Assembly: GCA_903832085.1 (NCBI GenBank)
Contig: CAIKZZ010000008.1
Coordinates: forward strand, 40,258 to 104,257
DNA from: an uncultured Pseudomonadota bacterium
GTDB lineage: Bacteria; Pseudomonadota; Gammaproteobacteria; Steroidobacterales; Steroidobacteraceae
Length of the DNA stretch: 64,000 bases
Reading direction: 5' to 3'
The translations under genes were made by a program, and so were the position numbers. The notes beneath the pieces are model-generated. The model saw only the letters and a program-made list of their open reading frames with translations. It ran no database searches and was not told the origin of the DNA. This document shows positions 1 to 64,000 of the stretch, one piece after another. The stretch's first letter is position 1. Every line of letters starts with the position of its first letter.

Positions 1-2
1 GT

Positions 3-110
3 GGCGGTGGTGGCGGCTACGGCGGTGGTCGTGGAGGTGGTGGCGGCTATGGCGGTGGTGGCGGTGGCTATGGCGGTGGCGGCGGTGGCTACGGCGGTGG
101 TCGCAACTGA
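3..110 (+). CDS. C-terminal end of a glycine-rich protein (GGGGYGGGR repeats), probably a glycine-rich RRM RNA-binding protein; 5' end outside window
   Basis: Frame 3 reads GGGGGYGGGRGGGGYGGGGGYGGGGGYGGGRN* with stop at 108-110, followed by a terminator. The supplied frame-1 ORF is a shadow. Confidence 0.65.
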   Translation, partial: GGGGGYGGGRGGGGGYGGGGGGYGGGGGGYGGGRN

Positions 111-140
111 GCGACGACGGGCACGCACTGCGCGTACTAA

Positions 141-167
141 AAAACCCCGCCCCTCGGCGGGGTTTTT
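141..167 (+). terminator. Rho-independent terminator
   Basis: AAAACCCCGCC-ccct-GGCGGGGTTTTT hairpin with T-tract just after the Gly-rich CDS. Confidence 0.85.
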
Positions 168-214
168 CATTAAGGTAGGCTCTGATTCATTTGCGGCAAA
201 AAGCTCTACCTCTT

Positions 215-1135
215 ATGCACTCTTACACCTCTCGTTCCTGCCTGATTGCACTCACTTGGTGGTTCTTGGTCTCGATCACGCTTGGTCTCACAGGATGTGC
301 TGGCAGGCAATCCGGCCTCCCTCATCGGTCTGTTGACCGTGCATCTACAACAGTCGCAGGCCTGCCAGACACGAATCCTGCCACCCTCGCGTTACTCGAT
401 CAGATCATCGCGAACCCCAATCGCACTGAATCGATCCGCGCCCGCGATCGCTACCTGCACCCACGAGAAACCTTCCAATTCTTTGGCATCCGTGCCGACA
501 TGACAGTACTTGACGTTTGGCCGCAGGCTGATGGGTGGTCAACCCAACTACTCGCACCACTACTGCGTGAGAAGGGGCACTACTACATTGCAAGCTATGA
601 TCCCGAATCCTCGCTCCCTTTTGCCCAAGGACAATTGTCAGAGTTACGCCAAAAACTGGCTGGGTCACCAGCTTTGTACGACAAAGCCACCCTCACGGCG
701 CTCGACGTCCCAGGCGCTACACACCCGGTATCTGCAGGATCGGCTGACATGGTGGTCAGCTTTCTTAACCTGCATACATGGCTAGCACACGATAGGGCGC
801 TACCCATGCTAGGCGCCATGTACGACTCGCTAAAACCAGGCGGCATTCTGGGTCTCGTGGATCACCGCGCAAACAAGGACGCGCTGCCAGACCCCAAGGC
901 CAAAATGGGCTACGTTGCTGAGTCACTAGCAATCTCACTTGCACAACAAGCGGGGTTCGAGCTGCAAGGGTCCAGTGAAATAAACGCCAACCCTGCCGAC
1001 ACTCATGATTACGAGCTCGGCGTATTTGTCCTTCCACCCACCTATCGCCTCGGTGAAAAGGACCGTGCTCGTTACAGCACGATCGGCGAAAGCGACCGCT
1101 TCACGCTGGTTTTCCGCAAACCAAAAAAACCATGA
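215..1135 (+). CDS. Predicted SAM-dependent methyltransferase-like lipoprotein
   Basis: ATG at 215 gives signal peptide plus lipobox (LGLTGC); body TVLDVWPQADGWSTQLLAPLL resembles a degenerate class I methyltransferase fold. Confidence 0.7.
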   Translation: MHSYTSRSCLIALTWWFLVSITLGLTGCAGRQSGLPHRSVDRASTTVAGLPDTNPATLALLDQIIANPNRTESIRARDRYLHPRETFQFFGIRADMTVLDVWPQADGWSTQLLAPLLREKGHYYIASYDPESSLPFAQGQLSELRQKLAGSPALYDKATLTALDVPGATHPVSAGSADMVVSFLNLHTWLAHDRALPMLGAMYDSLKPGGILGLVDHRANKDALPDPKAKMGYVAESLAISLAQQAGFELQGSSEINANPADTHDYELGVFVLPPTYRLGEKDRARYSTIGESDRFTLVFRKPKKP

Positions 1136-1137
1136 AA

Positions 1138-1166
1138 GCGCTTAGGCGCATGGAGCGCCTAAGCGC
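1138..1166 (+). terminator. Perfect 12-bp stem hairpin, terminator-like but lacking a strong T-tract
   Basis: GCGCTTAGGCGC-atgga-GCGCCTAAGCGC immediately after the stop. Confidence 0.55.
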
Positions 1167-1223
1167 ATAGCGTGTCATTATTTAGTACACATACCCGTGA
1201 CAGATCACCAAAGGCTATCGACC

Positions 1224-1802
1224 ATGGCAAAAAAACTCCAAATAACCGGCCTTAAAATCCCGCTACCAAAACATAAAGACCTTGATGCAGATCTACAGAA
1301 GTATTTTTCCGTATGTGAAGAAAAACTTGGTTTTGTACCCAATGTTTTGCAAGCCTATAGTTTTGATCAAGCAAAGCTGCGCACATTTATTGGTCTTTAT
1401 AACGAGCTCATGCTCGCGCCATCTAGCCTATCCAAACTAGAACGCGAAATGATCGCGGTCGTCGTATCAAGCGCTAACCGCTGCTACTACTGCTTGAGCG
1501 CCCATGGAGCTGCCGTCCGCAGCATGAGTAAGGATCCAGAGCTTGGCGAAATGTTAATACTGAACTGGCGCACAGCCCGCCTTAGCAATCGTCAACACGC
1601 CCTGCTGCAGTTTGCACATAAACTCACGCTAACACCCGCGGATGTCGACGAGACAGACCGCGCAGCTCTAAGAAAGGCCGGCTTAAAAGAAAAAGAAATC
1701 TGGGACGCAGCGAGCATCGTAGGATTTTTTAATTTTACCAATCGTGTGGCAACGGCAACCGACATGCAGCCAAACCCTGAATATCGAACACAGGCACGCT
1801 AG
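1224..1802 (+). CDS. Peroxidase-related enzyme, AhpD/carboxymuconolactone decarboxylase family
   Basis: CxxC-x3-H type motif (CYYCLSAHG) and family-typical N-terminus; ATG at 1224 preferred over the ORF start. Confidence 0.85.
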   Translation: MAKKLQITGLKIPLPKHKDLDADLQKYFSVCEEKLGFVPNVLQAYSFDQAKLRTFIGLYNELMLAPSSLSKLEREMIAVVVSSANRCYYCLSAHGAAVRSMSKDPELGEMLILNWRTARLSNRQHALLQFAHKLTLTPADVDETDRAALRKAGLKEKEIWDAASIVGFFNFTNRVATATDMQPNPEYRTQAR

Positions 1803-1826
1803 ACCATCACCGGAGGAGCTCCTGAA

Positions 1827-2384
1827 ATGCCAGTACGTTCGCGCCGCGTTTACACAGGGCGCGTGATCTCACTCGATCTGACCGAGGCGCTACTCCCGAA
1901 TGGTCACCAGATAGAGCTTGAAGTCGTCAATCATCCCGGTGGCGCTGCGATTGTTGCTATAAATACTGCACAGGAAGTCTGCCTACTCAGACAGTATCGA
2001 CACGTGGCAGGCGGCTGGTTGTGGGAGGTCCCTGCAGGAAAACTTGATCATGGTGCCTCACCGGAACATACCGCCCGACGGGAACTCAGCGAGGAAGCAG
2101 GCATTGCTGCAGCGCAATGGGAGACGCTAGGGACCATTTTAAGTTCCCCAGGTGTGCTTGCGGAAACAATCCATCTGTTTTTGGCTCAGGCACTCACGCA
2201 AGTCACTCCAAAACCCGACCAAGACGAAGTGCTAGAAATCCATTGGATACCGCTGAATGTCGCATTAACCCATGCGCTAAACGGCACTCTGTTGGACGCT
2301 AAAACCATTATCGCGTTAGCACGTGCTGCCCACCGACTGGGGCTCACAGCCGCGTCATCGCCAGTGCCACCTCTACCAATCTGA
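1827..2384 (+). CDS. NUDIX hydrolase (ADP-ribose pyrophosphatase-like)
   Basis: Nudix box GKLDHGASPEHTARRELSEEAGI. Confidence 0.9.
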   Translation: MPVRSRRVYTGRVISLDLTEALLPNGHQIELEVVNHPGGAAIVAINTAQEVCLLRQYRHVAGGWLWEVPAGKLDHGASPEHTARRELSEEAGIAAAQWETLGTILSSPGVLAETIHLFLAQALTQVTPKPDQDEVLEIHWIPLNVALTHALNGTLLDAKTIIALARAAHRLGLTAASSPVPPLPI

Positions 2385-2476
2385 AAGTACACAGCTGTAA
2401 AACTTGAAAAAACGCTACAAAGGCGAAAAAGTGTTACTCTTGAAGGGTCGATGTCGAAGGATCAACAGGCACACCG

Positions 2477-2821
2477 ATGAACACGCGTACAAAATCACTC
2501 AGCAGCGTCCCAGATGAGCAAGGCTCGCAACGCGGCCACGTGACGCACGATGCCCGCGGCAACGCGGTGTGGCAATGGAACACAGAGCCTTCTGTGAACC
2601 AAGTGCGCGCGACCAACCTCAGTCTTGAAGTATCAGATACTGAACTACTACGTGGCGGCAGAGTCAGCCATACCGTCAATACGGTCGCGACATCAGTGGG
2701 CTATAACCCCTACGAGAGTGGCCTACTTAACAAGCAGTCACGCCCAAAGAAACGCGACCTGCACGAGTTATCACGCTGGATCGAACAGAAAAACGCCAAG
2801 CGCGATGAGAACTTCGACTGA
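2477..2821 (+). CDS. Hypothetical protein, 114 aa
   Basis: Intact ORF in an otherwise uncovered interval between NUDIX and HAD genes. Confidence 0.6.
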   Translation: MNTRTKSLSSVPDEQGSQRGHVTHDARGNAVWQWNTEPSVNQVRATNLSLEVSDTELLRGGRVSHTVNTVATSVGYNPYESGLLNKQSRPKKRDLHELSRWIEQKNAKRDENFD

Positions 2822-2835
2822 CTCGGCAGATCACT

Positions 2836-3531
2836 TTAAGCCAGTGCATCCACAATTGTGAGCAACTGGTTTAAGTCAGCAATTTCATAATCGGCTTTTC
2901 TTAACTCAGCCGGCCACTGAGACTGATTGCGGTTCATCCACACCGTACGTAGGCCCGCAAGACGAGCGCCCTGCACGTCAGCAAGTGCGTCGTCTCCCAC
3001 ATGTAAAATCGTCCCCGGCAATGCATTTGCGTGCCGCACTAAGGCCTCGAAAATCAGCGCATCAGGTTTCGCAGCGCCTACTCCTGCAGCATCAAGTGAT
3101 CCTGCAAAAAAATGCCCGATCCCCACACGATGGACACACGCGTTACCATTGGTCAACGCATAGACCGGCAGGCGCTGACACAACTGCGCCAATACGGCCG
3201 GCGCCTCATCAAACAGCGTAATCCGGTTGCGTTCCTCCAAAAAGATCTCAAACGCCGCTTCTGCGAGTGCCTCCTGAACTCCTGTCTCCCGCATCGCATG
3301 GCGCAATGACTCCGCCCGTATGAAGGTCATATCATGTGACCGATGAGGATGCGCTTGGGCAATCACACTACGCAGTTCTCTAAAAGCTGCCGTAGAGTAC
3401 CGCTGGTGAACTTGTGGCGCATGCGCTGCAAGCCAACTTGTAAGCACGGTCTCCGCCCGCTCAAGTACCGGCGGGGTATCCCACAGGGTATTATCAAGAT
3501 CTAGCGAAACAGCGCACAGTTTGGTTTTCAT
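2836..3531 (-). CDS. HAD superfamily hydrolase
   Basis: DLDNTLWD motif I, TNGN motif II, HVGDDALADVQGA motif IV; internal ATG (MKTKLCAV) chosen as start. Confidence 0.9.
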   Translation of the reverse strand: MKTKLCAVSLDLDNTLWDTPPVLERAETVLTSWLAAHAPQVHQRYSTAAFRELRSVIAQAHPHRSHDMTFIRAESLRHAMRETGVQEALAEAAFEIFLEERNRITLFDEAPAVLAQLCQRLPVYALTNGNACVHRVGIGHFFAGSLDAAGVGAAKPDALIFEALVRHANALPGTILHVGDDALADVQGARLAGLRTVWMNRNQSQWPAELRKADYEIADLNQLLTIVDALA

Positions 3532-3553
3532 TAGGACATTATCCGGATCCACC

Positions 3554-4525
3554 ATGCAAACGTCACCTCTAACGAACCAACCCCCTCGCCCGATCGTCAT
3601 CGCCCACCGCGGCGCCTGTGGCTACCTGCCAGAACACTCATTCCCAGCTAAAGCCTACGCCCACGCAGTCGGTGCTGATTATCTTGAACAAGATGTCGTC
3701 CTGACTCGTGATGACGTGCCCGTGGTCTTTCATGACCTGATTCTGGAAGAAGTCACCGATGTGAAAACCATTTATCCATCACGGAGACGTGCAGATGGGC
3801 ACTGGTATCTCATTGATTTTAGCTACGCTGAACTGCAGGAACTGAGCTTACACGATCGTATCGATCCGATAAGTGGCGCACCAACCTGGCCCCAGCGCTT
3901 CGGCGAACACTTACCGCTACGTATCCATTCGCTAGCGGAAGAGCTGGCCTTTGTCCGTGGACTCAATCGTGCAACCGGCCGCCATGCCGGAGTCTACACG
4001 GAGGTTAAAAGCCCAGGCTGGCACCGCTCTGAAGGTAAAGACCTCTCGCCATTAGTGCTCGGGGTACTAGGCGATTTTGGTTACCGCAGCGCTAGTGATG
4101 ACGTCTGGCTACAATGTTTCGATGCTGCTGAATTGCTACGTATTCGAGACTCACTCGGATCTCGCCTGCGACGAGTGCAACTCATTGGTGAAAACGACTG
4201 GCAGGAATCAACCACCGACTACGAAGCCATACGCTCGCCACAGGGGCTTGCCACTGTCGCTGGATACGCGGACGGTATCGGCCCTTGGATACCGCAGATT
4301 GCCACCTGGCGCGCTGACCATGGGGCAGCGCATATCACACCGCTGGTAGCCGACGCCCACGCCGTAGGGCTCGCTGTGCATGCCTATACGTTACGGACAG
4401 ACCAACTACCAGACCACGCGACCGGACCCGACCAAGTCCACGCTGCCTTGTTTAATGTTGCTAAAATAGACGGCCTTTTTAGTGACTTCCCTGACGTTAC
4501 CCTCCGTTTTCTACAAAACAGATAG
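3554..4525 (+). CDS. Glycerophosphodiester phosphodiesterase
   Basis: IAHRGACGYLPEHS and EQDVVLTRDDVPVVFHD motifs. Confidence 0.92.
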   Translation: MQTSPLTNQPPRPIVIAHRGACGYLPEHSFPAKAYAHAVGADYLEQDVVLTRDDVPVVFHDLILEEVTDVKTIYPSRRRADGHWYLIDFSYAELQELSLHDRIDPISGAPTWPQRFGEHLPLRIHSLAEELAFVRGLNRATGRHAGVYTEVKSPGWHRSEGKDLSPLVLGVLGDFGYRSASDDVWLQCFDAAELLRIRDSLGSRLRRVQLIGENDWQESTTDYEAIRSPQGLATVAGYADGIGPWIPQIATWRADHGAAHITPLVADAHAVGLAVHAYTLRTDQLPDHATGPDQVHAALFNVAKIDGLFSDFPDVTLRFLQNR

Positions 4526-4534
4526 GACAGAACG

Positions 4535-5191
4535 ATGCCGCTCACACTGGTAATCGCTAATCGTAACTACAGTTCATGGTCATTACGGCCGTGGATTTTT
4601 CTAACCCATCTGGGCTTACCATTCGACGAAGTGCTACTTCCACTTGATACACCGGAATTTACAGCGCGCGTCCATGAGTATTCACCCACTGGTCGCGTCC
4701 CAGCATTAGTTGATGGCGATCTCGTAATTCACGAGTCGATAGCGATTTTAGAGTACGCGAGCGAGCTTGCTGGTGGCGCTGGATGGCCAGGAGACCGTGC
4801 CACACGTGCCGTCGCACGCGCCGTTGCTGCTGAGATGCATGCGGGCTTTAGCGCACTACGTAACGCCTGCCCAATGAACCTGCGCGCTTCCAATCGAAAG
4901 ATTATCCTGACGCCTGCCGTTACCGACTGTGTTACTCGCCTCGATGCTCTGTTTACAGCACACCGCTCAAAGCATCACTCACGTGGCCCATGGCTATTTG
5001 GCGAGTATTCGGCAGCAGACGCCATGTATCTGCCCGTTGCATTGCGCTTTAAAACCTACAATCTGCAGGGACTTGGACAGATCGCTAGCGCCTATCTATC
5101 GACGCTCACCGAAGACCCACTACTAGCACCCTGGATGCAAGCGGCTCTTGCTGAAACACAGGTTGTCGCTCACGATGAAGTCGGCGAATGA
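4535..5191 (+). CDS. Glutathione S-transferase family protein
   Basis: NRNYSSWSLRPW N-terminus, VPALVDGDLVIHESIAILEY. Confidence 0.88.
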   Translation: MPLTLVIANRNYSSWSLRPWIFLTHLGLPFDEVLLPLDTPEFTARVHEYSPTGRVPALVDGDLVIHESIAILEYASELAGGAGWPGDRATRAVARAVAAEMHAGFSALRNACPMNLRASNRKIILTPAVTDCVTRLDALFTAHRSKHHSRGPWLFGEYSAADAMYLPVALRFKTYNLQGLGQIASAYLSTLTEDPLLAPWMQAALAETQVVAHDEVGE

Positions 5192-5206
5192 CTCTCGCTG
5201 GCGCAA

Positions 5207-5731
5207 TTAGCGCTGGAGCAATACATGTGCGGGTATATCTTTAAGCAACGCACGGCCATTAAGCGCTGCAATCTCGAGCACAAAGGCACATGCAACAATC
5301 GTCGCGTGGCTGCGTTCCAATAGCGTAATCCCTGCAGCTGCGGTGCCGCCCGTGGCCAGCACATCATCGATCAGCAACACTCGATCGCTTCCATCAAGAG
5401 CGTCTTGATGAATCGCTAGACTATTCGTGCCATATTCTAGGGCATAGTCTACCGTCTGGGTCGCCCGCGGCAGCTTTCCAGGCTTTCTGATCGGGATAAA
5501 ACCCACATTCAAGGCCGCCGCTGCCATGGCACCGAAAATAAAACCACGCGCATCAATACCGGCAACGGCCGTAAGCTGCGACGACCGAAAAGGCTCTACC
5601 AATTGCGCAACGCTTGTCTTCAAGGCACTCGCATCACGCATTAATGGCGTTAAGTCTTGAAAAAGAATACCTGGAGACGGGAAATTCTCTACCGGCGTCA
5701 CAAACGCATTAAGGTTCACTACCCGGCTCAT
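5207..5731 (-). CDS. apt: Adenine phosphoribosyltransferase
   Basis: PRPP motif VLLIDDVLATGGTAAA; GIDARGFIFGAMAA. Confidence 0.93.
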   Translation of the reverse strand: MSRVVNLNAFVTPVENFPSPGILFQDLTPLMRDASALKTSVAQLVEPFRSSQLTAVAGIDARGFIFGAMAAAALNVGFIPIRKPGKLPRATQTVDYALEYGTNSLAIHQDALDGSDRVLLIDDVLATGGTAAAGITLLERSHATIVACAFVLEIAALNGRALLKDIPAHVLLQR

Positions 5732-6759
5732 ATGTTTGCTCTCCAGGCGGCTTGGTAGCCAACCCCTAAATTAATGATCTTGGCCAGCAACTCACTGTAT
5801 GTCACACCAGCGGCCTTCGCTGATTGGGCGAGGTCTTCTGCCGCAGCTAAATTAGGGTTTGCATTGGCTTCTAAGACGAACAAAGCGCCGTTCGGCGCAA
5901 CACGAAAATCCATGCGCGCGTACCCCGTCAGGTGCAGTGCGCGATAAATGCGCTTGGCCAGACGCCCCAACTCCGCCACAACCGCTGGGGCCAAGTCGAC
6001 TGCCTGATCCGTGCTGATACCGTGATGCTCTTGATACCGCCGATCCCATTTAACCTTGCGCGTCGCAATCGGGGCCTGACCTTGCGCCATTGAACCAAAG
6101 TTTAGCTCCCACAGCGGTAATGTCTGTAGACGCTCATTACCAAGGATGCTGACGTAGATTTCGCGGCCGCCAATATATTCTTCCACTAATGCATCGCTTT
6201 GAGTCTGGGCGTGCACAAACTCAATGCGCTCTTTAAGGCTCACTGGGTTGTCGCATACCGACGCTTGAGCGATCCCTAAAGAGGCATCGTCTGTCGCCGA
6301 CTTAACAAATAGCGGGTAGCGCAGTTTGCGTGGCAACTGTATTCGACGCCCTTTACGAAATACCGCGAAGTGCGGCGTCGGAATCCGATGATATGCCAAT
6401 AATTGCTTAGACAGTACCTTGTCGCGCGACAACATGAGCCCACGGGGATTACAGCCTGTATACGGCTGGCGCAGTAGCTCGAGAAAAGCGACCACATGCT
6501 GATCATGCTTTACGATGCCGTCGAATTCTTCCAAAAGATTAAAAACAATATGTGGCTTCCACTCTTGGATGGATTCCCGCAACTCACTCAAGCTATCGTA
6601 AAGACCGATGCAACGCACATCGTGTCCTACAGACTTTAAATGGGACACGACATCATATTCAGTACGCCACTCGTCAATATCGCGCTGCGCCTGGCCTGCG
6701 AGGCTATCAGGCGGAATCAGTGACCCATGTACTGCGACTAAAATGCGTAAACGCTTCAA
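5728..6759 (-). CDS. ATP-grasp protein of the D-Ala-D-Ala ligase-like superfamily
   Basis: VFNLLEEFDG, GYARMDFRV...VLEANANPNLA; 4-bp overlap with apt. Confidence 0.85.
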   Translation of the reverse strand: MKRLRILVAVHGSLIPPDSLAGQAQRDIDEWRTEYDVVSHLKSVGHDVRCIGLYDSLSELRESIQEWKPHIVFNLLEEFDGIVKHDQHVVAFLELLRQPYTGCNPRGLMLSRDKVLSKQLLAYHRIPTPHFAVFRKGRRIQLPRKLRYPLFVKSATDDASLGIAQASVCDNPVSLKERIEFVHAQTQSDALVEEYIGGREIYVSILGNERLQTLPLWELNFGSMAQGQAPIATRKVKWDRRYQEHHGISTDQAVDLAPAVVAELGRLAKRIYRALHLTGYARMDFRVAPNGALFVLEANANPNLAAAEDLAQSAKAAGVTYSELLAKIINLGVGYQAAWRANI

Positions 6760-6790
6760 GCTGCCAACCTTTTATGACGACCTGACAAAG

Positions 6791-8329
6791 CTATTCTGCA
6801 GCGATGCTTGCAAGGGCTGCAGCCAGCAAACTATCAGCAGTAGCTGTGATCTTAGCGCGTTCGAGCAGTGCTGCCACCCAGTGCGCTGGCAGGGATTGCG
6901 CTCCAAAAACAGCACCCGCAAGTTGGCCGGTGAGCGCGCCATGCACGTCAGCATGTGATCCAAGATTAACTGCTTTCAGCACGCAGCTTTTGTAATCGTC
7001 ACCACGACTCAGCGCCCATATGGCTAGTTTCAAGGCATTCACTACATGGCCATCGGCGGTTGGCATATAGCTAGCAGTATTCCACGTGCCAGCTGCAATC
7101 GCTGCAATCTCAGGTTTCAGTGGCGACTGCGTCCAGAGCCCCTCAATAGGCGAGAAAAAAGGCGCGGTCAGCTCCGTGCGCGTGGCACCTTGCAATGCGC
7201 CAATAACCAGAGCAGCAAAATAGCGCGCCGCATCAAGAACCACTGGCGCCTGGTGCGTCGTGCGTACCACATCGACTGCGAGCTCAATCGCGCGCGCAGG
7301 ATCGGCAAGGCTGTAAGCTGCAGCAACGCCCACTCGCACTAGAGGTTCAGCATCAGCGATTGATGGGTCATGGGAGCCTGCGTATGGCTTACCACTCCAC
7401 TTCGCCTGTGCGATAGCCTTGGCTGTTCCAGCACTAATTCCAACACAATGACCTGTGGCGGAACCAATGCCTAAGCGCTGCCACTCGTGCAGTTTTCCCA
7501 TAAAATCAGTCGCCACAAAGCCCTGCTCGGACAATAGACTCGCAGCCAATATCATAGCGATTGCCGTGTCATCCGACCAAGCGCCGCGCGGCAAGTCGTA
7601 CGGCCCACCACCAAGCAGATCAGCCAACGGCGTAAATGTACCCGCCTTACGATACTGCACTGGAGCCGCCAACGCGTCGCCGAGCGCAAGCCCCAGCACT
7701 AATCCTTGATAGCGATCGCTCAACAGCTGCGTAACTTGTGGCCCAAATGTTTGCTCGCTAATGACGTCCACAAAGCGCCCAGCCTCGTCCCAGCTGCTCA
7801 CGTAACGTATCTGTTCATCAGTCTCAGGCGTGCAAGGCCATTCGTGCACGCGGCCAGATGCATCCCAAAGCGATGCGAGCTGGCTAAGCGCATCAACACC
7901 GCTACCGCAATGTCGTGCTAGATAGCAGCCTGCAACCATACCGGTGCGTCCGATACCAGCACGGCAATGGATGTAAACTTGGCGCCCCGCTGCGAGCGCG
8001 GCATCAATCTCGTCCAGGATCTCTGTCATATGATGCGGATATTCGGGGACGCCATGATCCTTGATTGGGCGACGCGAGTAGGTGACTGTTTGACTGGTAT
8101 CGTAAGGGCTTGGTAAAAAGCGATCGTATGGCGGTAATTCATGTTGCCACGTCAGATCAATAAACCAATCGATGCCCAGTGAGCGCAGGTGTGCAAGACG
8201 TGCTGGTACTGCCTCTGCATCCAACATATCAGCCGAAGCTAACGGATAGGCTCCTGCCAACAGTTTTCCAGGAACAATCCAGTACGTGGCGTCGGGCAGA
8301 TCACCACTTTTCACACTACGCGTCGTCAT
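6791..8329 (-). CDS. Fusion of dual-specificity/tyrosine phosphatase and ADP-ribosylglycohydrolase
   Basis: N-terminal P-loop [11 protein letters not shown]-terminal [13 protein letters not shown]...[10 protein letters not shown]...[19 protein letters not shown] typical of ADP-ribosylglycohydrolases. Confidence 0.88.
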
Positions 8330-9255
8330 TCCTCATCAGCCACAGAGGCGATAGCAGAACGCTCTTCCGCATGACGTTGCGCATCCAGTCCAGCAAAATT
8401 GAATAGCCCTGAGTCGAGCAACTGAGACGGCGCCACGTTCTGCATAGCAGAAAATATCGACTCCAGCCGTCCAGGACTGGCGGCATCCCAGTCACGCAGC
8501 ATGCGACCAATACGTTCGCGCTCAAGATTTTTTTGGGATCCGCATAAGGTACATGGAATGATCGGAAAGCGTCTCGCCCGCGCGTACCGCTCAATCTCAC
8601 GCTCGGGCACATAGGCGAGCGGCCTGATGACGATGTGACGACCATCGTCTGATAGAAGTTTTGGCGGCATAGACTTTAACTTGCCACCATGAAATAAATT
8701 CAAGAATAACGTTTCGAGCATGTCATCACGATGGTGACCGAGCGCGATTTTGGTAATGCCATTTTCTGCAGCGTAACGGTATAGCGCGCCACGCCGTAAA
8801 CGAGAACACAGACCGCACATGGTCTTGCCCTCCGGTATTACTCGCTTAACCACACTGTAGGTGTCCTGCTCGATCACATGCCAGGCAACGCCAAGTGCGG
8901 TCAGGTAATCGGGTAACACGTTGTCAGGAAATCCGGGCTGCTTCTGATCAAGATTGATCGCGATCAGTTCAAAACTGATCGGCGCGCTGCGTTGCAATGA
9001 CAACAAGACATCCAGCAGCGTATAAGAATCCTTACCCCCAGATAGACACACCATCACTTTGTCGCCTTCGGCAATCATTGAGTAATCATCAATGGCTTTA
9101 CCGACAAGACCACGTATCTCGGCTTGCAGCCGCTTAAATGACTTTGAGGTACGGGCCCCAGTCCCATCAGGTGACGATTGAGCTGTCGTAGTGCGATGCC
9201 CTATCGAATGCAGCGGTACCGTGATTGTGGTCGTATTCGGCATCAACAAGCTCAC
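8326..9255 (-). CDS. ttcA: tRNA 2-thiocytidine biosynthesis protein TtcA
   Basis: PP-loop [37 protein letters not shown]. Confidence 0.93.
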
Positions 9256-10772
9256 CGCGGCTCCAGATACTTATGTTCAAGGTAGCGCAGCGCTGGAGCT
9301 GCGGACAAAGGACGTCCAGTCGCGTCCTGCACCAGTTCCTGTACCGTCATTTTAGCGCCTAGCGCGTGCACAGTCTCTGCCAACCAGCCAACAAGCCCCG
9401 CAAAGTCGCCACGAATAATTTCCTCGTCGAGGTCTTCCCGCGTCGCTTGCACTTTTTCCCATAACTGCATCGAAATCAGAGCTCCCACCGCTGACGCAGG
9501 GAAATAACCAAAGCGTCCAACGGCCCAGTCCAAATCCTGTAAGCAGCCTTCCGCGAGATTCTGCGGCACAATGCCGAGACGCATCTCAGCGGCACTCGCC
9601 CATGCTTCCGGCAGGTCTGCGACTGGCAACTCACCTGATAGCAGCCTCTTCTCGAGCTCATATCGCATCAGCAAATGAGCAGGGTATGTGAGCTCATCTG
9701 CATCAATACGCAGCAACCCATGGCGGACTCGCGTGAGGTGCCTATAAATATTCTCGGCCTGCCATTCCTGCCCTGTCACACCATAATGTTTTTCTAGTAA
9801 CGGCTGCAGGTAGGTAGCAAAGGGCCTGCTGCGTGCGAGCACCATTTCCATCAGCAGCGACTGGCTTTCCTCGAGCGCCATACCACGATTGCGACCCACT
9901 GGCTGATCATGCCACTCGCGCGGCAAACCGATGTCATAGAGCGCATGTCCAGTTTCGTGCAAGGCACCAAGTAACCCCTGAAACGGATCGTTGATATCAG
10001 ATCGAGTCGTAACCCTTATATCGCCCGCCATGCCCTCAGTGCAGCCATGCTCGCTTTCATCCAGTCGTCCACGCTCAAACGGAAACCCAAGCGCTTTCAT
10101 CACTTCCATACTCAGCGCTCGCTGCTTCGCAAGCGGAAACTTACCTTGGAGCGGCACCGCTGGTGTAGCGATCTGTAGCTCAATCGCTTCGCGAACCAAT
10201 GCTGGTAGTCGCCTCGCAAGGGCTTTGAAAAGAACATCGATATCAGTCGTGCTAACCCCGGGGCTAAACTCATCCAGTAGCGCGTCGTAGGGCGAAAGAT
10301 TCAGGTGCTGCCCAAGCAGCGCAGCCCGATCGTGAGTCAGATGCACTACCTCTTCAAGATGGGGCGCAAAATCTTCATAGCGATTCGTGCGACGTGCTTC
10401 TCTTAACTGTAGCTCCGCGCGTGCACTTGCTTTGGCGAGACGTGAAACGAGCGTATTGGGAGTCGCCAGTGCATGGTCTCGCTGCCGGCGCATTTCACGC
10501 AAATTAGCGACCTGCCAGTGCTCTAGCCCTTGTGCGTTTGCGGTCGCTCGGTCAATCAGGCGCGACACTTTAGGGGACACCAAAATCGCATGACACTCCA
10601 TCTCGATGGCAGCGAGCTGCTCCCCTCGGACATCAGCGCTCGCGCGCGGCATCATCACCGCCGCGTCCCAACGCAGCACAGCGAGCGCGCCACGAAACGC
10701 GTGGAGGCGCCTGAACTCCTCTTCAAGCTGCTGATACGGTGAGGCGGCCATGTCGTCCTTTGAAAAACTCAC
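9252..10772 (-). CDS. M32 family metallocarboxypeptidase (carboxypeptidase Taq-like)
   Basis: [11 protein letters not shown] zinc motif; [23 protein letters not shown] typical of M32; 4-bp overlap with ttcA. Confidence 0.92.
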
Positions 10773-11061
10773 CGCGCGATGCGCGAAGGCGGCGGCTTAC
10801 CCAGTGTGGCTGGCCCTGTCAGCACGGTGGTTCTGACGACATGAGTGTACCAGTTTGGCCCCCTCCTAGCCCCCCTGATAGAGTCTAAAATATTGATTTA
10901 TATGATAAAAGATAAATTTTAAGCGCTTGACATGCCGCTGGAAAGAGCACTTTTTCAGCCCCGCCGAAGGGCGCACTCAACGCTCAGCAACACCACCCAG
11001 GCACCGGCACGAGCCTTAAGGCTAGGTAAACCTAAGGCTCGCCGCTGCGGCTGAGTTTTGC

Positions 11062-11532
11062 TTAAAAGTACAAGCGCAGTACGACTTCAGCGATACAAGC
11101 AGGCTTGGTTTCACCTTGTATGTCAATCGTCACTTGCTCGGTAATCTGGATGCCGCCGCCTTTGAACTCCTCAAATGCCAATAGCACCGAGCGTGAACGA
11201 ATCTCAGCCCCTGCACGCACAGCATTAGTGAAGCGCACTTTGTTAAGACCGTAATTAATGACTGTGCGGACCCCTGGGTGCGAAGGTCGGTCGGCATCGA
11301 CGAGGCCCCGCAAATAGGGAATCAACGACAGCGTCAGAAACCCATGTGCGATAGTTCCGCGCCACGGAGACTCAGCGGCGGCACGGGTTGGATTGACGTG
11401 GATCCATTGCCGATCATCCGTCGCCGCGGCAAAGGCATCAATACGTGACTGGTCAATCACTACCCAGTCACTCACATGGACTTCCTGGCCAACTTGCTTG
11501 GTCAGCTGCTCACGAACCTGTTCGATAGACAT
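11062..11532 (-). CDS. MaoC family (R)-specific enoyl-CoA hydratase-like protein
   Basis: DRQWIHVNPTRAAAESPWRGTIAHGFLTLSL hot-dog hydratase motif. Confidence 0.9.
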   Translation of the reverse strand: MSIEQVREQLTKQVGQEVHVSDWVVIDQSRIDAFAAATDDRQWIHVNPTRAAAESPWRGTIAHGFLTLSLIPYLRGLVDADRPSHPGVRTVINYGLNKVRFTNAVRAGAEIRSRSVLLAFEEFKGGGIQITEQVTIDIQGETKPACIAEVVLRLYF

Positions 11533-11598
11533 CGATTGCGCCCCTTAAAAAGTACCAACGAATGGTTTACATCATACTGAAAACTAAAGCTGACTGAG

Positions 11599-12648
11599 TC
11601 AAAGTCGTTTTAACCATGCCGCAATCTTCGGCGGCAGCGTATGAGCTCGACTGCCCACATAAATGCCGATATGACCCGTCTGAACCGCCAGCTCCTCGTA
11701 GCGTTCTGACCGCACCAGAGCGCCGAGCGCCTTCGATGCTGCAGGCGGCACCAGGTGATCTTCAGTCGCGTAGATATTCAGAATAGGCATACGCAGCGCA
11801 TCCAGCCGAGCGGCACGGCCAGCGAGGCTTAGCGTGCCATTAACGAAGCGATTTTCCTGATAAAACCAGGTAACGAACTCAGCAAACGCGGCCCCCGCTT
11901 GGTCTGGACTATCAAAAATCCATTGCTCCATGCGCAGAAACGTCGCGAGGACCTCTTGCTGATCAGGGTGATCCACCAAGGTCAGATACTTCTGCAAGGT
12001 GAGCCGAAACGGCATCAGACTCAAAAAAGCAGCGTTCAACCACGCACCAGGCACGTTGCCGACGCTGGCTACCAATTTCTTGATATCTACGCCACGCACC
12101 CACTTAGACAGCACATTATCATCGGTCTGAAAATCCACAGGCGTCACCATGGTGACTAGTTTTTTGATGCGCTGTGGCTCCAAACTCGCATAGATCAACG
12201 ATAAGGTCCCGCCCTGACACACGCCGAGTAGATGGATAGGAGCTGATTTGCCGACGGTCTGCACCGCCCGGTCGATATCCCGCAGCACATAATCACTGAG
12301 AGTCGTGTGTCGATCTGCGCGGTCCGGATAACCCCAGTCCAACAAATACACATCCAGTCCATGTGCCAGCAGCCCTGCAATCATTGATCGATCGGGCTCC
12401 AGATCCAATACCGATGGGCGGTTAACCTGCGCATAGATAATCAAAACACGTGGCCGCCGACTAGCCTTAGCGCCGGAACGATAGCGATATAAAGTGACCT
12501 TTCCCTGTGTATAAAGTGCATCCCGTGGCGTGGACCCCGGGATGACGTCAGACAGTCCTCTGACCGTGTGCAGCGCCTGTGCGCAGCGCAGCTTAAATTG
12601 CGCAAGCTCGTCTATGGCAGCGCTACTGTCCGTGGTGTGGCTACTCAT
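11599..12648 (-). CDS. phaC: Class III poly(R)-hydroxyalkanoate synthase subunit PhaC
   Basis: Lipase-like box GVCQGG, about 350 aa, followed upstream by PhaE. Confidence 0.93.
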   Translation of the reverse strand: MSSHTTDSSAAIDELAQFKLRCAQALHTVRGLSDVIPGSTPRDALYTQGKVTLYRYRSGAKASRRPRVLIIYAQVNRPSVLDLEPDRSMIAGLLAHGLDVYLLDWGYPDRADRHTTLSDYVLRDIDRAVQTVGKSAPIHLLGVCQGGTLSLIYASLEPQRIKKLVTMVTPVDFQTDDNVLSKWVRGVDIKKLVASVGNVPGAWLNAAFLSLMPFRLTLQKYLTLVDHPDQQEVLATFLRMEQWIFDSPDQAGAAFAEFVTWFYQENRFVNGTLSLAGRAARLDALRMPILNIYATEDHLVPPAASKALGALVRSERYEELAVQTGHIGIYVGSRAHTLPPKIAAWLKRL

Positions 12649-13349
12649 CGCACACGCATTTTAGCTAACGGCCGCGGTGTCCGCTGAGCACTTGCCTGTT
12701 TGGTCTTAAGCTTCTTTGCTGTCACGCGGCGCTTGGTCGAGCCTGTAGTCGATTGCGTCGCAGCCGTTGGGGCAGTCGCTGTACGCAATTCGCAACGTCG
12801 CAACGCATCATGCAAAGCGTCCATCTCAGAGCGGGTTGGCATACCGAGTGATGCGGCAGCATGCTCCATCGCGGCGTTTAGGCGAATACGCTCATCGATG
12901 AATGCATTTAGCAGTCGCGTTTGGGCGTCGATGAATGGATCGCTGCGCACGGTAGTTTGATAGGCGGCCTCCATAGCACCAACCCACGTATCAAAGGACT
13001 CACGCAAGCTCGCTCCAGCAGCAACCGGCTGATGAGTCGCGTACTGCGCGGCGGCATCCAACAGCGAGCTCATGAGCAGTTGCATGCATTGCGAACCAGC
13101 GTGCGCTTTACTTAAAGGGTTGCCAGCGCCTGCCATCGTCGAGAGCTCTGCCCACGTTTTCCAATATTCGGCGGCTTGCTGGCTAGCGGCAGCAACTACT
13201 TTTTCAGTGCCATCGACCTGTGCCGCGAGTGCTCGCAGACACTGCTCAATGGCAGCGAGCGCCGCCGTCTCCCGGGACTGAGGTTGGGCGTGCTCGCCCG
13301 CAAGGAGCACATTCCACAAGGCAGTCCAGGCAGCGTAGTCGGGCATCAT
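12645..13349 (-). CDS. phaE: Class III PHA synthase subunit PhaE
   Basis: Position and 4-bp overlap with phaC; PhaE-like helical sequence with Lys/Arg-rich C-terminus. Confidence 0.8.
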   Translation of the reverse strand: MMPDYAAWTALWNVLLAGEHAQPQSRETAALAAIEQCLRALAAQVDGTEKVVAAASQQAAEYWKTWAELSTMAGAGNPLSKAHAGSQCMQLLMSSLLDAAAQYATHQPVAAGASLRESFDTWVGAMEAAYQTTVRSDPFIDAQTRLLNAFIDERIRLNAAMEHAAASLGMPTRSEMDALHDALRRCELRTATAPTAATQSTTGSTKRRVTAKKLKTKQASAQRTPRPLAKMRVR

Positions 13350-13485
13350 GCGCGCGTCTGCCTTTGGTGCGTCACAGCATATTTGCCGGAAATATCGACC
13401 GATGCATAGTGCTCAGCGGCAACGGTTTTATGCATAACAGTATGATTTATATAGTTTAATGAGATCATCGTTAAGAGTCTAAAAA

Positions 13486-13530
13486 TTTGTTGCATTGCAC
13501 TATAATCAGGTTATACTGCATCGCAACAAA
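13486..13530. promoter_or_regulatory. Inverted repeat bracketing -10-like sequences; candidate phasin operator/promoter
   Basis: TTTGTTGCATTGCA (13486-13499) vs TGCATCGCAACAAA (13517-13530), 12/14 pairs; TATAAT at 13501 and TTATAC at 13511 in the spacer. Confidence 0.55.
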
Positions 13531-13557
13531 TCTTCAGAGACTTGAGGAGTGCCCACC

Positions 13558-13923
13558 ATGACGAAGACTGCTGCTGAAATCAATGCATTCACAGAAAACT
13601 CGCGCAAGTTCGCAGAGCCGGCGCAGCGTTTTGCCGCAATGTCCGCACAATTGACGGAGAGCTTTCTGCGCCACAGCTACGAAGCGGCAGGCGATTTTCT
13701 GAACTTAAGTATCGCTGCGCTGCATAGCGCCACACAGGCCAAAGACGTCCCAGAGCTAGTCAGCAAGCAGTCTGAACTTGCCCGCGCCTGTATGGAAAAA
13801 CAGACCGAGCGATCAAAAGACCTGTTCAAACTTGCCAGCGAAGGCCAAGCCCATGTCACTGAGTGGTTCGACCAGACCACCAGCGATTTTAACGCACGCG
13901 CCCAGACGACGAAGGCAGCCTAA
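13558..13923 (+). CDS. Phasin family protein
   Basis: Short helical phasin-like sequence, strong SD, divergent from phaE. Confidence 0.88.
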   Translation: MTKTAAEINAFTENSRKFAEPAQRFAAMSAQLTESFLRHSYEAAGDFLNLSIAALHSATQAKDVPELVSKQSELARACMEKQTERSKDLFKLASEGQAHVTEWFDQTTSDFNARAQTTKAA

Positions 13924-13933
13924 ATCTCTCAAT

Positions 13934-13963
13934 GCATCCAAAGGCCGACACGCCTTTGGATGC
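13934..13963 (+). terminator. Perfect 12-bp stem hairpin after phasin gene
   Basis: GCATCCAAAGGC-cgacac-GCCTTTGGATGC. Confidence 0.6.
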
Positions 13964-14131
13964 CGATCGACCCCCCTCGGGATGGTGTGTAGCAATGCGC
14001 ACCGTCCCTTTTTTTATTCTGCCTGCCCCGACATCAGTTTGAGCATACGCCGCAAAAAACCCTCACAATGCAGTACGAATCGCTAGGAAGCGATCACCGT
14101 GACTACGGCCGGATCTTAAAGGGCATCGCTT

Positions 14132-14485
14132 ATGCTAAATCCACAAATCATTGATTTTTGCACACCAAATTTGGGCGCTGAGAGCCCTATCGATGCAGAC
14201 AAAGTCGTCTCTGGTAGTCCGCTCACACAGCTTGATAACCGCTATAGCGATCCGACAGACCATTTCCATTGTGGGATTTGGGCTAGCACGGTGGGCAAAT
14301 GGACCATTCATTACACCGAACATGAGTTCTGCCACCTACTAGCAGGTCGTGTACGTCTCACCGCTGACGATGGCACAGTCCGCGATCTAAGCGCTGGCGA
14401 CGCATTTGTGATTCCAGCAGGATTTCGTGGCACGTGGGAAACGTTGGAAAACGCGCGTAAATACTACGCGCTGTACCAACCCTAA
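14132..14485 (+). CDS. Cupin domain protein (DUF861-like)
   Basis: EHEFCHLLAGRVRLTADDGTVRDLSAGDAFVIPAGFRGTWET. Confidence 0.88.
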   Translation: MLNPQIIDFCTPNLGAESPIDADKVVSGSPLTQLDNRYSDPTDHFHCGIWASTVGKWTIHYTEHEFCHLLAGRVRLTADDGTVRDLSAGDAFVIPAGFRGTWETLENARKYYALYQP

Positions 14486-14582
14486 CGATGTATGCCGGCC
14501 AGCACGACGTAACACGTAGATATTTACAGAGATTTTGTTAGACTCGCGCTATTAATTACACAGGTCACTGACATAGCCAATG

Positions 14583-15476
14583 ATGAACGGTCGCTACAAG
14601 TCCCTCTACTTAGCGCCACTGCTCGCGCTGACACTCGTCGCAGTCACTGCCTCACCGGCCTATAGCCGCACGCACCACGCGACGAATGCAACGAATAACG
14701 GCACACCTTCTTTAAAATCAAGCGCCGCGCTCGTGCTAGACGAGTCCACGTCATCGGTGCTGGTGGCGAAGCACGCTGACATGGCCATACCGATCGCTTC
14801 AATCACCAAGCTCATGACAGCGCTAGTTGTGCTAGAGGCCAATCAGTCGCTCGATGAGGAAATATCCATTACGGCTGAGGATCAAAATCTTGATAAGCCA
14901 ACCACGTCACGCTTGCCAGTAGGCACCCGCTTAAGTCGTGGGGATTTTCTGCATCTAGCCCTCATGTCCTCTGAAAATCGAGCAGCCCACGCACTAGGCC
15001 GCAACTACCCAGGTGGTCTGCCAGCCCTGGCCGTGGCCATGAACGCCAAGGCAAAAAGCCTAGGCATGACTTCTGCACATTTCGTTGAGCCGACTGGTTT
15101 GTCCAGCGACAACGTCGCAAGCCCCGCGGATCTCTCAAAGCTCGTGATGGCCGCTGCCAAAAACGAAACAATCCAACAGTTTTCGACCGACAGCAGCTAT
15201 GCGGTCCCAGTTGGCAAACGCCAAAGCTCAGTCCAGTTTCGTAACACGGACCCGCTGGTGAATAGTCCGGATTGGAACATCATCGTGCAAAAGACCGGCT
15301 ACATTGCTGAAGCGGGCCGCTGTGTGGTCATGAAAGCTGTGATCGCTGGACGTTCAACCATCATTGTGTTGCTGGATTCGATCGGCAAGCAAACCCGCAT
15401 CGCTGATGCACGCCGTATCAAAAAATGGTTAGAGGCCCGTTTAAGCGCTGACGCTCGCCAAAGCCATAAGGCCTAA
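14583..15476 (+). CDS. pbpG: D-alanyl-D-alanine endopeptidase/carboxypeptidase (PBP7-like)
   Basis: Signal peptide; SxxK (SITKLMTA), SxN (SSENRAAH), KTG (QKTGYIAEAGRC). Confidence 0.88.
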   Translation: MNGRYKSLYLAPLLALTLVAVTASPAYSRTHHATNATNNGTPSLKSSAALVLDESTSSVLVAKHADMAIPIASITKLMTALVVLEANQSLDEEISITAEDQNLDKPTTSRLPVGTRLSRGDFLHLALMSSENRAAHALGRNYPGGLPALAVAMNAKAKSLGMTSAHFVEPTGLSSDNVASPADLSKLVMAAAKNETIQQFSTDSSYAVPVGKRQSSVQFRNTDPLVNSPDWNIIVQKTGYIAEAGRCVVMKAVIAGRSTIIVLLDSIGKQTRIADARRIKKWLEARLSADARQSHKA

Positions 15477-15500
15477 CACGGGCCCAGAGAGGCTATACGG

Positions 15501-18317
15501 TTACTTGCTCGGTTTGACTCCAACGATCGCTTCCCAGTTGATCAGCGCATTCCACACCAAGCGCTGATCGCCGCGATTTAAATCGCGGTGCAACGGGTTA
15601 AAATTAAACGCCACCACATGCCCTTGACCCACCGGTAAATCAAAAATCGCGGGCCGCCCTACTAGATTGCTTTCACCCCATGCCTGACCGCTGACAACAA
15701 ACGGCGCGCCATCACGATCGCCCCACTCCATGACGACACCGGATGCATCCACGGGCCCATCCAAACACGTGGTGCAGTAGGCCATACGCAACCAGCGACG
15801 CGGCGTCGCATAAAGCGGAAAATTTTGGCGAAACACATGCGTACGCGGTGCATAGCCGTACGCAATCGGATGATCTGGCTGCGCAAAGGTGACGCGCAGA
15901 TGCGCGCCGGGGGTACGAGTGGCAGCGCCCTGCGCCGCAGCGGCGGCATCGGCCCCGCCGCCTGTAGTGCTCCGTGGTACGCCGCCAGCGTCACGCCGCA
16001 CCCCGCGCACGATGCCACCCTCAAGCGCCAGCATCGAACCGCTACCTAAGGACACGAACAAACCGCCTCCCTCAATAAATCCCTGCACATGCTGTAACCC
16101 TAACCAGCCAATGCCGCCCGTGATGTCATCCGAACTTGCAGGTGTCCCCAAACTTGGCGTCGCTGCGGTCTTGCGAAAGGCCATCGGTCCCCAAGCCTTC
16201 GGGATGCCGTGTATTTGCTCAGCGAGCTCCAAATCCACATGACCATACAGCAGCACATCTAAGCGCTTAAGTTGCTTGCCGTCACGAATATCCTCGTCAC
16301 GCACATAGGTGTAAGGAATGTGGCGCTGATCCAGTGCATAACGCAGCCAACCGATGGAGTCAGTATCAGCCCATGGCACCCAGAGACCCAAACGCGGCGT
16401 GCGCGCCACATGCTGAGGCACCACCGGCACGACATTGCTCGCCGTAAATTCAAGGCCCAAAGTCCGACTGACCTCGGCAAGCTTTATCGCCGTCGGCGCG
16501 CTCCCCGGCACGATCCATGAGCCAGCCGGGTACTCGATACCATTCAGATGAAAGCTTTTTTCTGCCACATGAATAGCGACATCACGCAGGGCAAAACGTG
16601 CCTCAAGCAAGCTTTCCTGCCCGGTATCTCGCAGCACATACCATGAACCTGTACCCGATACGCTGCCCACGATCGCCGGCGCATGCTCCAGCATATCCAT
16701 GGGAGTCGCGCGGACCGCTGGGTCGACCGTGGTACTGACGCTCAAGTGATAATGCGCAGGCAAAGACCAAGACACGTCATCGTACGGTTCACCGCCGTCC
16801 TTCGGATATTCCTGCGGACTTAACAAGTCGATGGCATAGCGTCCATAGGGCTGATCTAGCGTCACCACATAGGTCCCAGCAGGATAGTCGCCATCGCTTA
16901 AGTGCAAGGACGTCGTCGTCCGCTTCACCTCAATGCGTTGCGCCAGTAGCCGACTCACCAACGCGGCCACCCGCATAGGATCACCCTGATCGGCAGTCAT
17001 AAGATAGGCATAGGGAGGATGCTCAAGACCTGCGCGCCACGAGTGGTATCCCTTTCGATAAAAACTCGTTAAAAAATCTTTGGCGTGACTTGCGACCTGA
17101 TCAAGCGCCGCTAACGCACCCGTCTCGTTGTAATTCACTGTGTTGCGAGCAGACCAAGCAAAAGACTCTTTAGGCGGAGGGCTCACTCGGTACCATTCGC
17201 GACTCGTCTCCTCCGGCTGCAACTGAGTATTCAACGTTTCGGCAGTGCCATTGCCATATGTTTCATACCCACGACCGATGGCGTTATGGTTCATTGCCAC
17301 AGAATCTGAGTACAGATGAGAAAAGCCCTCGCCAAAATTCCACGTCGATACGCCCGGCATACCCAACGCAGTCATCGCCTGCACTTCGTGAAAACTCAAC
17401 TCCAAAAACTCGGTGTACGTAATGGGATCAATGTTTGGGTTGTAAGGGCCTGTCCCGTTCCACGTCATCAGTAAAGGAACGGCCTCGTGTAGATCATGTA
17501 CAACAGTGGGGTGCCATTCATGAAACATGCCGTGTATGGCCTGCGTCGTGGCATGGGTCTGCTGGTGCGCGTCGCGATTGATATCAACAAAAGTATATTT
17601 AGACCAATAGGGTGGCGCCTGCCGGGGCAGAGTGGCTTTGTCAGTCTTGCCCTTTAGATAGGTGTAAAACCACTCCACTTGTTTGTCACGACCATCTGGA
17701 TTGGAGACTGGGTTGAGTAGCACAACCATATTTTCCCGAATCTTCTGAATCATCGGCTGCTCGGACACTGCCAACCGATACGCAAGTTCTAGTACCGATT
17801 CGGTGGAGCCGGTTTCATCGGAGTGGGGACCGGCATTAAAGTAATAAATTGGACGCCCTTCGGCGATCAAGCGCGTGGCGCCTGCCTCATCGACCAAGCG
17901 CGGATCGGCGAGCAAGCGCGTGATGTCTTTTAATCGACCGAGCTTTTTAATCCCGGCTTCATCGGCGATCGCCAGCATCAGAATTTCGCGGCCCTCTTCA
18001 GATTGACCAATGTTAAAAACTTTCACCCGCGGTGAGGCGGCGGCAAGGGCGCGACTGTAAGCAAAAGCGACCGTGGAATTTACAAGCTCGCCTGGCGCCC
18101 CAGGAATACGATGCAAAAATGACCGTGGCGAGGGCACGGTGGCGGATGACGGCAGGTATGACACCCAGGGCGAACCAAACCGTGGTTCCGTGGTGGCTGC
18201 CGCGATCTCCTCTATCGAACCCGCTTCCGCTTGATCAGGCCCGGTATCTACGGGCAGCGCCTGCGTCGGTGCGCAGGCACTTATTAGCAACCCCATGATC
18301 ACAAACCGCTTCAACAT
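15501..18317 (-). CDS. M14 family zinc carboxypeptidase, exported, 938 aa
   Basis: Signal peptide; HSDE zinc motif (NAGPHSDETGSTES), second His in VVHDLHEA; long C-terminal extension. Confidence 0.87.
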   Translation of the reverse strand: MLKRFVIMGLLISACAPTQALPVDTGPDQAEAGSIEEIAAATTEPRFGSPWVSYLPSSATVPSPRSFLHRIPGAPGELVNSTVAFAYSRALAAASPRVKVFNIGQSEEGREILMLAIADEAGIKKLGRLKDITRLLADPRLVDEAGATRLIAEGRPIYYFNAGPHSDETGSTESVLELAYRLAVSEQPMIQKIRENMVVLLNPVSNPDGRDKQVEWFYTYLKGKTDKATLPRQAPPYWSKYTFVDINRDAHQQTHATTQAIHGMFHEWHPTVVHDLHEAVPLLMTWNGTGPYNPNIDPITYTEFLELSFHEVQAMTALGMPGVSTWNFGEGFSHLYSDSVAMNHNAIGRGYETYGNGTAETLNTQLQPEETSREWYRVSPPPKESFAWSARNTVNYNETGALAALDQVASHAKDFLTSFYRKGYHSWRAGLEHPPYAYLMTADQGDPMRVAALVSRLLAQRIEVKRTTTSLHLSDGDYPAGTYVVTLDQPYGRYAIDLLSPQEYPKDGGEPYDDVSWSLPAHYHLSVSTTVDPAVRATPMDMLEHAPAIVGSVSGTGSWYVLRDTGQESLLEARFALRDVAIHVAEKSFHLNGIEYPAGSWIVPGSAPTAIKLAEVSRTLGLEFTASNVVPVVPQHVARTPRLGLWVPWADTDSIGWLRYALDQRHIPYTYVRDEDIRDGKQLKRLDVLLYGHVDLELAEQIHGIPKAWGPMAFRKTAATPSLGTPASSDDITGGIGWLGLQHVQGFIEGGGLFVSLGSGSMLALEGGIVRGVRRDAGGVPRSTTGGGADAAAAAQGAATRTPGAHLRVTFAQPDHPIAYGYAPRTHVFRQNFPLYATPRRWLRMAYCTTCLDGPVDASGVVMEWGDRDGAPFVVSGQAWGESNLVGRPAIFDLPVGQGHVVAFNFNPLHRDLNRGDQRLVWNALINWEAIVGVKPSK

Positions 18318-18388
18318 ACGAATCCTTAATGCGATGTGCAGCTCACTGAACCCATATTAAATATCGTAACCACCATCGAACATGGCAC

Positions 18389-18844
18389 TTAAAAAGTACC
18401 CTTCACTTCAAATGGAATGGAGTGTAAGAATGCAAGGTCCGTGGTGACCGTGCCAGACATGCGATACGCCGTTTGGTGCGAACTCTCTTTCAGATGACCG
18501 ATCAGTTTTAAGACAATCGGCGCGAGATTGGTGCTCAGATCCACCTCAAATTGACTATCAGCGCGCGCGCCGACAAGGAAGGACTGCACGCTTTGCCCGG
18601 TCCCTAAACGCTCGCCGTCGCAATCCAAGGTCAAGGACACCCGCTGAACTGGCAGCGACACGCTATTGGGATTATGGATGGCAATCCGCGCCCGAAAGGT
18701 CTGTTGTGTCAGTTGTGCATGTACAAGGTCTAAATGGGCCAAAGATAACGTGGGCCGCTCTAAGTGCCCCGTTAGACCCGCGCATCCTGCGAGCAGTAGC
18801 GCCAGCAAAGCGCAGACCGCTCTTTTAACGTAGACACTCGCCAT
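18389..18844 (-). CDS. LEA type 2 family lipoprotein
   Basis: Lipobox LLAGC; TFRARIAIHNPNSVSLPVQRVSLTLDCDGERLGTGQS. Confidence 0.85.
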   Translation of the reverse strand: MASVYVKRAVCALLALLLAGCAGLTGHLERPTLSLAHLDLVHAQLTQQTFRARIAIHNPNSVSLPVQRVSLTLDCDGERLGTGQSVQSFLVGARADSQFEVDLSTNLAPIVLKLIGHLKESSHQTAYRMSGTVTTDLAFLHSIPFEVKGTF

Positions 18845-18983
18845 AACAAGACTCCTCTGGGCACATCTTCCCATGGTTGCGACGCAGGGGCCTAGTTGGG
18901 TGCCTTGCCGTGAAAAGAGCCCTGATGGAGCCTTGTGCTACATATACAGCGATGTTCTTAATAGTATTGATTTCGTAATATCA

Positions 18984-19004
18984 TTAACTATATTATACAG
19001 TTAA
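18984..19004. promoter_or_regulatory. 21-bp near-perfect palindrome upstream of padR-like gene
   Basis: TTAACTATATTATACAGTTAA, one mismatched pair, ends about 50 bp before the start codon. Confidence 0.5.
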
Positions 19005-19054
19005 CTTAATTATTCAATCAGTTATCATCATTCACAGCTCAGCAGCGACAGTTA

Positions 19055-19435
19055 ATGACCGATACGCACAGTAAAACAGCACTCAAATTCCATAAAGAAC
19101 TCAGCTCAGGCTTGATTGCCTTGGTTTTGTTGTCCACCCTGAACGAAGCGGCGAGCGATCTGTATGGATACGAGATCACGAAGACCTTGTCCGCCCTCAA
19201 TCCTGCAGCGCCGGTCAAGCTCGGCGCGGTTTACCCCGTGTTGCGCTCGCTCGCCGCACAAGGACTGCTCTCCAGCCGTATCGTGCCCTCATACTCCGGG
19301 CCGCCGCGACGCTATTACCGGATTACTCCGCTAGGCACACAGATGCTTAGCGAGTGGCTCGTCATCTGGCGCAGTAGCCGCGCGTTTGTGGATGCGGCAA
19401 CGGGCGCGCCTAGTAACCATGAGCATCGCACATGA
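19055..19435 (+). CDS. PadR family transcriptional regulator
   Basis: LYGYEITKTL...GAVYPVLRSLAAQGLLSS...PPRRYYRITPLG. Confidence 0.9.
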   Translation: MTDTHSKTALKFHKELSSGLIALVLLSTLNEAASDLYGYEITKTLSALNPAAPVKLGAVYPVLRSLAAQGLLSSRIVPSYSGPPRRYYRITPLGTQMLSEWLVIWRSSRAFVDAATGAPSNHEHRT

Positions 19436-19995
19436 GTTGCGCCCTCGTTGCAGACACGTTTTTTAGCGCTCGCCTCAGCGGAGCACTGGAAGAGGCCATT
19501 CAATGGAGTGGTGAGACGCTTGAGTGCGATGGGATGCGCCGCCCGGACGGACGTGGTTTACGGATTAGCTTCACCGGCCAAGACGGTAGCGCACACCTGA
19601 CACTCGTTATCGGTGCGCCAGAATTAGCGGAAGGCCTCTCGACGAAAGCCGTGCCCGTCAACGTCACGTTGATTCGTGAAGGCCATGCGATTTACGGCAC
19701 ACGTGGGGCCAACAAGTGCCTACTGGATGAGGTAACTCAGCACCCGATTAGCCAGCCCACGCCCCCATCTGTCGCGAGCACCGGCGACACCAGCGCGCAA
19801 GCCACGATCGCCATGCGGTTTTGGCGTATTGAAGCCCGCGGCTTTTGCTTAGAACCGGTGCGTTCGATTGCAGACCCTTCCGATGCGATACTGCTCAGCA
19901 CGTTTGACTTTCGCGGCCAAATTTCCTGGGAACCAGACCTGCCAGTGACCACGCCCGGACACGCTCCCGACGCCACACCCAACAGCACACCATGA
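19432..19995 (+). CDS. Hypothetical protein, translationally coupled to padR
   Basis: 4-bp overlap with upstream and downstream genes; no recognised family. Confidence 0.7.
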   Translation: MSCALVADTFFSARLSGALEEAIQWSGETLECDGMRRPDGRGLRISFTGQDGSAHLTLVIGAPELAEGLSTKAVPVNVTLIREGHAIYGTRGANKCLLDEVTQHPISQPTPPSVASTGDTSAQATIAMRFWRIEARGFCLEPVRSIADPSDAILLSTFDFRGQISWEPDLPVTTPGHAPDATPNSTP

Positions 19996-20474
19996 TTACA
20001 AAAACATCACTACTTGCAGCGCTGGCAGCCCTATTTTTATGGAACTCAGCATTCAGCGCAGACGGCCCGCCCATCGCGCCACTGACTAGCTTCACGCACG
20101 ACACCTTAGTGATTGACTCGCACGGCATGACTCACAGCTTTCGTGTGTACCTCGCCACCACTGAAGCTCAGCATGCGCAAGGGCTCATGTTTGTGAAAAA
20201 ACTCGACCCCGATCGCGGGATGTTGTTTATTTTTGACCAACCTCAAGTGACCGCATTCTGGATGAAGAACACCCTCATCCCACTCGATCTGCTGTTTGTC
20301 GCTCCAAACGGCCGCGTGATACGTATTGCACCGAATGCTCAGCCGCTCTCTTTGGAGTCCATCAGCTCCATGGGAACGATCTTAGGCGTCCTTGAGCTAG
20401 CCGGAGGCTCCTGCGACCGACTGCACATACAGACCGGCGATCGAGTCCTGTATCGTGCATTTCAAGCTGGCTAA
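19992..20474 (+). CDS. DUF192 family exported protein
   Basis: FRVYLATTEAQHAQGLMFVKKLDPDRGMLFIFDQPQVTAFWMKNTLIPLDLLFV. Confidence 0.92.
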   Translation: MITKTSLLAALAALFLWNSAFSADGPPIAPLTSFTHDTLVIDSHGMTHSFRVYLATTEAQHAQGLMFVKKLDPDRGMLFIFDQPQVTAFWMKNTLIPLDLLFVAPNGRVIRIAPNAQPLSLESISSMGTILGVLELAGGSCDRLHIQTGDRVLYRAFQAG

Positions 20475-20495
20475 AACAGAAATCAACCACAAAAA

Positions 20496-20522
20496 AAATG
20501 GCGGGCATAAAGCCCGCCATTT
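20496..20522. terminator. Bidirectional terminator between DUF192 gene and TonB receptor 1
   Basis: AAATGGCGGGC-ataaa-GCCCGCCATTT with A-tract upstream. Confidence 0.85.
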
Positions 20523-20543
20523 TCATCCAAGGTCAGTTCCTGA

Positions 20544-23500
20544 TCAGAACTGCGCAGTCAGCGTCGCAAATACGTAGCGACCGAGTGCGTCATACACCTG
20601 TGGGAAGGTATTGCCGTTGCACTGCGAGCCTGGGCAATCCGAGTTACCAAAGACCGGTGGATCCTTGTCTAACAGGTTTTGGATGCCTAAGCGCAACGTC
20701 AGCTTGTCGGAGGCTTTAATAGCTGCCGTCAGATCGAGATAATCCCGAGCATCCAGCTGCGCGTCGGTATTGGAAATTGCACCGGTGGCAATCGTACCCT
20801 GCGCCGCCAAGTTGCTATTACCGCTCAACGCATCAACCTTGACCGCGTTGAAATGACGCCAGGCCAAGGACAGGTCCAAGCCCTTCCACGGTGTCTGCCA
20901 GGTTGTACGCAACGTGTGACGCCACTCAGGGTTCGGCGTGCCACAAATGTTGCCATAGTAACCAACGCAGTCATACCCTGTGGAAGAGTCTGCAGCGATC
21001 GGCGTGATCTTATAAGCCTGCATGTACGTGCCTAGCAAGGCCGTGTGAATCTTGCCATACGCCCCGAGCTGGAACGTATACGACAAATCAACATCGATAC
21101 CCTTTTCCTCCAACGTACCGACGTTGGCGAGCTTGTCGACCACGTAGCCGTTGTTGGACAACCATAACGAGCCGTTGATATCGCGATGCACGAGATCACA
21201 CAACACGCCGTTGTTGAGACACTCTTTAAGAATCGTATCAGCGCCAATACGCTGAATAACATCGTTGATCTTAATATCAAAATAATCGATCTGCGCACGG
21301 AAGTTTGGCAGCCATTGCGGCGTATAACCCACACCAAACGACGAGGTCAGCGCGGTTTCAGGCTTCAGTTGAGTGTTACCACCGATAAAGCCGTTGTACT
21401 GCACTGCCGGGTTCGCAATGATGTTGCCATACTGCGAGGCAGATACACCTGTGCGAGCGCACTGTGCCGCAGAGTAGCTTGGGCTTGGACCCGTGCAAGG
21501 ATCAGTCACGCCATCAAGACCCACTTGCTGTGCCGAATACAATTCGCCCACGTTCGGAGCGCGCACGGCGTGAGCAAAGCTCGCGCGTAAACGCACCTCA
21601 TCCACTGGCGACCACTCAAGACCAAACTTGAAGGTGTTGGTGTTAAAGCCTAACGAATAGCTGGAATAACGATAGCCAGTTTCAAAGGCGAGTGATTTTG
21701 CAAGCGACGCGTTGTCGATCAACGGCACACGTGCTTCCATGAACAACTCACGCGACGCAATTTCGCCCGACAGCGGCAGAATGGGTGTGCCACCGCAGTT
21801 GCCGCAGTCACCCGATTGGTATTCCAGATCAGGCGTGTAGGTCGATTTGACCTGACGCCACTCGGCACCAACGTTGACTCGTACACCGGACTTGGCTGTC
21901 GGCAGCTGCCAACCATACTTACCAAGGTCACCGGTGACGTTGCCACTGACAATAAACTGCTGCACTTCACCACGGATCAGCAATGGGATGCCGATGTAGT
22001 TGGTCGCCGCTGGCGTGACGCCGCCGTAATTCCAAATATTCCATGGCACGCAGGTCGGATCAGTTCCATTCTGTACGGAGCGGCACTCCGGGCCGTTAGG
22101 GCCTTGCACCACATCGAGCGCATTGTTCATACGCCGCAAGGACACGTCATTGTTGTAATTTTCAACCAGCTGCGTGTAGCCAAACTGCCCATAGGTATCA
22201 TACGACCATGTGTCGTTGATAATCCCTTTGCTGCCGATCACTAAGCGCAGCGACTGGTGTCCCAAGTCATCTTGGCGTGGGCCACCTTCCACGTTACGCC
22301 GACCGAGCAAGAACGCGACGGGCTTATTCGGATCCGCAACGCCACCGCACCACGCATCGAGCTCAGCTGCCGTAAACAAAGGGTTACCGCAAGTCGAGTT
22401 GGCGAGCCCTGCGCCGAAGAAGAACGCCGTGGGTGCAATCTGCGCGATCGAGCGATCGTTCATGTACTGCACTTCGCTGTAGACATCTGCATGCTCATTA
22501 AACTCGTAGTGCACGAAGGCACCGGCCGAGTAACGCTCATCCGGTCTCTGAAAGTAATTGAGCGGGCCGTAGTTGTAACGGTAAGAGTTATTCCAATTGG
22601 TCAGACCATTGGGTCCCACCGTCTTGCTGCCGCCGATAATTGTGCCGGTCGCAGGATCGACCGGAATAAAACGGCCAGTGGCTGCGGATGACGAACCACC
22701 GCAAGAGAACTTACCGCCCGAATCATATGACCCCGCCACGTAACCTGAATTTAAGGTACACGCGCTGTAGTCGTATGAGGCTTGCAATACGGGGGCCACT
22801 TTACGGTAGGTGGCGTACATCGTCGCATTACCCTTGCCATCACCGGAGTTAAATCCAAATAAGAACGACAGATCCTTGGTTTGGCCTGTGTTCACATTGC
22901 CAGGAGCCGTCGCAAAGTTTGCGCCCGTGTCTGAGTTGAACTGCGGCACGGCATCGCCTGCACCTTGTGGGTTGTGCTGGCTGTGGTTGTAAAAGCCGTA
23001 ATTTGTGCTGATTTTTACGCCTTCAAAATGCGTATTCAGCACAAAGTTGACAACACCCGAGACCGCGTCCGCGCCATACACCGAGGATGCGCCACCCGTT
23101 AGAAGATCAATGCGCTCAATCAACTCCGCAGGGACTTGGTTCAGATCGGATGCGCTACCACCACCCGGATCACCAGGACCTAAACGGCGTCCGTTCACCA
23201 GCACCAACGTGCGCTGTGCACCGAGTCCGCGCAGATCGACTTCTGCTGTGCCATTCGATCCGTTAGAAATGTTTGAGCCTTGTGACGCGAATACCTGGGG
23301 CAAAGAGTTGAGCAAGTCCTCAATGCGCGTCACGCCAGTTTGTTCGATATCGGCCGCACCCACCGCCACCACAGGACTGATGGAGGTCTCGTTCGGTAGC
23401 GCGAGACGCGAACCCGTGACCACGACGTCATCGAGTACGGTGTTTTGCGCGTTCGCTGGTGCGGTTTGCGCATGAGCGGCTCCGAACGACGCGAGCACGC

Positions 23501-23561
23501 TGCCAGCAAGCGCGAGGCGCACGCTCGTTGCCAGCACTTGATTGCCAATACGACTTGTCAT
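20544..23561 (-). CDS. TonB-dependent receptor 1
   Basis: Signal peptide, TonB-box/plug region VLDDVVVTGSRL, LLNSLPQVFASQG, YGADAVSGVVNFVLNT, C-terminal ...ATLTAQF. Confidence 0.95.
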   Translation of the reverse strand: MTSRIGNQVLATSVRLALAGSVLASFGAAHAQTAPANAQNTVLDDVVVTGSRLALPNETSISPVVAVGAADIEQTGVTRIEDLLNSLPQVFASQGSNISNGSNGTAEVDLRGLGAQRTLVLVNGRRLGPGDPGGGSASDLNQVPAELIERIDLLTGGASSVYGADAVSGVVNFVLNTHFEGVKISTNYGFYNHSQHNPQGAGDAVPQFNSDTGANFATAPGNVNTGQTKDLSFLFGFNSGDGKGNATMYATYRKVAPVLQASYDYSACTLNSGYVAGSYDSGGKFSCGGSSSAATGRFIPVDPATGTIIGGSKTVGPNGLTNWNNSYRYNYGPLNYFQRPDERYSAGAFVHYEFNEHADVYSEVQYMNDRSIAQIAPTAFFFGAGLANSTCGNPLFTAAELDAWCGGVADPNKPVAFLLGRRNVEGGPRQDDLGHQSLRLVIGSKGIINDTWSYDTYGQFGYTQLVENYNNDVSLRRMNNALDVVQGPNGPECRSVQNGTDPTCVPWNIWNYGGVTPAATNYIGIPLLIRGEVQQFIVSGNVTGDLGKYGWQLPTAKSGVRVNVGAEWRQVKSTYTPDLEYQSGDCGNCGGTPILPLSGEIASRELFMEARVPLIDNASLAKSLAFETGYRYSSYSLGFNTNTFKFGLEWSPVDEVRLRASFAHAVRAPNVGELYSAQQVGLDGVTDPCTGPSPSYSAAQCARTGVSASQYGNIIANPAVQYNGFIGGNTQLKPETALTSSFGVGYTPQWLPNFRAQIDYFDIKINDVIQRIGADTILKECLNNGVLCDLVHRDINGSLWLSNNGYVVDKLANVGTLEEKGIDVDLSYTFQLGAYGKIHTALLGTYMQAYKITPIAADSSTGYDCVGYYGNICGTPNPEWRHTLRTTWQTPWKGLDLSLAWRHFNAVKVDALSGNSNLAAQGTIATGAISNTDAQLDARDYLDLTAAIKASDKLTLRLGIQNLLDKDPPVFGNSDCPGSQCNGNTFPQVYDALGRYVFATLTAQF

Positions 23562-23879
23562 TGATGATCCCCTACAACCTATGGTGATGATCGGCCAAAC
23601 ACGGCACCGGCGTCATGTCATGCCGCCGGTGCACAGTGTACGCCCAACGAGTTCCCCCTCGTCTCAGAAGCATAACAAGAATATGGTATCGCCTCACCAT
23701 CCAAACGATTATGACCACCTAACCCCGATCACTAACCACCCCCCCCAGATGCCTAGGCTTAAGATCAATGAGTAGCTTTATTTAACATACTGATTTATAA
23801 GGTTTTTATATATTCCGTTTTTGCGCCATCGCTACTTAGCCTAAGTTGAGACTAGACGCGAGCATCGCAGCCTTGCACC

Positions 23880-25490
23880 ATGGTGCTCTTAAAATCGCCC
23901 AGTTCGGCCCCCATGCCCACGCCCAGCCTCCACGATTACCAGCAAGCCATCGTTGCCCATATGAACCGTCAGGACTGGGCATCCGCGGCGACCACGACCG
24001 CCAGCTGTCGGAAGGCATGGCCAGACGATCGCACGGGCTGGCTGCTAGGCAGCTTTGTGGCGCTGCTTGCGGATAAAAAAGACGCGGCTCTCGCCCTCAT
24101 GGACGAGCGACTGAGACTCGACCCCTCCGATCTACAATGCTTAATACAGCAAGCCGAGTGTTTGCTTGCGCTTGGCCGGGCGGATGAGGCACTCGCGGCC
24201 GCCGAGCGCGCGGCAGTCAGTGCGCAGGGCATTCCCGATGCGCTCGATGCGATTGCCGCATTTTTGGTGCACGCCAACGCACCGAGTCGAGCCCGCGAGT
24301 TATATGACAGCGCACTCGTGCTGACACCTAACCGCACAGATCTGCTCGGCAAACGCGCGATGGTGTCGCGTTTCTTAGGCGATTTTAAAGCCGCTGAACG
24401 CGACTATGAAGCACTACTTGCCATCGAGCCCGCCAACGCCAGTGCCCTTAAAGAACGTGCTGAGCTCACGCGCCAGTCCCTCGATCACAATACCATTCCA
24501 GCAATGGAGCGCTCCCTAGCAAGCTCGGTACCTGACTCCAAAGATGCCGCTACCCTGCACTTTGCGCTCGCAAAATCCTTTGAAGACACCGGCAACTACA
24601 CCAGTAGTTGGGACCATTTAGGTCGCGGCAACGCAATCGAACGAGCCCTTATTCAGTATGACGTTCGTACCGACTGCGACCTTATGCAACAACTCACAGC
24701 AACGTTCCCAGCGTCGCAAAAAAAACCACTACTGTCCGCAAACACAGGACCCATCTTCATCGTCGGTCTGCCGCGCAGTGGTACCACGCTGGTCGAGCGC
24801 ATCCTTGGCAGTCACTCACGCATTTATCCAGCGGGTGAACTGCCTGCGTTGTCCGAAGCGCTCACGGCTGCGATGGTCAAAACCTCAGGCCTTGAACGCT
24901 TTACACGGGAGCAGTACATCAGCGCGCTGCGTGTGCTCCCCCCGGAACTGATCCGCGACGAATACTTAAGTCGGGCGCAGGCGCGTCGCGGTGAAAAAGA
25001 TTTTTTTACAGACAAACAGCCCACAAACTTTTTTTACTGCCCAGTAATCGCGCAGGCATTTCCAGACGCTCGCATCATCCATCTGACTCGCCATCCACTG
25101 GCTACCTGCTATGCGATCTATAAGACGCGCTTCCAGGGCACCTATCCTTTTGCCTACGATTTACGCGAACTGGGCGACTTTTATATCGGTTACACCAAAT
25201 TGATGGCGCACTGGCATGCCGTTTTGCCTCATCGCATACACGATCTTTCCTATGAGAGGCTGGTCACCCACCCAGAAGAGACAATCCGAGCGCTCTTCGA
25301 ATATGTGGGGTTAAACCTAGAGGACGCATGTCTTAACTTTCATGCAAACCCCACAGCCACCACGACTGCCAGCGCGGTTCAAGTTCGTCAGCCGCTATAC
25401 GACTCGTCCGTTCATCAGTGGCAGAATTACGCGTCTGAATTGGCTGACCTCCGACGACAGCTCGAGCTTGCCGGCATTAAGATCCAATAG
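23880..25490 (+). CDS. TPR-repeat sulfotransferase 1
   Basis: N-terminal TPRs; PAPS 5'-phosphosulfate loop FIVGLPRSGTTLVERIL; 3'-phosphate motif LTRHPLATCYAIYK. Confidence 0.9.
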   Translation: MVLLKSPSSAPMPTPSLHDYQQAIVAHMNRQDWASAATTTASCRKAWPDDRTGWLLGSFVALLADKKDAALALMDERLRLDPSDLQCLIQQAECLLALGRADEALAAAERAAVSAQGIPDALDAIAAFLVHANAPSRARELYDSALVLTPNRTDLLGKRAMVSRFLGDFKAAERDYEALLAIEPANASALKERAELTRQSLDHNTIPAMERSLASSVPDSKDAATLHFALAKSFEDTGNYTSSWDHLGRGNAIERALIQYDVRTDCDLMQQLTATFPASQKKPLLSANTGPIFIVGLPRSGTTLVERILGSHSRIYPAGELPALSEALTAAMVKTSGLERFTREQYISALRVLPPELIRDEYLSRAQARRGEKDFFTDKQPTNFFYCPVIAQAFPDARIIHLTRHPLATCYAIYKTRFQGTYPFAYDLRELGDFYIGYTKLMAHWHAVLPHRIHDLSYERLVTHPEETIRALFEYVGLNLEDACLNFHANPTATTTASAVQVRQPLYDSSVHQWQNYASELADLRRQLELAGIKIQ

Positions 25491-25511
25491 GCGTTCGCGC
25501 ACGCATACTGA

Positions 25512-26087
25512 CTAATGTACGCGAGTCACCTTGCAGTCACGCCCAGTTGCCGTCTTAATCCGAAATGACCCGAATGCGCCGCGCACCAGACGCACCGTAT
25601 CACCAAGTTTTAATAGCAAATCACCAGCCGGGGTCAGTTCACGCCATGCCTGGCCATTATCGAGGTTAAACACGACTCGCCCATCGTCTTGCAACGCAAG
25701 TCCCATCACGCGCGCCCTCAATTCTGGAATTTCAGTCGGCTGGCCTGGCTGAACATCGCGCGCCACAATAGTCGCGGGTGGTAGCCCAAATTTTTCAGTG
25801 GGCGTCAGTCGAGCTACTGGCGTGACGGGCGAGGCCGTGCCCTTTGCGGCAGACTCGGTTGGTGAGGTAGCGCTTGCTATATCAACAACGCGGCTAGTAA
25901 CACTCGTCTCGTCGTCGAGCACCGCGCTTTCTCGATCAAAGCAAGCAAGCCTCTCATTGGTATCGCGAATAGCCCGACACTGCAATAAAGCATGCACTCC
26001 AGTGTCGGCAAAAGCCGAACTCATTATCAGAGTCGCAACCATGCTTACAGCCGGCAGTGCCCCTTTCAAACCCCACTCGCTACGCAT
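25512..26087 (-). CDS. Exported hypothetical protein with C-x2-I-x-D-x3-RLxC(F/Y)D motif (paralog A)
   Basis: Signal peptide; LQCRAIRDTNERLACFD and LDNGQAWREL...LGDTVRLVRGAFGSFRI, shared with 30964-31473. Confidence 0.8.
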   Translation of the reverse strand: MRSEWGLKGALPAVSMVATLIMSSAFADTGVHALLQCRAIRDTNERLACFDRESAVLDDETSVTSRVVDIASATSPTESAAKGTASPVTPVARLTPTEKFGLPPATIVARDVQPGQPTEIPELRARVMGLALQDDGRVVFNLDNGQAWRELTPAGDLLLKLGDTVRLVRGAFGSFRIKTATGRDCKVTRVH

Positions 26088-26108
26088 GACTCAATCCCCC
26101 GCTATTTC

Positions 26109-27431
26109 TTACAGTCCCATCGGCGGTAACCCTTCGCCTTCATAAAAATCAGCAATCGCGATCATCGCTTCTCGCACTAAATCACGCTCCATCAGCGTGA
26201 GTGCTGGATGCCATATATCAAAAATCAGTATGGCGCGAGGGATATCAGAATCATTCCATGCCTCATGCTCAATGGTGTCGTCAAAGGCCCACGCACGGCC
26301 CACTTGCCACTCGCGCGTTTCGCCACCGACTCGGAACCCGCATCCCGGCGGCACGATCAATGGCAAATGGACTGTCAAGCGCGTGTTGGTAACACCTGTA
26401 TGCGCCGGAATATGTGTCTTTGCATCGAGAATAGAAAAAAATGCCGTTGGCCCGCGACCAGGAATATCGACTTGGGGCGTTTTACTCAGCGCCACCATCG
26501 TCTGAGGGCAGCGCACGATACGCTCTTCCTGTCGCGCACCTTCGTTACTCAGAAAGTAGGCGCCCCAGCGCCTCGAGTGATTGAGTTCGCGCCACTGATT
26601 CAAGGGCACACCATCCGGATAGGCGATATACGGCTGCATACCACCCACGTCCTCGCGCAATAGCTGCGTCAATTCTTCGCGGATCGCCCCGGTTGCATAC
26701 TCTAATTCTTCCATCCATGGAAAATCGCGCCGCGGGTAGTACTCATGATTTGTCAGAAACGGAAAATGCATGAATGTTGGCTGCGGTGCGTAAATTTTCG
26801 TGCGCCCCAAAATCTGCGCAATTGAGCGCTCAAAACGCTGACGCCCATCGCGCGGATCACTGCGCCGTATAGGCCCAACGCGCGCCTCAATAGAACTCGC
26901 CAAACTCGATGCCGCCTCTGCCACGCGCGAACGCGCATGCTTGACGTGCGCCTCCAATGCCGGCGGTAGTCTTAGTTCAGGCGACAACGTATCCAACGCA
27001 TTTTTATACACCTGCGCTGCAGCACGTGACCTGCCCATCAGATCAAGCACGGCGCCTTTTTGCAGCAGCACGACTAAGTGCGCAGGATCAAGCGCCAAAG
27101 CGCGCTCTAAGGTGACCAGTTCCGCATCGCGACGACCCAGCGCACGCTCAGCTGCAGCCACACTCAGCCAAAACTGCACATAATTCGGCGCGCTCTCGGC
27201 GGCTGCCTGAAACAATGCGAGCGCTGACTCTGCATCTCCAGCGCTCAGCATACGTCGCGCACTTTCATGCAATACGAGCGGGTGATTCGGCAGCAACCTC
27301 TGCGCCTCATTAAAACATTGCTGCGCCTGTTCACTTTGCCCTTGCGCGAGCAGCTGATCTACCTGCGTCATCAAATTGACAACTGTGGTTTCTAAAGTCG
27401 CGCGTGTCGCATCAGCCAAAGTCTTACTCAT
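26109..27431 (-). CDS. TPR plus aspartyl/asparaginyl beta-hydroxylase-like protein 1
   Basis: IPAHTGVTNTRLTVHLPLIVPPGCGFRVGGETREWQVGRAWAFDDTIEHEAWN matches the AspH catalytic-domain pattern; N-terminal TPRs. Confidence 0.9.
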   Translation of the reverse strand: MSKTLADATRATLETTVVNLMTQVDQLLAQGQSEQAQQCFNEAQRLLPNHPLVLHESARRMLSAGDAESALALFQAAAESAPNYVQFWLSVAAAERALGRRDAELVTLERALALDPAHLVVLLQKGAVLDLMGRSRAAAQVYKNALDTLSPELRLPPALEAHVKHARSRVAEAASSLASSIEARVGPIRRSDPRDGRQRFERSIAQILGRTKIYAPQPTFMHFPFLTNHEYYPRRDFPWMEELEYATGAIREELTQLLREDVGGMQPYIAYPDGVPLNQWRELNHSRRWGAYFLSNEGARQEERIVRCPQTMVALSKTPQVDIPGRGPTAFFSILDAKTHIPAHTGVTNTRLTVHLPLIVPPGCGFRVGGETREWQVGRAWAFDDTIEHEAWNDSDIPRAILIFDIWHPALTLMERDLVREAMIAIADFYEGEGLPPMGL

Positions 27432-27446
27432 GGTGTCAGTATATCC

Positions 27447-29432
27447 TCAAGATCCATGCGGATAGCGCTCAACTAAGGGGCCGAGTGCGCGCCTTAGTGG
27501 CTCGAGCCAAGCCTCATACTCACGCCAGCGATCCACAGACTCTGAATAAATCGGCTGCCTCACCTGCTCTGAACTAATCGTGGTGACGACTCGGCGTGTG
27601 TTGTAGAACTGTAGGCATCCAGCTTCAAAGGGAAGCTGGCAATACGCAAGCAAGCGGCGCACTTCGCTCTCAGGATCAGCCACTAAGTGCTCGTAGTGGA
27701 CTCGATGAATACGGCCTGGCAAAACCTGATCATAGTGATCCATTAACGCCACATAATCGGCGTAAAAGCGCCCCATATCGGCTTGGTCGTAGCTAAAGCC
27801 CATGCCTTTTGCAAAAAGCTGCTTGTAACACGAAAACCCCCCACCCAATGGGTGGCGTCGAGCATCAATAATGGCCGCGTTAGGAAACATCAGGTGGATA
27901 ATCCCGACATGCCCAAAATTGAATAAGTTCTTATCCACAAAACGCGGCTTGCCTAAAGGCCGATGAATACTTGTGCGCTCAAGATACCGCGCGGCGCACG
28001 CCGCAAACACCGACGAATCAAGTGCGCTGAGCGACTCAGGGTATGCGCCTGTCGTTGGACTCACAATGATCTCGTAGCCAGCAGCGGCTAAATCCGGCAG
28101 CTCACGTGTCCCTTCAATTTGCGAATGGCTGCTTAGGATTTGTTCAAGTAAGGTGGATCCAGAGCGTGGCAAGCCCACAATAAAAATCGGATCAGCGCGA
28201 TCAATGCCCCAACCTTGGCGCTGATCGAAAAAATCTTGCGTAAAGAACTCTCTGTCGCGTGCGACATCGCTGCTCATGACATCCGGATCGTAGACAAGCG
28301 TTGAGCGCTGAGTACGATTGCCACGCTCATAATGGCTAAAGGACGTTGCATACTTGCCTTGGTCCTCAAATGCCTTGCCGAGCGCGAATTCAATATGAAC
28401 CGTATCGGCCTGACGCAACTGCGCGCTTGCCAATAGGTCGCCCATTTGCTTGATTTCAGCCTCGCCAAACCGAAACATTTTTAAGTTCGCAAGACTCCAA
28501 TACGCAGCGCCAGACTCGGGTCGCAACGTCAGCACTTTTCGATAGGCATCAATGGCCGCCTGCTGATCGCCTTGTGCACGCAGCGTATGCCCCATGAGTA
28601 GCCAGAGCATTTCACTCGTCGGATGATCGATAAGCGCACAACGTGTGACCTCAATCGCCGCTTCATTGGAACCGAAGACCCGTAACGTTTGGGCTTTCAG
28701 ATGGATGTAAGTGGTATTCGTTGGATCTGCTGCGAGCAAGCGCTCGAGCTCTACTAACGCCGCCTCATGCTGGTGAATGGTGTGCAGCAATTGAGCCAGC
28801 TCAAACCGCGCACGCGCGTCTCCAGGCGCTTCCTTGAGGCACTCGCGCAGTTGCCGTTCGGCTGCTGGATAATTGCCCTGCCGCGACGAGATATCGGCCA
28901 GATACCGCAGCGCGACCGTGTCTGTAGGCACCAACTTTAAGCGCGCCTCAAATAGCGCCTGTGCCGTCGCGAGCCGATTCTCGGCAAGGGCTACACTCGC
29001 ATCCCCGAGTTCCACGGGGTCTGCAATCAACGCCATATAACTCGCGTAGGCGCGATCGCCCATCACTGTCTGGCCATCCGCAAAGTAAAGCGCCGCGAGT
29101 GCACGCCACGCATCGGCAAGACCCGCATCTAATTGCACTGCCTGCACCAGAGCCGCACGGGCCTCAGCAACGTGCCCCACTGCCAGTAATGCACGACCCA
29201 TCTCCAGCGCCAAAAACGCGGATGCGGGCAGCATCGGCGATAAAGCCTTGAGTATTCCTAGGGCTTTACCAGGGTCATTGAGCTTCGTGCAGGCCGTCGC
29301 CAAGAGCAACTGGGCCTCGGTGTGTCCCGGATGCTCTGCAAGCACCAGACCAGCCAGCTCGGCCGCGCGCGCAGGATCCGTCTCCAGCGCCACGATGGCA
29401 CGCATCATCTGTATATCCGCCGAGGGACTCAT
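27447..29432 (-). CDS. TPR-repeat sulfotransferase 2
   Basis: FIVGLPRSGSTLLEQIL, DARRHPLGGGFSCYK; multiple TPRs; start ATG 29432 or GTG 29438 uncertain. Confidence 0.9.
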   Translation of the reverse strand: MSPSADIQMMRAIVALETDPARAAELAGLVLAEHPGHTEAQLLLATACTKLNDPGKALGILKALSPMLPASAFLALEMGRALLAVGHVAEARAALVQAVQLDAGLADAWRALAALYFADGQTVMGDRAYASYMALIADPVELGDASVALAENRLATAQALFEARLKLVPTDTVALRYLADISSRQGNYPAAERQLRECLKEAPGDARARFELAQLLHTIHQHEAALVELERLLAADPTNTTYIHLKAQTLRVFGSNEAAIEVTRCALIDHPTSEMLWLLMGHTLRAQGDQQAAIDAYRKVLTLRPESGAAYWSLANLKMFRFGEAEIKQMGDLLASAQLRQADTVHIEFALGKAFEDQGKYATSFSHYERGNRTQRSTLVYDPDVMSSDVARDREFFTQDFFDQRQGWGIDRADPIFIVGLPRSGSTLLEQILSSHSQIEGTRELPDLAAAGYEIIVSPTTGAYPESLSALDSSVFAACAARYLERTSIHRPLGKPRFVDKNLFNFGHVGIIHLMFPNAAIIDARRHPLGGGFSCYKQLFAKGMGFSYDQADMGRFYADYVALMDHYDQVLPGRIHRVHYEHLVADPESEVRRLLAYCQLPFEAGCLQFYNTRRVVTTISSEQVRQPIYSESVDRWREYEAWLEPLRRALGPLVERYPHGS

Positions 29433-29656
29433 GGGCACGGTACGGATCTCCTCGACCAAGGTAGCAAGCCATTAAAGACTGTCTGCCAGCGGCACGCAAA
29501 CGCCACAGCTTACCCCCCCCCACGGAGCGCCGATGCCCGCAAAAGCTATGTAGCCGAACGCGACCACCTGAGTCAACGGCCTAAGCGCTGCGCCGCGGTG
29601 CAGCGGCGCGCACGAACAGCTACAATCGACTGCAGTTCTCCTGCGAGGTCACTCAT

Positions 29657-30964
29657 TTGAGCAGCACAGCCCCTGGGGTATTGGACGAGGCGGGGATCCT
29701 GCGCGCCTTGCAGATATCAAAAGCGGACGCAGCCGCTGGCCGCGTCACTGAGTCTGATCAGCTGCTAGCACGTATTGCTGAAGCCGCCCCCCATCACCCC
29801 GCGGTGCTCAACGAGCTTGGCGTGCGCATGCTGGCTCGCGGCTCAGCAGAACAAGCGCAGGCACTGTTTACACGCGCCACCAGCGCGGATCCGCGCCATC
29901 CCGCCCTCTGGGCCAATCTCGCGAGTAGCCTCAAAGCACTCGGCCGGCGCGACGAGGAGCGCGATGCCATTGACAAGGCGCTCGAACTCGAACCGCGCCA
30001 CCTGTCCGCTCTTTTGCAAAAAGGGGCTTACCTGGAAGAGACGGGCGATGTGCGCAGCGCGGCCCGCACCTACCAAAACGCCTTGGAATGCATTGCACCC
30101 AATGCACCCGTACCCGCTGCGATTGCAGATACCCTACAACATGCCAAGCAAGTGGTGGAATCTGATTACAACGATTTGACCCGAGCGCTGGAAGAGCCTT
30201 TGGTTGCGATCCGCGCAGCGCACGGACAACGTCGCGAGCCCCGCGTCGATCAGTGCTTGGACATTCTGATGGGCCGTCGCAAGATCTATCACTCGAATCC
30301 CACGTGGATGTACTTCCCTGGATTACCAGCGATCGAGTTTTTTGAGCGAGCAGACTTTCCGTGGCTGGACGCCTTTGAAGCGGCCACCGACGACATCCGC
30401 AGTGAGTTAATGCGGATCCTCGTGGCCGATCGAGAGGGCCTACAGCCCTATGTCGACTATCCCGTCACGATGCCGCTAGACCAGTGGCGCGAGCTCAATC
30501 GTTCACGACGTTGGAGCGCCTACTTTCTATGGAACCAAAGTCGACCGGAAGCCGCTCACATCGCGCGCTGCCCAATCACGGCCCGTATTCTCGAGACCGC
30601 TCCGCGCTGCCGAGTCGAGTCCCGCGCGCCGACTGCTTTCTTCTCCATATTGGACACCAATACCCGCATACCGGCCCATGTCGGCATCACCAACACACGC
30701 GCAACAGTCCACGTACCGCTCATTATTCCGCCCGATTGCGGCTTTCGTGTTGGCAACACGACCCGCGAATGGGTACCAGGGCAGGCTTGGGTGTTTGATG
30801 ACACCATCGAGCACGAAGCATGGAATTTATCGGATACACCGCGCGCCATTCTGATCTTTGATATCTGGAACCCGCTGCTAACTGCCGTCGAGCGCAGCAT
30901 GATTCAGACCGCCACAGAAGTTTACGTCGAGCACTACGCACTACCTCCAGACCAGATCCGGTGA
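29657..30964 (+). CDS. TPR plus aspartyl/asparaginyl beta-hydroxylase-like protein 2
   Basis: IPAHVGITNTRATVHVPLIIPPDCGFRVGNTTREWVPGQAWVFDDTIEHEAWN; TTG start with TACAAT -10-like upstream. Confidence 0.9.
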   Translation: MSSTAPGVLDEAGILRALQISKADAAAGRVTESDQLLARIAEAAPHHPAVLNELGVRMLARGSAEQAQALFTRATSADPRHPALWANLASSLKALGRRDEERDAIDKALELEPRHLSALLQKGAYLEETGDVRSAARTYQNALECIAPNAPVPAAIADTLQHAKQVVESDYNDLTRALEEPLVAIRAAHGQRREPRVDQCLDILMGRRKIYHSNPTWMYFPGLPAIEFFERADFPWLDAFEAATDDIRSELMRILVADREGLQPYVDYPVTMPLDQWRELNRSRRWSAYFLWNQSRPEAAHIARCPITARILETAPRCRVESRAPTAFFSILDTNTRIPAHVGITNTRATVHVPLIIPPDCGFRVGNTTREWVPGQAWVFDDTIEHEAWNLSDTPRAILIFDIWNPLLTAVERSMIQTATEVYVEHYALPPDQIR

Positions 30965-31473
30965 TGCCCATGCAGCTACCTAAGATGCTTCTCATCAGCC
31001 TGCTGTGCAGCGCAGCGTGCTTGGCTGCCGACATAGACCCCAGTGCGTTGCAGCGCTGTGCAGCCATTGCCAGTGATGCCACGCGACTGCAGTGTTACGA
31101 CACCTTGGCCGGCCGACCGATGACAGCACCTCAGGATCTTGCGTCTACCAATCACACCCTGCCCACTGGCACAGCAGCATCGACGACGGCGCCAGCCGCC
31201 ACAGAGCCTGCGAGCAGCTTTGGGCTCAGCGCAACGCAGCTCAATGTCGCCAAGCCAACGACTGATGCGGTACAAGGGCGAGTCGTTAACTTAGCAGAGA
31301 GTGCAACCCAGCAACTTATGGTCACATTAGATAATGGACAAGTGTGGCAACTTACCGGCGAAGATGCGCATGTGAATGTCGGCGAGCAGGTCACGATACG
31401 ACGCGCCGCGCTGGGCTCATTTTTGCTCATCACCAAACTTAAATTTGTGTACCGCGCGCACCGTATCAAGTGA
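30964..31473 (+). CDS. Exported hypothetical protein (paralog B)
   Basis: LQRCAAIASDATRLQCYD and LDNGQVWQL...VGEQVTIRRAALGSFLL; start overlaps the upstream stop codon. Confidence 0.8.
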   Translation: MPMQLPKMLLISLLCSAACLAADIDPSALQRCAAIASDATRLQCYDTLAGRPMTAPQDLASTNHTLPTGTAASTTAPAATEPASSFGLSATQLNVAKPTTDAVQGRVVNLAESATQQLMVTLDNGQVWQLTGEDAHVNVGEQVTIRRAALGSFLLITKLKFVYRAHRIK

Positions 31474-31546
31474 TTATCTTGGTGGCGGAACATCGCGGCC
31501 ACATCATTAGCATGACTCGCCTTAATGCGCGCATACAGGCCTGACA

Positions 31547-33178
31547 ATGACCAGAAACACGGACGCAGATACCGCAACGTTGCGCGCGGTCCTTGAGGCC
31601 GCTCAAGCGCGAGATTTTACGCGTGCAGGCATGCTTGCCAATCAAGCACTCGCCACGGGTCTTGAGCATCCACTATTACTGAACGTCGCAGCCACTGTAC
31701 TCGAACATGCTGGCAAATTTAACGACGCAATCGTACTGCTAGAGCGCGCCGTTGCCATCGCCCCCGCTGATATCGGTGCCCGCAACGCCCTCGCCTTGGT
31801 TTTGCAACGGGTAGACAGGCCCGCAGATGCGCTGATCCATCTCGATGAAATCTTAAAGCTCGACCCAAACCTTAGTTTTGTCCACGTCAGCAAGGGCAAC
31901 GCGCTCATGAGTTTGGGCTCACTCGGCCGCGCCAAACTATGCCACATGCATGCACTGACGCTAGAGCCAGAAAATGTGATTGCTCAGGCAGCATTGGCCT
32001 CCATTGCGAGTCACTTCGGTTTACACGAGGAGGCAGCAGACTGGGCGCACCGCGCACTCGCCAAAGTACCGAATCTGCCGGATGCGACCATTGTGCTTGC
32101 TACTGCGGAACTGGCCGCCGGTCGCGCCACGAATGCAGAGAAACTTGCACGGCGCCTACAACTAGATCCGCGCTTAAGCACTGCCGATCAAGCGCGCGCT
32201 TTTGGCATCATTGCCGATGCCTGCGACGCCAGCGGCCGTTACACAGACGCCTTTAACGCCTACACCTTATGTAACGCCGCACTGCAGGCGGTGCATCGCA
32301 CGCTCGCCAGTGGGACGAGCGTACTCGACTATGCGCGTGGCATTAACGTCGCCTTGCGCCATGCTAACCCACGCTGCTGGCAGCCACAGAGTCAGCACGT
32401 ATCACCCAGCGCTGACGAGCCCACCGACCATGTCTTTTTACTGGGCTTCCCTCGTTCAGGGACCACACTGCTAGAAGTGGTACTCGATGGCCACCAGGAT
32501 GTTGTCAGCCTTGAAGAGCATGAACTTCTCATCGACTCGGTCGTCCATTTTTTTAATGAGCCGCTGCGGTTTCAGGATCTAGAGCAAGCAGATGAAGCCA
32601 CACTGGCTCCACTACGAACGGCGTATTGGGACCATGTCAAAGCTGCTGACGTGCGGTTTGCAGGCAAGGTCTTTATCGATAAACATCCGTTAAATACTTT
32701 AAAACTGCCACTCATCGCCCGCCTATTCCCGCGCGCCAAGATTTTGTTTGCGTATCGTGATCCGCGCGATGTGGTACTCAGCTGCTACCGACGACGGTTT
32801 AAGATGAACAAAGCGATGTACGAACTGCTCACCTTGCCCGGGGCTGCGGCTTTGTATGACACGGTAATGGAATGCGCTGAGCGTATGCGACCACTCGGTG
32901 GCCTGGCATGGCACGATGTGCGTTATGAGGATCTGCTGCTGGATCTACCCGGCGCAACACAAGCGATCTGTGGGTTTTTGAACCTACAATGGCAGCCACA
33001 GATGGTGGACTTCGGCCTGCGCGCGACGGCGCGGGAGCATGCAACCCCAAGCACCGCGCAGTTGAGTGGTGGTCTAAAGCACAGCAGCCAAGGGCACTGG
33101 CGACACTATGCGTCTGCACTGCAGCCCATAGAACGCACACTCGCGCATTGGGTGCAGCGGCTCGGCTACCCACCTTAG
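31547..33178 (+). CDS. TPR-repeat sulfotransferase 3
   Basis: FLLGFPRSGTTLLEVVL, FAYRDPRDVVLSCYRRRF; N-terminal TPRs. Confidence 0.9.
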   Translation: MTRNTDADTATLRAVLEAAQARDFTRAGMLANQALATGLEHPLLLNVAATVLEHAGKFNDAIVLLERAVAIAPADIGARNALALVLQRVDRPADALIHLDEILKLDPNLSFVHVSKGNALMSLGSLGRAKLCHMHALTLEPENVIAQAALASIASHFGLHEEAADWAHRALAKVPNLPDATIVLATAELAAGRATNAEKLARRLQLDPRLSTADQARAFGIIADACDASGRYTDAFNAYTLCNAALQAVHRTLASGTSVLDYARGINVALRHANPRCWQPQSQHVSPSADEPTDHVFLLGFPRSGTTLLEVVLDGHQDVVSLEEHELLIDSVVHFFNEPLRFQDLEQADEATLAPLRTAYWDHVKAADVRFAGKVFIDKHPLNTLKLPLIARLFPRAKILFAYRDPRDVVLSCYRRRFKMNKAMYELLTLPGAAALYDTVMECAERMRPLGGLAWHDVRYEDLLLDLPGATQAICGFLNLQWQPQMVDFGLRATAREHATPSTAQLSGGLKHSSQGHWRHYASALQPIERTLAHWVQRLGYPP

Positions 33179-33220
33179 GCTGCGGGCGACACGGCACCAA
33201 GCAACAAACTTGTGTGGCCA

Positions 33221-33249
33221 AAAAAAACGGCGGGCATTGAGCCCGCCGT
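33221..33249 (-). terminator. Terminator of TonB receptor 2
   Basis: ACGGCGGGC-attga-GCCCGCCGT with A-tract on + (T-tract for minus-strand transcript). Confidence 0.8.
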
Positions 33250-33282
33250 CATTCTGCCTAAGCGAAAGTGTGACTTCCGAAC

Positions 33283-36200
33283 TTAGAACTGTGCCGAGAT
33301 GTGCGCGTACATGTAACGACCCATTGTGTCGTACGTGCCCACCCAGGTGTTGTCATTACACGTCAAGTTTGGGCAGTTCGAATAGTTGCCGTTGTATGCC
33401 AACGGTGGCAACCGATCCGAAATGTTGTTCACACCCAAACGCAACGTCACGCCCGTGGCCACTGGCATCGATGCTGACAGATCGATGTAGTTCCACGCCT
33501 GATAATGAGCGCCCGGTGGGAAGTAGGGCTTCGCGAGCGCTGGGTTGCCGTCCGTCGAGTCCTGATCCACCGAACCGATATAACGCCACCGTGCGGTCAC
33601 ATCCAAGCCCTTCCATGGCGTCGCCCACGTGCTGGTAAACACATGACGCCACTTAGGCGTTGGCGAACCGCAGGTACTGCCGTAGAGGCCCGCGCAATCA
33701 AACGAACCACCGGTCGGCAAAGGCTGGGTGGTCAATGCCTGCACGTGGGTGCCGTTCAATGACAGACCCAACTTACCCATCGATCCCAACGACAGTGTGT
33801 AGTGCGAGGCCAGGTCGATACCCTTGGTCTGTACCGTACCAATGTTCTGCTCAGTAGCGGCAACATAGTCGTTGTTGTTGAACCAGAGCGAGCCGGTTTG
33901 TGGATCGCGATGGATCAAACTGCAAAGATCTTGTTGACCTGTGTTTGCGCAGTTGGCGATGATGGTATCTGACGACAGCGACGCGATCGTGTTCTTGATC
34001 TTGATGTCGTAGTAGTCGATCGTCACCACAAGCCCTGGAAGCGCTTTAGGCTGCATCACAACACCGAAGCTGAAGGTGTCAGCCACTTCAGGCGTCAGGT
34101 TCGGGTTACCACCAGACGATGTATTAATCTGCGCTGCGGTGTTCGGCAAAATCTTGCCATACTGACCCGCCGTGACGCCCGTGTTCAAACACTGCTGCAA
34201 AGTGTACTGCGGGGTTGAGCCCCAGCATGGATCAGCCACACCGCCTGAACCCACCACGGATGGGCTGTACAGGTCACCGATGCTGGGTGCGCGCACGGCG
34301 CGGTTGTAGCTACCGCGGAAGCGCACGTCCGAAATCGGCGCGTACTCAACTCCGAACTTATAAGTATTCGTGCTAAACCCTGAGGTGTAGGTCGAATAGC
34401 GATAGCCGCCATCGGCCGACAACACGTAGATGCCAGGCTTGTCATCAACCAAGGGGAGACGGAACTCACCAAATACTTCCGCGACATGGAAGCCACCGTG
34501 GATCGCACTGAAGGCGCCGTTGCCGCCCGATGCAAAGCCGTTCGCAAAGATGTAGTCCGGATCAAAATCGAAGTGTTCCTGACGGTACTCAGCACCCACG
34601 TTAACAATCACGCCGCTCGCAGCCGTCGGTACTTTCCAGCCGTACTTACCTAAGTCACCCGTGGCAGACGCCGACGCGATGTACTCAAGCGACTTGGTCG
34701 AGTAGGTCGACTGCACAGTCAGATACTTCAGCTGATCAGGGGTCACGCCGCCTGGGTTCCAAATATTCCATGGCACGCACGCGGTGTCTGAACCGTTGAG
34801 CGCTGAATTACACACTGGCGCACCTGCAGCGACGCCCGCGACACCACCGGTTGCTGGGTTCGGCACCACATCAAGCGCACGCAACACCTGCTGCGCCCCG
34901 AGAAAGCCGCCCTCCACGTCCTGGAAGGTCGTAATGCCGACCTGACCATGGATGTCGTAGGACCACGCATCGTTCAGTTTACCCTTCGCGCCCAAGACTT
35001 CACGGAACGAGTTTGAATAGTAATTATCCAAACGTGGACCGCTTTCCACACTGCGACGTGCGGCGAGCAGCGTGATGTCACCATTCGTACCGCCCCACTG
35101 AGCCTCGTTCGCTGCAATCGCACTTGGGCTGCAAATGGTCGAGGCAAAATCAGCCGGGATGAGTGGGTTTAAGTTCGAGCAATGCAAGTTCAGCTGACCG
35201 AACGCAAACAAGCCGCTGGGGCCGTACTGTGCGGTCGAGCTATTCCGCGCATACATGAACTCTGAGTACACGTTGGTGTGCTCGTTCACGTCATAATTGA
35301 AGAAGGCGCCGGCAGTGTAACGCTCAGAGGCGCGCTGCAGATAGCTGATGCCTCCGTAGTTATAGGAATCGCGCGAACCGTTGTAACCGCGGATGCCGCC
35401 CGCTGGATTGACCGTGGCGTCTGCAATGGCGGTGGAGGTGTGTCCGGCTGGGGTTAAGCCTAAGTCCAAGAAGCGTCCCGTGGCGCTGGAGCTTGAACCA
35501 CCGCAAGCCACTTGTTTGCCCGCTTTGATGGCGGTGATGCTGCCCGGCGTATTGAGCGTGCAACCGGCGTAATCGTATTGGTTGCCAACCGCAGGCTCGC
35601 TGTTCAAGTACCCAAAATACACCGTCGCGTTGCCTTTGCCGTCAGCAAAGTTCGATCCTGCAACGATGGAAACGTTCTTGTTCGCACCCGCGCGCACCGT
35701 GCCCTCTGGCGCTGGATTGTTACGCTGAGCCAACAAGTCCAACAAGAATTCGTTGTTGTTCTTGTGCTGATTGATGCCGTAATCGACGTCAACCTTAACG
35801 CCTTCAAAGTGGGTGTTCAGCACAAAGTTCACGACGCCCGCGACCGCGTCTGCGCCGTACACGGAGGAGGCACCACCGGTGAGTACGTCGACGCGCTCGA
35901 CCAGACCCGCAGGCAGCTGGTTGATATCAGCAACCGACGATGTGCCCAAGCCCGCGCCCGGGCTCATACGGAAGCCATCCACCAGCACCAAGGTGCGAGC
36001 GGAACCCAAACCACGCAAGCTCACCGTCGCGGTGCCGTTTGAGCTGATCGACTGCCCCGAGCTATTTTCCGCAACCACCTGCGGCAAGCTATTCAACAAA
36101 TCTTCGGCGCGCACAAGGCCCGTCTTTTGGATATCGATTGCCGTGAGGCTGGTCACGGGACTAATCGACACGTCATTCGGGGACTGCTGAATGCGCGATC

Positions 36201-36339
36201 CGGTCACAACCACGTCTTGCAACACAGGATCCGCTGGAGCGGTCTGCGCAAAGGCCGCATGGCTGCTAAGGGTTGTTGCCGTTGCAGCGAGGGCGAATCG
36301 AATTGCACGGCGGACCATTAGACTTGTTGAATTTTGCAT
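33283..36339 (-). CDS. TonB-dependent receptor 2 (paralog of receptor 1)
   Basis: Signal peptide MQNSTSLMVRRAIRFALAATATTLSSHAAFAQ; VLQDVVVTGSRI; CVPWNIWNPGGVTP; C-terminal AHISAQF. Confidence 0.95.
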   Translation of the reverse strand: MQNSTSLMVRRAIRFALAATATTLSSHAAFAQTAPADPVLQDVVVTGSRIQQSPNDVSISPVTSLTAIDIQKTGLVRAEDLLNSLPQVVAENSSGQSISSNGTATVSLRGLGSARTLVLVDGFRMSPGAGLGTSSVADINQLPAGLVERVDVLTGGASSVYGADAVAGVVNFVLNTHFEGVKVDVDYGINQHKNNNEFLLDLLAQRNNPAPEGTVRAGANKNVSIVAGSNFADGKGNATVYFGYLNSEPAVGNQYDYAGCTLNTPGSITAIKAGKQVACGGSSSSATGRFLDLGLTPAGHTSTAIADATVNPAGGIRGYNGSRDSYNYGGISYLQRASERYTAGAFFNYDVNEHTNVYSEFMYARNSSTAQYGPSGLFAFGQLNLHCSNLNPLIPADFASTICSPSAIAANEAQWGGTNGDITLLAARRSVESGPRLDNYYSNSFREVLGAKGKLNDAWSYDIHGQVGITTFQDVEGGFLGAQQVLRALDVVPNPATGGVAGVAAGAPVCNSALNGSDTACVPWNIWNPGGVTPDQLKYLTVQSTYSTKSLEYIASASATGDLGKYGWKVPTAASGVIVNVGAEYRQEHFDFDPDYIFANGFASGGNGAFSAIHGGFHVAEVFGEFRLPLVDDKPGIYVLSADGGYRYSTYTSGFSTNTYKFGVEYAPISDVRFRGSYNRAVRAPSIGDLYSPSVVGSGGVADPCWGSTPQYTLQQCLNTGVTAGQYGKILPNTAAQINTSSGGNPNLTPEVADTFSFGVVMQPKALPGLVVTIDYYDIKIKNTIASLSSDTIIANCANTGQQDLCSLIHRDPQTGSLWFNNNDYVAATEQNIGTVQTKGIDLASHYTLSLGSMGKLGLSLNGTHVQALTTQPLPTGGSFDCAGLYGSTCGSPTPKWRHVFTSTWATPWKGLDVTARWRYIGSVDQDSTDGNPALAKPYFPPGAHYQAWNYIDLSASMPVATGVTLRLGVNNISDRLPPLAYNGNYSNCPNLTCNDNTWVGTYDTMGRYMYAHISAQF

Positions 36340-36597
36340 AATTCCCTCAGAAAAAATCCATTCGGACTCTAAATTGCTCATCGTCAACCAGGTGCTGGCA
36401 GACCAAATATGGACGATCCAAACGCACATTCGCACGGTTGGACCCCATTAATGACAAGGACGTTACAGCAGGTCGTATCAATAAACAACTGTTTTAGGTC
36501 AGTTCCATCTAGGGATTTATGCCGCGAGAGACATTATTGTTGTTTTTATGCGACATTTAGCGTACGTAAAATGGCCGGCCTGCGTGGCCGTGCACTT

Positions 36598-37260
36598 TTA
36601 TGGTGCCGCCTCGGTAAACCAACAATTGGTAGCGACCGTGATCCGTGTATCCGCACCATAAAAAGGTGTGACCTCGTGGAAAAGATACGAGGGAAATACC
36701 ACCAACTGCCCAGCACGGAGGCGCATTTCCAGTGGCGCACAGGCATAGGTCCGCTCGAAGCCACGATTGGCCGGATCCACGTAGGCGCCGACCCCCTGCC
36801 GAGGATCAAACAGCCGCAATAGGCCGCTGTCAGGATGCTCCGGCACGACCGCGCCGGGCCGCACGCAATACACGGCAGACCATGACGCCAGCGGATGGTT
36901 GTGATTCACAAAACCACCAGCGTACCGCGACACGTGAAACCACGTGTGATTTTGCAGCGTCAGCCGCGCGAGATCCGCCAAGGTCTGTTGGGTGGTCTGA
37001 CACACGACCTGACCGATGGTATCTAGCATAAAGCGCCGCAGTTCCTGCACACAGGACTCTGGCCAACGAAACAAGTTAAACCGGCTTTCGAAAGTTTCAG
37101 CTTGCTGCGTATGACTCGGAGTGGGATTCCGAAACTCATCGTTTTCGCGCGCTAAAAAAAGCGCCTCTAAATCACGGTTCAGCGCCTCACATGACGCCAA
37201 GTGCGCCTCCCCAAACGGCACGGCGAACAACGAATTGATTTTGAGCCCTGCACCTACCAT
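36598..37260 (-). CDS. Putative 2OG-Fe(II) oxygenase A
   Basis: GGFVNHNHPLASWSAVYCV...DSGLLRLFDPR...VVFPSYLFHEVTPFYGADTRITVATNCW; internal start MVGAGLKINSLFAVPFG. Confidence 0.85.
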   Translation of the reverse strand: MVGAGLKINSLFAVPFGEAHLASCEALNRDLEALFLARENDEFRNPTPSHTQQAETFESRFNLFRWPESCVQELRRFMLDTIGQVVCQTTQQTLADLARLTLQNHTWFHVSRYAGGFVNHNHPLASWSAVYCVRPGAVVPEHPDSGLLRLFDPRQGVGAYVDPANRGFERTYACAPLEMRLRAGQLVVFPSYLFHEVTPFYGADTRITVATNCWFTEAAP

Positions 37261-37907
37261 TGCGTCATCCCCGTCTGTCCGGGCGCCCTGTAGCGCACCC
37301 GCAAGGTCACCAATATCAAGTCCCCTGCTGCCCGGATCAAACCCACCTCGTGGGTCAAGCTCGCAGGAAATACCGCCATTTGGCCAGGCACTGGCTGCCA
37401 CGACGAATGTCCAGATGCATATTGAGGAACGAGCAGGCTATTGCTTGCGTCCTGAAACATGGTCGTGGGTCGCGGCTCAAACAAGCGCAGTGCCCCGCTA
37501 TCATGCCGCTCAGTCGAGGGTTCAGGGGCCGCAACACAGTAAACTGCACACCACGATGTCAGCGGGTAACTCGTCGCCGGCACACGCCCGTTGGGTCGCA
37601 CGATCGTGAACCAACCCAAGCCCTCAACCGACATAGAGTTCCAGCGCTCTTCAGAAAACTGATTCACGGATGACACAACCGAGTGCACCCCACGAAACAT
37701 CTGGGTCGCCAAACTGCGAACTTTGGGATCCGGCCACAACAAAAGATCCACCGCGCTTTGATAACGCAGCGGGTTTTGCCGCGCAGCATCAGCCGCGGCA
37801 TGCGCGTTAAAAAAACTGGCTAGCTCGCTATTTAAAGCCGCGGCCTCACCTAAACCCACCACGCCAAACGGCATGGCGAACAATGGCTGTACGAAATTAG
37901 TATCCAT
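37254..37907 (-). CDS. Putative 2OG-Fe(II) oxygenase-like protein B, His-x-His motif absent
   Basis: Paralog of A and C (SWCAVYCV, HDSGALRLFEPR, VFPASLTHEV) but ATSYP replaces NHNHP/AHSHP; overlaps start of A by 7 bp. Confidence 0.82.
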   Translation of the reverse strand: MDTNFVQPLFAMPFGVVGLGEAAALNSELASFFNAHAAADAARQNPLRYQSAVDLLLWPDPKVRSLATQMFRGVHSVVSSVNQFSEERWNSMSVEGLGWFTIVRPNGRVPATSYPLTSWCAVYCVAAPEPSTERHDSGALRLFEPRPTTMFQDASNSLLVPQYASGHSSWQPVPGQMAVFPASLTHEVGLIRAAGDLILVTLRVRYRAPGQTGMTQW

Positions 37908-38156
37908 ATTTCAGGCTACCGGCTCCTCGTGTCTCACGGGTTCGGGCGCTACACCCCGTCAACTTGGCTTCGAGTATAACGAACTCAAGCTCAACTGCCC
38001 GTTTCCCTCGGCGTACGAATCGGTCTTGATCCCTATTCCGTACGGCACCACGGCGTTCGTGGGCCCTACAGCCACTTAACTAAACAGGCTATACCACCTA
38101 TTCTAGAGACATAGCGCGCTCACCAATCACTCTACCGCAGAACGGGAACTCATCAG

Positions 38157-38810
38157 ATGAAGGCTCCGGAAATTCGTATTGAAACACTGTTTGCCACACC
38201 TCTTGCGCTCATCGAGCATCCGTACTGTGAAGCGCTCAACAGTTCGCTCGAAGAATTGTTCTTGTCACGTGAGACGTCGGCCTACCAAAATCCCCGGCCA
38301 TCGCACCTACCGCAACCCGAGACCTTTGAGAGCCGCTTCGATCTATTTCACTGGCCGGAGCCGGCGGTCCGTCAGCTACGCGAGTTCATGTTAGGATCAG
38401 TGCTCGACGTTGTGCGCGAGCTCAACCACTACACCCCTGAGGAAGTCGCAGCCCTCACCCTCAAGAATGACACTTGGTTTCATGTGATGAGGCGCAATGG
38501 CTCCTTCGTCGCTCACAGCCATCCCATGGCCTCCTGGTCTGCGGTGTATTGCGTACGTGGCGGTGAGGAGGTCCCTCAGCGTAAGGACAGTGGACTACTG
38601 CGCTTTTTAGATACTCGCGGCACCACCAATTTTTTGGATGCGGGCAATGCGCGACTCGAACCTCCCTATAGTGCTGGACACTTTTCGGTACGCTTAAAAC
38701 CCGGGCAGCTCGTCATTTTTCCAGCACACCTCGTCCATGAAGTAGCGCCGTTTTTTGGATCAGACACCCGCATTACGGTTGCTAGTAACTGCTGGTTTGA
38801 TCGCCGCTAA
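38157..38810 (+). CDS. Putative 2OG-Fe(II) oxygenase C
   Basis: GSFVAHSHPMASWSAVYCV...DSGLLRFLDTR...VIFPAHLVHEVAPFFGSDTRITVASNCWF. Confidence 0.87.
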   Translation: MKAPEIRIETLFATPLALIEHPYCEALNSSLEELFLSRETSAYQNPRPSHLPQPETFESRFDLFHWPEPAVRQLREFMLGSVLDVVRELNHYTPEEVAALTLKNDTWFHVMRRNGSFVAHSHPMASWSAVYCVRGGEEVPQRKDSGLLRFLDTRGTTNFLDAGNARLEPPYSAGHFSVRLKPGQLVIFPAHLVHEVAPFFGSDTRITVASNCWFDRR

Positions 38811-38859
38811 TCTGCCGATATATGCCTCAGCCTGCTACAGATAACGCTACCATGTGCCG

Positions 38860-40233
38860 ATGAAACAACACAGCAATGCCCTGACTGAAGGGCCGATCGC
38901 GCGCTCTTTGATTGCCTTCACGATTCCCATTTTATTAGGCAACGTCCTGCAATCCCTGAATGGCAGCGTCAATGCTATCTGGGTGGGTCGCTTTTTGGGT
39001 GAAGCCGCTCTGTCGGCAACGGCAATTGCCAATAGTGTGCTTTTTTTATTGCTAGGTGGTGTGTTCGGAATCTCAATGGCTGCGACCATTTTGATCGCGC
39101 AGTATGTGGGCGCACAAAACATGGAGGCCGCACGGCGCGTCGTTGGAGCAAGCGGGACATTCTTTGCACTTATTGCGACAGTGATTGCGAGCGCAGGCTT
39201 TATTTGGGTCACTCCACTCCTAGTTGCTATGCATGCCCCCATACAAGCAATACCCCTCGCGCGCGATTATTTGCGCATCCTCTTTATTGCCATCCCATTT
39301 TTATATATCTACACCTATGTCATGGCGGTTTTACGCGGCGCGGGCGATTCAAAAACACCATTGAAGTTTCTGGTGCTATCGGTTGGCCTTGATATTGTCT
39401 TAAATCCGCTACTCATTTTTGGTGCCGGCCCGATTCCAAAACTCGGCATCGCAGGCTCTGCCTTAGCTACCTTAATTGCCAACGCAGTGAGCTTAGGCGC
39501 CTTGCTCACGTACCTTTATCGCAGCCGCCATCCGCTGTGTTTGAGAGGTAACGAACTGAGTTATCTGAAGTTCGATACCGCCATTGTCGCCACGCTCTTA
39601 AAGAAGGGCTTGCCGATGGGGCTGCACCTTGTACTGATTTCGGCGAATGCCGTTGCAGTGATCAGTCTTGTGAATCGCTTCGGTACTGATACAACCGCCG
39701 CCTATGGTGCTGTCTGGCAGTTATGGAATTACCTACAAATGCCTGCATTTGCTATTGGTGCTGCCGTGTCCTCTATGGCAGCCCAAAATGTCGGGGCCCA
39801 GCGCTGGGACCGCGTCTCACGGATTGCACACACCGGATTACTCTCGCATCTCGTGCTCACTGGAACACTAGTACTAATTTTACTTTTACTTAATCGTCAG
39901 GCGCTTAGCCTGTTCCTTGCCCCAGGCGCCGCTTTGAGCATCGCCGATCATATTAACCAAACAAGCGCTTGGTCATTCATTTTCTATGGCATTGCCATGG
40001 TTCTGTATGGCGTGGTGCGCTCTACGGGCGCGGTGATTGTGCCCGTCGTAGCCCTTGCGATCTCACTCTGGGGAGTCCGCTTACCGTGCGCCGCTTTGCT
40101 AATGCCATTATATGAAGCCGATGCGATTTGGTGGAGCTTCCCTATCTCCGCTTTAGTTTCAGCAACTCTCGCTGTCACCTATTATTATTTTGGCAACTGG
40201 CGCTCGGCTCATATGCTGCCTGCAACCAATTAG
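38860..40233 (+). CDS. MATE family efflux transporter
   Basis: Multi-spanning; PILLGNVLQSLNGSVNAIWVGRFLGEAALSATAIA. Confidence 0.92.
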   Translation: MKQHSNALTEGPIARSLIAFTIPILLGNVLQSLNGSVNAIWVGRFLGEAALSATAIANSVLFLLLGGVFGISMAATILIAQYVGAQNMEAARRVVGASGTFFALIATVIASAGFIWVTPLLVAMHAPIQAIPLARDYLRILFIAIPFLYIYTYVMAVLRGAGDSKTPLKFLVLSVGLDIVLNPLLIFGAGPIPKLGIAGSALATLIANAVSLGALLTYLYRSRHPLCLRGNELSYLKFDTAIVATLLKKGLPMGLHLVLISANAVAVISLVNRFGTDTTAAYGAVWQLWNYLQMPAFAIGAAVSSMAAQNVGAQRWDRVSRIAHTGLLSHLVLTGTLVLILLLLNRQALSLFLAPGAALSIADHINQTSAWSFIFYGIAMVLYGVVRSTGAVIVPVVALAISLWGVRLPCAALLMPLYEADAIWWSFPISALVSATLAVTYYYFGNWRSAHMLPATN

Positions 40234-40365
40234 GCGACTATTACTTACATCGCAAGGCGCTTCACCAAACGGCCGATGCGACAAAAATACTTACGGACTC
40301 CTGCTTTTTTAAAATGATTACAAGCAGGCATTCTCGTGCGGGTATGATGAGTGGACGGCATCACC

Positions 40366-42588
40366 ATGGAGCTCCTCGTGCCCTATTCCACGCGTCCTTG
40401 CGCAAAAGCGCTGTATCACATTCCACTCCTCCTGCTCTGCTTAGTATTTTCCATGACCACATCAGCGCACTGCCCCTGCAAAGCAACTCCTGAAGATAAT
40501 CTGCTGTTGCGTCCGTGGAGTGGCCCATTTGGTGGCGTCCCGCCCTTCGACAAGGTGCAGATTGGCGATTTTAAGTCGGCGCTCAGTGCTGCGATGGAGG
40601 ATCAACTTGCCGAGATCGCAACGATCGCTAAGAACCCTGCGCCTGCAACGTTTGAGAACACCATACTTGCTATGGAACGAGCGGGCCGCTCACTTGATCG
40701 AGTCAGTCGTGTTTTTGGGGTGTACACATCAACGCTAAATAGCACAGACGTGCAGGCTGTTGAGGCTACCATGGCGCCATTGCTTGCGGCTCATGAAGAT
40801 ATGATCGTACAAAACTCTGCGCTGTTTGCACGGATTAAAAGTGTTTATGCGACCCGTGACTCAACGCAACTGAATACTGAGCAACAACGACTTGTCTGGC
40901 TTGTTTACACGAACTTCGTACGCGCCGGCGCGCAGCTACTCCCCACACAGAAAGAACGCCTATCAACGATCAACCAAGAGCTTGCCACGCACTACACCAC
41001 ATTCTCGCAGAATCTATTATCCGACGAGAACGATCACTGGCTTGAACTGAAGACCGAGGCAGACTTTGTTGGCCTGCCTGTATCGGTTGCAAATGGATTT
41101 AAAGCAGCCGCTACCGCGCGTGGCATCAAAGCTTTAGGTGCGGTACTAAACACGCGCTCTAGTGTCGAGCCTTTTCTCGAGTACTCTACCCGGCGCGATC
41201 TGCGGGAAGCAGTATGGCGCACCTTCGTCAATCGTGGTGATAATGGTGACGCGCGTGACAATAATGCACTCGTCCAACAAATACTTAAGCTGCGAGCAGA
41301 ACGCGCGAAGCTATTGGGTTACCCGACGCATGCCCATTGGCGTCTTGAAAATGCAATGGCGAAGACTCCAGAGCGTGCTGTTGAGCTGATGGAGGCAGTC
41401 TGGCCTGCCGCCGTCGCTCGGGTACGTGAGGAAGTCGCGGACATGCAGGCAATCGCGGACAGTGATAGCGCCAAAGAGGGCGGACAGAAGCTCACGATTG
41501 AGCCTTGGGACTATCGGTTTTATGCCGAGAAAGTGCGTAAGGAAAAATACGACCTCGATGCGAATGAGGTAAAACCCTATCTGCAGCTCGAGAAACTACG
41601 CGACGGGATGTTCTGGGTAGCAGGACAACTTTATGGCTTTCATTTTCAAGAAGTGCCCAAAGGACAAGTGCCGGTTGCGCATCCAGATATACGAGTGTTT
41701 GAAGTCACAGATGATAAACGCCAGCATGTGGGTCTTTGGTATTTTGATCCCTATGCACGTAAAGACAAGCGCTCAGGCGCTTGGATGAACGCCTACCGCG
41801 ATCAGGAGAACTTTGATTCGGTTGTGCATACCATCGTGTCAAACAACTCGAATTTCAGTAAAGCAAAAGCGGGTGACCCAATTTTAGTTAGTTGGGAAGA
41901 CGCAACAACGCTATTTCATGAGTTTGGGCATGCACTCCATGGACTGTCATCGAACGTGCATTACCCTTCCTTGTCAGGGACTGCCGTTTCTAGAGACTAC
42001 GTCGAATTCCCATCACAGCTGCTTGAGCACTGGCTCTCAACTCCGGAAGTTTTAAATCGCTACGCACTGCATGTGAAGACCGGCAAGCCAATGCCAGTTG
42101 AACTCGTTGATAAAATTCGTCGGGCAGCGACGTTCAATCAAGGCTTCATTACAGTTGAGTATCTTTCAAGTGCCCTCATCGATATGAAACTGCATTTGGC
42201 AGGTGACGCCTTTATCGATCCTAAGCAGTTCGAAAAAGAGACCTTGCAGGCACTCGGGATGCCGCGAGAGATCGTCATGCGCCATCGAACTGCACAGTTC
42301 CAGCATGCATTTGCGGGCGACGGTTATTCGGCTGGCTATTACAGTTACCTGTGGTCAGACACACTATCCGCCGATGCGTGGGAAGCTTTCACAGAAGCCA
42401 ATGGCCCATATGATCTAACGGTCAGCGCCAGGTTAAAAACGGAAGTGCTGTCGATTGGAAACACCAAAGACCCAGCGGATGCCTATCGCGCTTTCCGTGG
42501 CCATGATCCCGGAATCGCAGCACTGATGCGCAAGCGTGGCTTTCCATTACCTAAAGCACCAGTTGGCGCTCCAGAAACTCAGCCGTAA
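40366..42588 (+). CDS. M3 family oligopeptidase/dipeptidyl carboxypeptidase-like, exported
   Basis: HEFGHALHGL zinc motif; N-terminal hydrophobic segment. Confidence 0.92.
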   Translation: MELLVPYSTRPCAKALYHIPLLLLCLVFSMTTSAHCPCKATPEDNLLLRPWSGPFGGVPPFDKVQIGDFKSALSAAMEDQLAEIATIAKNPAPATFENTILAMERAGRSLDRVSRVFGVYTSTLNSTDVQAVEATMAPLLAAHEDMIVQNSALFARIKSVYATRDSTQLNTEQQRLVWLVYTNFVRAGAQLLPTQKERLSTINQELATHYTTFSQNLLSDENDHWLELKTEADFVGLPVSVANGFKAAATARGIKALGAVLNTRSSVEPFLEYSTRRDLREAVWRTFVNRGDNGDARDNNALVQQILKLRAERAKLLGYPTHAHWRLENAMAKTPERAVELMEAVWPAAVARVREEVADMQAIADSDSAKEGGQKLTIEPWDYRFYAEKVRKEKYDLDANEVKPYLQLEKLRDGMFWVAGQLYGFHFQEVPKGQVPVAHPDIRVFEVTDDKRQHVGLWYFDPYARKDKRSGAWMNAYRDQENFDSVVHTIVSNNSNFSKAKAGDPILVSWEDATTLFHEFGHALHGLSSNVHYPSLSGTAVSRDYVEFPSQLLEHWLSTPEVLNRYALHVKTGKPMPVELVDKIRRAATFNQGFITVEYLSSALIDMKLHLAGDAFIDPKQFEKETLQALGMPREIVMRHRTAQFQHAFAGDGYSAGYYSYLWSDTLSADAWEAFTEANGPYDLTVSARLKTEVLSIGNTKDPADAYRAFRGHDPGIAALMRKRGFPLPKAPVGAPETQP

Positions 42589-42589
42589 C

Positions 42590-43801
42590 TTAGTCACGAT
42601 ACAAGAGTAGCGACTCGCGAGTGGCACACCACTCGCGCTCGTCTTTATGCGCCATTGCTTCAAGATCTGCTGTGGTTGACGTCGGATCATCAACCCATTC
42701 GCGCAGCAAAGGACTGCCGTTGATGAGATCGATTGCCAAGCGCTCGTGCTCGTATTCATATGGAAAGTCACGCCATAGAGCGTAATCTGGGTATTCGACA
42801 CGAATGGCTTTTAATGCGATCGCGAGCAACCGCCACGGCTTAAAAAGCGCGTGCTGATAGGCAGGGTCATCCACATGAATCTGTATACCGTGGCACAGAT
42901 GGCCGGCGTGCTTGTGGAACGTCGGCTCAAACCAGCAAGGCCGTAAGCGACAGCCCTGCAGCCACGCCGGCGCCAACCGCTGCATGGTCTTTAGTAGGCG
43001 CTCAGCGTCAAGATCAGGGGCGCCAAACAACTCAAGCGCACGGGTTGTGCCGCGCCCCTCAGACAATGTGGTGCCTTCGAGCATCACCGTCCCCGCATAG
43101 GCGCGTGCCATCGACAGATTCGCCGCATTTGGACTTGGGTTAATCCAGCTGCGTACACCCAAGGGCCAGCCATAGCCTGGGCTCTGTGCTGGCTGCCAGC
43201 CTTGCAAAGCAATGACACGGTAGTCGACTGACAAGTTGAGATGTTGGATAAACCAGTGTCCGGCCTCGCCTAGGGTGAGCCCATGGCGCATAGGCAATGG
43301 CCCTGCTCCCACAAAGCTCTCCCAGCCCGCTCGCAACGCCAAGCCCTCGACTGGGCGGCCCGCGGGATTTGGCCTATCAAGCACCCACACGGACTTCCCC
43401 TTGCGTGCTGCGGCTTCGAGCACATAGCGCAAGGTCGTCAAAAAGGTATAAATCCGGCAGCCTAAATCCTGCAAATCGACCAGTAAGACGTCGAAAGTAT
43501 TGAGCATGGTGTCTGTCGGCCGACGCACCTCACCATACAAACTGAACACCGGCATGCCGTGGACGGGGTCCTGATAATCCATCGTCTCAACCATATTGTC
43601 TTGCTTCTCACCCCGGAGTCCGTGCTGCGGGCCAAATGCTGCGGTCAGCTGCATCGTTGGCACTAGCGCCAAGGCATCAAGTGAATGCTGGAGACCAGCT
43701 GTGACTGACGCCGGGTGCGCAAGCAGCGCAACACGTCTGCCTTTCAACGCGTCCTGTAACTGCGACTCATCAATTAGGCGATCGATACCAAATTTCATCA
43801 C
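42590..43801 (-). CDS. DUF1343 family protein (NamZ-type exo-muramidase family)
   Basis: GIDRLIDE...LLAHPASVT...FGPQHGLRGEKQDNM...LDRPNPAGRPVEG. Confidence 0.9.
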   Translation of the reverse strand: MMKFGIDRLIDESQLQDALKGRRVALLAHPASVTAGLQHSLDALALVPTMQLTAAFGPQHGLRGEKQDNMVETMDYQDPVHGMPVFSLYGEVRRPTDTMLNTFDVLLVDLQDLGCRIYTFLTTLRYVLEAAARKGKSVWVLDRPNPAGRPVEGLALRAGWESFVGAGPLPMRHGLTLGEAGHWFIQHLNLSVDYRVIALQGWQPAQSPGYGWPLGVRSWINPSPNAANLSMARAYAGTVMLEGTTLSEGRGTTRALELFGAPDLDAERLLKTMQRLAPAWLQGCRLRPCWFEPTFHKHAGHLCHGIQIHVDDPAYQHALFKPWRLLAIALKAIRVEYPDYALWRDFPYEYEHERLAIDLINGSPLLREWVDDPTSTTADLEAMAHKDEREWCATRESLLLYRD

Positions 43802-44361
43802 TCTTCTACCTGAGAAAAAGGCAACGACAACATAAAACCACGACGATCATGAAAATCCGGCATCGGTCCTGGGTGCGCAAGCGCAAAGTAATGGCACTTA
43901 CCGATCAAGCTTTTGATGACCATTGTAATGCCGAAATCCAATCGAGTGGCCAGCGCGTAATTCGGCAAAGTCGACAAATCAAATATGCAACGCACCATTA
44001 CCTCTTGCGCACTACACTCAGCGCGAGATAAAAGGACTTTTGTTTTTGTGAGATTACTCACTTTAACTCGATAATCTGAAAATGAGTATGCAGCCCAAGC
44101 ACCGGAAGAGGTGGCATTGATCTCGATATAGCCACTTTCTGTCGGCAGTGCCACAAAAGCTTCAAAACATGTTCCTTGCCACAGCCCGTCCGTAAAGATT
44201 TGATCGGCAGAATCAGGCCACGATATATCGTTGATTGACCCACAAAGCGTATAAACAACGGTAATACAGCTACCCGTGCGCGTAACCCTCGCCGTCGCTT
44301 GAAGCTCCAACGGGGACTCGGAAGCGGGATTTTCAAGCAGTGGTAGTGAGGGAGTTCGCAT
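43798..44361 (-). CDS. DOMON-like domain protein
   Basis: DGLWQGTCFEAFVALPTESGYIEINATSSGAWAAYSFSDYR; 4-bp overlap with the DUF1343 gene. Confidence 0.82.
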   Translation of the reverse strand: MRTPSLPLLENPASESPLELQATARVTRTGSCITVVYTLCGSINDISWPDSADQIFTDGLWQGTCFEAFVALPTESGYIEINATSSGAWAAYSFSDYRVKVSNLTKTKVLLSRAECSAQEVMVRCIFDLSTLPNYALATRLDFGITMVIKSLIGKCHYFALAHPGPMPDFHDRRGFMLSLPFSQVEE

Positions 44362-44401
44362 TGACTCATGCTACCGCGCGCCGCACAGCTTCGGCGACCA
44401 T

Positions 44402-45052
44402 TTAACCTGCACGCCGAAAGGTGAGGTTATAGCGTACACCCTGCGTCGTTCCGACCACGCGCGGGCTCAAGCGGCGCACCGCATGAAAACCCTTTCGCGC
44501 CTCACGGCCAAAAACGATTACGTCCCCATCCTGCAGTAGCATCGGCACACCAGGGCCCGCTCGCGTGGCTCCATACCAAACAAAAACAGCCGGCAGTCCA
44601 ATCGATACAGACACGATGGGATGGCTCATGTCTTTCTCGTCATGATCACGGTGAGTACCCATTTGCGCACCCACGACATAGCGGTTGATCAGACAGCAGT
44701 CAGGCTGAAAACTACCGAAGCCGGCGACCTGTGCTGCTTGCAGCGCAAGCGCGGCAAAAGATTGCGGCATTGGCGGCCAAATTTGTGATGACTCAGGATC
44801 CATGGCTGCATACCGATAACCACGGGCATCACTGACCCAGCCCATCTCACCGCAATTGGTGATTGCCACTGACATGCGCCCCCCACCTGGGGTGCGCATA
44901 TGGCGAAATGGCGCACTTACCGCTACCTGCTCTATTAGATCAATTAACGGCGAGGTCGATACAAATCGACGCAATAGGACCACTGCAGGCGCTAACTCTT
45001 GCGCCGCGGTATCTTGAACTTCCGCAAACAGATCTGTCTGATCGATCACCAT
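44402..45052 (-). CDS. alkB: DNA oxidative demethylase AlkB
   Basis: MGTHRDHDEKDMSHPIVSVSIGLPAVFVWYG...GREARKGFHAV; internal ATG (MVIDQTDLF) chosen. Confidence 0.9.
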   Translation of the reverse strand: MVIDQTDLFAEVQDTAAQELAPAVVLLRRFVSTSPLIDLIEQVAVSAPFRHMRTPGGGRMSVAITNCGEMGWVSDARGYRYAAMDPESSQIWPPMPQSFAALALQAAQVAGFGSFQPDCCLINRYVVGAQMGTHRDHDEKDMSHPIVSVSIGLPAVFVWYGATRAGPGVPMLLQDGDVIVFGREARKGFHAVRRLSPRVVGTTQGVRYNLTFRRAG

Positions 45053-45065
45053 TCGTACCGGTGAG

Positions 45066-45518
45066 TCAGCGACTGACGTGAGACACGCCATCGCCTACCG
45101 CGATTAAGCCTGTCTTCAGCACTCGAGCACGCAAACCACCTTTATTCGCAAAGAACTTCAGCACTTCACGATGAGTGCGTCGCTGAAATAATCGACAAGG
45201 CTCAGCGAGCTCTACGCCTTGAAGCAACGAGTCTCCTACCAAAAACTCTTGTCCAACCAAATCGTTGAGGCGCACACCACGTGTCACTATATTACGCCTA
45301 GGCATATCAGCACCGAGCTCTATACCCGTCTCCTGACAAAACGCTTCGATATGCTCTGACTCAATCAGTGTCACACCTTGGTCTCCAGAACCCTTTAACG
45401 CGATGTCATAATAACGATCACCGACAAGTCCACAGTCCGCAACACACTCAACCGATGCAACAGTGCGCATCGGTGCACCACGCTTTTCGGCAACAAAAAT
45501 GCTAACCACGCTAGTCAT
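45066..45518 (-). CDS. MOSC domain protein
   Basis: ECVADCGLVGDRY...IELGADMPRRNIVTRGVRLNDLVGQEF. Confidence 0.9.
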   Translation of the reverse strand: MTSVVSIFVAEKRGAPMRTVASVECVADCGLVGDRYYDIALKGSGDQGVTLIESEHIEAFCQETGIELGADMPRRNIVTRGVRLNDLVGQEFLVGDSLLQGVELAEPCRLFQRRTHREVLKFFANKGGLRARVLKTGLIAVGDGVSHVSR

Positions 45519-45616
45519 TGGCTATGCCTCCAGCCTAGGCTACAAAAAGTCACTTAAAAATAAAAAGGCCATTAGTAAAAATTAACTTGCAGCAGCATAG
45601 CTATTTTTAAATAGCC

Positions 45617-46300
45617 CTATGCCAAGAACGCGCTCAAACGCTCTCGCTGCTGACCCGCAGCGGTCTGGTTGTCGGCTGATAACCAGCGCTGATATCCGTT
45701 TCGCAACTTTTGCCATTCGCCGTCAAGTATAGAATACCAAGCGGTATCTCGATTGCGGCCCTTCACCCACATGTGCTGTCTAAACAGCCCCTCGAACTGA
45801 AACCCGAGACGCACTGCCGCGTACCGAGATGGCTCGTTAAGCGCATCGCACTTCCATTCGAAACGCCGATAGCCCAACGTGTCAAAAACATAGCTGGCCA
45901 TCAAGAAAAAAGCCTCTGTGGACTGACGCGAGCGCGCCATTGCAGGGCCCCATAGAATATTGCCGATTTCAATGACACCATGCTCTGGCACTATGCGCAT
46001 TAATGACTGACGGCCATAGGTCTGCCCGCTACTTGGATCGACGCACGCAAAAAACAGCGGGTCGCTCGCTTGTAGTTTCGCGCTGATCCACTGTTCCATA
46101 TCCGCGACCGACTGAGGCGGCTCATCGCTCGGCAGATAACGAAACATTCGCTGTGCGTCCGGGTGCTGACCGAGCAATGCCAAGTCTGGCGCATGGCGTA
46201 GCGCCAATGGCTCCAGCCTAATGTAATGGCCGGTCAGCGTCGTATGGGATGGGCTCAGAGCAGGCTGCATATTGGAACTGTACACCAGCTCTTCAGCCAT
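45617..46300 (-). CDS. GNAT family N-acetyltransferase (RimJ/RimL type)
   Basis: YIRLEPLALRHAPDL...GNILWGPAMARSRQSTEAFFLM...LGYRRFEWKCDALNEPSRYAAVRLGFQFEG. Confidence 0.92.
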   Translation of the reverse strand: MAEELVYSSNMQPALSPSHTTLTGHYIRLEPLALRHAPDLALLGQHPDAQRMFRYLPSDEPPQSVADMEQWISAKLQASDPLFFACVDPSSGQTYGRQSLMRIVPEHGVIEIGNILWGPAMARSRQSTEAFFLMASYVFDTLGYRRFEWKCDALNEPSRYAAVRLGFQFEGLFRQHMWVKGRNRDTAWYSILDGEWQKLRNGYQRWLSADNQTAAGQQRERLSAFLA

Positions 46301-46539
46301 CGCAGCGTCTCATGGACAAGAGTGTCGACGTCTAGGCACTGGTTGCACACGGCGCGCCTGTTCAATGACCTCCAGGGCCGACATGAAGAAATCCGTAACG
46401 TCCTCTGCCCAAATCCGCACGCGGCCAACCACTTTAAAAGCCGAAGACTTCCACCTCCTACAAAGCGCCACAGTCCAGCAGCTCCGGCTTCGCTATACTC
46501 AAGCCTAGTTGCCCTTCCATATCCCCCAGGAGCCCAAGC

Positions 46540-48243
46540 ATGCGCCGCACTCACTTTTTGTATGGCGTGCTACTCACGGTCCTTTGCTGCATTACGGCGC
46601 ACGCCGACAGTCTTAACGAGCTCGGGACCGACTTTTGGCAATGGCGGGGAGTCGAGCAGCCGTTTTCAACTGACGACATCCCTCGTATTGAGCGCCCCCA
46701 AGGCTACACTGTTGATTGGTCAGCAAAGGCCATAGCGCAGCGATTACAGGAACTGAGCCTCTTTGAGAGACGCTGGCAGAGCCTTGTCCCCGCACCTAAT
46801 ACGGCCATCCCACTTCAAGTCGACTACCGGCTGCTCGGCTCCGCAATTGCTCGGGTTCGCTGGGAGCTCGCCATCACTGAATCATGGCGGCGCAATCCAA
46901 GCTTCTATGTGGATCAAACCGTTGGCTCCGTTTTCGCACTGCTCCTCCAACCTGCACCCTTTACGGAAGCGCGCCAGCAGGCAATCATTACCCGCCTACG
47001 CACAATTCCAAAAACGCTTGTGGATGGTCGCGCCAATCTGACCGATGTTCGGCGGCCTTTTGCGACCTTAACTGTTGATGCATTAGAAAATATCGATCAA
47101 CGGCTCTCGCAGACGGTCGCCGCCCTCGCGCCACATTTCACAGCTCACAATCGTCGCGCTCTGCAAGCGCTTGCCCCCAACGTAAGTAAGGCCCTTGTTA
47201 GCTACCGCACCTGGGTCGCCGATATCATACATAGTGCGCGCCCAGACACTGCAATTGGCAGGGACAATTATCTTTTTTTCCTACGCAATGTGGCACTAAT
47301 AACCTATACGCCAGAACAACTGCTTGAGATGAGTGATCAGGAATGGGCGCGCGCGGTCGCGTTTGAGAGCTATCAAAAGGAGCGGTTAATTGGAACACCT
47401 GCAGCCGCGATCTTTGCCAATGCAGATGCACAAATTGCCGGTGAACGTCTTGAGGAGCAAAAGATCCGCGATTACTTAATGACGCAACATATTTTAAGTA
47501 TCCCCCAATCGTTGCATCATTACCGCAATTTACTGATCCCAGATTATCTGCAACCCCTAGCAGACTTTGGCGAGACTGATGATCTAACAAGCGCCACACG
47601 ACTCGATGAAGATGGCGTTAGCTATATCCAGGCGCCCACAGTTGATCTGGGGTTCTTCCGTCTCTCCACTGCTCAGGACCCGCGCCCTATCATTGTGCAT
47701 GAAGGCGTCCCAGGTCATTACTTTCAACTTTGCCTGAGCTGGTCACATCCAGATGCGCTTCGTCGCCACTACTACGACTCTGGCGCAAATGAAGGGATTG
47801 GGTTCTATGCAGAAGAAATGATGCTGCAGGCTGGGCTATTCGACGACAACCCCCGCACCCGCGAAACGATCTATAGCTTCATGCGCTTGAGGGCACTAAG
47901 AGTTGCAGTAGACGTGAGATTGGCTCTAGGGCTTTATACTATGCAGCAAGCTGCTGACTACCTTGAGAGAACCGTTCCAGTTGATAGAAAAACGGCACTA
48001 GGTGAAGCAGCATTTTTCGCTAGCGGCCCAGGACAGGCGATTTCCTATCAGATCGGTAAGATTCAGATTACGAAGTTTCTCTCCGATACAAAACGCGCAA
48101 AAGGTGAGCGCATGTCGTTACTGGATTTCAATAACTATTTGTGGAGCAATGGGAATGTACCAATCTCATTGCAGCGCTGGGAGCTCCTCGGTGATCCATC
48201 AGATGTACCTCCACTAGCTGAAATTAAAAGCGCAGCGCCCTAA
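46540..48243 (+). CDS. DUF885 family exported putative metallopeptidase
   Basis: HEGVPGHYFQL; signal peptide. Confidence 0.9.
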   Translation: MRRTHFLYGVLLTVLCCITAHADSLNELGTDFWQWRGVEQPFSTDDIPRIERPQGYTVDWSAKAIAQRLQELSLFERRWQSLVPAPNTAIPLQVDYRLLGSAIARVRWELAITESWRRNPSFYVDQTVGSVFALLLQPAPFTEARQQAIITRLRTIPKTLVDGRANLTDVRRPFATLTVDALENIDQRLSQTVAALAPHFTAHNRRALQALAPNVSKALVSYRTWVADIIHSARPDTAIGRDNYLFFLRNVALITYTPEQLLEMSDQEWARAVAFESYQKERLIGTPAAAIFANADAQIAGERLEEQKIRDYLMTQHILSIPQSLHHYRNLLIPDYLQPLADFGETDDLTSATRLDEDGVSYIQAPTVDLGFFRLSTAQDPRPIIVHEGVPGHYFQLCLSWSHPDALRRHYYDSGANEGIGFYAEEMMLQAGLFDDNPRTRETIYSFMRLRALRVAVDVRLALGLYTMQQAADYLERTVPVDRKTALGEAAFFASGPGQAISYQIGKIQITKFLSDTKRAKGERMSLLDFNNYLWSNGNVPISLQRWELLGDPSDVPPLAEIKSAAP

Positions 48244-48295
48244 GAAACCAACGCACAGTGTGATCGATCAAATATTCTAACCTGCGGGTCTGAGC

Positions 48296-50515
48296 ATGAA
48301 AAAACTTCCAACGGCATTTCGGAGCTGCAGTCTTTCGCTCGCGCTATTCAGTATGCTTGCAAGCATCACGTTGACCGGTCCGCTGGCGGTTGGCGCAACC
48401 AAGACACTCGACCTTGATCGACTCTATAGCCTACCGTGGTTAATAGGAACTAAGCCACTAGCGCCAGCATGGTCACCCGACAGTCAGCACGTCGCATTTT
48501 TGTGGAACGATGCGGGGACGAACTTCTATGACGTGTGGATGACAGACACCACCACCCGTAAAGCAGCGCGCGTCACCGCTTTACCCCAGCCAGAGACGCC
48601 CCTGCATCCGGGAACTGATATTGCAAAATTGGAGCAAATTGCAGCTGCCGAAACTGATACCGGGGTATCGGAGGTTAGTTGGGCAGCCGACGGCAAGCAC
48701 CTGTTGTTCGTTTTTCACGGAAGTATTTACAGCGTCATTCCGGGGAGTAAACCCCACAAACTTAATGACCTTGCGACCCAACAAAGTGCGATAGCTCCCG
48801 CGCCCAAAGGAAACCAAATCGCGTTTTTAGCAAGTGGCGCACTCTACGTGGCTGGAATCTCCGAAGGTATGAAGGATGTCCGTGTCGTGTACGCACCAGA
48901 GGCACAGGGTGTCGAGGTTGAGGAATTTCACTGGTCACACGACGGCACACAATTAGCCTTCATAGAGACCGATAGCCACAAGGTGCCGCTGCGAGGCATT
49001 CCAGACTATTTAGGCGATGAAACGCGTCTGACGCTAGTAAAGCGACCATTTCCTGGTGAGTCGCCCGAGGCCAGACGCCTCGGCGTCGTTGGCACTCAAG
49101 GAGGGAGCGTGCATTGGTTGACGCTCGGCGGAGAGCCATCCGATCAGTATTTCACTTTGGCCTGGTCACCCGATGACAAATCGCTGCTGATCGACAAGAG
49201 CGACATCTATATCAAGAATCGTCAATTACTGGTTGTGCCACTGAGCACTGGTCATGCAGTGAGCGTCACGCAGGAAAGCGACAACAATAACGTAACAGCA
49301 GAATGGTGGTCAGACTGGGCAGCCGATGGCAAGGGGTTCTACTATGTGTCCGATCGTGAATACGATTACCACCTTTACTATGAGCCATTAACAGGAGGAA
49401 TCCCAACGCAGATCACGAATGGGAAATGGGCAATATTCTCTGTAGCCACCAGCGATGATCATCGGTCGATATTTTATACAAGCAATCAGGATGCTTTAGA
49501 GGAGCGGCAAGTCTATACATTAAGATCAGGAAGTCGTCATGCAACTCGCATCACATCAGCACACGGCACCCATGCGCCCGTAATCTCACCCGATGGCCGC
49601 TTTATCGCGGACATTTACTCGAGCGATAGCGAGCCACCCGAGCTCTATTTGCAGTCAACTACTGCAATCGGTAGTGCGCCCCTAGTAGCGACTCAGATTA
49701 CCCATTCACCACTCGCTGAATTTAGAGATTATTCGTGGGTGGCCGCGCGCTACGTGCAGTTTCCAAATACACGGGATGGGACGACACTGCATGCACGATT
49801 GACGCTTCCGCCCCATTTCGATGCCACAAAGCACTATCCCGCAATTTTAGGCTCGGTATACAGCAATACAGTCCACAACCAGTGGGGCGGACGTATCTAT
49901 CACCCAACGTGGGCGCTTGATCAGTTCCTAGCTCAACAGGGCTACGTGCTTATGAATGTAGACATTAGCGGCAGTTCTGGCTACGGCAAAGCATTTCGGC
50001 AACGCATCGCGCAGGACTATGGCGGTGTGGATGTAGAGGATCTATTGAGCGGCACGCAGTACTTAATTAAAACAGGCTATGTAGACCCTGCTCGAATTGG
50101 TATTTGGGGCAGTAGTTATGGCGGCCTGTTGACCACTATGTCGCTGCTCACAAAACCAGGCGTCTATAAAGTCGGCGTTGCTGGCGCACCAGCAACCAGT
50201 CTGTTCCATGCTCAAACCGGCGAGATGCGCACGATGCTTGCGCCACAAGACCATGCTCAAACGTATAGCAAATCGTCAGCCTTCCTAAAGTCTGGCGCAC
50301 TGCAGGACCACCTATTGATCATTCACGGCATGCGGGATGATACCGTGCTATTTAAAGACTCGATCACGCTCGTGCAGCGGTTAATCCTACAGGGACATGA
50401 TGTGGATCTCGTTGCATTGCCCGACGCGCCGCACGGTTGGGATACCAAGGGCCTCGCGCAAACACGCTTTGCATTTCACAAACTGGTTGATTATTTCGAT
50501 CGATACTTAAAATAA
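48296..50515 (+). CDS. S9 family prolyl oligopeptidase-like serine peptidase
   Basis: GIWGSSYGGLLTTM nucleophile elbow; HGMRDDTVLF; signal peptide; beta-propeller-like WSPD repeats. Confidence 0.92.
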   Translation: MKKLPTAFRSCSLSLALFSMLASITLTGPLAVGATKTLDLDRLYSLPWLIGTKPLAPAWSPDSQHVAFLWNDAGTNFYDVWMTDTTTRKAARVTALPQPETPLHPGTDIAKLEQIAAAETDTGVSEVSWAADGKHLLFVFHGSIYSVIPGSKPHKLNDLATQQSAIAPAPKGNQIAFLASGALYVAGISEGMKDVRVVYAPEAQGVEVEEFHWSHDGTQLAFIETDSHKVPLRGIPDYLGDETRLTLVKRPFPGESPEARRLGVVGTQGGSVHWLTLGGEPSDQYFTLAWSPDDKSLLIDKSDIYIKNRQLLVVPLSTGHAVSVTQESDNNNVTAEWWSDWAADGKGFYYVSDREYDYHLYYEPLTGGIPTQITNGKWAIFSVATSDDHRSIFYTSNQDALEERQVYTLRSGSRHATRITSAHGTHAPVISPDGRFIADIYSSDSEPPELYLQSTTAIGSAPLVATQITHSPLAEFRDYSWVAARYVQFPNTRDGTTLHARLTLPPHFDATKHYPAILGSVYSNTVHNQWGGRIYHPTWALDQFLAQQGYVLMNVDISGSSGYGKAFRQRIAQDYGGVDVEDLLSGTQYLIKTGYVDPARIGIWGSSYGGLLTTMSLLTKPGVYKVGVAGAPATSLFHAQTGEMRTMLAPQDHAQTYSKSSAFLKSGALQDHLLIIHGMRDDTVLFKDSITLVQRLILQGHDVDLVALPDAPHGWDTKGLAQTRFAFHKLVDYFDRYLK

Positions 50516-50548
50516 GCGCTTGTAAAACACTCGCCACAAAACACTTTT

Positions 50549-51424
50549 TTAAAGCACCGATTTCAAAAGGCGCCCCATCTCAGCTGGATTACGGGTCACT
50601 TTAATACCACACTCTTCCATGACGGCGAGTTTTTCTTGCGCAGTGCCCTTACCACCGGAAATAATCGCTCCGGCGTGTCCCATACGTTTTCCGGGGGGCG
50701 CCGTAACTCCAGCAATGAAGCCAACGACTGGCTTTTTCATATTGTCTTTAATCCAGCGCGCACAGACTTCTTCGTCTTCGCCGCCGATCTCACCGACCAT
50801 GATTACCGCATCGGTCTCTGGATCGGCGTTAAAAAGCCTCATCACATCAATATGTTTCATGCCATTGACGGGATCACCGCCGATCCCGACACAAGTGGAT
50901 TGCCCTAAGCCCAGCTCCATCAACTGTCCAACGGCTTCATAGGTCAGTGTTCCAGAACGGGAGACAACACCGATGCGGCCTTTTTTGTGAATGTGGCCAG
51001 GCATGATGCCGATTTTGATTTCTTCGGGCGTAATCACACCGGGACAATTTGGCCCAACTAAAATAGTGTGCTTGCCCTGCATACGATAACGCGTGTTGAT
51101 CATGTCACGCACAGGCACGCCTTCCGTGATACAAATAACGAGGTCAAGTCCTGCGTCGACAGCCTCATCAATAGCAGCGGCTGCAAACGGTGGTGGCACA
51201 TAGATCACGGACGCTGTTGCGCCGGTTTGCTGTTTGGCCTCTTTGACAGTCCCAAAAATGGGAATTCCCTCGAAATTCTCGCCGGCTTTATTCGGGTTGA
51301 CTCCTGCGACGAAACACTCTTTGCCATTGGCATAGTCACGGCACATGCGAGTATGAAACTGGCCAGTTTTACCAGTAATTCCTTGGGTCATCACCTTGGT
51401 GTGTTTGTCGATCAGAATGCTCAT
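50549..51424 (-). CDS. sucD: Succinyl-CoA ligase alpha subunit
   Basis: [42 protein letters not shown]. Confidence 0.96.
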
Positions 51425-51435
51425 GGAATTCTCTC

Positions 51436-52602
51436 TTAATGACTGCTAACAGCAGTGACGATCGCGCGCGCAGCGTCGGCCATATTGTCTGCGGAAATAA
51501 TCGGTAACCCGGATTTTTTCAACAGCTCTTTGCCTAAATCTTCATTTGTACCTTTCATTCGTACAACCAAAGGAACACTTAGATTCACCTCACGAACCGC
51601 TGCTATTACTCCTTCAGCAATGGTGTCGCAGCGCATAATCCCACCAAAAATATTGACGAGAATGCCCTTGACTGCAGGGTTCTTCAGCATGAGTTTGAAC
51701 GCTTCAGTCACTTTCTGCGCAGTGGCACCACCGCCCACATCGAGGAAGTTTGCCGGCTCCGCACCAAAAAGCTTGATGGTATCCATGGTCGCCATGGCGA
51801 GCCCTGCGCCATTGACAAGGCAACCAATATTGCCATTTAGCGAGATGTAAGACAGATCAAACTTGGAGGCTTCAATTTCTGCCGGATCCTCTTCATCAAG
51901 ATCACGCATTGCGACAATATCTGGATGCCTAAATAATGCGTTGCTATCAAAGTTCAATTTTGCGTCGAGTGCGAGTACCCGCCCGTCACCAGTAATGATG
52001 AGTGGATTAATTTCAGCTAAAGACGCGTCACATTCTGTGAAGGCAGTGTATAGACCTTGCATGAAGCGCACGGCTTCAGCTACCGACCCTTCAGGAATGC
52101 CAATGGCGCGGGCCACAGTCGCAGCATCTAGACTCGTGAGGCCGGCACCTGGATCAATCGCAATCTTATGAATTTTTTCAGGACTGTTAGCGGCAACTTC
52201 TTCGATTTCCATACCGCCTTCTGAACTCGCCATTAGCGTAATGCGTTGAGTTGCGCGGTCGACCACCATACCGACATACAGTTCCTTGGCTATGTCAGCG
52301 CCTTCCTCAACCAGCAACCTTTTGACAAGGCGCCCTTCAGGACCCGTCTGGTGGGTAATCAACGTCATGCCTAATATTTGTGAGGCTTGCTCACGAACAT
52401 CTTCCAGAGACTTCACCACTTTAACGCCGCCGCCCTTACCGCGACCGCCGGCATGGATCTGGGCCTTGACCACCCATACCTTGCCTCCGAGTTCTTGTGC
52501 GACCCGAACCGCATCCTCTACGGAAAAGCACGCCTGACCCCGTGGTGTTTGTACCCCGTACCGACGGAGAATCTCTTTGCCCTGATACTCATGGATATTC
52601 AT
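51436..52602 (-). CDS. sucC: Succinyl-CoA ligase beta subunit
   Basis: [37 protein letters not shown]. Confidence 0.96.
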
Positions 52603-52651
52603 GTTTTATTCCGCTACTAGTCACGATGACACGACTCAACGAATCGACTGA

Positions 52652-52673
52652 CGTAACCTTTCAGGAGGTTACG
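52652..52673. promoter_or_regulatory. Perfect 8-bp inverted repeat upstream of sucC
   Basis: CGTAACCT-ttcagg-AGGTTACG about 50 bp before the sucC start. Confidence 0.4.
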
Positions 52674-52823
52674 CCTTTACAGACTAGTCTACTTTACCTC
52701 GGACAGCGCATTATGTCCTAGTGGGTGTTGTTTACTGTCCTTTTACTGAATCTGTAGTCAGACCTGACAAATGCCTAGGAACGACATTTGAGCTACAGAT
52801 CATAGTTTACGAGCATCGCCAGG

Positions 52824-54089
52824 CTAGCGAATCAAAATGGCGCGAAAGTCATTCACATTCGTGCGGGTGGGTCCCGTAATCAATAGATCATCGAGTGCGG
52901 CAAAGAACGTATAAGCGTCGTTGTTAAGCAGATAGTTACGGACATTAAGGCCCAATGAGCTTGCTCGCAGCAAGGTATCTGGCGCGATCTGCGCTCCTGC
53001 GTTGTCTTCAGTACCATCAATGCCATCAGTATCGGCGGCGAGCGCGTGGACACCACTCAGCCCATCAAGGTCGATTGCGAGACTTAATAAAAACTCTGCG
53101 TTACGGCCACCTCGCCCAGAGCCAGAGACGGTTACCGTAGTTTCACCACCGGACAATAAAACACATGGGCTTCCTACAGGTTCACCTTGAAGAACTACTT
53201 GGCGAGCAATTTTTGCATGGTCCAAAGCAACATCTCGCGCTTCGCCTTCAAGACTGTCTCCGAGTATCCAAGGAGTCACCCCGTGTTTTCGCGCAACGCA
53301 CGCGGCAGCTTCTAAAGATGTCTGTGGTGACGCAATTAGGATATTAGAAACACGTTCTAGACGGACATCATTAGGCCGGATTGGCGCCCCCTCACCACGC
53401 TGTAAATTCCGCCGGACCGAGACCGGTACGGCAACTTGATAGCGAACGAGGATGGCCAAAGCTTCTGCACTAGTGGTCAGGTCAGCGACCGTGGGCCCTG
53501 ACGCGATGATCGAGAGTTCATCACCCGGCACGTCGGAGATGATTAGCGATACCACTTGAGATGGCGCACACCGTGCGGCGAGCTTACCCCCCTGTAGCTG
53601 AGACAAGTGCTTACGCACACAATTCATTTCGCGAATCGTCGCTCCAGAAGTGAGCAACGACCGTGTCACTGCCTGCAGATCAGCAAGAGAAATCCCAAGG
53701 GTGGGCAATGCCAGCAAGGCGGAGCCCCCACCGGATAACAAGCACACCACAAGATCATCAGATGTCAAACCGGTTACTAACGACGCAATGCGCGTGGCGG
53801 CTCTAAAGCCAGACTCATCGGGCACAGGATGCCCCGCCTCAATGACCTCGATATGACGTGTTGGTACTGCATGCCCGTAGCGGGTAATGACTAGCCCTTC
53901 GACCGGAGCCTGCCAGTGGGCCTCAAATGCTGCAGCCATTGCGGCTGCGGCTTTACCTGCTCCAATCACAATCGTACGGCCTCGAGGCTTAAAGATAGGC
54001 ATCGCAGCTGCCACCAAATCGGCAGGATCCGCCGCTGCAACGGCCGCGTGGAACAATTCCCTTAACAACAACCTATCGCTAACAGCCAC
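52824..54089 (-). CDS. Glycerate 2-kinase (DUF4147/MOFRL family)
   Basis: VIGAGKAAAAMA, LLSGGGSALLALP, LAADTDGIDGTEDNAGA. Confidence 0.92.
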   Translation of the reverse strand: MAVSDRLLLRELFHAAVAAADPADLVAAAMPIFKPRGRTIVIGAGKAAAAMAAAFEAHWQAPVEGLVITRYGHAVPTRHIEVIEAGHPVPDESGFRAATRIASLVTGLTSDDLVVCLLSGGGSALLALPTLGISLADLQAVTRSLLTSGATIREMNCVRKHLSQLQGGKLAARCAPSQVVSLIISDVPGDELSIIASGPTVADLTTSAEALAILVRYQVAVPVSVRRNLQRGEGAPIRPNDVRLERVSNILIASPQTSLEAAACVARKHGVTPWILGDSLEGEARDVALDHAKIARQVVLQGEPVGSPCVLLSGGETTVTVSGSGRGGRNAEFLLSLAIDLDGLSGVHALAADTDGIDGTEDNAGAQIAPDTLLRASSLGLNVRNYLLNNDAYTFFAALDDLLITGPTRTNVNDFRAILIR

Positions 54090-54365
54090 GCATCCTCCGG
54101 ACTACACAAGCAGCGTCTTAATATAGTGAGTTACAGTCCTTTCACTATCATCGCAACCTAGACCACAATTAGACAGGTGCACGTGTTAATAAAATTGCAT
54201 ACACCGACAGATGGGTACTTTAAAATGACGGTATCGCAAAGTACACCATCGTGTGCTGCGTAGGTCGCACATGCTAGCTTGAGCTCGGATTACGGTTACC
54301 ACACACTCATCCATGGCAGCATATAAAATCACTTGCCCAAACTCATGGCCAGCCTAGGCGTTTCT

Positions 54366-55313
54366 ATGACACACCGAGTCGTATTTTTAGACCGAGAATC
54401 CTTACCAGTTCGGTTCACTGCACCTCAATGCGCGGTGCAATACACCGAATATGCTCAGACCCAGCCCGACACATTGCTGCAAAGACTAGCAACAGCAACA
54501 ATCGCTATAACAAATAAGGTGCCCTTATCCGGCGCAGTGCTCGCTCAGCTTCCGCAAATAAAACTGATTGCTCTCGCTGCTACAGGCTATAACTGCATAG
54601 ACACGGCATTCTGCAAAGAACACGCGATTGCTGTGGTCAATATCCGCGACTATGCGACACACACGGTGCCTGAACACGTCTTTTCTCTCATACTTGCCCT
54701 TAGACGAAACCTGTTGGCCTACCAAACTGCTATACGCGATGGACAATGGCAGCGCGCGACACAGTTTTGTTTTTTTGATGGCGAAATTCACGACCTACAC
54801 GGCTCGGTACTCGGCTTAATCGGCTTTGGATCTATTGGTAGGGCTGTCGCAAGCATCGCCTCTGCGTTTGGCATGCGCGTTATCTTTTTCGACCCTACTC
54901 ACCCTGCAGACGATCGCTCCCGGTCACTCGCCGATGTGCTTACAACAGCGGATATCATTTCTCTACACTGTCCGCTAACGCAAGCAACGCTCAACCTAAT
55001 TAGCGAACCTCAACTTCGCCTAATGAAGCGCAACGCACTGATTATTAATACGGCTCGTGGTGGCTTGGTCGACGAAACTGCGCTTGCAAAAGCTCTTACA
55101 CAGGGATGGATAGGCGGTGCGGGCTTTGATGTGCTCACCACCGAACCCCCGCGCGCAGGGCATGCGCTACTCGATCTACAACTACCTAACCTGCTTATAA
55201 CGCCCCATATCGCCTGGGCTTCCGTTGAGGCCATGGAGGGGCTAGCAGACCAATTGACTCGAAACATTGATGCATGGGCTTCAGGGACGCCGCGAAACGT
55301 GGTCGTGCTTTAA
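54366..55313 (+). CDS. D-2-hydroxyacid dehydrogenase (glycerate/hydroxypyruvate reductase-like)
   Basis: GLIGFGSIGRAVASIA; INTARGGLVDETAL; TPHIAWAS. Confidence 0.92.
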   Translation: MTHRVVFLDRESLPVRFTAPQCAVQYTEYAQTQPDTLLQRLATATIAITNKVPLSGAVLAQLPQIKLIALAATGYNCIDTAFCKEHAIAVVNIRDYATHTVPEHVFSLILALRRNLLAYQTAIRDGQWQRATQFCFFDGEIHDLHGSVLGLIGFGSIGRAVASIASAFGMRVIFFDPTHPADDRSRSLADVLTTADIISLHCPLTQATLNLISEPQLRLMKRNALIINTARGGLVDETALAKALTQGWIGGAGFDVLTTEPPRAGHALLDLQLPNLLITPHIAWASVEAMEGLADQLTRNIDAWASGTPRNVVVL

Positions 55314-56035
55314 AAACTTTTTGTCATTTTTAACGTCACTTTTGTAGAGCAGCGTGATTCATGAATGCACTGTGCATATGTTATCGACGTGTCAGTAACC
55401 TGCAGGGAAACAGCCATACCTGCAAACGGTTTAGAGACTGAGACAAGCCACGTCATGTAATCTGGATAAATAAACGCGCGATTATTCTCCACGGTCACGT
55501 AGCCAATTCGCGCGCTACTAGTAATCTGGTGCGGAAAAACAATATCTGCGCCACCGGAGATGAATAATCCTTTGCCAGAGGCAAAAAAGTAATTTGGTGA
55601 AAGGTACGTCTCAAGTACCGGCACAACAGGTCCTGAACCCCAACTTATTTTGCTGCCTATTTCTGCAAAGTTGGAGTGCAGTGCTGGGTCTGCACCCGGG
55701 TAATCGTAATAGTACAGGCTAAGATCATAGTTGAATGCGCCGTGATGGGAGCGATACCCCACCGTCGCGTCTAGCTCTGCGTTCATCCCAAAATAGCGAA
55801 TCTTCGCAGCATACCCGTCGACATATATACCGCTGGGCAAGGACCACTCAAGCCCGAGCTGTGGGGACGGGGGACCATCGGATATATCAAAACCACGTGA
55901 AACGTAATGAGTTGCAACAGAGGCTTGGGTTACGACAGACGCCGCTGACGGAGCCTGCTCCTGCGCTAAAGCACGCCGCTCTATAGCTACACTAGCCATG
56001 ATGATTAACAGGGGCAGACTTCTATGGGCGTTCAC
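55310..56035 (-). CDS. TorF-like putative porin/outer-membrane protein
   Basis: Signal peptide; SVATHYVSRGFDISDGPPSPQLGLEWSLPSGIYVDGYAAKI...FNYDLSLYYYDYPGA. Confidence 0.75.
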   Translation of the reverse strand: MNAHRSLPLLIIMASVAIERRALAQEQAPSAASVVTQASVATHYVSRGFDISDGPPSPQLGLEWSLPSGIYVDGYAAKIRYFGMNAELDATVGYRSHHGAFNYDLSLYYYDYPGADPALHSNFAEIGSKISWGSGPVVPVLETYLSPNYFFASGKGLFISGGADIVFPHQITSSARIGYVTVENNRAFIYPDYMTWLVSVSKPFAGMAVSLQVTDTSITYAQCIHESRCSTKVTLKMTKSF

Positions 56036-56246
56036 ACTGCATTATTGGACAGCGCTAGTTCACGGTCAACGATCATCTTGCCGCGCCCGATACAACAGCC
56101 CCACCTGGAGTTTGACAAATAGTGAACTCGAGGCGTTGCTGCGTGCGACACTTGGGACCCCACCAGACAAGCAACTGCGTAGCTGGTAATCCGACTATGG
56201 ATTGGTAGACATACATGCTTCCTAAAAATGCAATGGCCCGCTCCTA

Positions 56247-57563
56247 ATGACAAACCCAAAACGAGCGGTCGATGCGCTGGGCGACTTCCCTGTTCGGCCT
56301 TCTATCTGGGTACGGCTAGTGACGCGACCTTTATCCAAAATCGGCCCTGGTTTGATCACCGGCGTTGCAGATGATGATCCTAGCGGTATTGCCACCTACT
56401 CTCAGGCCGGTGCGCAATTTGGATTGAATATGCTTTGGACAATGCCGCTGGCATTTCCACTGATGGCGGTCATACAAGCCATGTGTGCAAAACTTGGGCG
56501 CGTGACGGGTCAAGGTCTCGCCGCTAACATAAAAGACTCGTTTTCGCCCACTGTGCTACGCATGCTGGTAGCGCTGCTTGTCTTAGCAAATACACTAAAC
56601 ATAGCAGCTGATATTGCTGCTATGGGCGAGGTAGGCGAACTGATCACACATGTGAATCGCCACTTCCTGACATTGGTCTTTGCGCTGGCTATGCTTGCAC
56701 TTCAGATCTATGTGCCATATCGACACTACGTCGTGTTTCTCAAATGGTTGAGTCTGTCTTTGCTAGCCTATGTGGGAGTGCTATTCACCATCAATGTGCC
56801 ATGGCACGAAGTGATAACGCGCACTATATTCCCTTCGTTTCGATTCACGGCTGAAGCCGCGACTGTAATTGTAGCCGTGCTTGGCACAACGATCAGCCCT
56901 TATCTTTTTTTCTGGCAGGCATCAGAGGAAGTTGAGGATATGCTGCGAAAGCCAAACACAAAGGCATTGCGCGCAGATGCATGTGACGCACCAGCAGAAT
57001 TGCGGCGTATCGAGCTCGACACGTGGAGCGGTATGTTTTATTCAAATATCACTGCCTATTTTATCATTTTGGTTACTGGGCTCACGTTACACGCGTCCGG
57101 CATCTCGAGCATAGACACAGCGGCCGACGCTGCTTTGGCTTTACGACCACTCGCTGGGAATTTTGCGTTCGCTCTTTTTGGGGCTGGCATCATCGGTGTC
57201 GGCCTTATTGGAGTTCCAGTACTCGCGGGTTCCGCAGCGTACGCTGTTGCGGAAACGATGGGCTGGCGCTGGAGCTTAGAATATAAGGCCCCACAGGCGC
57301 GCGGCTTTTACGCGACGATCGGGCTTTGCATGATAGCGGCGCTCGCAATTCAGTCGTCGCCCATCAGTCCGATGAAAGCGCTTTTCTGGAGCGCAGTCAT
57401 TAATGGCATTGTTGCGGTTCCTCTAATCGTCATTATTCTTCTATTGGTTTCTCGCCGATCCGTCATGGGCGAGTATGCCAGCGGCTGGTTTGCACTGACG
57501 ATAGGCTGGCTAACAGCAGCCACAATGGCCGTAGCAGCGATTCGTATGCTGCTGCCAGGCTAG
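56247..57563 (+). CDS. NRAMP family divalent metal transporter
   Basis: GPGLITGVADDDPSGIATYSQAGAQFG; multi-spanning. Confidence 0.92.
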   Translation: MTNPKRAVDALGDFPVRPSIWVRLVTRPLSKIGPGLITGVADDDPSGIATYSQAGAQFGLNMLWTMPLAFPLMAVIQAMCAKLGRVTGQGLAANIKDSFSPTVLRMLVALLVLANTLNIAADIAAMGEVGELITHVNRHFLTLVFALAMLALQIYVPYRHYVVFLKWLSLSLLAYVGVLFTINVPWHEVITRTIFPSFRFTAEAATVIVAVLGTTISPYLFFWQASEEVEDMLRKPNTKALRADACDAPAELRRIELDTWSGMFYSNITAYFIILVTGLTLHASGISSIDTAADAALALRPLAGNFAFALFGAGIIGVGLIGVPVLAGSAAYAVAETMGWRWSLEYKAPQARGFYATIGLCMIAALAIQSSPISPMKALFWSAVINGIVAVPLIVIILLLVSRRSVMGEYASGWFALTIGWLTAATMAVAAIRMLLPG

Positions 57564-57699
57564 ACAAAGACCCGACACGTCTGTCGGCTGCTCAAAGCCC
57601 GCACTAGGGAATTCCCTGATAGGAGTAGCGGCATATGCGGATGCTCATAACGCGCAGACACTGTAGATTAAAATCTCTCATACGCAATTGGGATATTCT

Positions 57700-58002
57700 A
57701 TGAACACTGGAACGATGACCAAATTGATGGAGGACATGCACACTGTTGTTGCAGATGCTGAGTCATTGCTCGAGGCAACGGCGCACGATGCAACGGAGCG
57801 TGCTCGAGCGGCTCGCGAGATGGCGACACTCTCCATTGGCAAGGCCCGAACCGCATTATCTGACTTTGAAGAGTCACTGAAAGCGCGAGCAAAAGCTGCG
57901 GCTCATGAGACCGATCAGTACGTACATGACAATCCATGGAAGTCGATTGGCATCGTGGGTGCCGTCGGCGTGCTTGTAGGACTTCTGCTCGGCCGGCGTT
58001 AA
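57700..58002 (+). CDS. DUF883/ElaB/YqjD-like membrane-anchored protein
   Basis: ETDQYVHDNPWKSIGIVGAVGVLVGLLLGRR C-terminus. Confidence 0.92.
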   Translation: MNTGTMTKLMEDMHTVVADAESLLEATAHDATERARAAREMATLSIGKARTALSDFEESLKARAKAAAHETDQYVHDNPWKSIGIVGAVGVLVGLLLGRR

Positions 58003-58003
58003 G

Positions 58004-58387
58004 GTGAACACAACTCCTGATACTGGGGTTGTCAAAGAACTGCGTCACGCATGCGCCAACGCAATTGACATGCTTAAAACGCGGGTGGCTCTATGTGCTA
58101 TAGAGACAGAGCAACACGTGTGGCATCTACTGACCTTGATGTGGATTGGATTTGCGACGCTAACAAGCATAGCGCTCGCTCTCATGCTCTTCACACTATT
58201 ATTCATTATTATGTTGTGGGATAGATCTCACCTCTTAGCCATAGGAACGGCTGCGTGCTTTTTCACGCTGCTTAGCATCGGATTGGTCACAGTATTATTA
58301 CAGAGGCTCGTGAGGCAACCACATTGGCTTTCGGCAACAACACTAGAACTACAGAAAGACTCGGAAGCACTACGAGATCATTCGTGA
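58004..58387 (+). CDS. YqjE/phage-holin-like membrane protein
   Basis: Two hydrophobic segments and position after the DUF883 gene. Confidence 0.8.
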   Translation: MNTTPDTGVVKELRHACANAIDMLKTRVALCAIETEQHVWHLLTLMWIGFATLTSIALALMLFTLLFIIMLWDRSHLLAIGTAACFFTLLSIGLVTVLLQRLVRQPHWLSATTLELQKDSEALRDHS

Positions 58388-58698
58388 CATCTAAACACTA
58401 TTTGCAAGTGCAGCGGCTTTTAATGCAAAAGCATAGCGCCTGCTTGCGATACGAAATGGCTCACACGCTGACGAATGTCGCTGGTAAATTATCAGTAGTA
58501 GAGCGCCTAGTGTCTCTCGCAAAGTCAGCAACGGGTCGCCCAGCCCTCTTAGTTGCTTTAGCGACGTTGGTCCTCGCACGAAACCGCCATAGCCGATGGG
58601 TTGTAAAATATGCTGCGATCGCTGTGCCATTGTGGCCTTTACTCAGAGCATTCTGGCAAAGGTCTGGATCGGCCCCCGCTAAACATGAAGGCGTTTAG
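58384..58698 (+). CDS. YqjK-like small protein (start approximate)
   Basis: Position in YqjD/E/K-like order; RNRHSRWVVKYAAIAVPLWPLLRAF hydrophobic C-terminus. Confidence 0.55.
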   Translation: MTSKHYLQVQRLLMQKHSACLRYEMAHTLTNVAGKLSVVERLVSLAKSATGRPALLVALATLVLARNRHSRWVVKYAAIAVPLWPLLRAFWQRSGSAPAKHEGV

Positions 58699-58732
58699 CA
58701 GTCGCGGCAGCGTTGATCATGTGCGATAAGTT

Positions 58733-59536
58733 TTAGAGAAACCTGAACGCCAACACCGTTACGCCAGCAAAAACGGACCACTGTGGCGAGGCGGCTGTGA
58801 GGCCACGGGCGACGCCAAAATCCCAACACACGCTGCGTGATGATGTGTAACTTGCAGCCAGCAAGATTTGCCGCGTTTGTTCCGCACCAGCCTGTGAGGT
58901 CCCTGATAGCTCGCCGGCAAGCGCCCATGATCGAGGTAGGGTGCGTGATACAGCAGCAACCCACCGATTCTGCTCCTGTCCCTGCGCTGGCGCCGCAACG
59001 CCTAAACGTGTCACTGCATAATTTAAATCGACGTGGTAGGTCTCGCTGAGGTCCGCGCTATAGATGCTATTGATGGTGTAATCTGTCCGCCCACTAACGC
59101 TTTGGAACGGCTCTTTCGCAGTCGGCGTGCCTATCTGCAATTCCATGCCGAAAGCCGATCGATCGTTAATAGAAAATCGGCGTTTGAGCACAAACGACGT
59201 ATCTCCGAGTCCATACGATCTGTTTCCGTTATCGAGGAAGGCTGCAACTGCGGCCTCGCCATCGACCCGTATGCCCCAATCCGGGCTAAACGCAAGCTTG
59301 AGTGAATATGGCAAAGACTGCCGTCTGTTCAGCCCTGCCCCGGTCGTGATCCAACCCGACTCTATTTCAAGCCACCCTGGAGCGGATAGGGCCGCTGGCG
59401 TCGACACGGTCGGTCGGTAAGGAGTAACGGTCGGCGCATCGTCAGCAATATCCTCGGCAAGAGCAGCCGCGGCTGCGGCCACCAGTGCCCAAGCGCACAG
59501 CAGACATCCGACCAGAATAGTCGCGCGATTAGACAC
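58733..59536 (-). CDS. Outer-membrane transporter-like beta-barrel protein
   Basis: Signal peptide; PGWLEIESGWITTGAGLNRRQSLPYSLKLAFSPDWGIRVDGEAAVA. Confidence 0.7.
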   Translation of the reverse strand: MSNRATILVGCLLCAWALVAAAAAALAEDIADDAPTVTPYRPTVSTPAALSAPGWLEIESGWITTGAGLNRRQSLPYSLKLAFSPDWGIRVDGEAAVAAFLDNGNRSYGLGDTSFVLKRRFSINDRSAFGMELQIGTPTAKEPFQSVSGRTDYTINSIYSADLSETYHVDLNYAVTRLGVAAPAQGQEQNRWVAAVSRTLPRSWALAGELSGTSQAGAEQTRQILLAASYTSSRSVCWDFGVARGLTAASPQWSVFAGVTVLAFRFL

Positions 59537-59857
59537 GTTTCACCTAATGGGGAGAGCTTCAAAACAGCACCTCAGAGGTTACCCCTACAGCACAGGAAAA
59601 CGCGACCAAGATCAAAGTGATTGCAATGAGCGCGCGCAACGACAACCGCACTACTATGGTGCGCTGACGGCAAATTCGCTCTTAATCAGTCCAACCGGCC
59701 CTAGGACAAAGCAGGATTCAGCCTACACAGAGAAAGGACGGTCAATGTGAGCGGGCGATTTAGAGAAGTTTAAAAACAATTCTTTTCAATGAGTTACCTC
59801 ATTTGTTGATCGACAGCTGCCACCTAAAAATATTTTTTGCACCACATCACTTTTAGT

Positions 59858-59873
59858 TGGCACGGAACTTGCT
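59858..59873 (+). promoter_or_regulatory. Sigma54 (RpoN) promoter of glnK-amtB
   Basis: TGGCACGGAACTTGCT is an exact match to TGGCACG-N4-TTGCW. Confidence 0.9.
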
Positions 59874-59889
59874 TGTTTTAAGTAAGCAA

Positions 59890-59912
59890 GCTGCCTTTTC
59901 GATAAAGGCAGC
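59890..59912 (+). promoter_or_regulatory. 9-bp perfect hairpin in glnK leader
   Basis: GCTGCCTTT-tcgat-AAAGGCAGC followed by cgtgTTTTT. Confidence 0.6.
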
Positions 59913-59942
59913 CGTGTTTTTAAAGTTCAGGAGGGTCGATGC

Positions 59943-60281
59943 ATGAAGTACGTCACCGCATTTATCAAGCCGCATAAGCTCGACGAAGTACGAGAGGCAC
60001 TACAGGAAGTCGGGGTGTCTGGGCTTTCTGTGACTGAAATTCGCGGTTTTGGTCGGCAGAAAGGCCATAAGGAAATCTATCGGGGTGCCGAATACAAAGT
60101 TGAGTTCGTTGCCAAGATAAAGATCGAGACGGCAGTCAGGAGTGACCTCGTTGAACAAGTGGTTGAAGCCGTCACCAAAGCCGCTCACACCGGAACCATC
60201 GGTGATGGCAAGGTCTTTGTGTGGGACCTAGAGCAAGCGGTCCGCGTTCGGACCGGCGAAAAAGACGGTAATGCACTCTGA
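59943..60281 (+). CDS. glnK: P-II nitrogen regulatory protein
   Basis: MKYVTAFIKPHKLDEVREAL; T-loop RGAEYKVEFVAK; adjacent to amtB. Confidence 0.95.
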   Translation: MKYVTAFIKPHKLDEVREALQEVGVSGLSVTEIRGFGRQKGHKEIYRGAEYKVEFVAKIKIETAVRSDLVEQVVEAVTKAAHTGTIGDGKVFVWDLEQAVRVRTGEKDGNAL

Positions 60282-60293
60282 AGGAAGATAACT

Positions 60294-61775
60294 ATGTACA
60301 AACTCTTGCTCTCTATAATGCTAGCCACCGTGCTAGCGACTGGACTGGGCCACGGCACAGCATCGGCACAGGAATCTGCCGCAACCACAGCCACTGAATC
60401 ACCGGCCGGCACAGCGCCACCCGCCAGCGCCGCCACTGAAGTTGCGACCCCGGCACCAACAGCCCCGCTGTTGGTCTCCACAGCTACCATCTCTGCTGGT
60501 GATACCGCGTGGATGCTGACGTCCACGGCGCTGGTCTTGCTCATGACAGTGCCAGGCCTTGCGCTTTTTTACGCCGGTATGGTGCGCAAGAAAAACGTTC
60601 TATCCACTCTGATGCAGAGCTTTGCAATCACCTGTGTCGCTACCCTACTTTGGTGGCTCATTGGTTACTCGTGGGCGTTCACACCAGGCAATGGTTTTTT
60701 GGGCGGTAACAGTCGCTTTCTGATGAACGGTATGACCTTCATGTTTGCGGCTAAACAACTGACCGTCTCTCACCTTGCGCTGACAATTCCCGAGACCGTC
60801 TATTCAATGTTTCAGATGACATTTGCCATTATCACGCCCGCATTGATCTGTGGCGCGTTTGCAGAGCGCATGAAGTTCTCTGCAATGCTCATTTTTATGT
60901 CTGTATGGTCGTTAGTCGTTTATGCGCCAATCGCGCACTGGGTATGGGAGCCAAGTGGTTGGCTCGCAGCCCGTGGCATTTTAGATTACGCCGGTGGCAC
61001 TGTCGTACACATCAATGCGGGCATCGCGGCTCTCGTTTGTGCACTAGTACTCGGCAAACGAGTTGGCTATGGCCGTGAGGCAATGCCACCTCATAACCTC
61101 GTACTCACGGTCATCGGCGCTTCACTGCTCTGGGTCGGTTGGTTTGGGTTTAATGCTGGATCCGCCGTTGCCGCCGATGGACGTGCTGGCATGGCGATGA
61201 TGGCCACACAGGTTGCCACGGCAGCAGCGGCGATGAGTTGGATGTTCGCAGAATGGATTTTCAAACATGGTCTACTCAACTGGCGCAGCCGCACTCGCGC
61301 CCCGTCTGATGAGGACGGCAATGCCAATGCGCGGGTATTTCAGGGAAAACCTTCTGTACTTGGAATCGCCTCAGGAGCGGTCGCAGGACTCGTCGCCATT
61401 ACCCCAGCGTCAGGCTTTGTAGGCCCCACAGGGGCGGCAATCATCGGTTTGATCGCCGGCATCGTGTGTTATGTGTCTGCGACCTCACTGAAACAACTAC
61501 TCGGGTACGACGACTCACTAGATGCTTTTGGCGTGCACTGCGTTGGAGGAATCGTGGGTGCACTTTTGACAGGCGTATTGAGTCAAAAAGAAATCTCTGG
61601 CTTGGACGCATCTTTCACAACCCAACTACTTGGTGTCTCTGTCACTCTGATTTATAGCGGTACGATGAGCTTTATCATTCTCAAAGTAATCGACTGGACA
61701 GTGGGCTTACGTGTATCTATTGAAGAAGAACGCGAAGGCCTTGACGTCGCCCTGCATGGCGAGCGTATCGAATAA
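60294..61775 (+). CDS. amtB: Ammonium transporter
   Basis: DTAWMLTSTALVLLMTVPGLALFYAGMVRKKNVLSTLMQS; GFNAGSA. Confidence 0.96.
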   Translation: MYKLLLSIMLATVLATGLGHGTASAQESAATTATESPAGTAPPASAATEVATPAPTAPLLVSTATISAGDTAWMLTSTALVLLMTVPGLALFYAGMVRKKNVLSTLMQSFAITCVATLLWWLIGYSWAFTPGNGFLGGNSRFLMNGMTFMFAAKQLTVSHLALTIPETVYSMFQMTFAIITPALICGAFAERMKFSAMLIFMSVWSLVVYAPIAHWVWEPSGWLAARGILDYAGGTVVHINAGIAALVCALVLGKRVGYGREAMPPHNLVLTVIGASLLWVGWFGFNAGSAVAADGRAGMAMMATQVATAAAAMSWMFAEWIFKHGLLNWRSRTRAPSDEDGNANARVFQGKPSVLGIASGAVAGLVAITPASGFVGPTGAAIIGLIAGIVCYVSATSLKQLLGYDDSLDAFGVHCVGGIVGALLTGVLSQKEISGLDASFTTQLLGVSVTLIYSGTMSFIILKVIDWTVGLRVSIEEEREGLDVALHGERIE

Positions 61776-61789
61776 CGGATGTGCCCAAA

Positions 61790-61818
61790 GGGGTGTTGGC
61801 GTCTTCAGCCAACACCCC
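61790..61818 (+). terminator. 11-bp stem hairpin after amtB
   Basis: GGGGTGTTGGC-gtcttca-GCCAACACCCC, no strong T-tract. Confidence 0.55.
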
Positions 61819-61882
61819 GTAGCCGCCACAGGCGGCGGCTCACCATAACGTTGAGATCGTCGCCAACTACAGACAGTCGTCC

Positions 61883-63089
61883 GTGATATTTTTTCAGGAA
61901 TTCAAATTGAACCTCTTATACCTCGCAAGAAACTTCGCTTTCTACACAGCATTAACTCTGATCATGTTGGGGGCAGTCAGCACACAAGCTCTCAGCGATA
62001 CCATAGCTGCAACACCGTCTGAGCCCTCAGCGCCTGCGGCTGACACTCCCGCGCAGTTCACGGTCAATGGCTATATCGATTTCTCATACGAACACTTGAG
62101 TTCCTCAGGTTTGCTGGCAAATGGTGGACTTAGCCGAACATTTGATGGCTACGAAAACGGATTTCGAGTACAGCAGGCGGCACTAAATTTATCGTTTCAG
62201 CCTAAAGAAGGCTTTGGTTATGTTGTTAACCTTGTGGCCGGCCATGATGCGGCCGTATTTGCGCCATATCCCGCGAACCCAGGCAATACGAGACAGTTTG
62301 ACTACCCGCAGGCTTATCTGCAGTACGCAACGGACAATTTAACCGTCATCGCTGGACGATTCGAGACGCTAGCCGGCTATGAGCTGATTGACTCCCGCGG
62401 CAACAGTAATTTTTCGCGATCCGTGCTTTACGGCTTTGCGATTCCTTTTGCTCATGCTGGGGTCAGAGCCACTTACAATCCCAATGATCAATGGGTGCTC
62501 ATCGCAGGTGTCGTCAATGGCTGGGATGATCTTAAAGATACAAACTCATCAAAGAGTCTTGAGTTGGGCGTCGAATACCTACCGAGCAAGGAGTTTACCC
62601 TCCTTGCCCAGAGCTACCTAGGCACGGAACGATCTGGGGGCCTCGTCGAAACTGGACCTGAAGGCTCACGAGAGCTATTTGATACGGTTGCTACTTGGCA
62701 TTTGTCCGATGCAGTCACTATCGTTGCAAATGCTGACTATGGCAGGCAATCAAATACATCAAGCGTCACTCCTAAAGGTGTCAGCACCTCTACATGGAAT
62801 GGAATCGCGGGGTATTTAAACTACCAATTTAGTGACAAATTCAGGAGCTCTGCGCTTAGAATATTTTGACGATACCGATGGTTATCGGACAGGGATCATC
62901 CAAGCGTGGAAAGAAGCGACCCTAACTCTCGCCTATCTGCCTACCAAGCCTTTGGAGATCCGCTTTGAGTTGCGGCATGATTTATCAAACACGCCAGCTT
63001 TTATTGAGCACCTTGCGCCCAGCAATACAGCTCTATTGCTGACGGATCACCTAGATTCTTTAGCCATTGAGGCTTTGGTAAAATTCTGA
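61883..63089 (+). pseudogene. Outer-membrane beta-barrel (porin-like) protein split by a single-base frameshift near 62843
   Basis: 61883-62869 ends ...YLNYQFSDKFRSSALRIF*; the other frame continues ...GALRLEYFDDTDGYRTGIIQAWKEATLTLAYLPTKPLEIRFELRHD...LVKF*; removing one base joins them. Confidence 0.75.
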
Positions 63090-63202
63090 GTGTCTGAGAG
63101 AACGGTAGGAAGCACTCAGGTAGGGCTAGGCTGGTAGCCCATCGTTGCCCGCGGCATAGACGCCGCGGGCAACTGCTCAACAGAGCTATACTAGTCGTAG
63201 GC

Positions 63203-64000
63203 TTAGAACTTCAACCCGAAGTCCAACTGCAGTCGTTTATAATCCTCGTCGCGCGGAGCTGTGACAGGATCGGCCGTGCCGAAGTTGTTCAACGTATTGA
63301 TGAAGTACGTGGCATTTAACGTCCAGTTCTTTGCCGGTGCGTACCCTACCCGGATGATACTGCCATTGGTTGCCGTATTTCCGCCGCCGAAATCAGAATC
63401 GACGAACCCACCGAAATAGCCGTCTTTCTCAAGCTTCTCGTACGCGTAACCTAACTCCCAAGTGTTCTTGGCACTCGCCTTGCCAAGCAGCACGCCGGCT
63501 GTGTAAGCCTGATCCTGGCCGTTCTTCGCACCGCCGTTTGTTGCGTAATTCGCAAACAGTTGTAGCGGCAGCCCAGCAACCTTGGTATTTAGCTCCGCTG
63601 CGGCCTCTGTATTTTCATATGTGTACAGCAAGCTGCCGTTTGCATCAGTCGTGTTGCCGTTTGCAGCACCGCTAATCTGGCCAACTGTTGCCGCAGAGCC
63701 CTGCGATATCCAATACGGCTGGTGGTGCTGACATCCTCCACAGCTCGCATACATTAATGCGACGCTAAGATTTGTGTCACTGCTGAATGGATACTTCACG
63801 CCAACCTGTGCACCCGAGTAATTGGCGCCGTTACCTTGCTTAGACAGTGCGCTCGTGGGCAATCCTGTTGTCGGATCAACGTTATAGGTTGAGATTTCCG
63901 ACAGCCACAAGCCAAAGGCGTTGCCGAAGAAAATGCCGTGCTGGTAATTGACAGCAAGGCCCTCAGGGTTGATGTCATTATCGACTAAAATGCTTTGACC
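63203..64000 (-). CDS. Putative porin, N-terminus beyond window end
   Basis: Open to the window edge (...DNDINPEGLAVNYQHGIFFGNAFGLWLSE...); amphipathic strands ending KRLQLDFGLKF. The listed start is an internal TTG. Confidence 0.82.
   Translation of the reverse strand, partial: GQSILVDNDINPEGLAVNYQHGIFFGNAFGLWLSEISTYNVDPTTGLPTSALSKQGNGANYSGAQVGVKYPFSSDTNLSVALMYASCGGCQHHQPYWISQGSAATVGQISGAANGNTTDANGSLLYTYENTEAAAELNTKVAGLPLQLFANYATNGGAKNGQDQAYTAGVLLGKASAKNTWELGYAYEKLEKDGYFGGFVDSDFGGGNTATNGSIIRVGYAPAKNWTLNATYFINTLNNFGTADPVTAPRDEDYKRLQLDFGLKF

Follow-up and report, generated by a model that had tools for sequence, protein, structure and literature searches.

What joins two TonB-dependent receptors (TBDRs) to the modifying enzymes encoded around them? 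Between positions 20544 and 38810 of the window, the 64,000-nucleotide stretch of DNA analyzed here, two TBDR genes lie among genes for three TPR-sulfotransferases (TPR-STs), two TPR-AspH-like oxygenases, two small exported proteins (sm1 and sm2) and three PF13759 oxygenases (OG1–OG3). TonB receptors serve as the principal entry route for scarce nutrients, and also for many phages and antibiotics; to our knowledge they are regarded as unmodified proteins.

Family profile matches recovered all twelve genes with the families that an earlier note on this DNA had assigned to them (Table 1), and no NRPS/PKS or transposase gene lies between them, as it had also stated. Its description of one system of paralogue sets was rejected in favor of two modules side by side, each paralogue matching either type I or type II loci. 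Module I (20544–27431) comprises TBDR1, ST1, sm1 and AspH1, and module II (27447–38810) comprises ST2, AspH2, sm2, ST3, TBDR2 and OG1–OG3; a receptor, a hydroxylase, at least one sulfotransferase and a small protein belong to each. This assignment is based on paralogue matches to the two types of locus, the tree evidence being that of the TBDR tree only. Modules of either type also stand alone in related genomes, and dozens of genomes repeat module order and content, so that chance is excluded by a wide margin as the source of the arrangement. The recurrence of the same content and order, together with the consistent sorting of paralogues to type I or type II, indicates joint inheritance of receptor and enzymes.

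Table 1. Genes of the two modules and the neighboring DUF192 gene (positions in the window).
Feature	Module	Position	Strand	Evidence and remarks
DUF192 protein		19992..20474	+	PF02643 1.5e-30; possible extra component or conserved positional neighbor
TBDR1	I	20544..23561	-	PF07715 6e-22, PF00593 5e-31; signal peptide; nearest are type I loci
TPR-ST1	I	23880..25490	+	PF13469 3e-45; PAPS sulfotransferase; no signal peptide (hydropathy)
sm1	I	25512..26087	-	37-member alignment; two-Cys helical segment and small beta domain
TPR-AspH1	I	26109..27431	-	PF05118 4e-44; human AspH 5e-30; two-His (HTG) metal site
TPR-ST2	II	27447..29459	-	PF13469 3e-45; type II loci
TPR-AspH2	II	29657..30964	+	PF05118 8e-41; type II loci
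sm2	II	30961..31473	+	Same alignment as sm1; type II loci; overlaps AspH2 stop codon
TPR-ST3	II	31547..33178	+	PF13469 2e-32; type II loci
TBDR2	II	33283..36435	-	PF07715 4e-20, PF00593 4e-33; type II loci
OG1	II	36598..37260	-	PF13759 5e-15; intact HxH...H...R, also in orthologues
OG2	II	37254..37907	-	PF13759 1.5e-5; conserved pseudo-oxygenase
OG3	leans to II	38157..38810	+	PF13759 1e-15; intact motifs

The earlier note had made its reading depend on these families occurring together in other genomes, and they do. A TBDR is present at 61 of 87 AspH loci (18 of the 87 lack all partners), and a PF13759 gene lies within 10 kb of 28 of 45 TPR-AspH genes, against 0.8 expected. In Polymorphobacter, TBDR, sm and TPR-AspH genes are adjacent. 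Of 15 TPR-STs outside the clusters, sampled in three genomes, 13 have a TBDR on the same strand no more than 5 kb away (p ~2e-9). Their metabolic setting varies (amidohydrolase, mandelate racemase-like and glutamine synthetase-like genes), which leaves the receptor as the shared element; with the TBDR counts at AspH loci, we conclude that the receptor is the common denominator. A tryptophan halogenase, considered as one more enzyme linked to TBDRs, is absent from this genome. Neutral co-location at a shared ancestral locus beside DUF192/PadR, with no joint action, would explain why the single-copy DUF192 gene marks the same neighborhood in many genomes (an AspH, sm or OG gene lies within 10 kb of 26 of the 52 full-strength copies listed). 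The genomes are also related, and the counts are therefore not independent. This account is nevertheless very improbable: the modules duplicate, invert and move yet retain their content, paralogue assignment is consistent, and the families remain associated in Sphingomonadales, Caulobacterales and Nevskiales.

The AspH and ST enzymes seem to have intact catalytic sites. Their nearest counterparts appear to be human AspH and TPST, in line with the earlier comparison to protein-modifying enzymes. TPR-AspH1 has the TPR domain followed by a PF05118 DSBH oxygenase, as in human AspH (PDB 5jqy, 5apa), which is its best PDB match in sequence, over both domains, and in fold (model pLDDT 94). The two differ in TPR–oxygenase arrangement, with a TM of 0.42 for the whole chain and 0.81 for the oxygenase domain, and the bacterial enzyme has no ER or membrane anchor. 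The two-His Fe site (H679/H725), the 2OG residues S668, H690 and R735, and the AspH-like backbone-binding residues are invariant in all 46 TPR-AspH homologues, and Gly is found at 681 in 45. In contrast, the residues that bind the substrate side chain in the human enzyme are replaced throughout the 46, mostly by apolar residues: Arg688 by T/I/V/L, Lys666 by F/M/V/Y/I/L and Gln627 by A/V/T/S. The Asp/Asn hydroxylation proposed earlier is therefore not supported, and we predict hydroxylation of a non-acidic side chain, and not of Asp. No TPR-AspH copies were found in viruses. Human AspH requires its TPR domain for substrate hydroxylation (PMC6817910). Its targets are EGF-like domains bearing disulfides (PMC6817910), hydroxylation of such domains with a Cys3-4 disulfide being the criterion for the family; cytoplasmic precursors would carry no disulfides, a point that counts against TBDR tailoring.

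TPR-ST1 matches human TPST2 (PDB 3ap1) at 8e-8. All three STs of the window carry the 5'-PSB motif PRSG[TS]T (PRSGTT in the comparison with TPST2) and the catalytic-base Glu, at the position of TPST2 Glu99. Of the 57 sequences that fitted a simple pattern (22 further ORFs did not), 56 have Glu there and one has Asp. Genes for PAPS formation are present in this genome. The TPR-STs, aligned to TPST2, differ from it and from Xanthomonas RaxST by an added N-terminal TPR array, and from RaxST also by being linked to TBDRs and not to a RaxX-like peptide gene.

The same enzymes could instead make or modify a small molecule, lipid or glycan (a siderophore-like ligand, an ornithine lipid or part of LPS) that is imported by the TBDR or made nearby. 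Sulfotransferases acting on surface glycans are common, related PF05118 proteins have lipid substrates or are located in NRPS clusters, and in NCBIfam the models nearest to the AspH domain describe lipid hydroxylases, OlsC (2e-28) and LpxO, both far under their cut-offs. A TPR-less HTG homologue indeed lies within a Streptomyces NRPS cluster, but it lacks the backbone-binding Arg found in 46/46 TPR-AspH. The HxG two-His site is kept in 97 of 98 AspH matches, the modules have no ligase, NRPS/PKS or conserved exporter, and TPR-STs occur next to a wide range of TBDRs whose metabolic surroundings are unrelated. Three different catalytic types, moreover, carry TPR beside TBDRs. On balance we regard a small-molecule product as possible but doubtful.

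TPR fusion to all three catalytic types in a TBDR setting, with TPR-PF13759 fusions occurring in other taxa, favors the shared docking partner suggested in the earlier note. Our tentative preference, short of an even chance, is that the receptor-linked enzymes act on a polypeptide prior to its export and that this polypeptide is most likely the TBDR. The region would then hold a receptor-tailoring module twice, side by side. TPR domains would dock the enzymes, predicted to be cytoplasmic because signal peptides are absent (an AspH-type two-His 2OG hydroxylase, a PAPS sulfotransferase and a PF13759 oxygenase), on a polypeptide that would be hydroxylated and O-sulfated ahead of Sec export. This polypeptide would most likely be the precursor of the cognate TBDR, and sm would then act in the periplasm as a partner specific to that receptor. 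The functional evidence for tailoring is linkage and homology throughout, from which we infer a polypeptide substrate, the TBDR as that polypeptide, and the part played by sm. The modification system proposed earlier thus stands as to co-occurrence, likeness to protein-modifying enzymes and shared TPR modules, and lacks support as to the hydroxylated residue and to sm as a tyrosine-sulfation substrate.

TBDR1 and TBDR2 have the signal peptide, plug and beta-barrel domains of TonB-dependent receptors. No modification site was found in them. No residues set cluster TBDRs apart from unclustered relatives, the conserved ones being common to the unclustered TBDR L171, and no Tyr column divides ST-linked TBDRs from equally similar unlinked ones. 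This lack of specific residues weakens the claim that the TBDR is the substrate. An adjacent ST is also missing at some close TBDR relatives.

Neither sm protein matches a family above its cut-off; N-terminal similarity to VasI is weak, and comparison of the sm1 AlphaFold model (pLDDT 81) with the PDB gave no confident match. The hydroxylase substrate could be sm and not the receptor, since sm genes lie within 3 kb of 24 of 45 TPR-AspH genes, often at a spacing of tens of bases, and adjoin PF13759 genes at loci without AspH. However, sm1 contains no Tyr and so cannot serve as a Tyr substrate of the ST. AspH-less sm genes frequently adjoin TBDRs or STs, which fits the receptor-linked reading, and sm is found beside TBDRs even where neither AspH nor OG was detected nearby. 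We consider sm as the substrate highly unlikely.

A further candidate is a peptide of RiPP or RaxX type, either unlinked or very short, that leaves the cell and is then retaken or sensed through the TBDR. Tyrosine sulfation of an exported bacterial peptide has a precedent in RaxX/RaxST (PMC6637879), and peptide substrates suit TPR and 2OG enzymes. Against this, the conserved precursor-peptide gene of a RiPP cluster was found neither in the spacers, searched for conserved ORFs of 18–99 aa, nor among the recurring neighbors. Nor do the modules encode a conserved exporter or leader peptidase for peptides, and the downstream MATE transporter and M3 peptidase are not among the recurring neighbors. 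A peptide substrate is accordingly unlikely.

Under the preferred reading, in which the receptor precursor is tailored, one precedent is HMW1C/TibC, the cytoplasmic glycosylation of exported outer-membrane adhesins. There too an outer-membrane protein is modified before export by a neighbor-encoded enzyme, with other chemistry and another target class. Receptor–enzyme adjacency in soil and water bacteria suggests chemical tailoring of receptors, or of a partner protein, before export. More speculatively, and with rather low confidence, Proteobacteria may hydroxylate and tyrosine-sulfate specific TBDRs in the cytoplasm through TPR-docked AspH/TPST homologues, the marks setting ligand range or recognition by phages or other organisms. 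If so, these conserved, multi-copy, receptor-linked hydroxylase- and sulfotransferase-type enzymes would bring a further level of chemistry to these receptors, and would form a bacterial counterpart to two enzymes of the animal secretory pathway, AspH and TPST. No paper on the combination of TBDR, TPR-ST, AspH and OG was found in the open-access literature, subscription papers being outside the search.

The oxygenases of module II pair an active enzyme with a pseudo-enzyme. OG1 and OG3 resemble TIGR02466/PF13759 oxygenases in domain and motifs (HxH...H...R), whereas in OG2 and its 12 orthologues (13/13) the metal-binding HxH is incomplete and the last Arg is missing, which marks OG2 as a conserved pseudo-oxygenase; its coupled partner is the active OG1. 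All three score under the TIGR02466 cut-off of 62.5 bits (OG1 48.9, OG2 27.2, OG3 47.6); the true TIGR02466 member of this genome sits elsewhere, next to cys genes. Within the ORF at 36598–37401, OG1 most likely starts at 37260, giving a 7-base overlap with OG2. TBDR2 likely starts near 36339, at the ATG preceding its signal peptide.

The locus is more orderly than the earlier note recognized. All twelve genes that it named are encoded there, in the families as stated, with signal peptides recognizable by simple hydropathy and sequence in the TonB-dependent receptors (TBDRs) and small exported proteins (sm), and none in the enzymes. Its single system of paralogue sets was not upheld when every window gene was compared against loci of relatives (recorded as Gammaproteobacteria, several as Steroidobacteraceae). 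TBDR1, the TPR-sulfotransferase ST1, sm1 and the TPR-AspH-like AspH1 best matched type I loci, ordered OG-AspH-sm-ST-TBDR (OG: PF13759 2OG-Fe(II) oxygenase). ST2, AspH2, sm2, ST3, TBDR2, OG1 and OG2 best matched type II loci (ST-AspH-sm-ST-TBDR-OG-OG-ST), to which OG3 also leans. These two modules agree with a TBDR tree placing the window receptors in two separate groups. Many related loci carry one module type alone; L015, from a same-genus genome, has both adjoining, as in the window genome (2.65 Mb).

A scan of species genomes yielded at least 576 TPR-AspH relatives, the best 80 of which include Steroidobacteraceae, Nevskia, Sphingomonas, Sphingobium, Phenylobacterium, Caulobacter, Nitrospirillum and Duganella. 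All five families were present in 27 of 87 non-redundant AspH loci, TBDR in 61 and AspH by itself in 18; this set was picked by AspH similarity, its loci are related to one another and some are short contigs. The TPR-AspH query matched in 54 of 60 related genomes, many matches being TPR-only. Around the 45 strongly matching genes (32 genomes), PF13759 lay within 10 kb of 28, against 0.8 expected, and sm within 3 kb of 24. TBDR, sm and TPR-AspH adjoin in Polymorphobacter. At loci lacking AspH, sm often sits beside TBDRs (e.g. L200, L205-L208) and also STs (L209, L213, L215, L218). Orphan TPR-AspH genes, with no TBDR, ST, sm or OG nearby (loci L085, L092, L093, L097, L098 and L112), neighbor, for example, a PriA-like helicase or histidine kinase.

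The receptor is the common denominator. The window genome encodes eight TPR-STs. Outside AspH clusters, 13 of 15 TPR-STs in three genomes had a same-strand TBDR no more than 5 kb away, whereas only 12-15% of each genome is that near a TBDR (binomial tail about 2e-9, the events not being fully independent because two of the three genomes are of one genus). Metabolic neighbors of these pairs vary (amidohydrolase, mandelate racemase-like, glutamine synthetase-like), and their receptors mostly belong to another TBDR subfamily than AspH-linked ones.

At the sequence level AspH1 matched human AspH (E 5e-30) across both TPR and oxygenase. Human AspH also took the top ten places in a fold search with the predicted AspH1 model (pLDDT 94), with TM 0.81 for the oxygenase domain alone. 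The metal ligands, 2OG residues and backbone-binding Arg686-Asp721 pair of human AspH (roles from PMC6817910) are invariant among 46 homologues. In contrast, the human residues contacting the substrate Asp carboxylate are all replaced: Arg688 by T/I/V/L, Lys666 by F/M/V (few Y/I/L) and Gln627 by A/V (few T/S). This disfavors Asp/Asn hydroxylation, and we infer that TPR-AspH is a polypeptide hydroxylase acting on a non-acidic side chain. The oxygenase fold by itself is no proof of a protein substrate, since a TPR-less HTG homologue that lacks the backbone-binding Arg kept by the 46 occurs in a Streptomyces NRPS cluster. A tryptophan 7-halogenase is encoded nearby.

The window STs match TPST2, whose catalytic base is Glu99. 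Glu occupies this position in 56 of the 57 ST sequences matched by the pattern; catalysis requires a base, either Glu or His (PMC6637879). The oxygenase motif is intact in OG1 and OG3, and OG2 and its orthologues lack a complete HxH and the last Arg. PAPS-forming genes of sulfate activation are present in the genome (CysD-like, CysN/C, CysQ-like phosphatase).

No conserved peptide gene was found in the module spacers, nor any receptor residue distinguishing clustered or ST-linked TBDRs from unlinked relatives. Because some unlinked receptors are just as close as the linked ones, the substrate may be something other than the receptor, or the enzymes may work in trans. That the module enzymes modify a polypeptide, as the earlier note suggested, is reasonable, its basis being homology and linkage. 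A search of the open-access literature found no published description of such modules. The small protein comprises a signal peptide and a predicted helical C-x(8-13)-R[LM]xC[YF] segment, followed after a variable linker by a domain of six strands that carries the conserved pattern LDNGQxW...GSF. A fold search with it gave no confident match, and sm1 contains zero Tyr.

Other families recur beside the modules (Table). DUF192 is usually single copy; 26 of its 52 listed copies had AspH, sm or PF13759 at most 10 kb away, and it may be a module component or simply a positional marker. Profile comparison (85% probability) suggests that a recurrent family of ~370 aa with no Pfam match is a divergent sulfotransferase. 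A retropepsin-like aspartic protease (PF13650) was seen at seven loci, L099, L035 and L062 among them.

Table. Coordinates of the locus, its neighbors and related features
Sequence	Position	Feature	Setting
Window	19055-20474	PadR regulator, unassigned 187-aa protein, DUF192 protein	directly adjoining module I
Window	20544-38810	twelve-gene locus	modules I and II
L118	9364-13684	true TIGR02466/PF13759 oxygenase adjoining CysQ-like, CysN/C, CysD-like genes	other contig of same genome
L074	7749-8867	~370-aa family (these three and others)	beside module
L100	8860-9957	~370-aa family	beside module
L079	5693-6772	~370-aa family	beside module
L052	8866-9966	retropepsin-like protease	beside module
L222	8974-9711	TPR-less HTG AspH-like oxygenase	NRPS cluster, Streptomyces cellulosae plasmid
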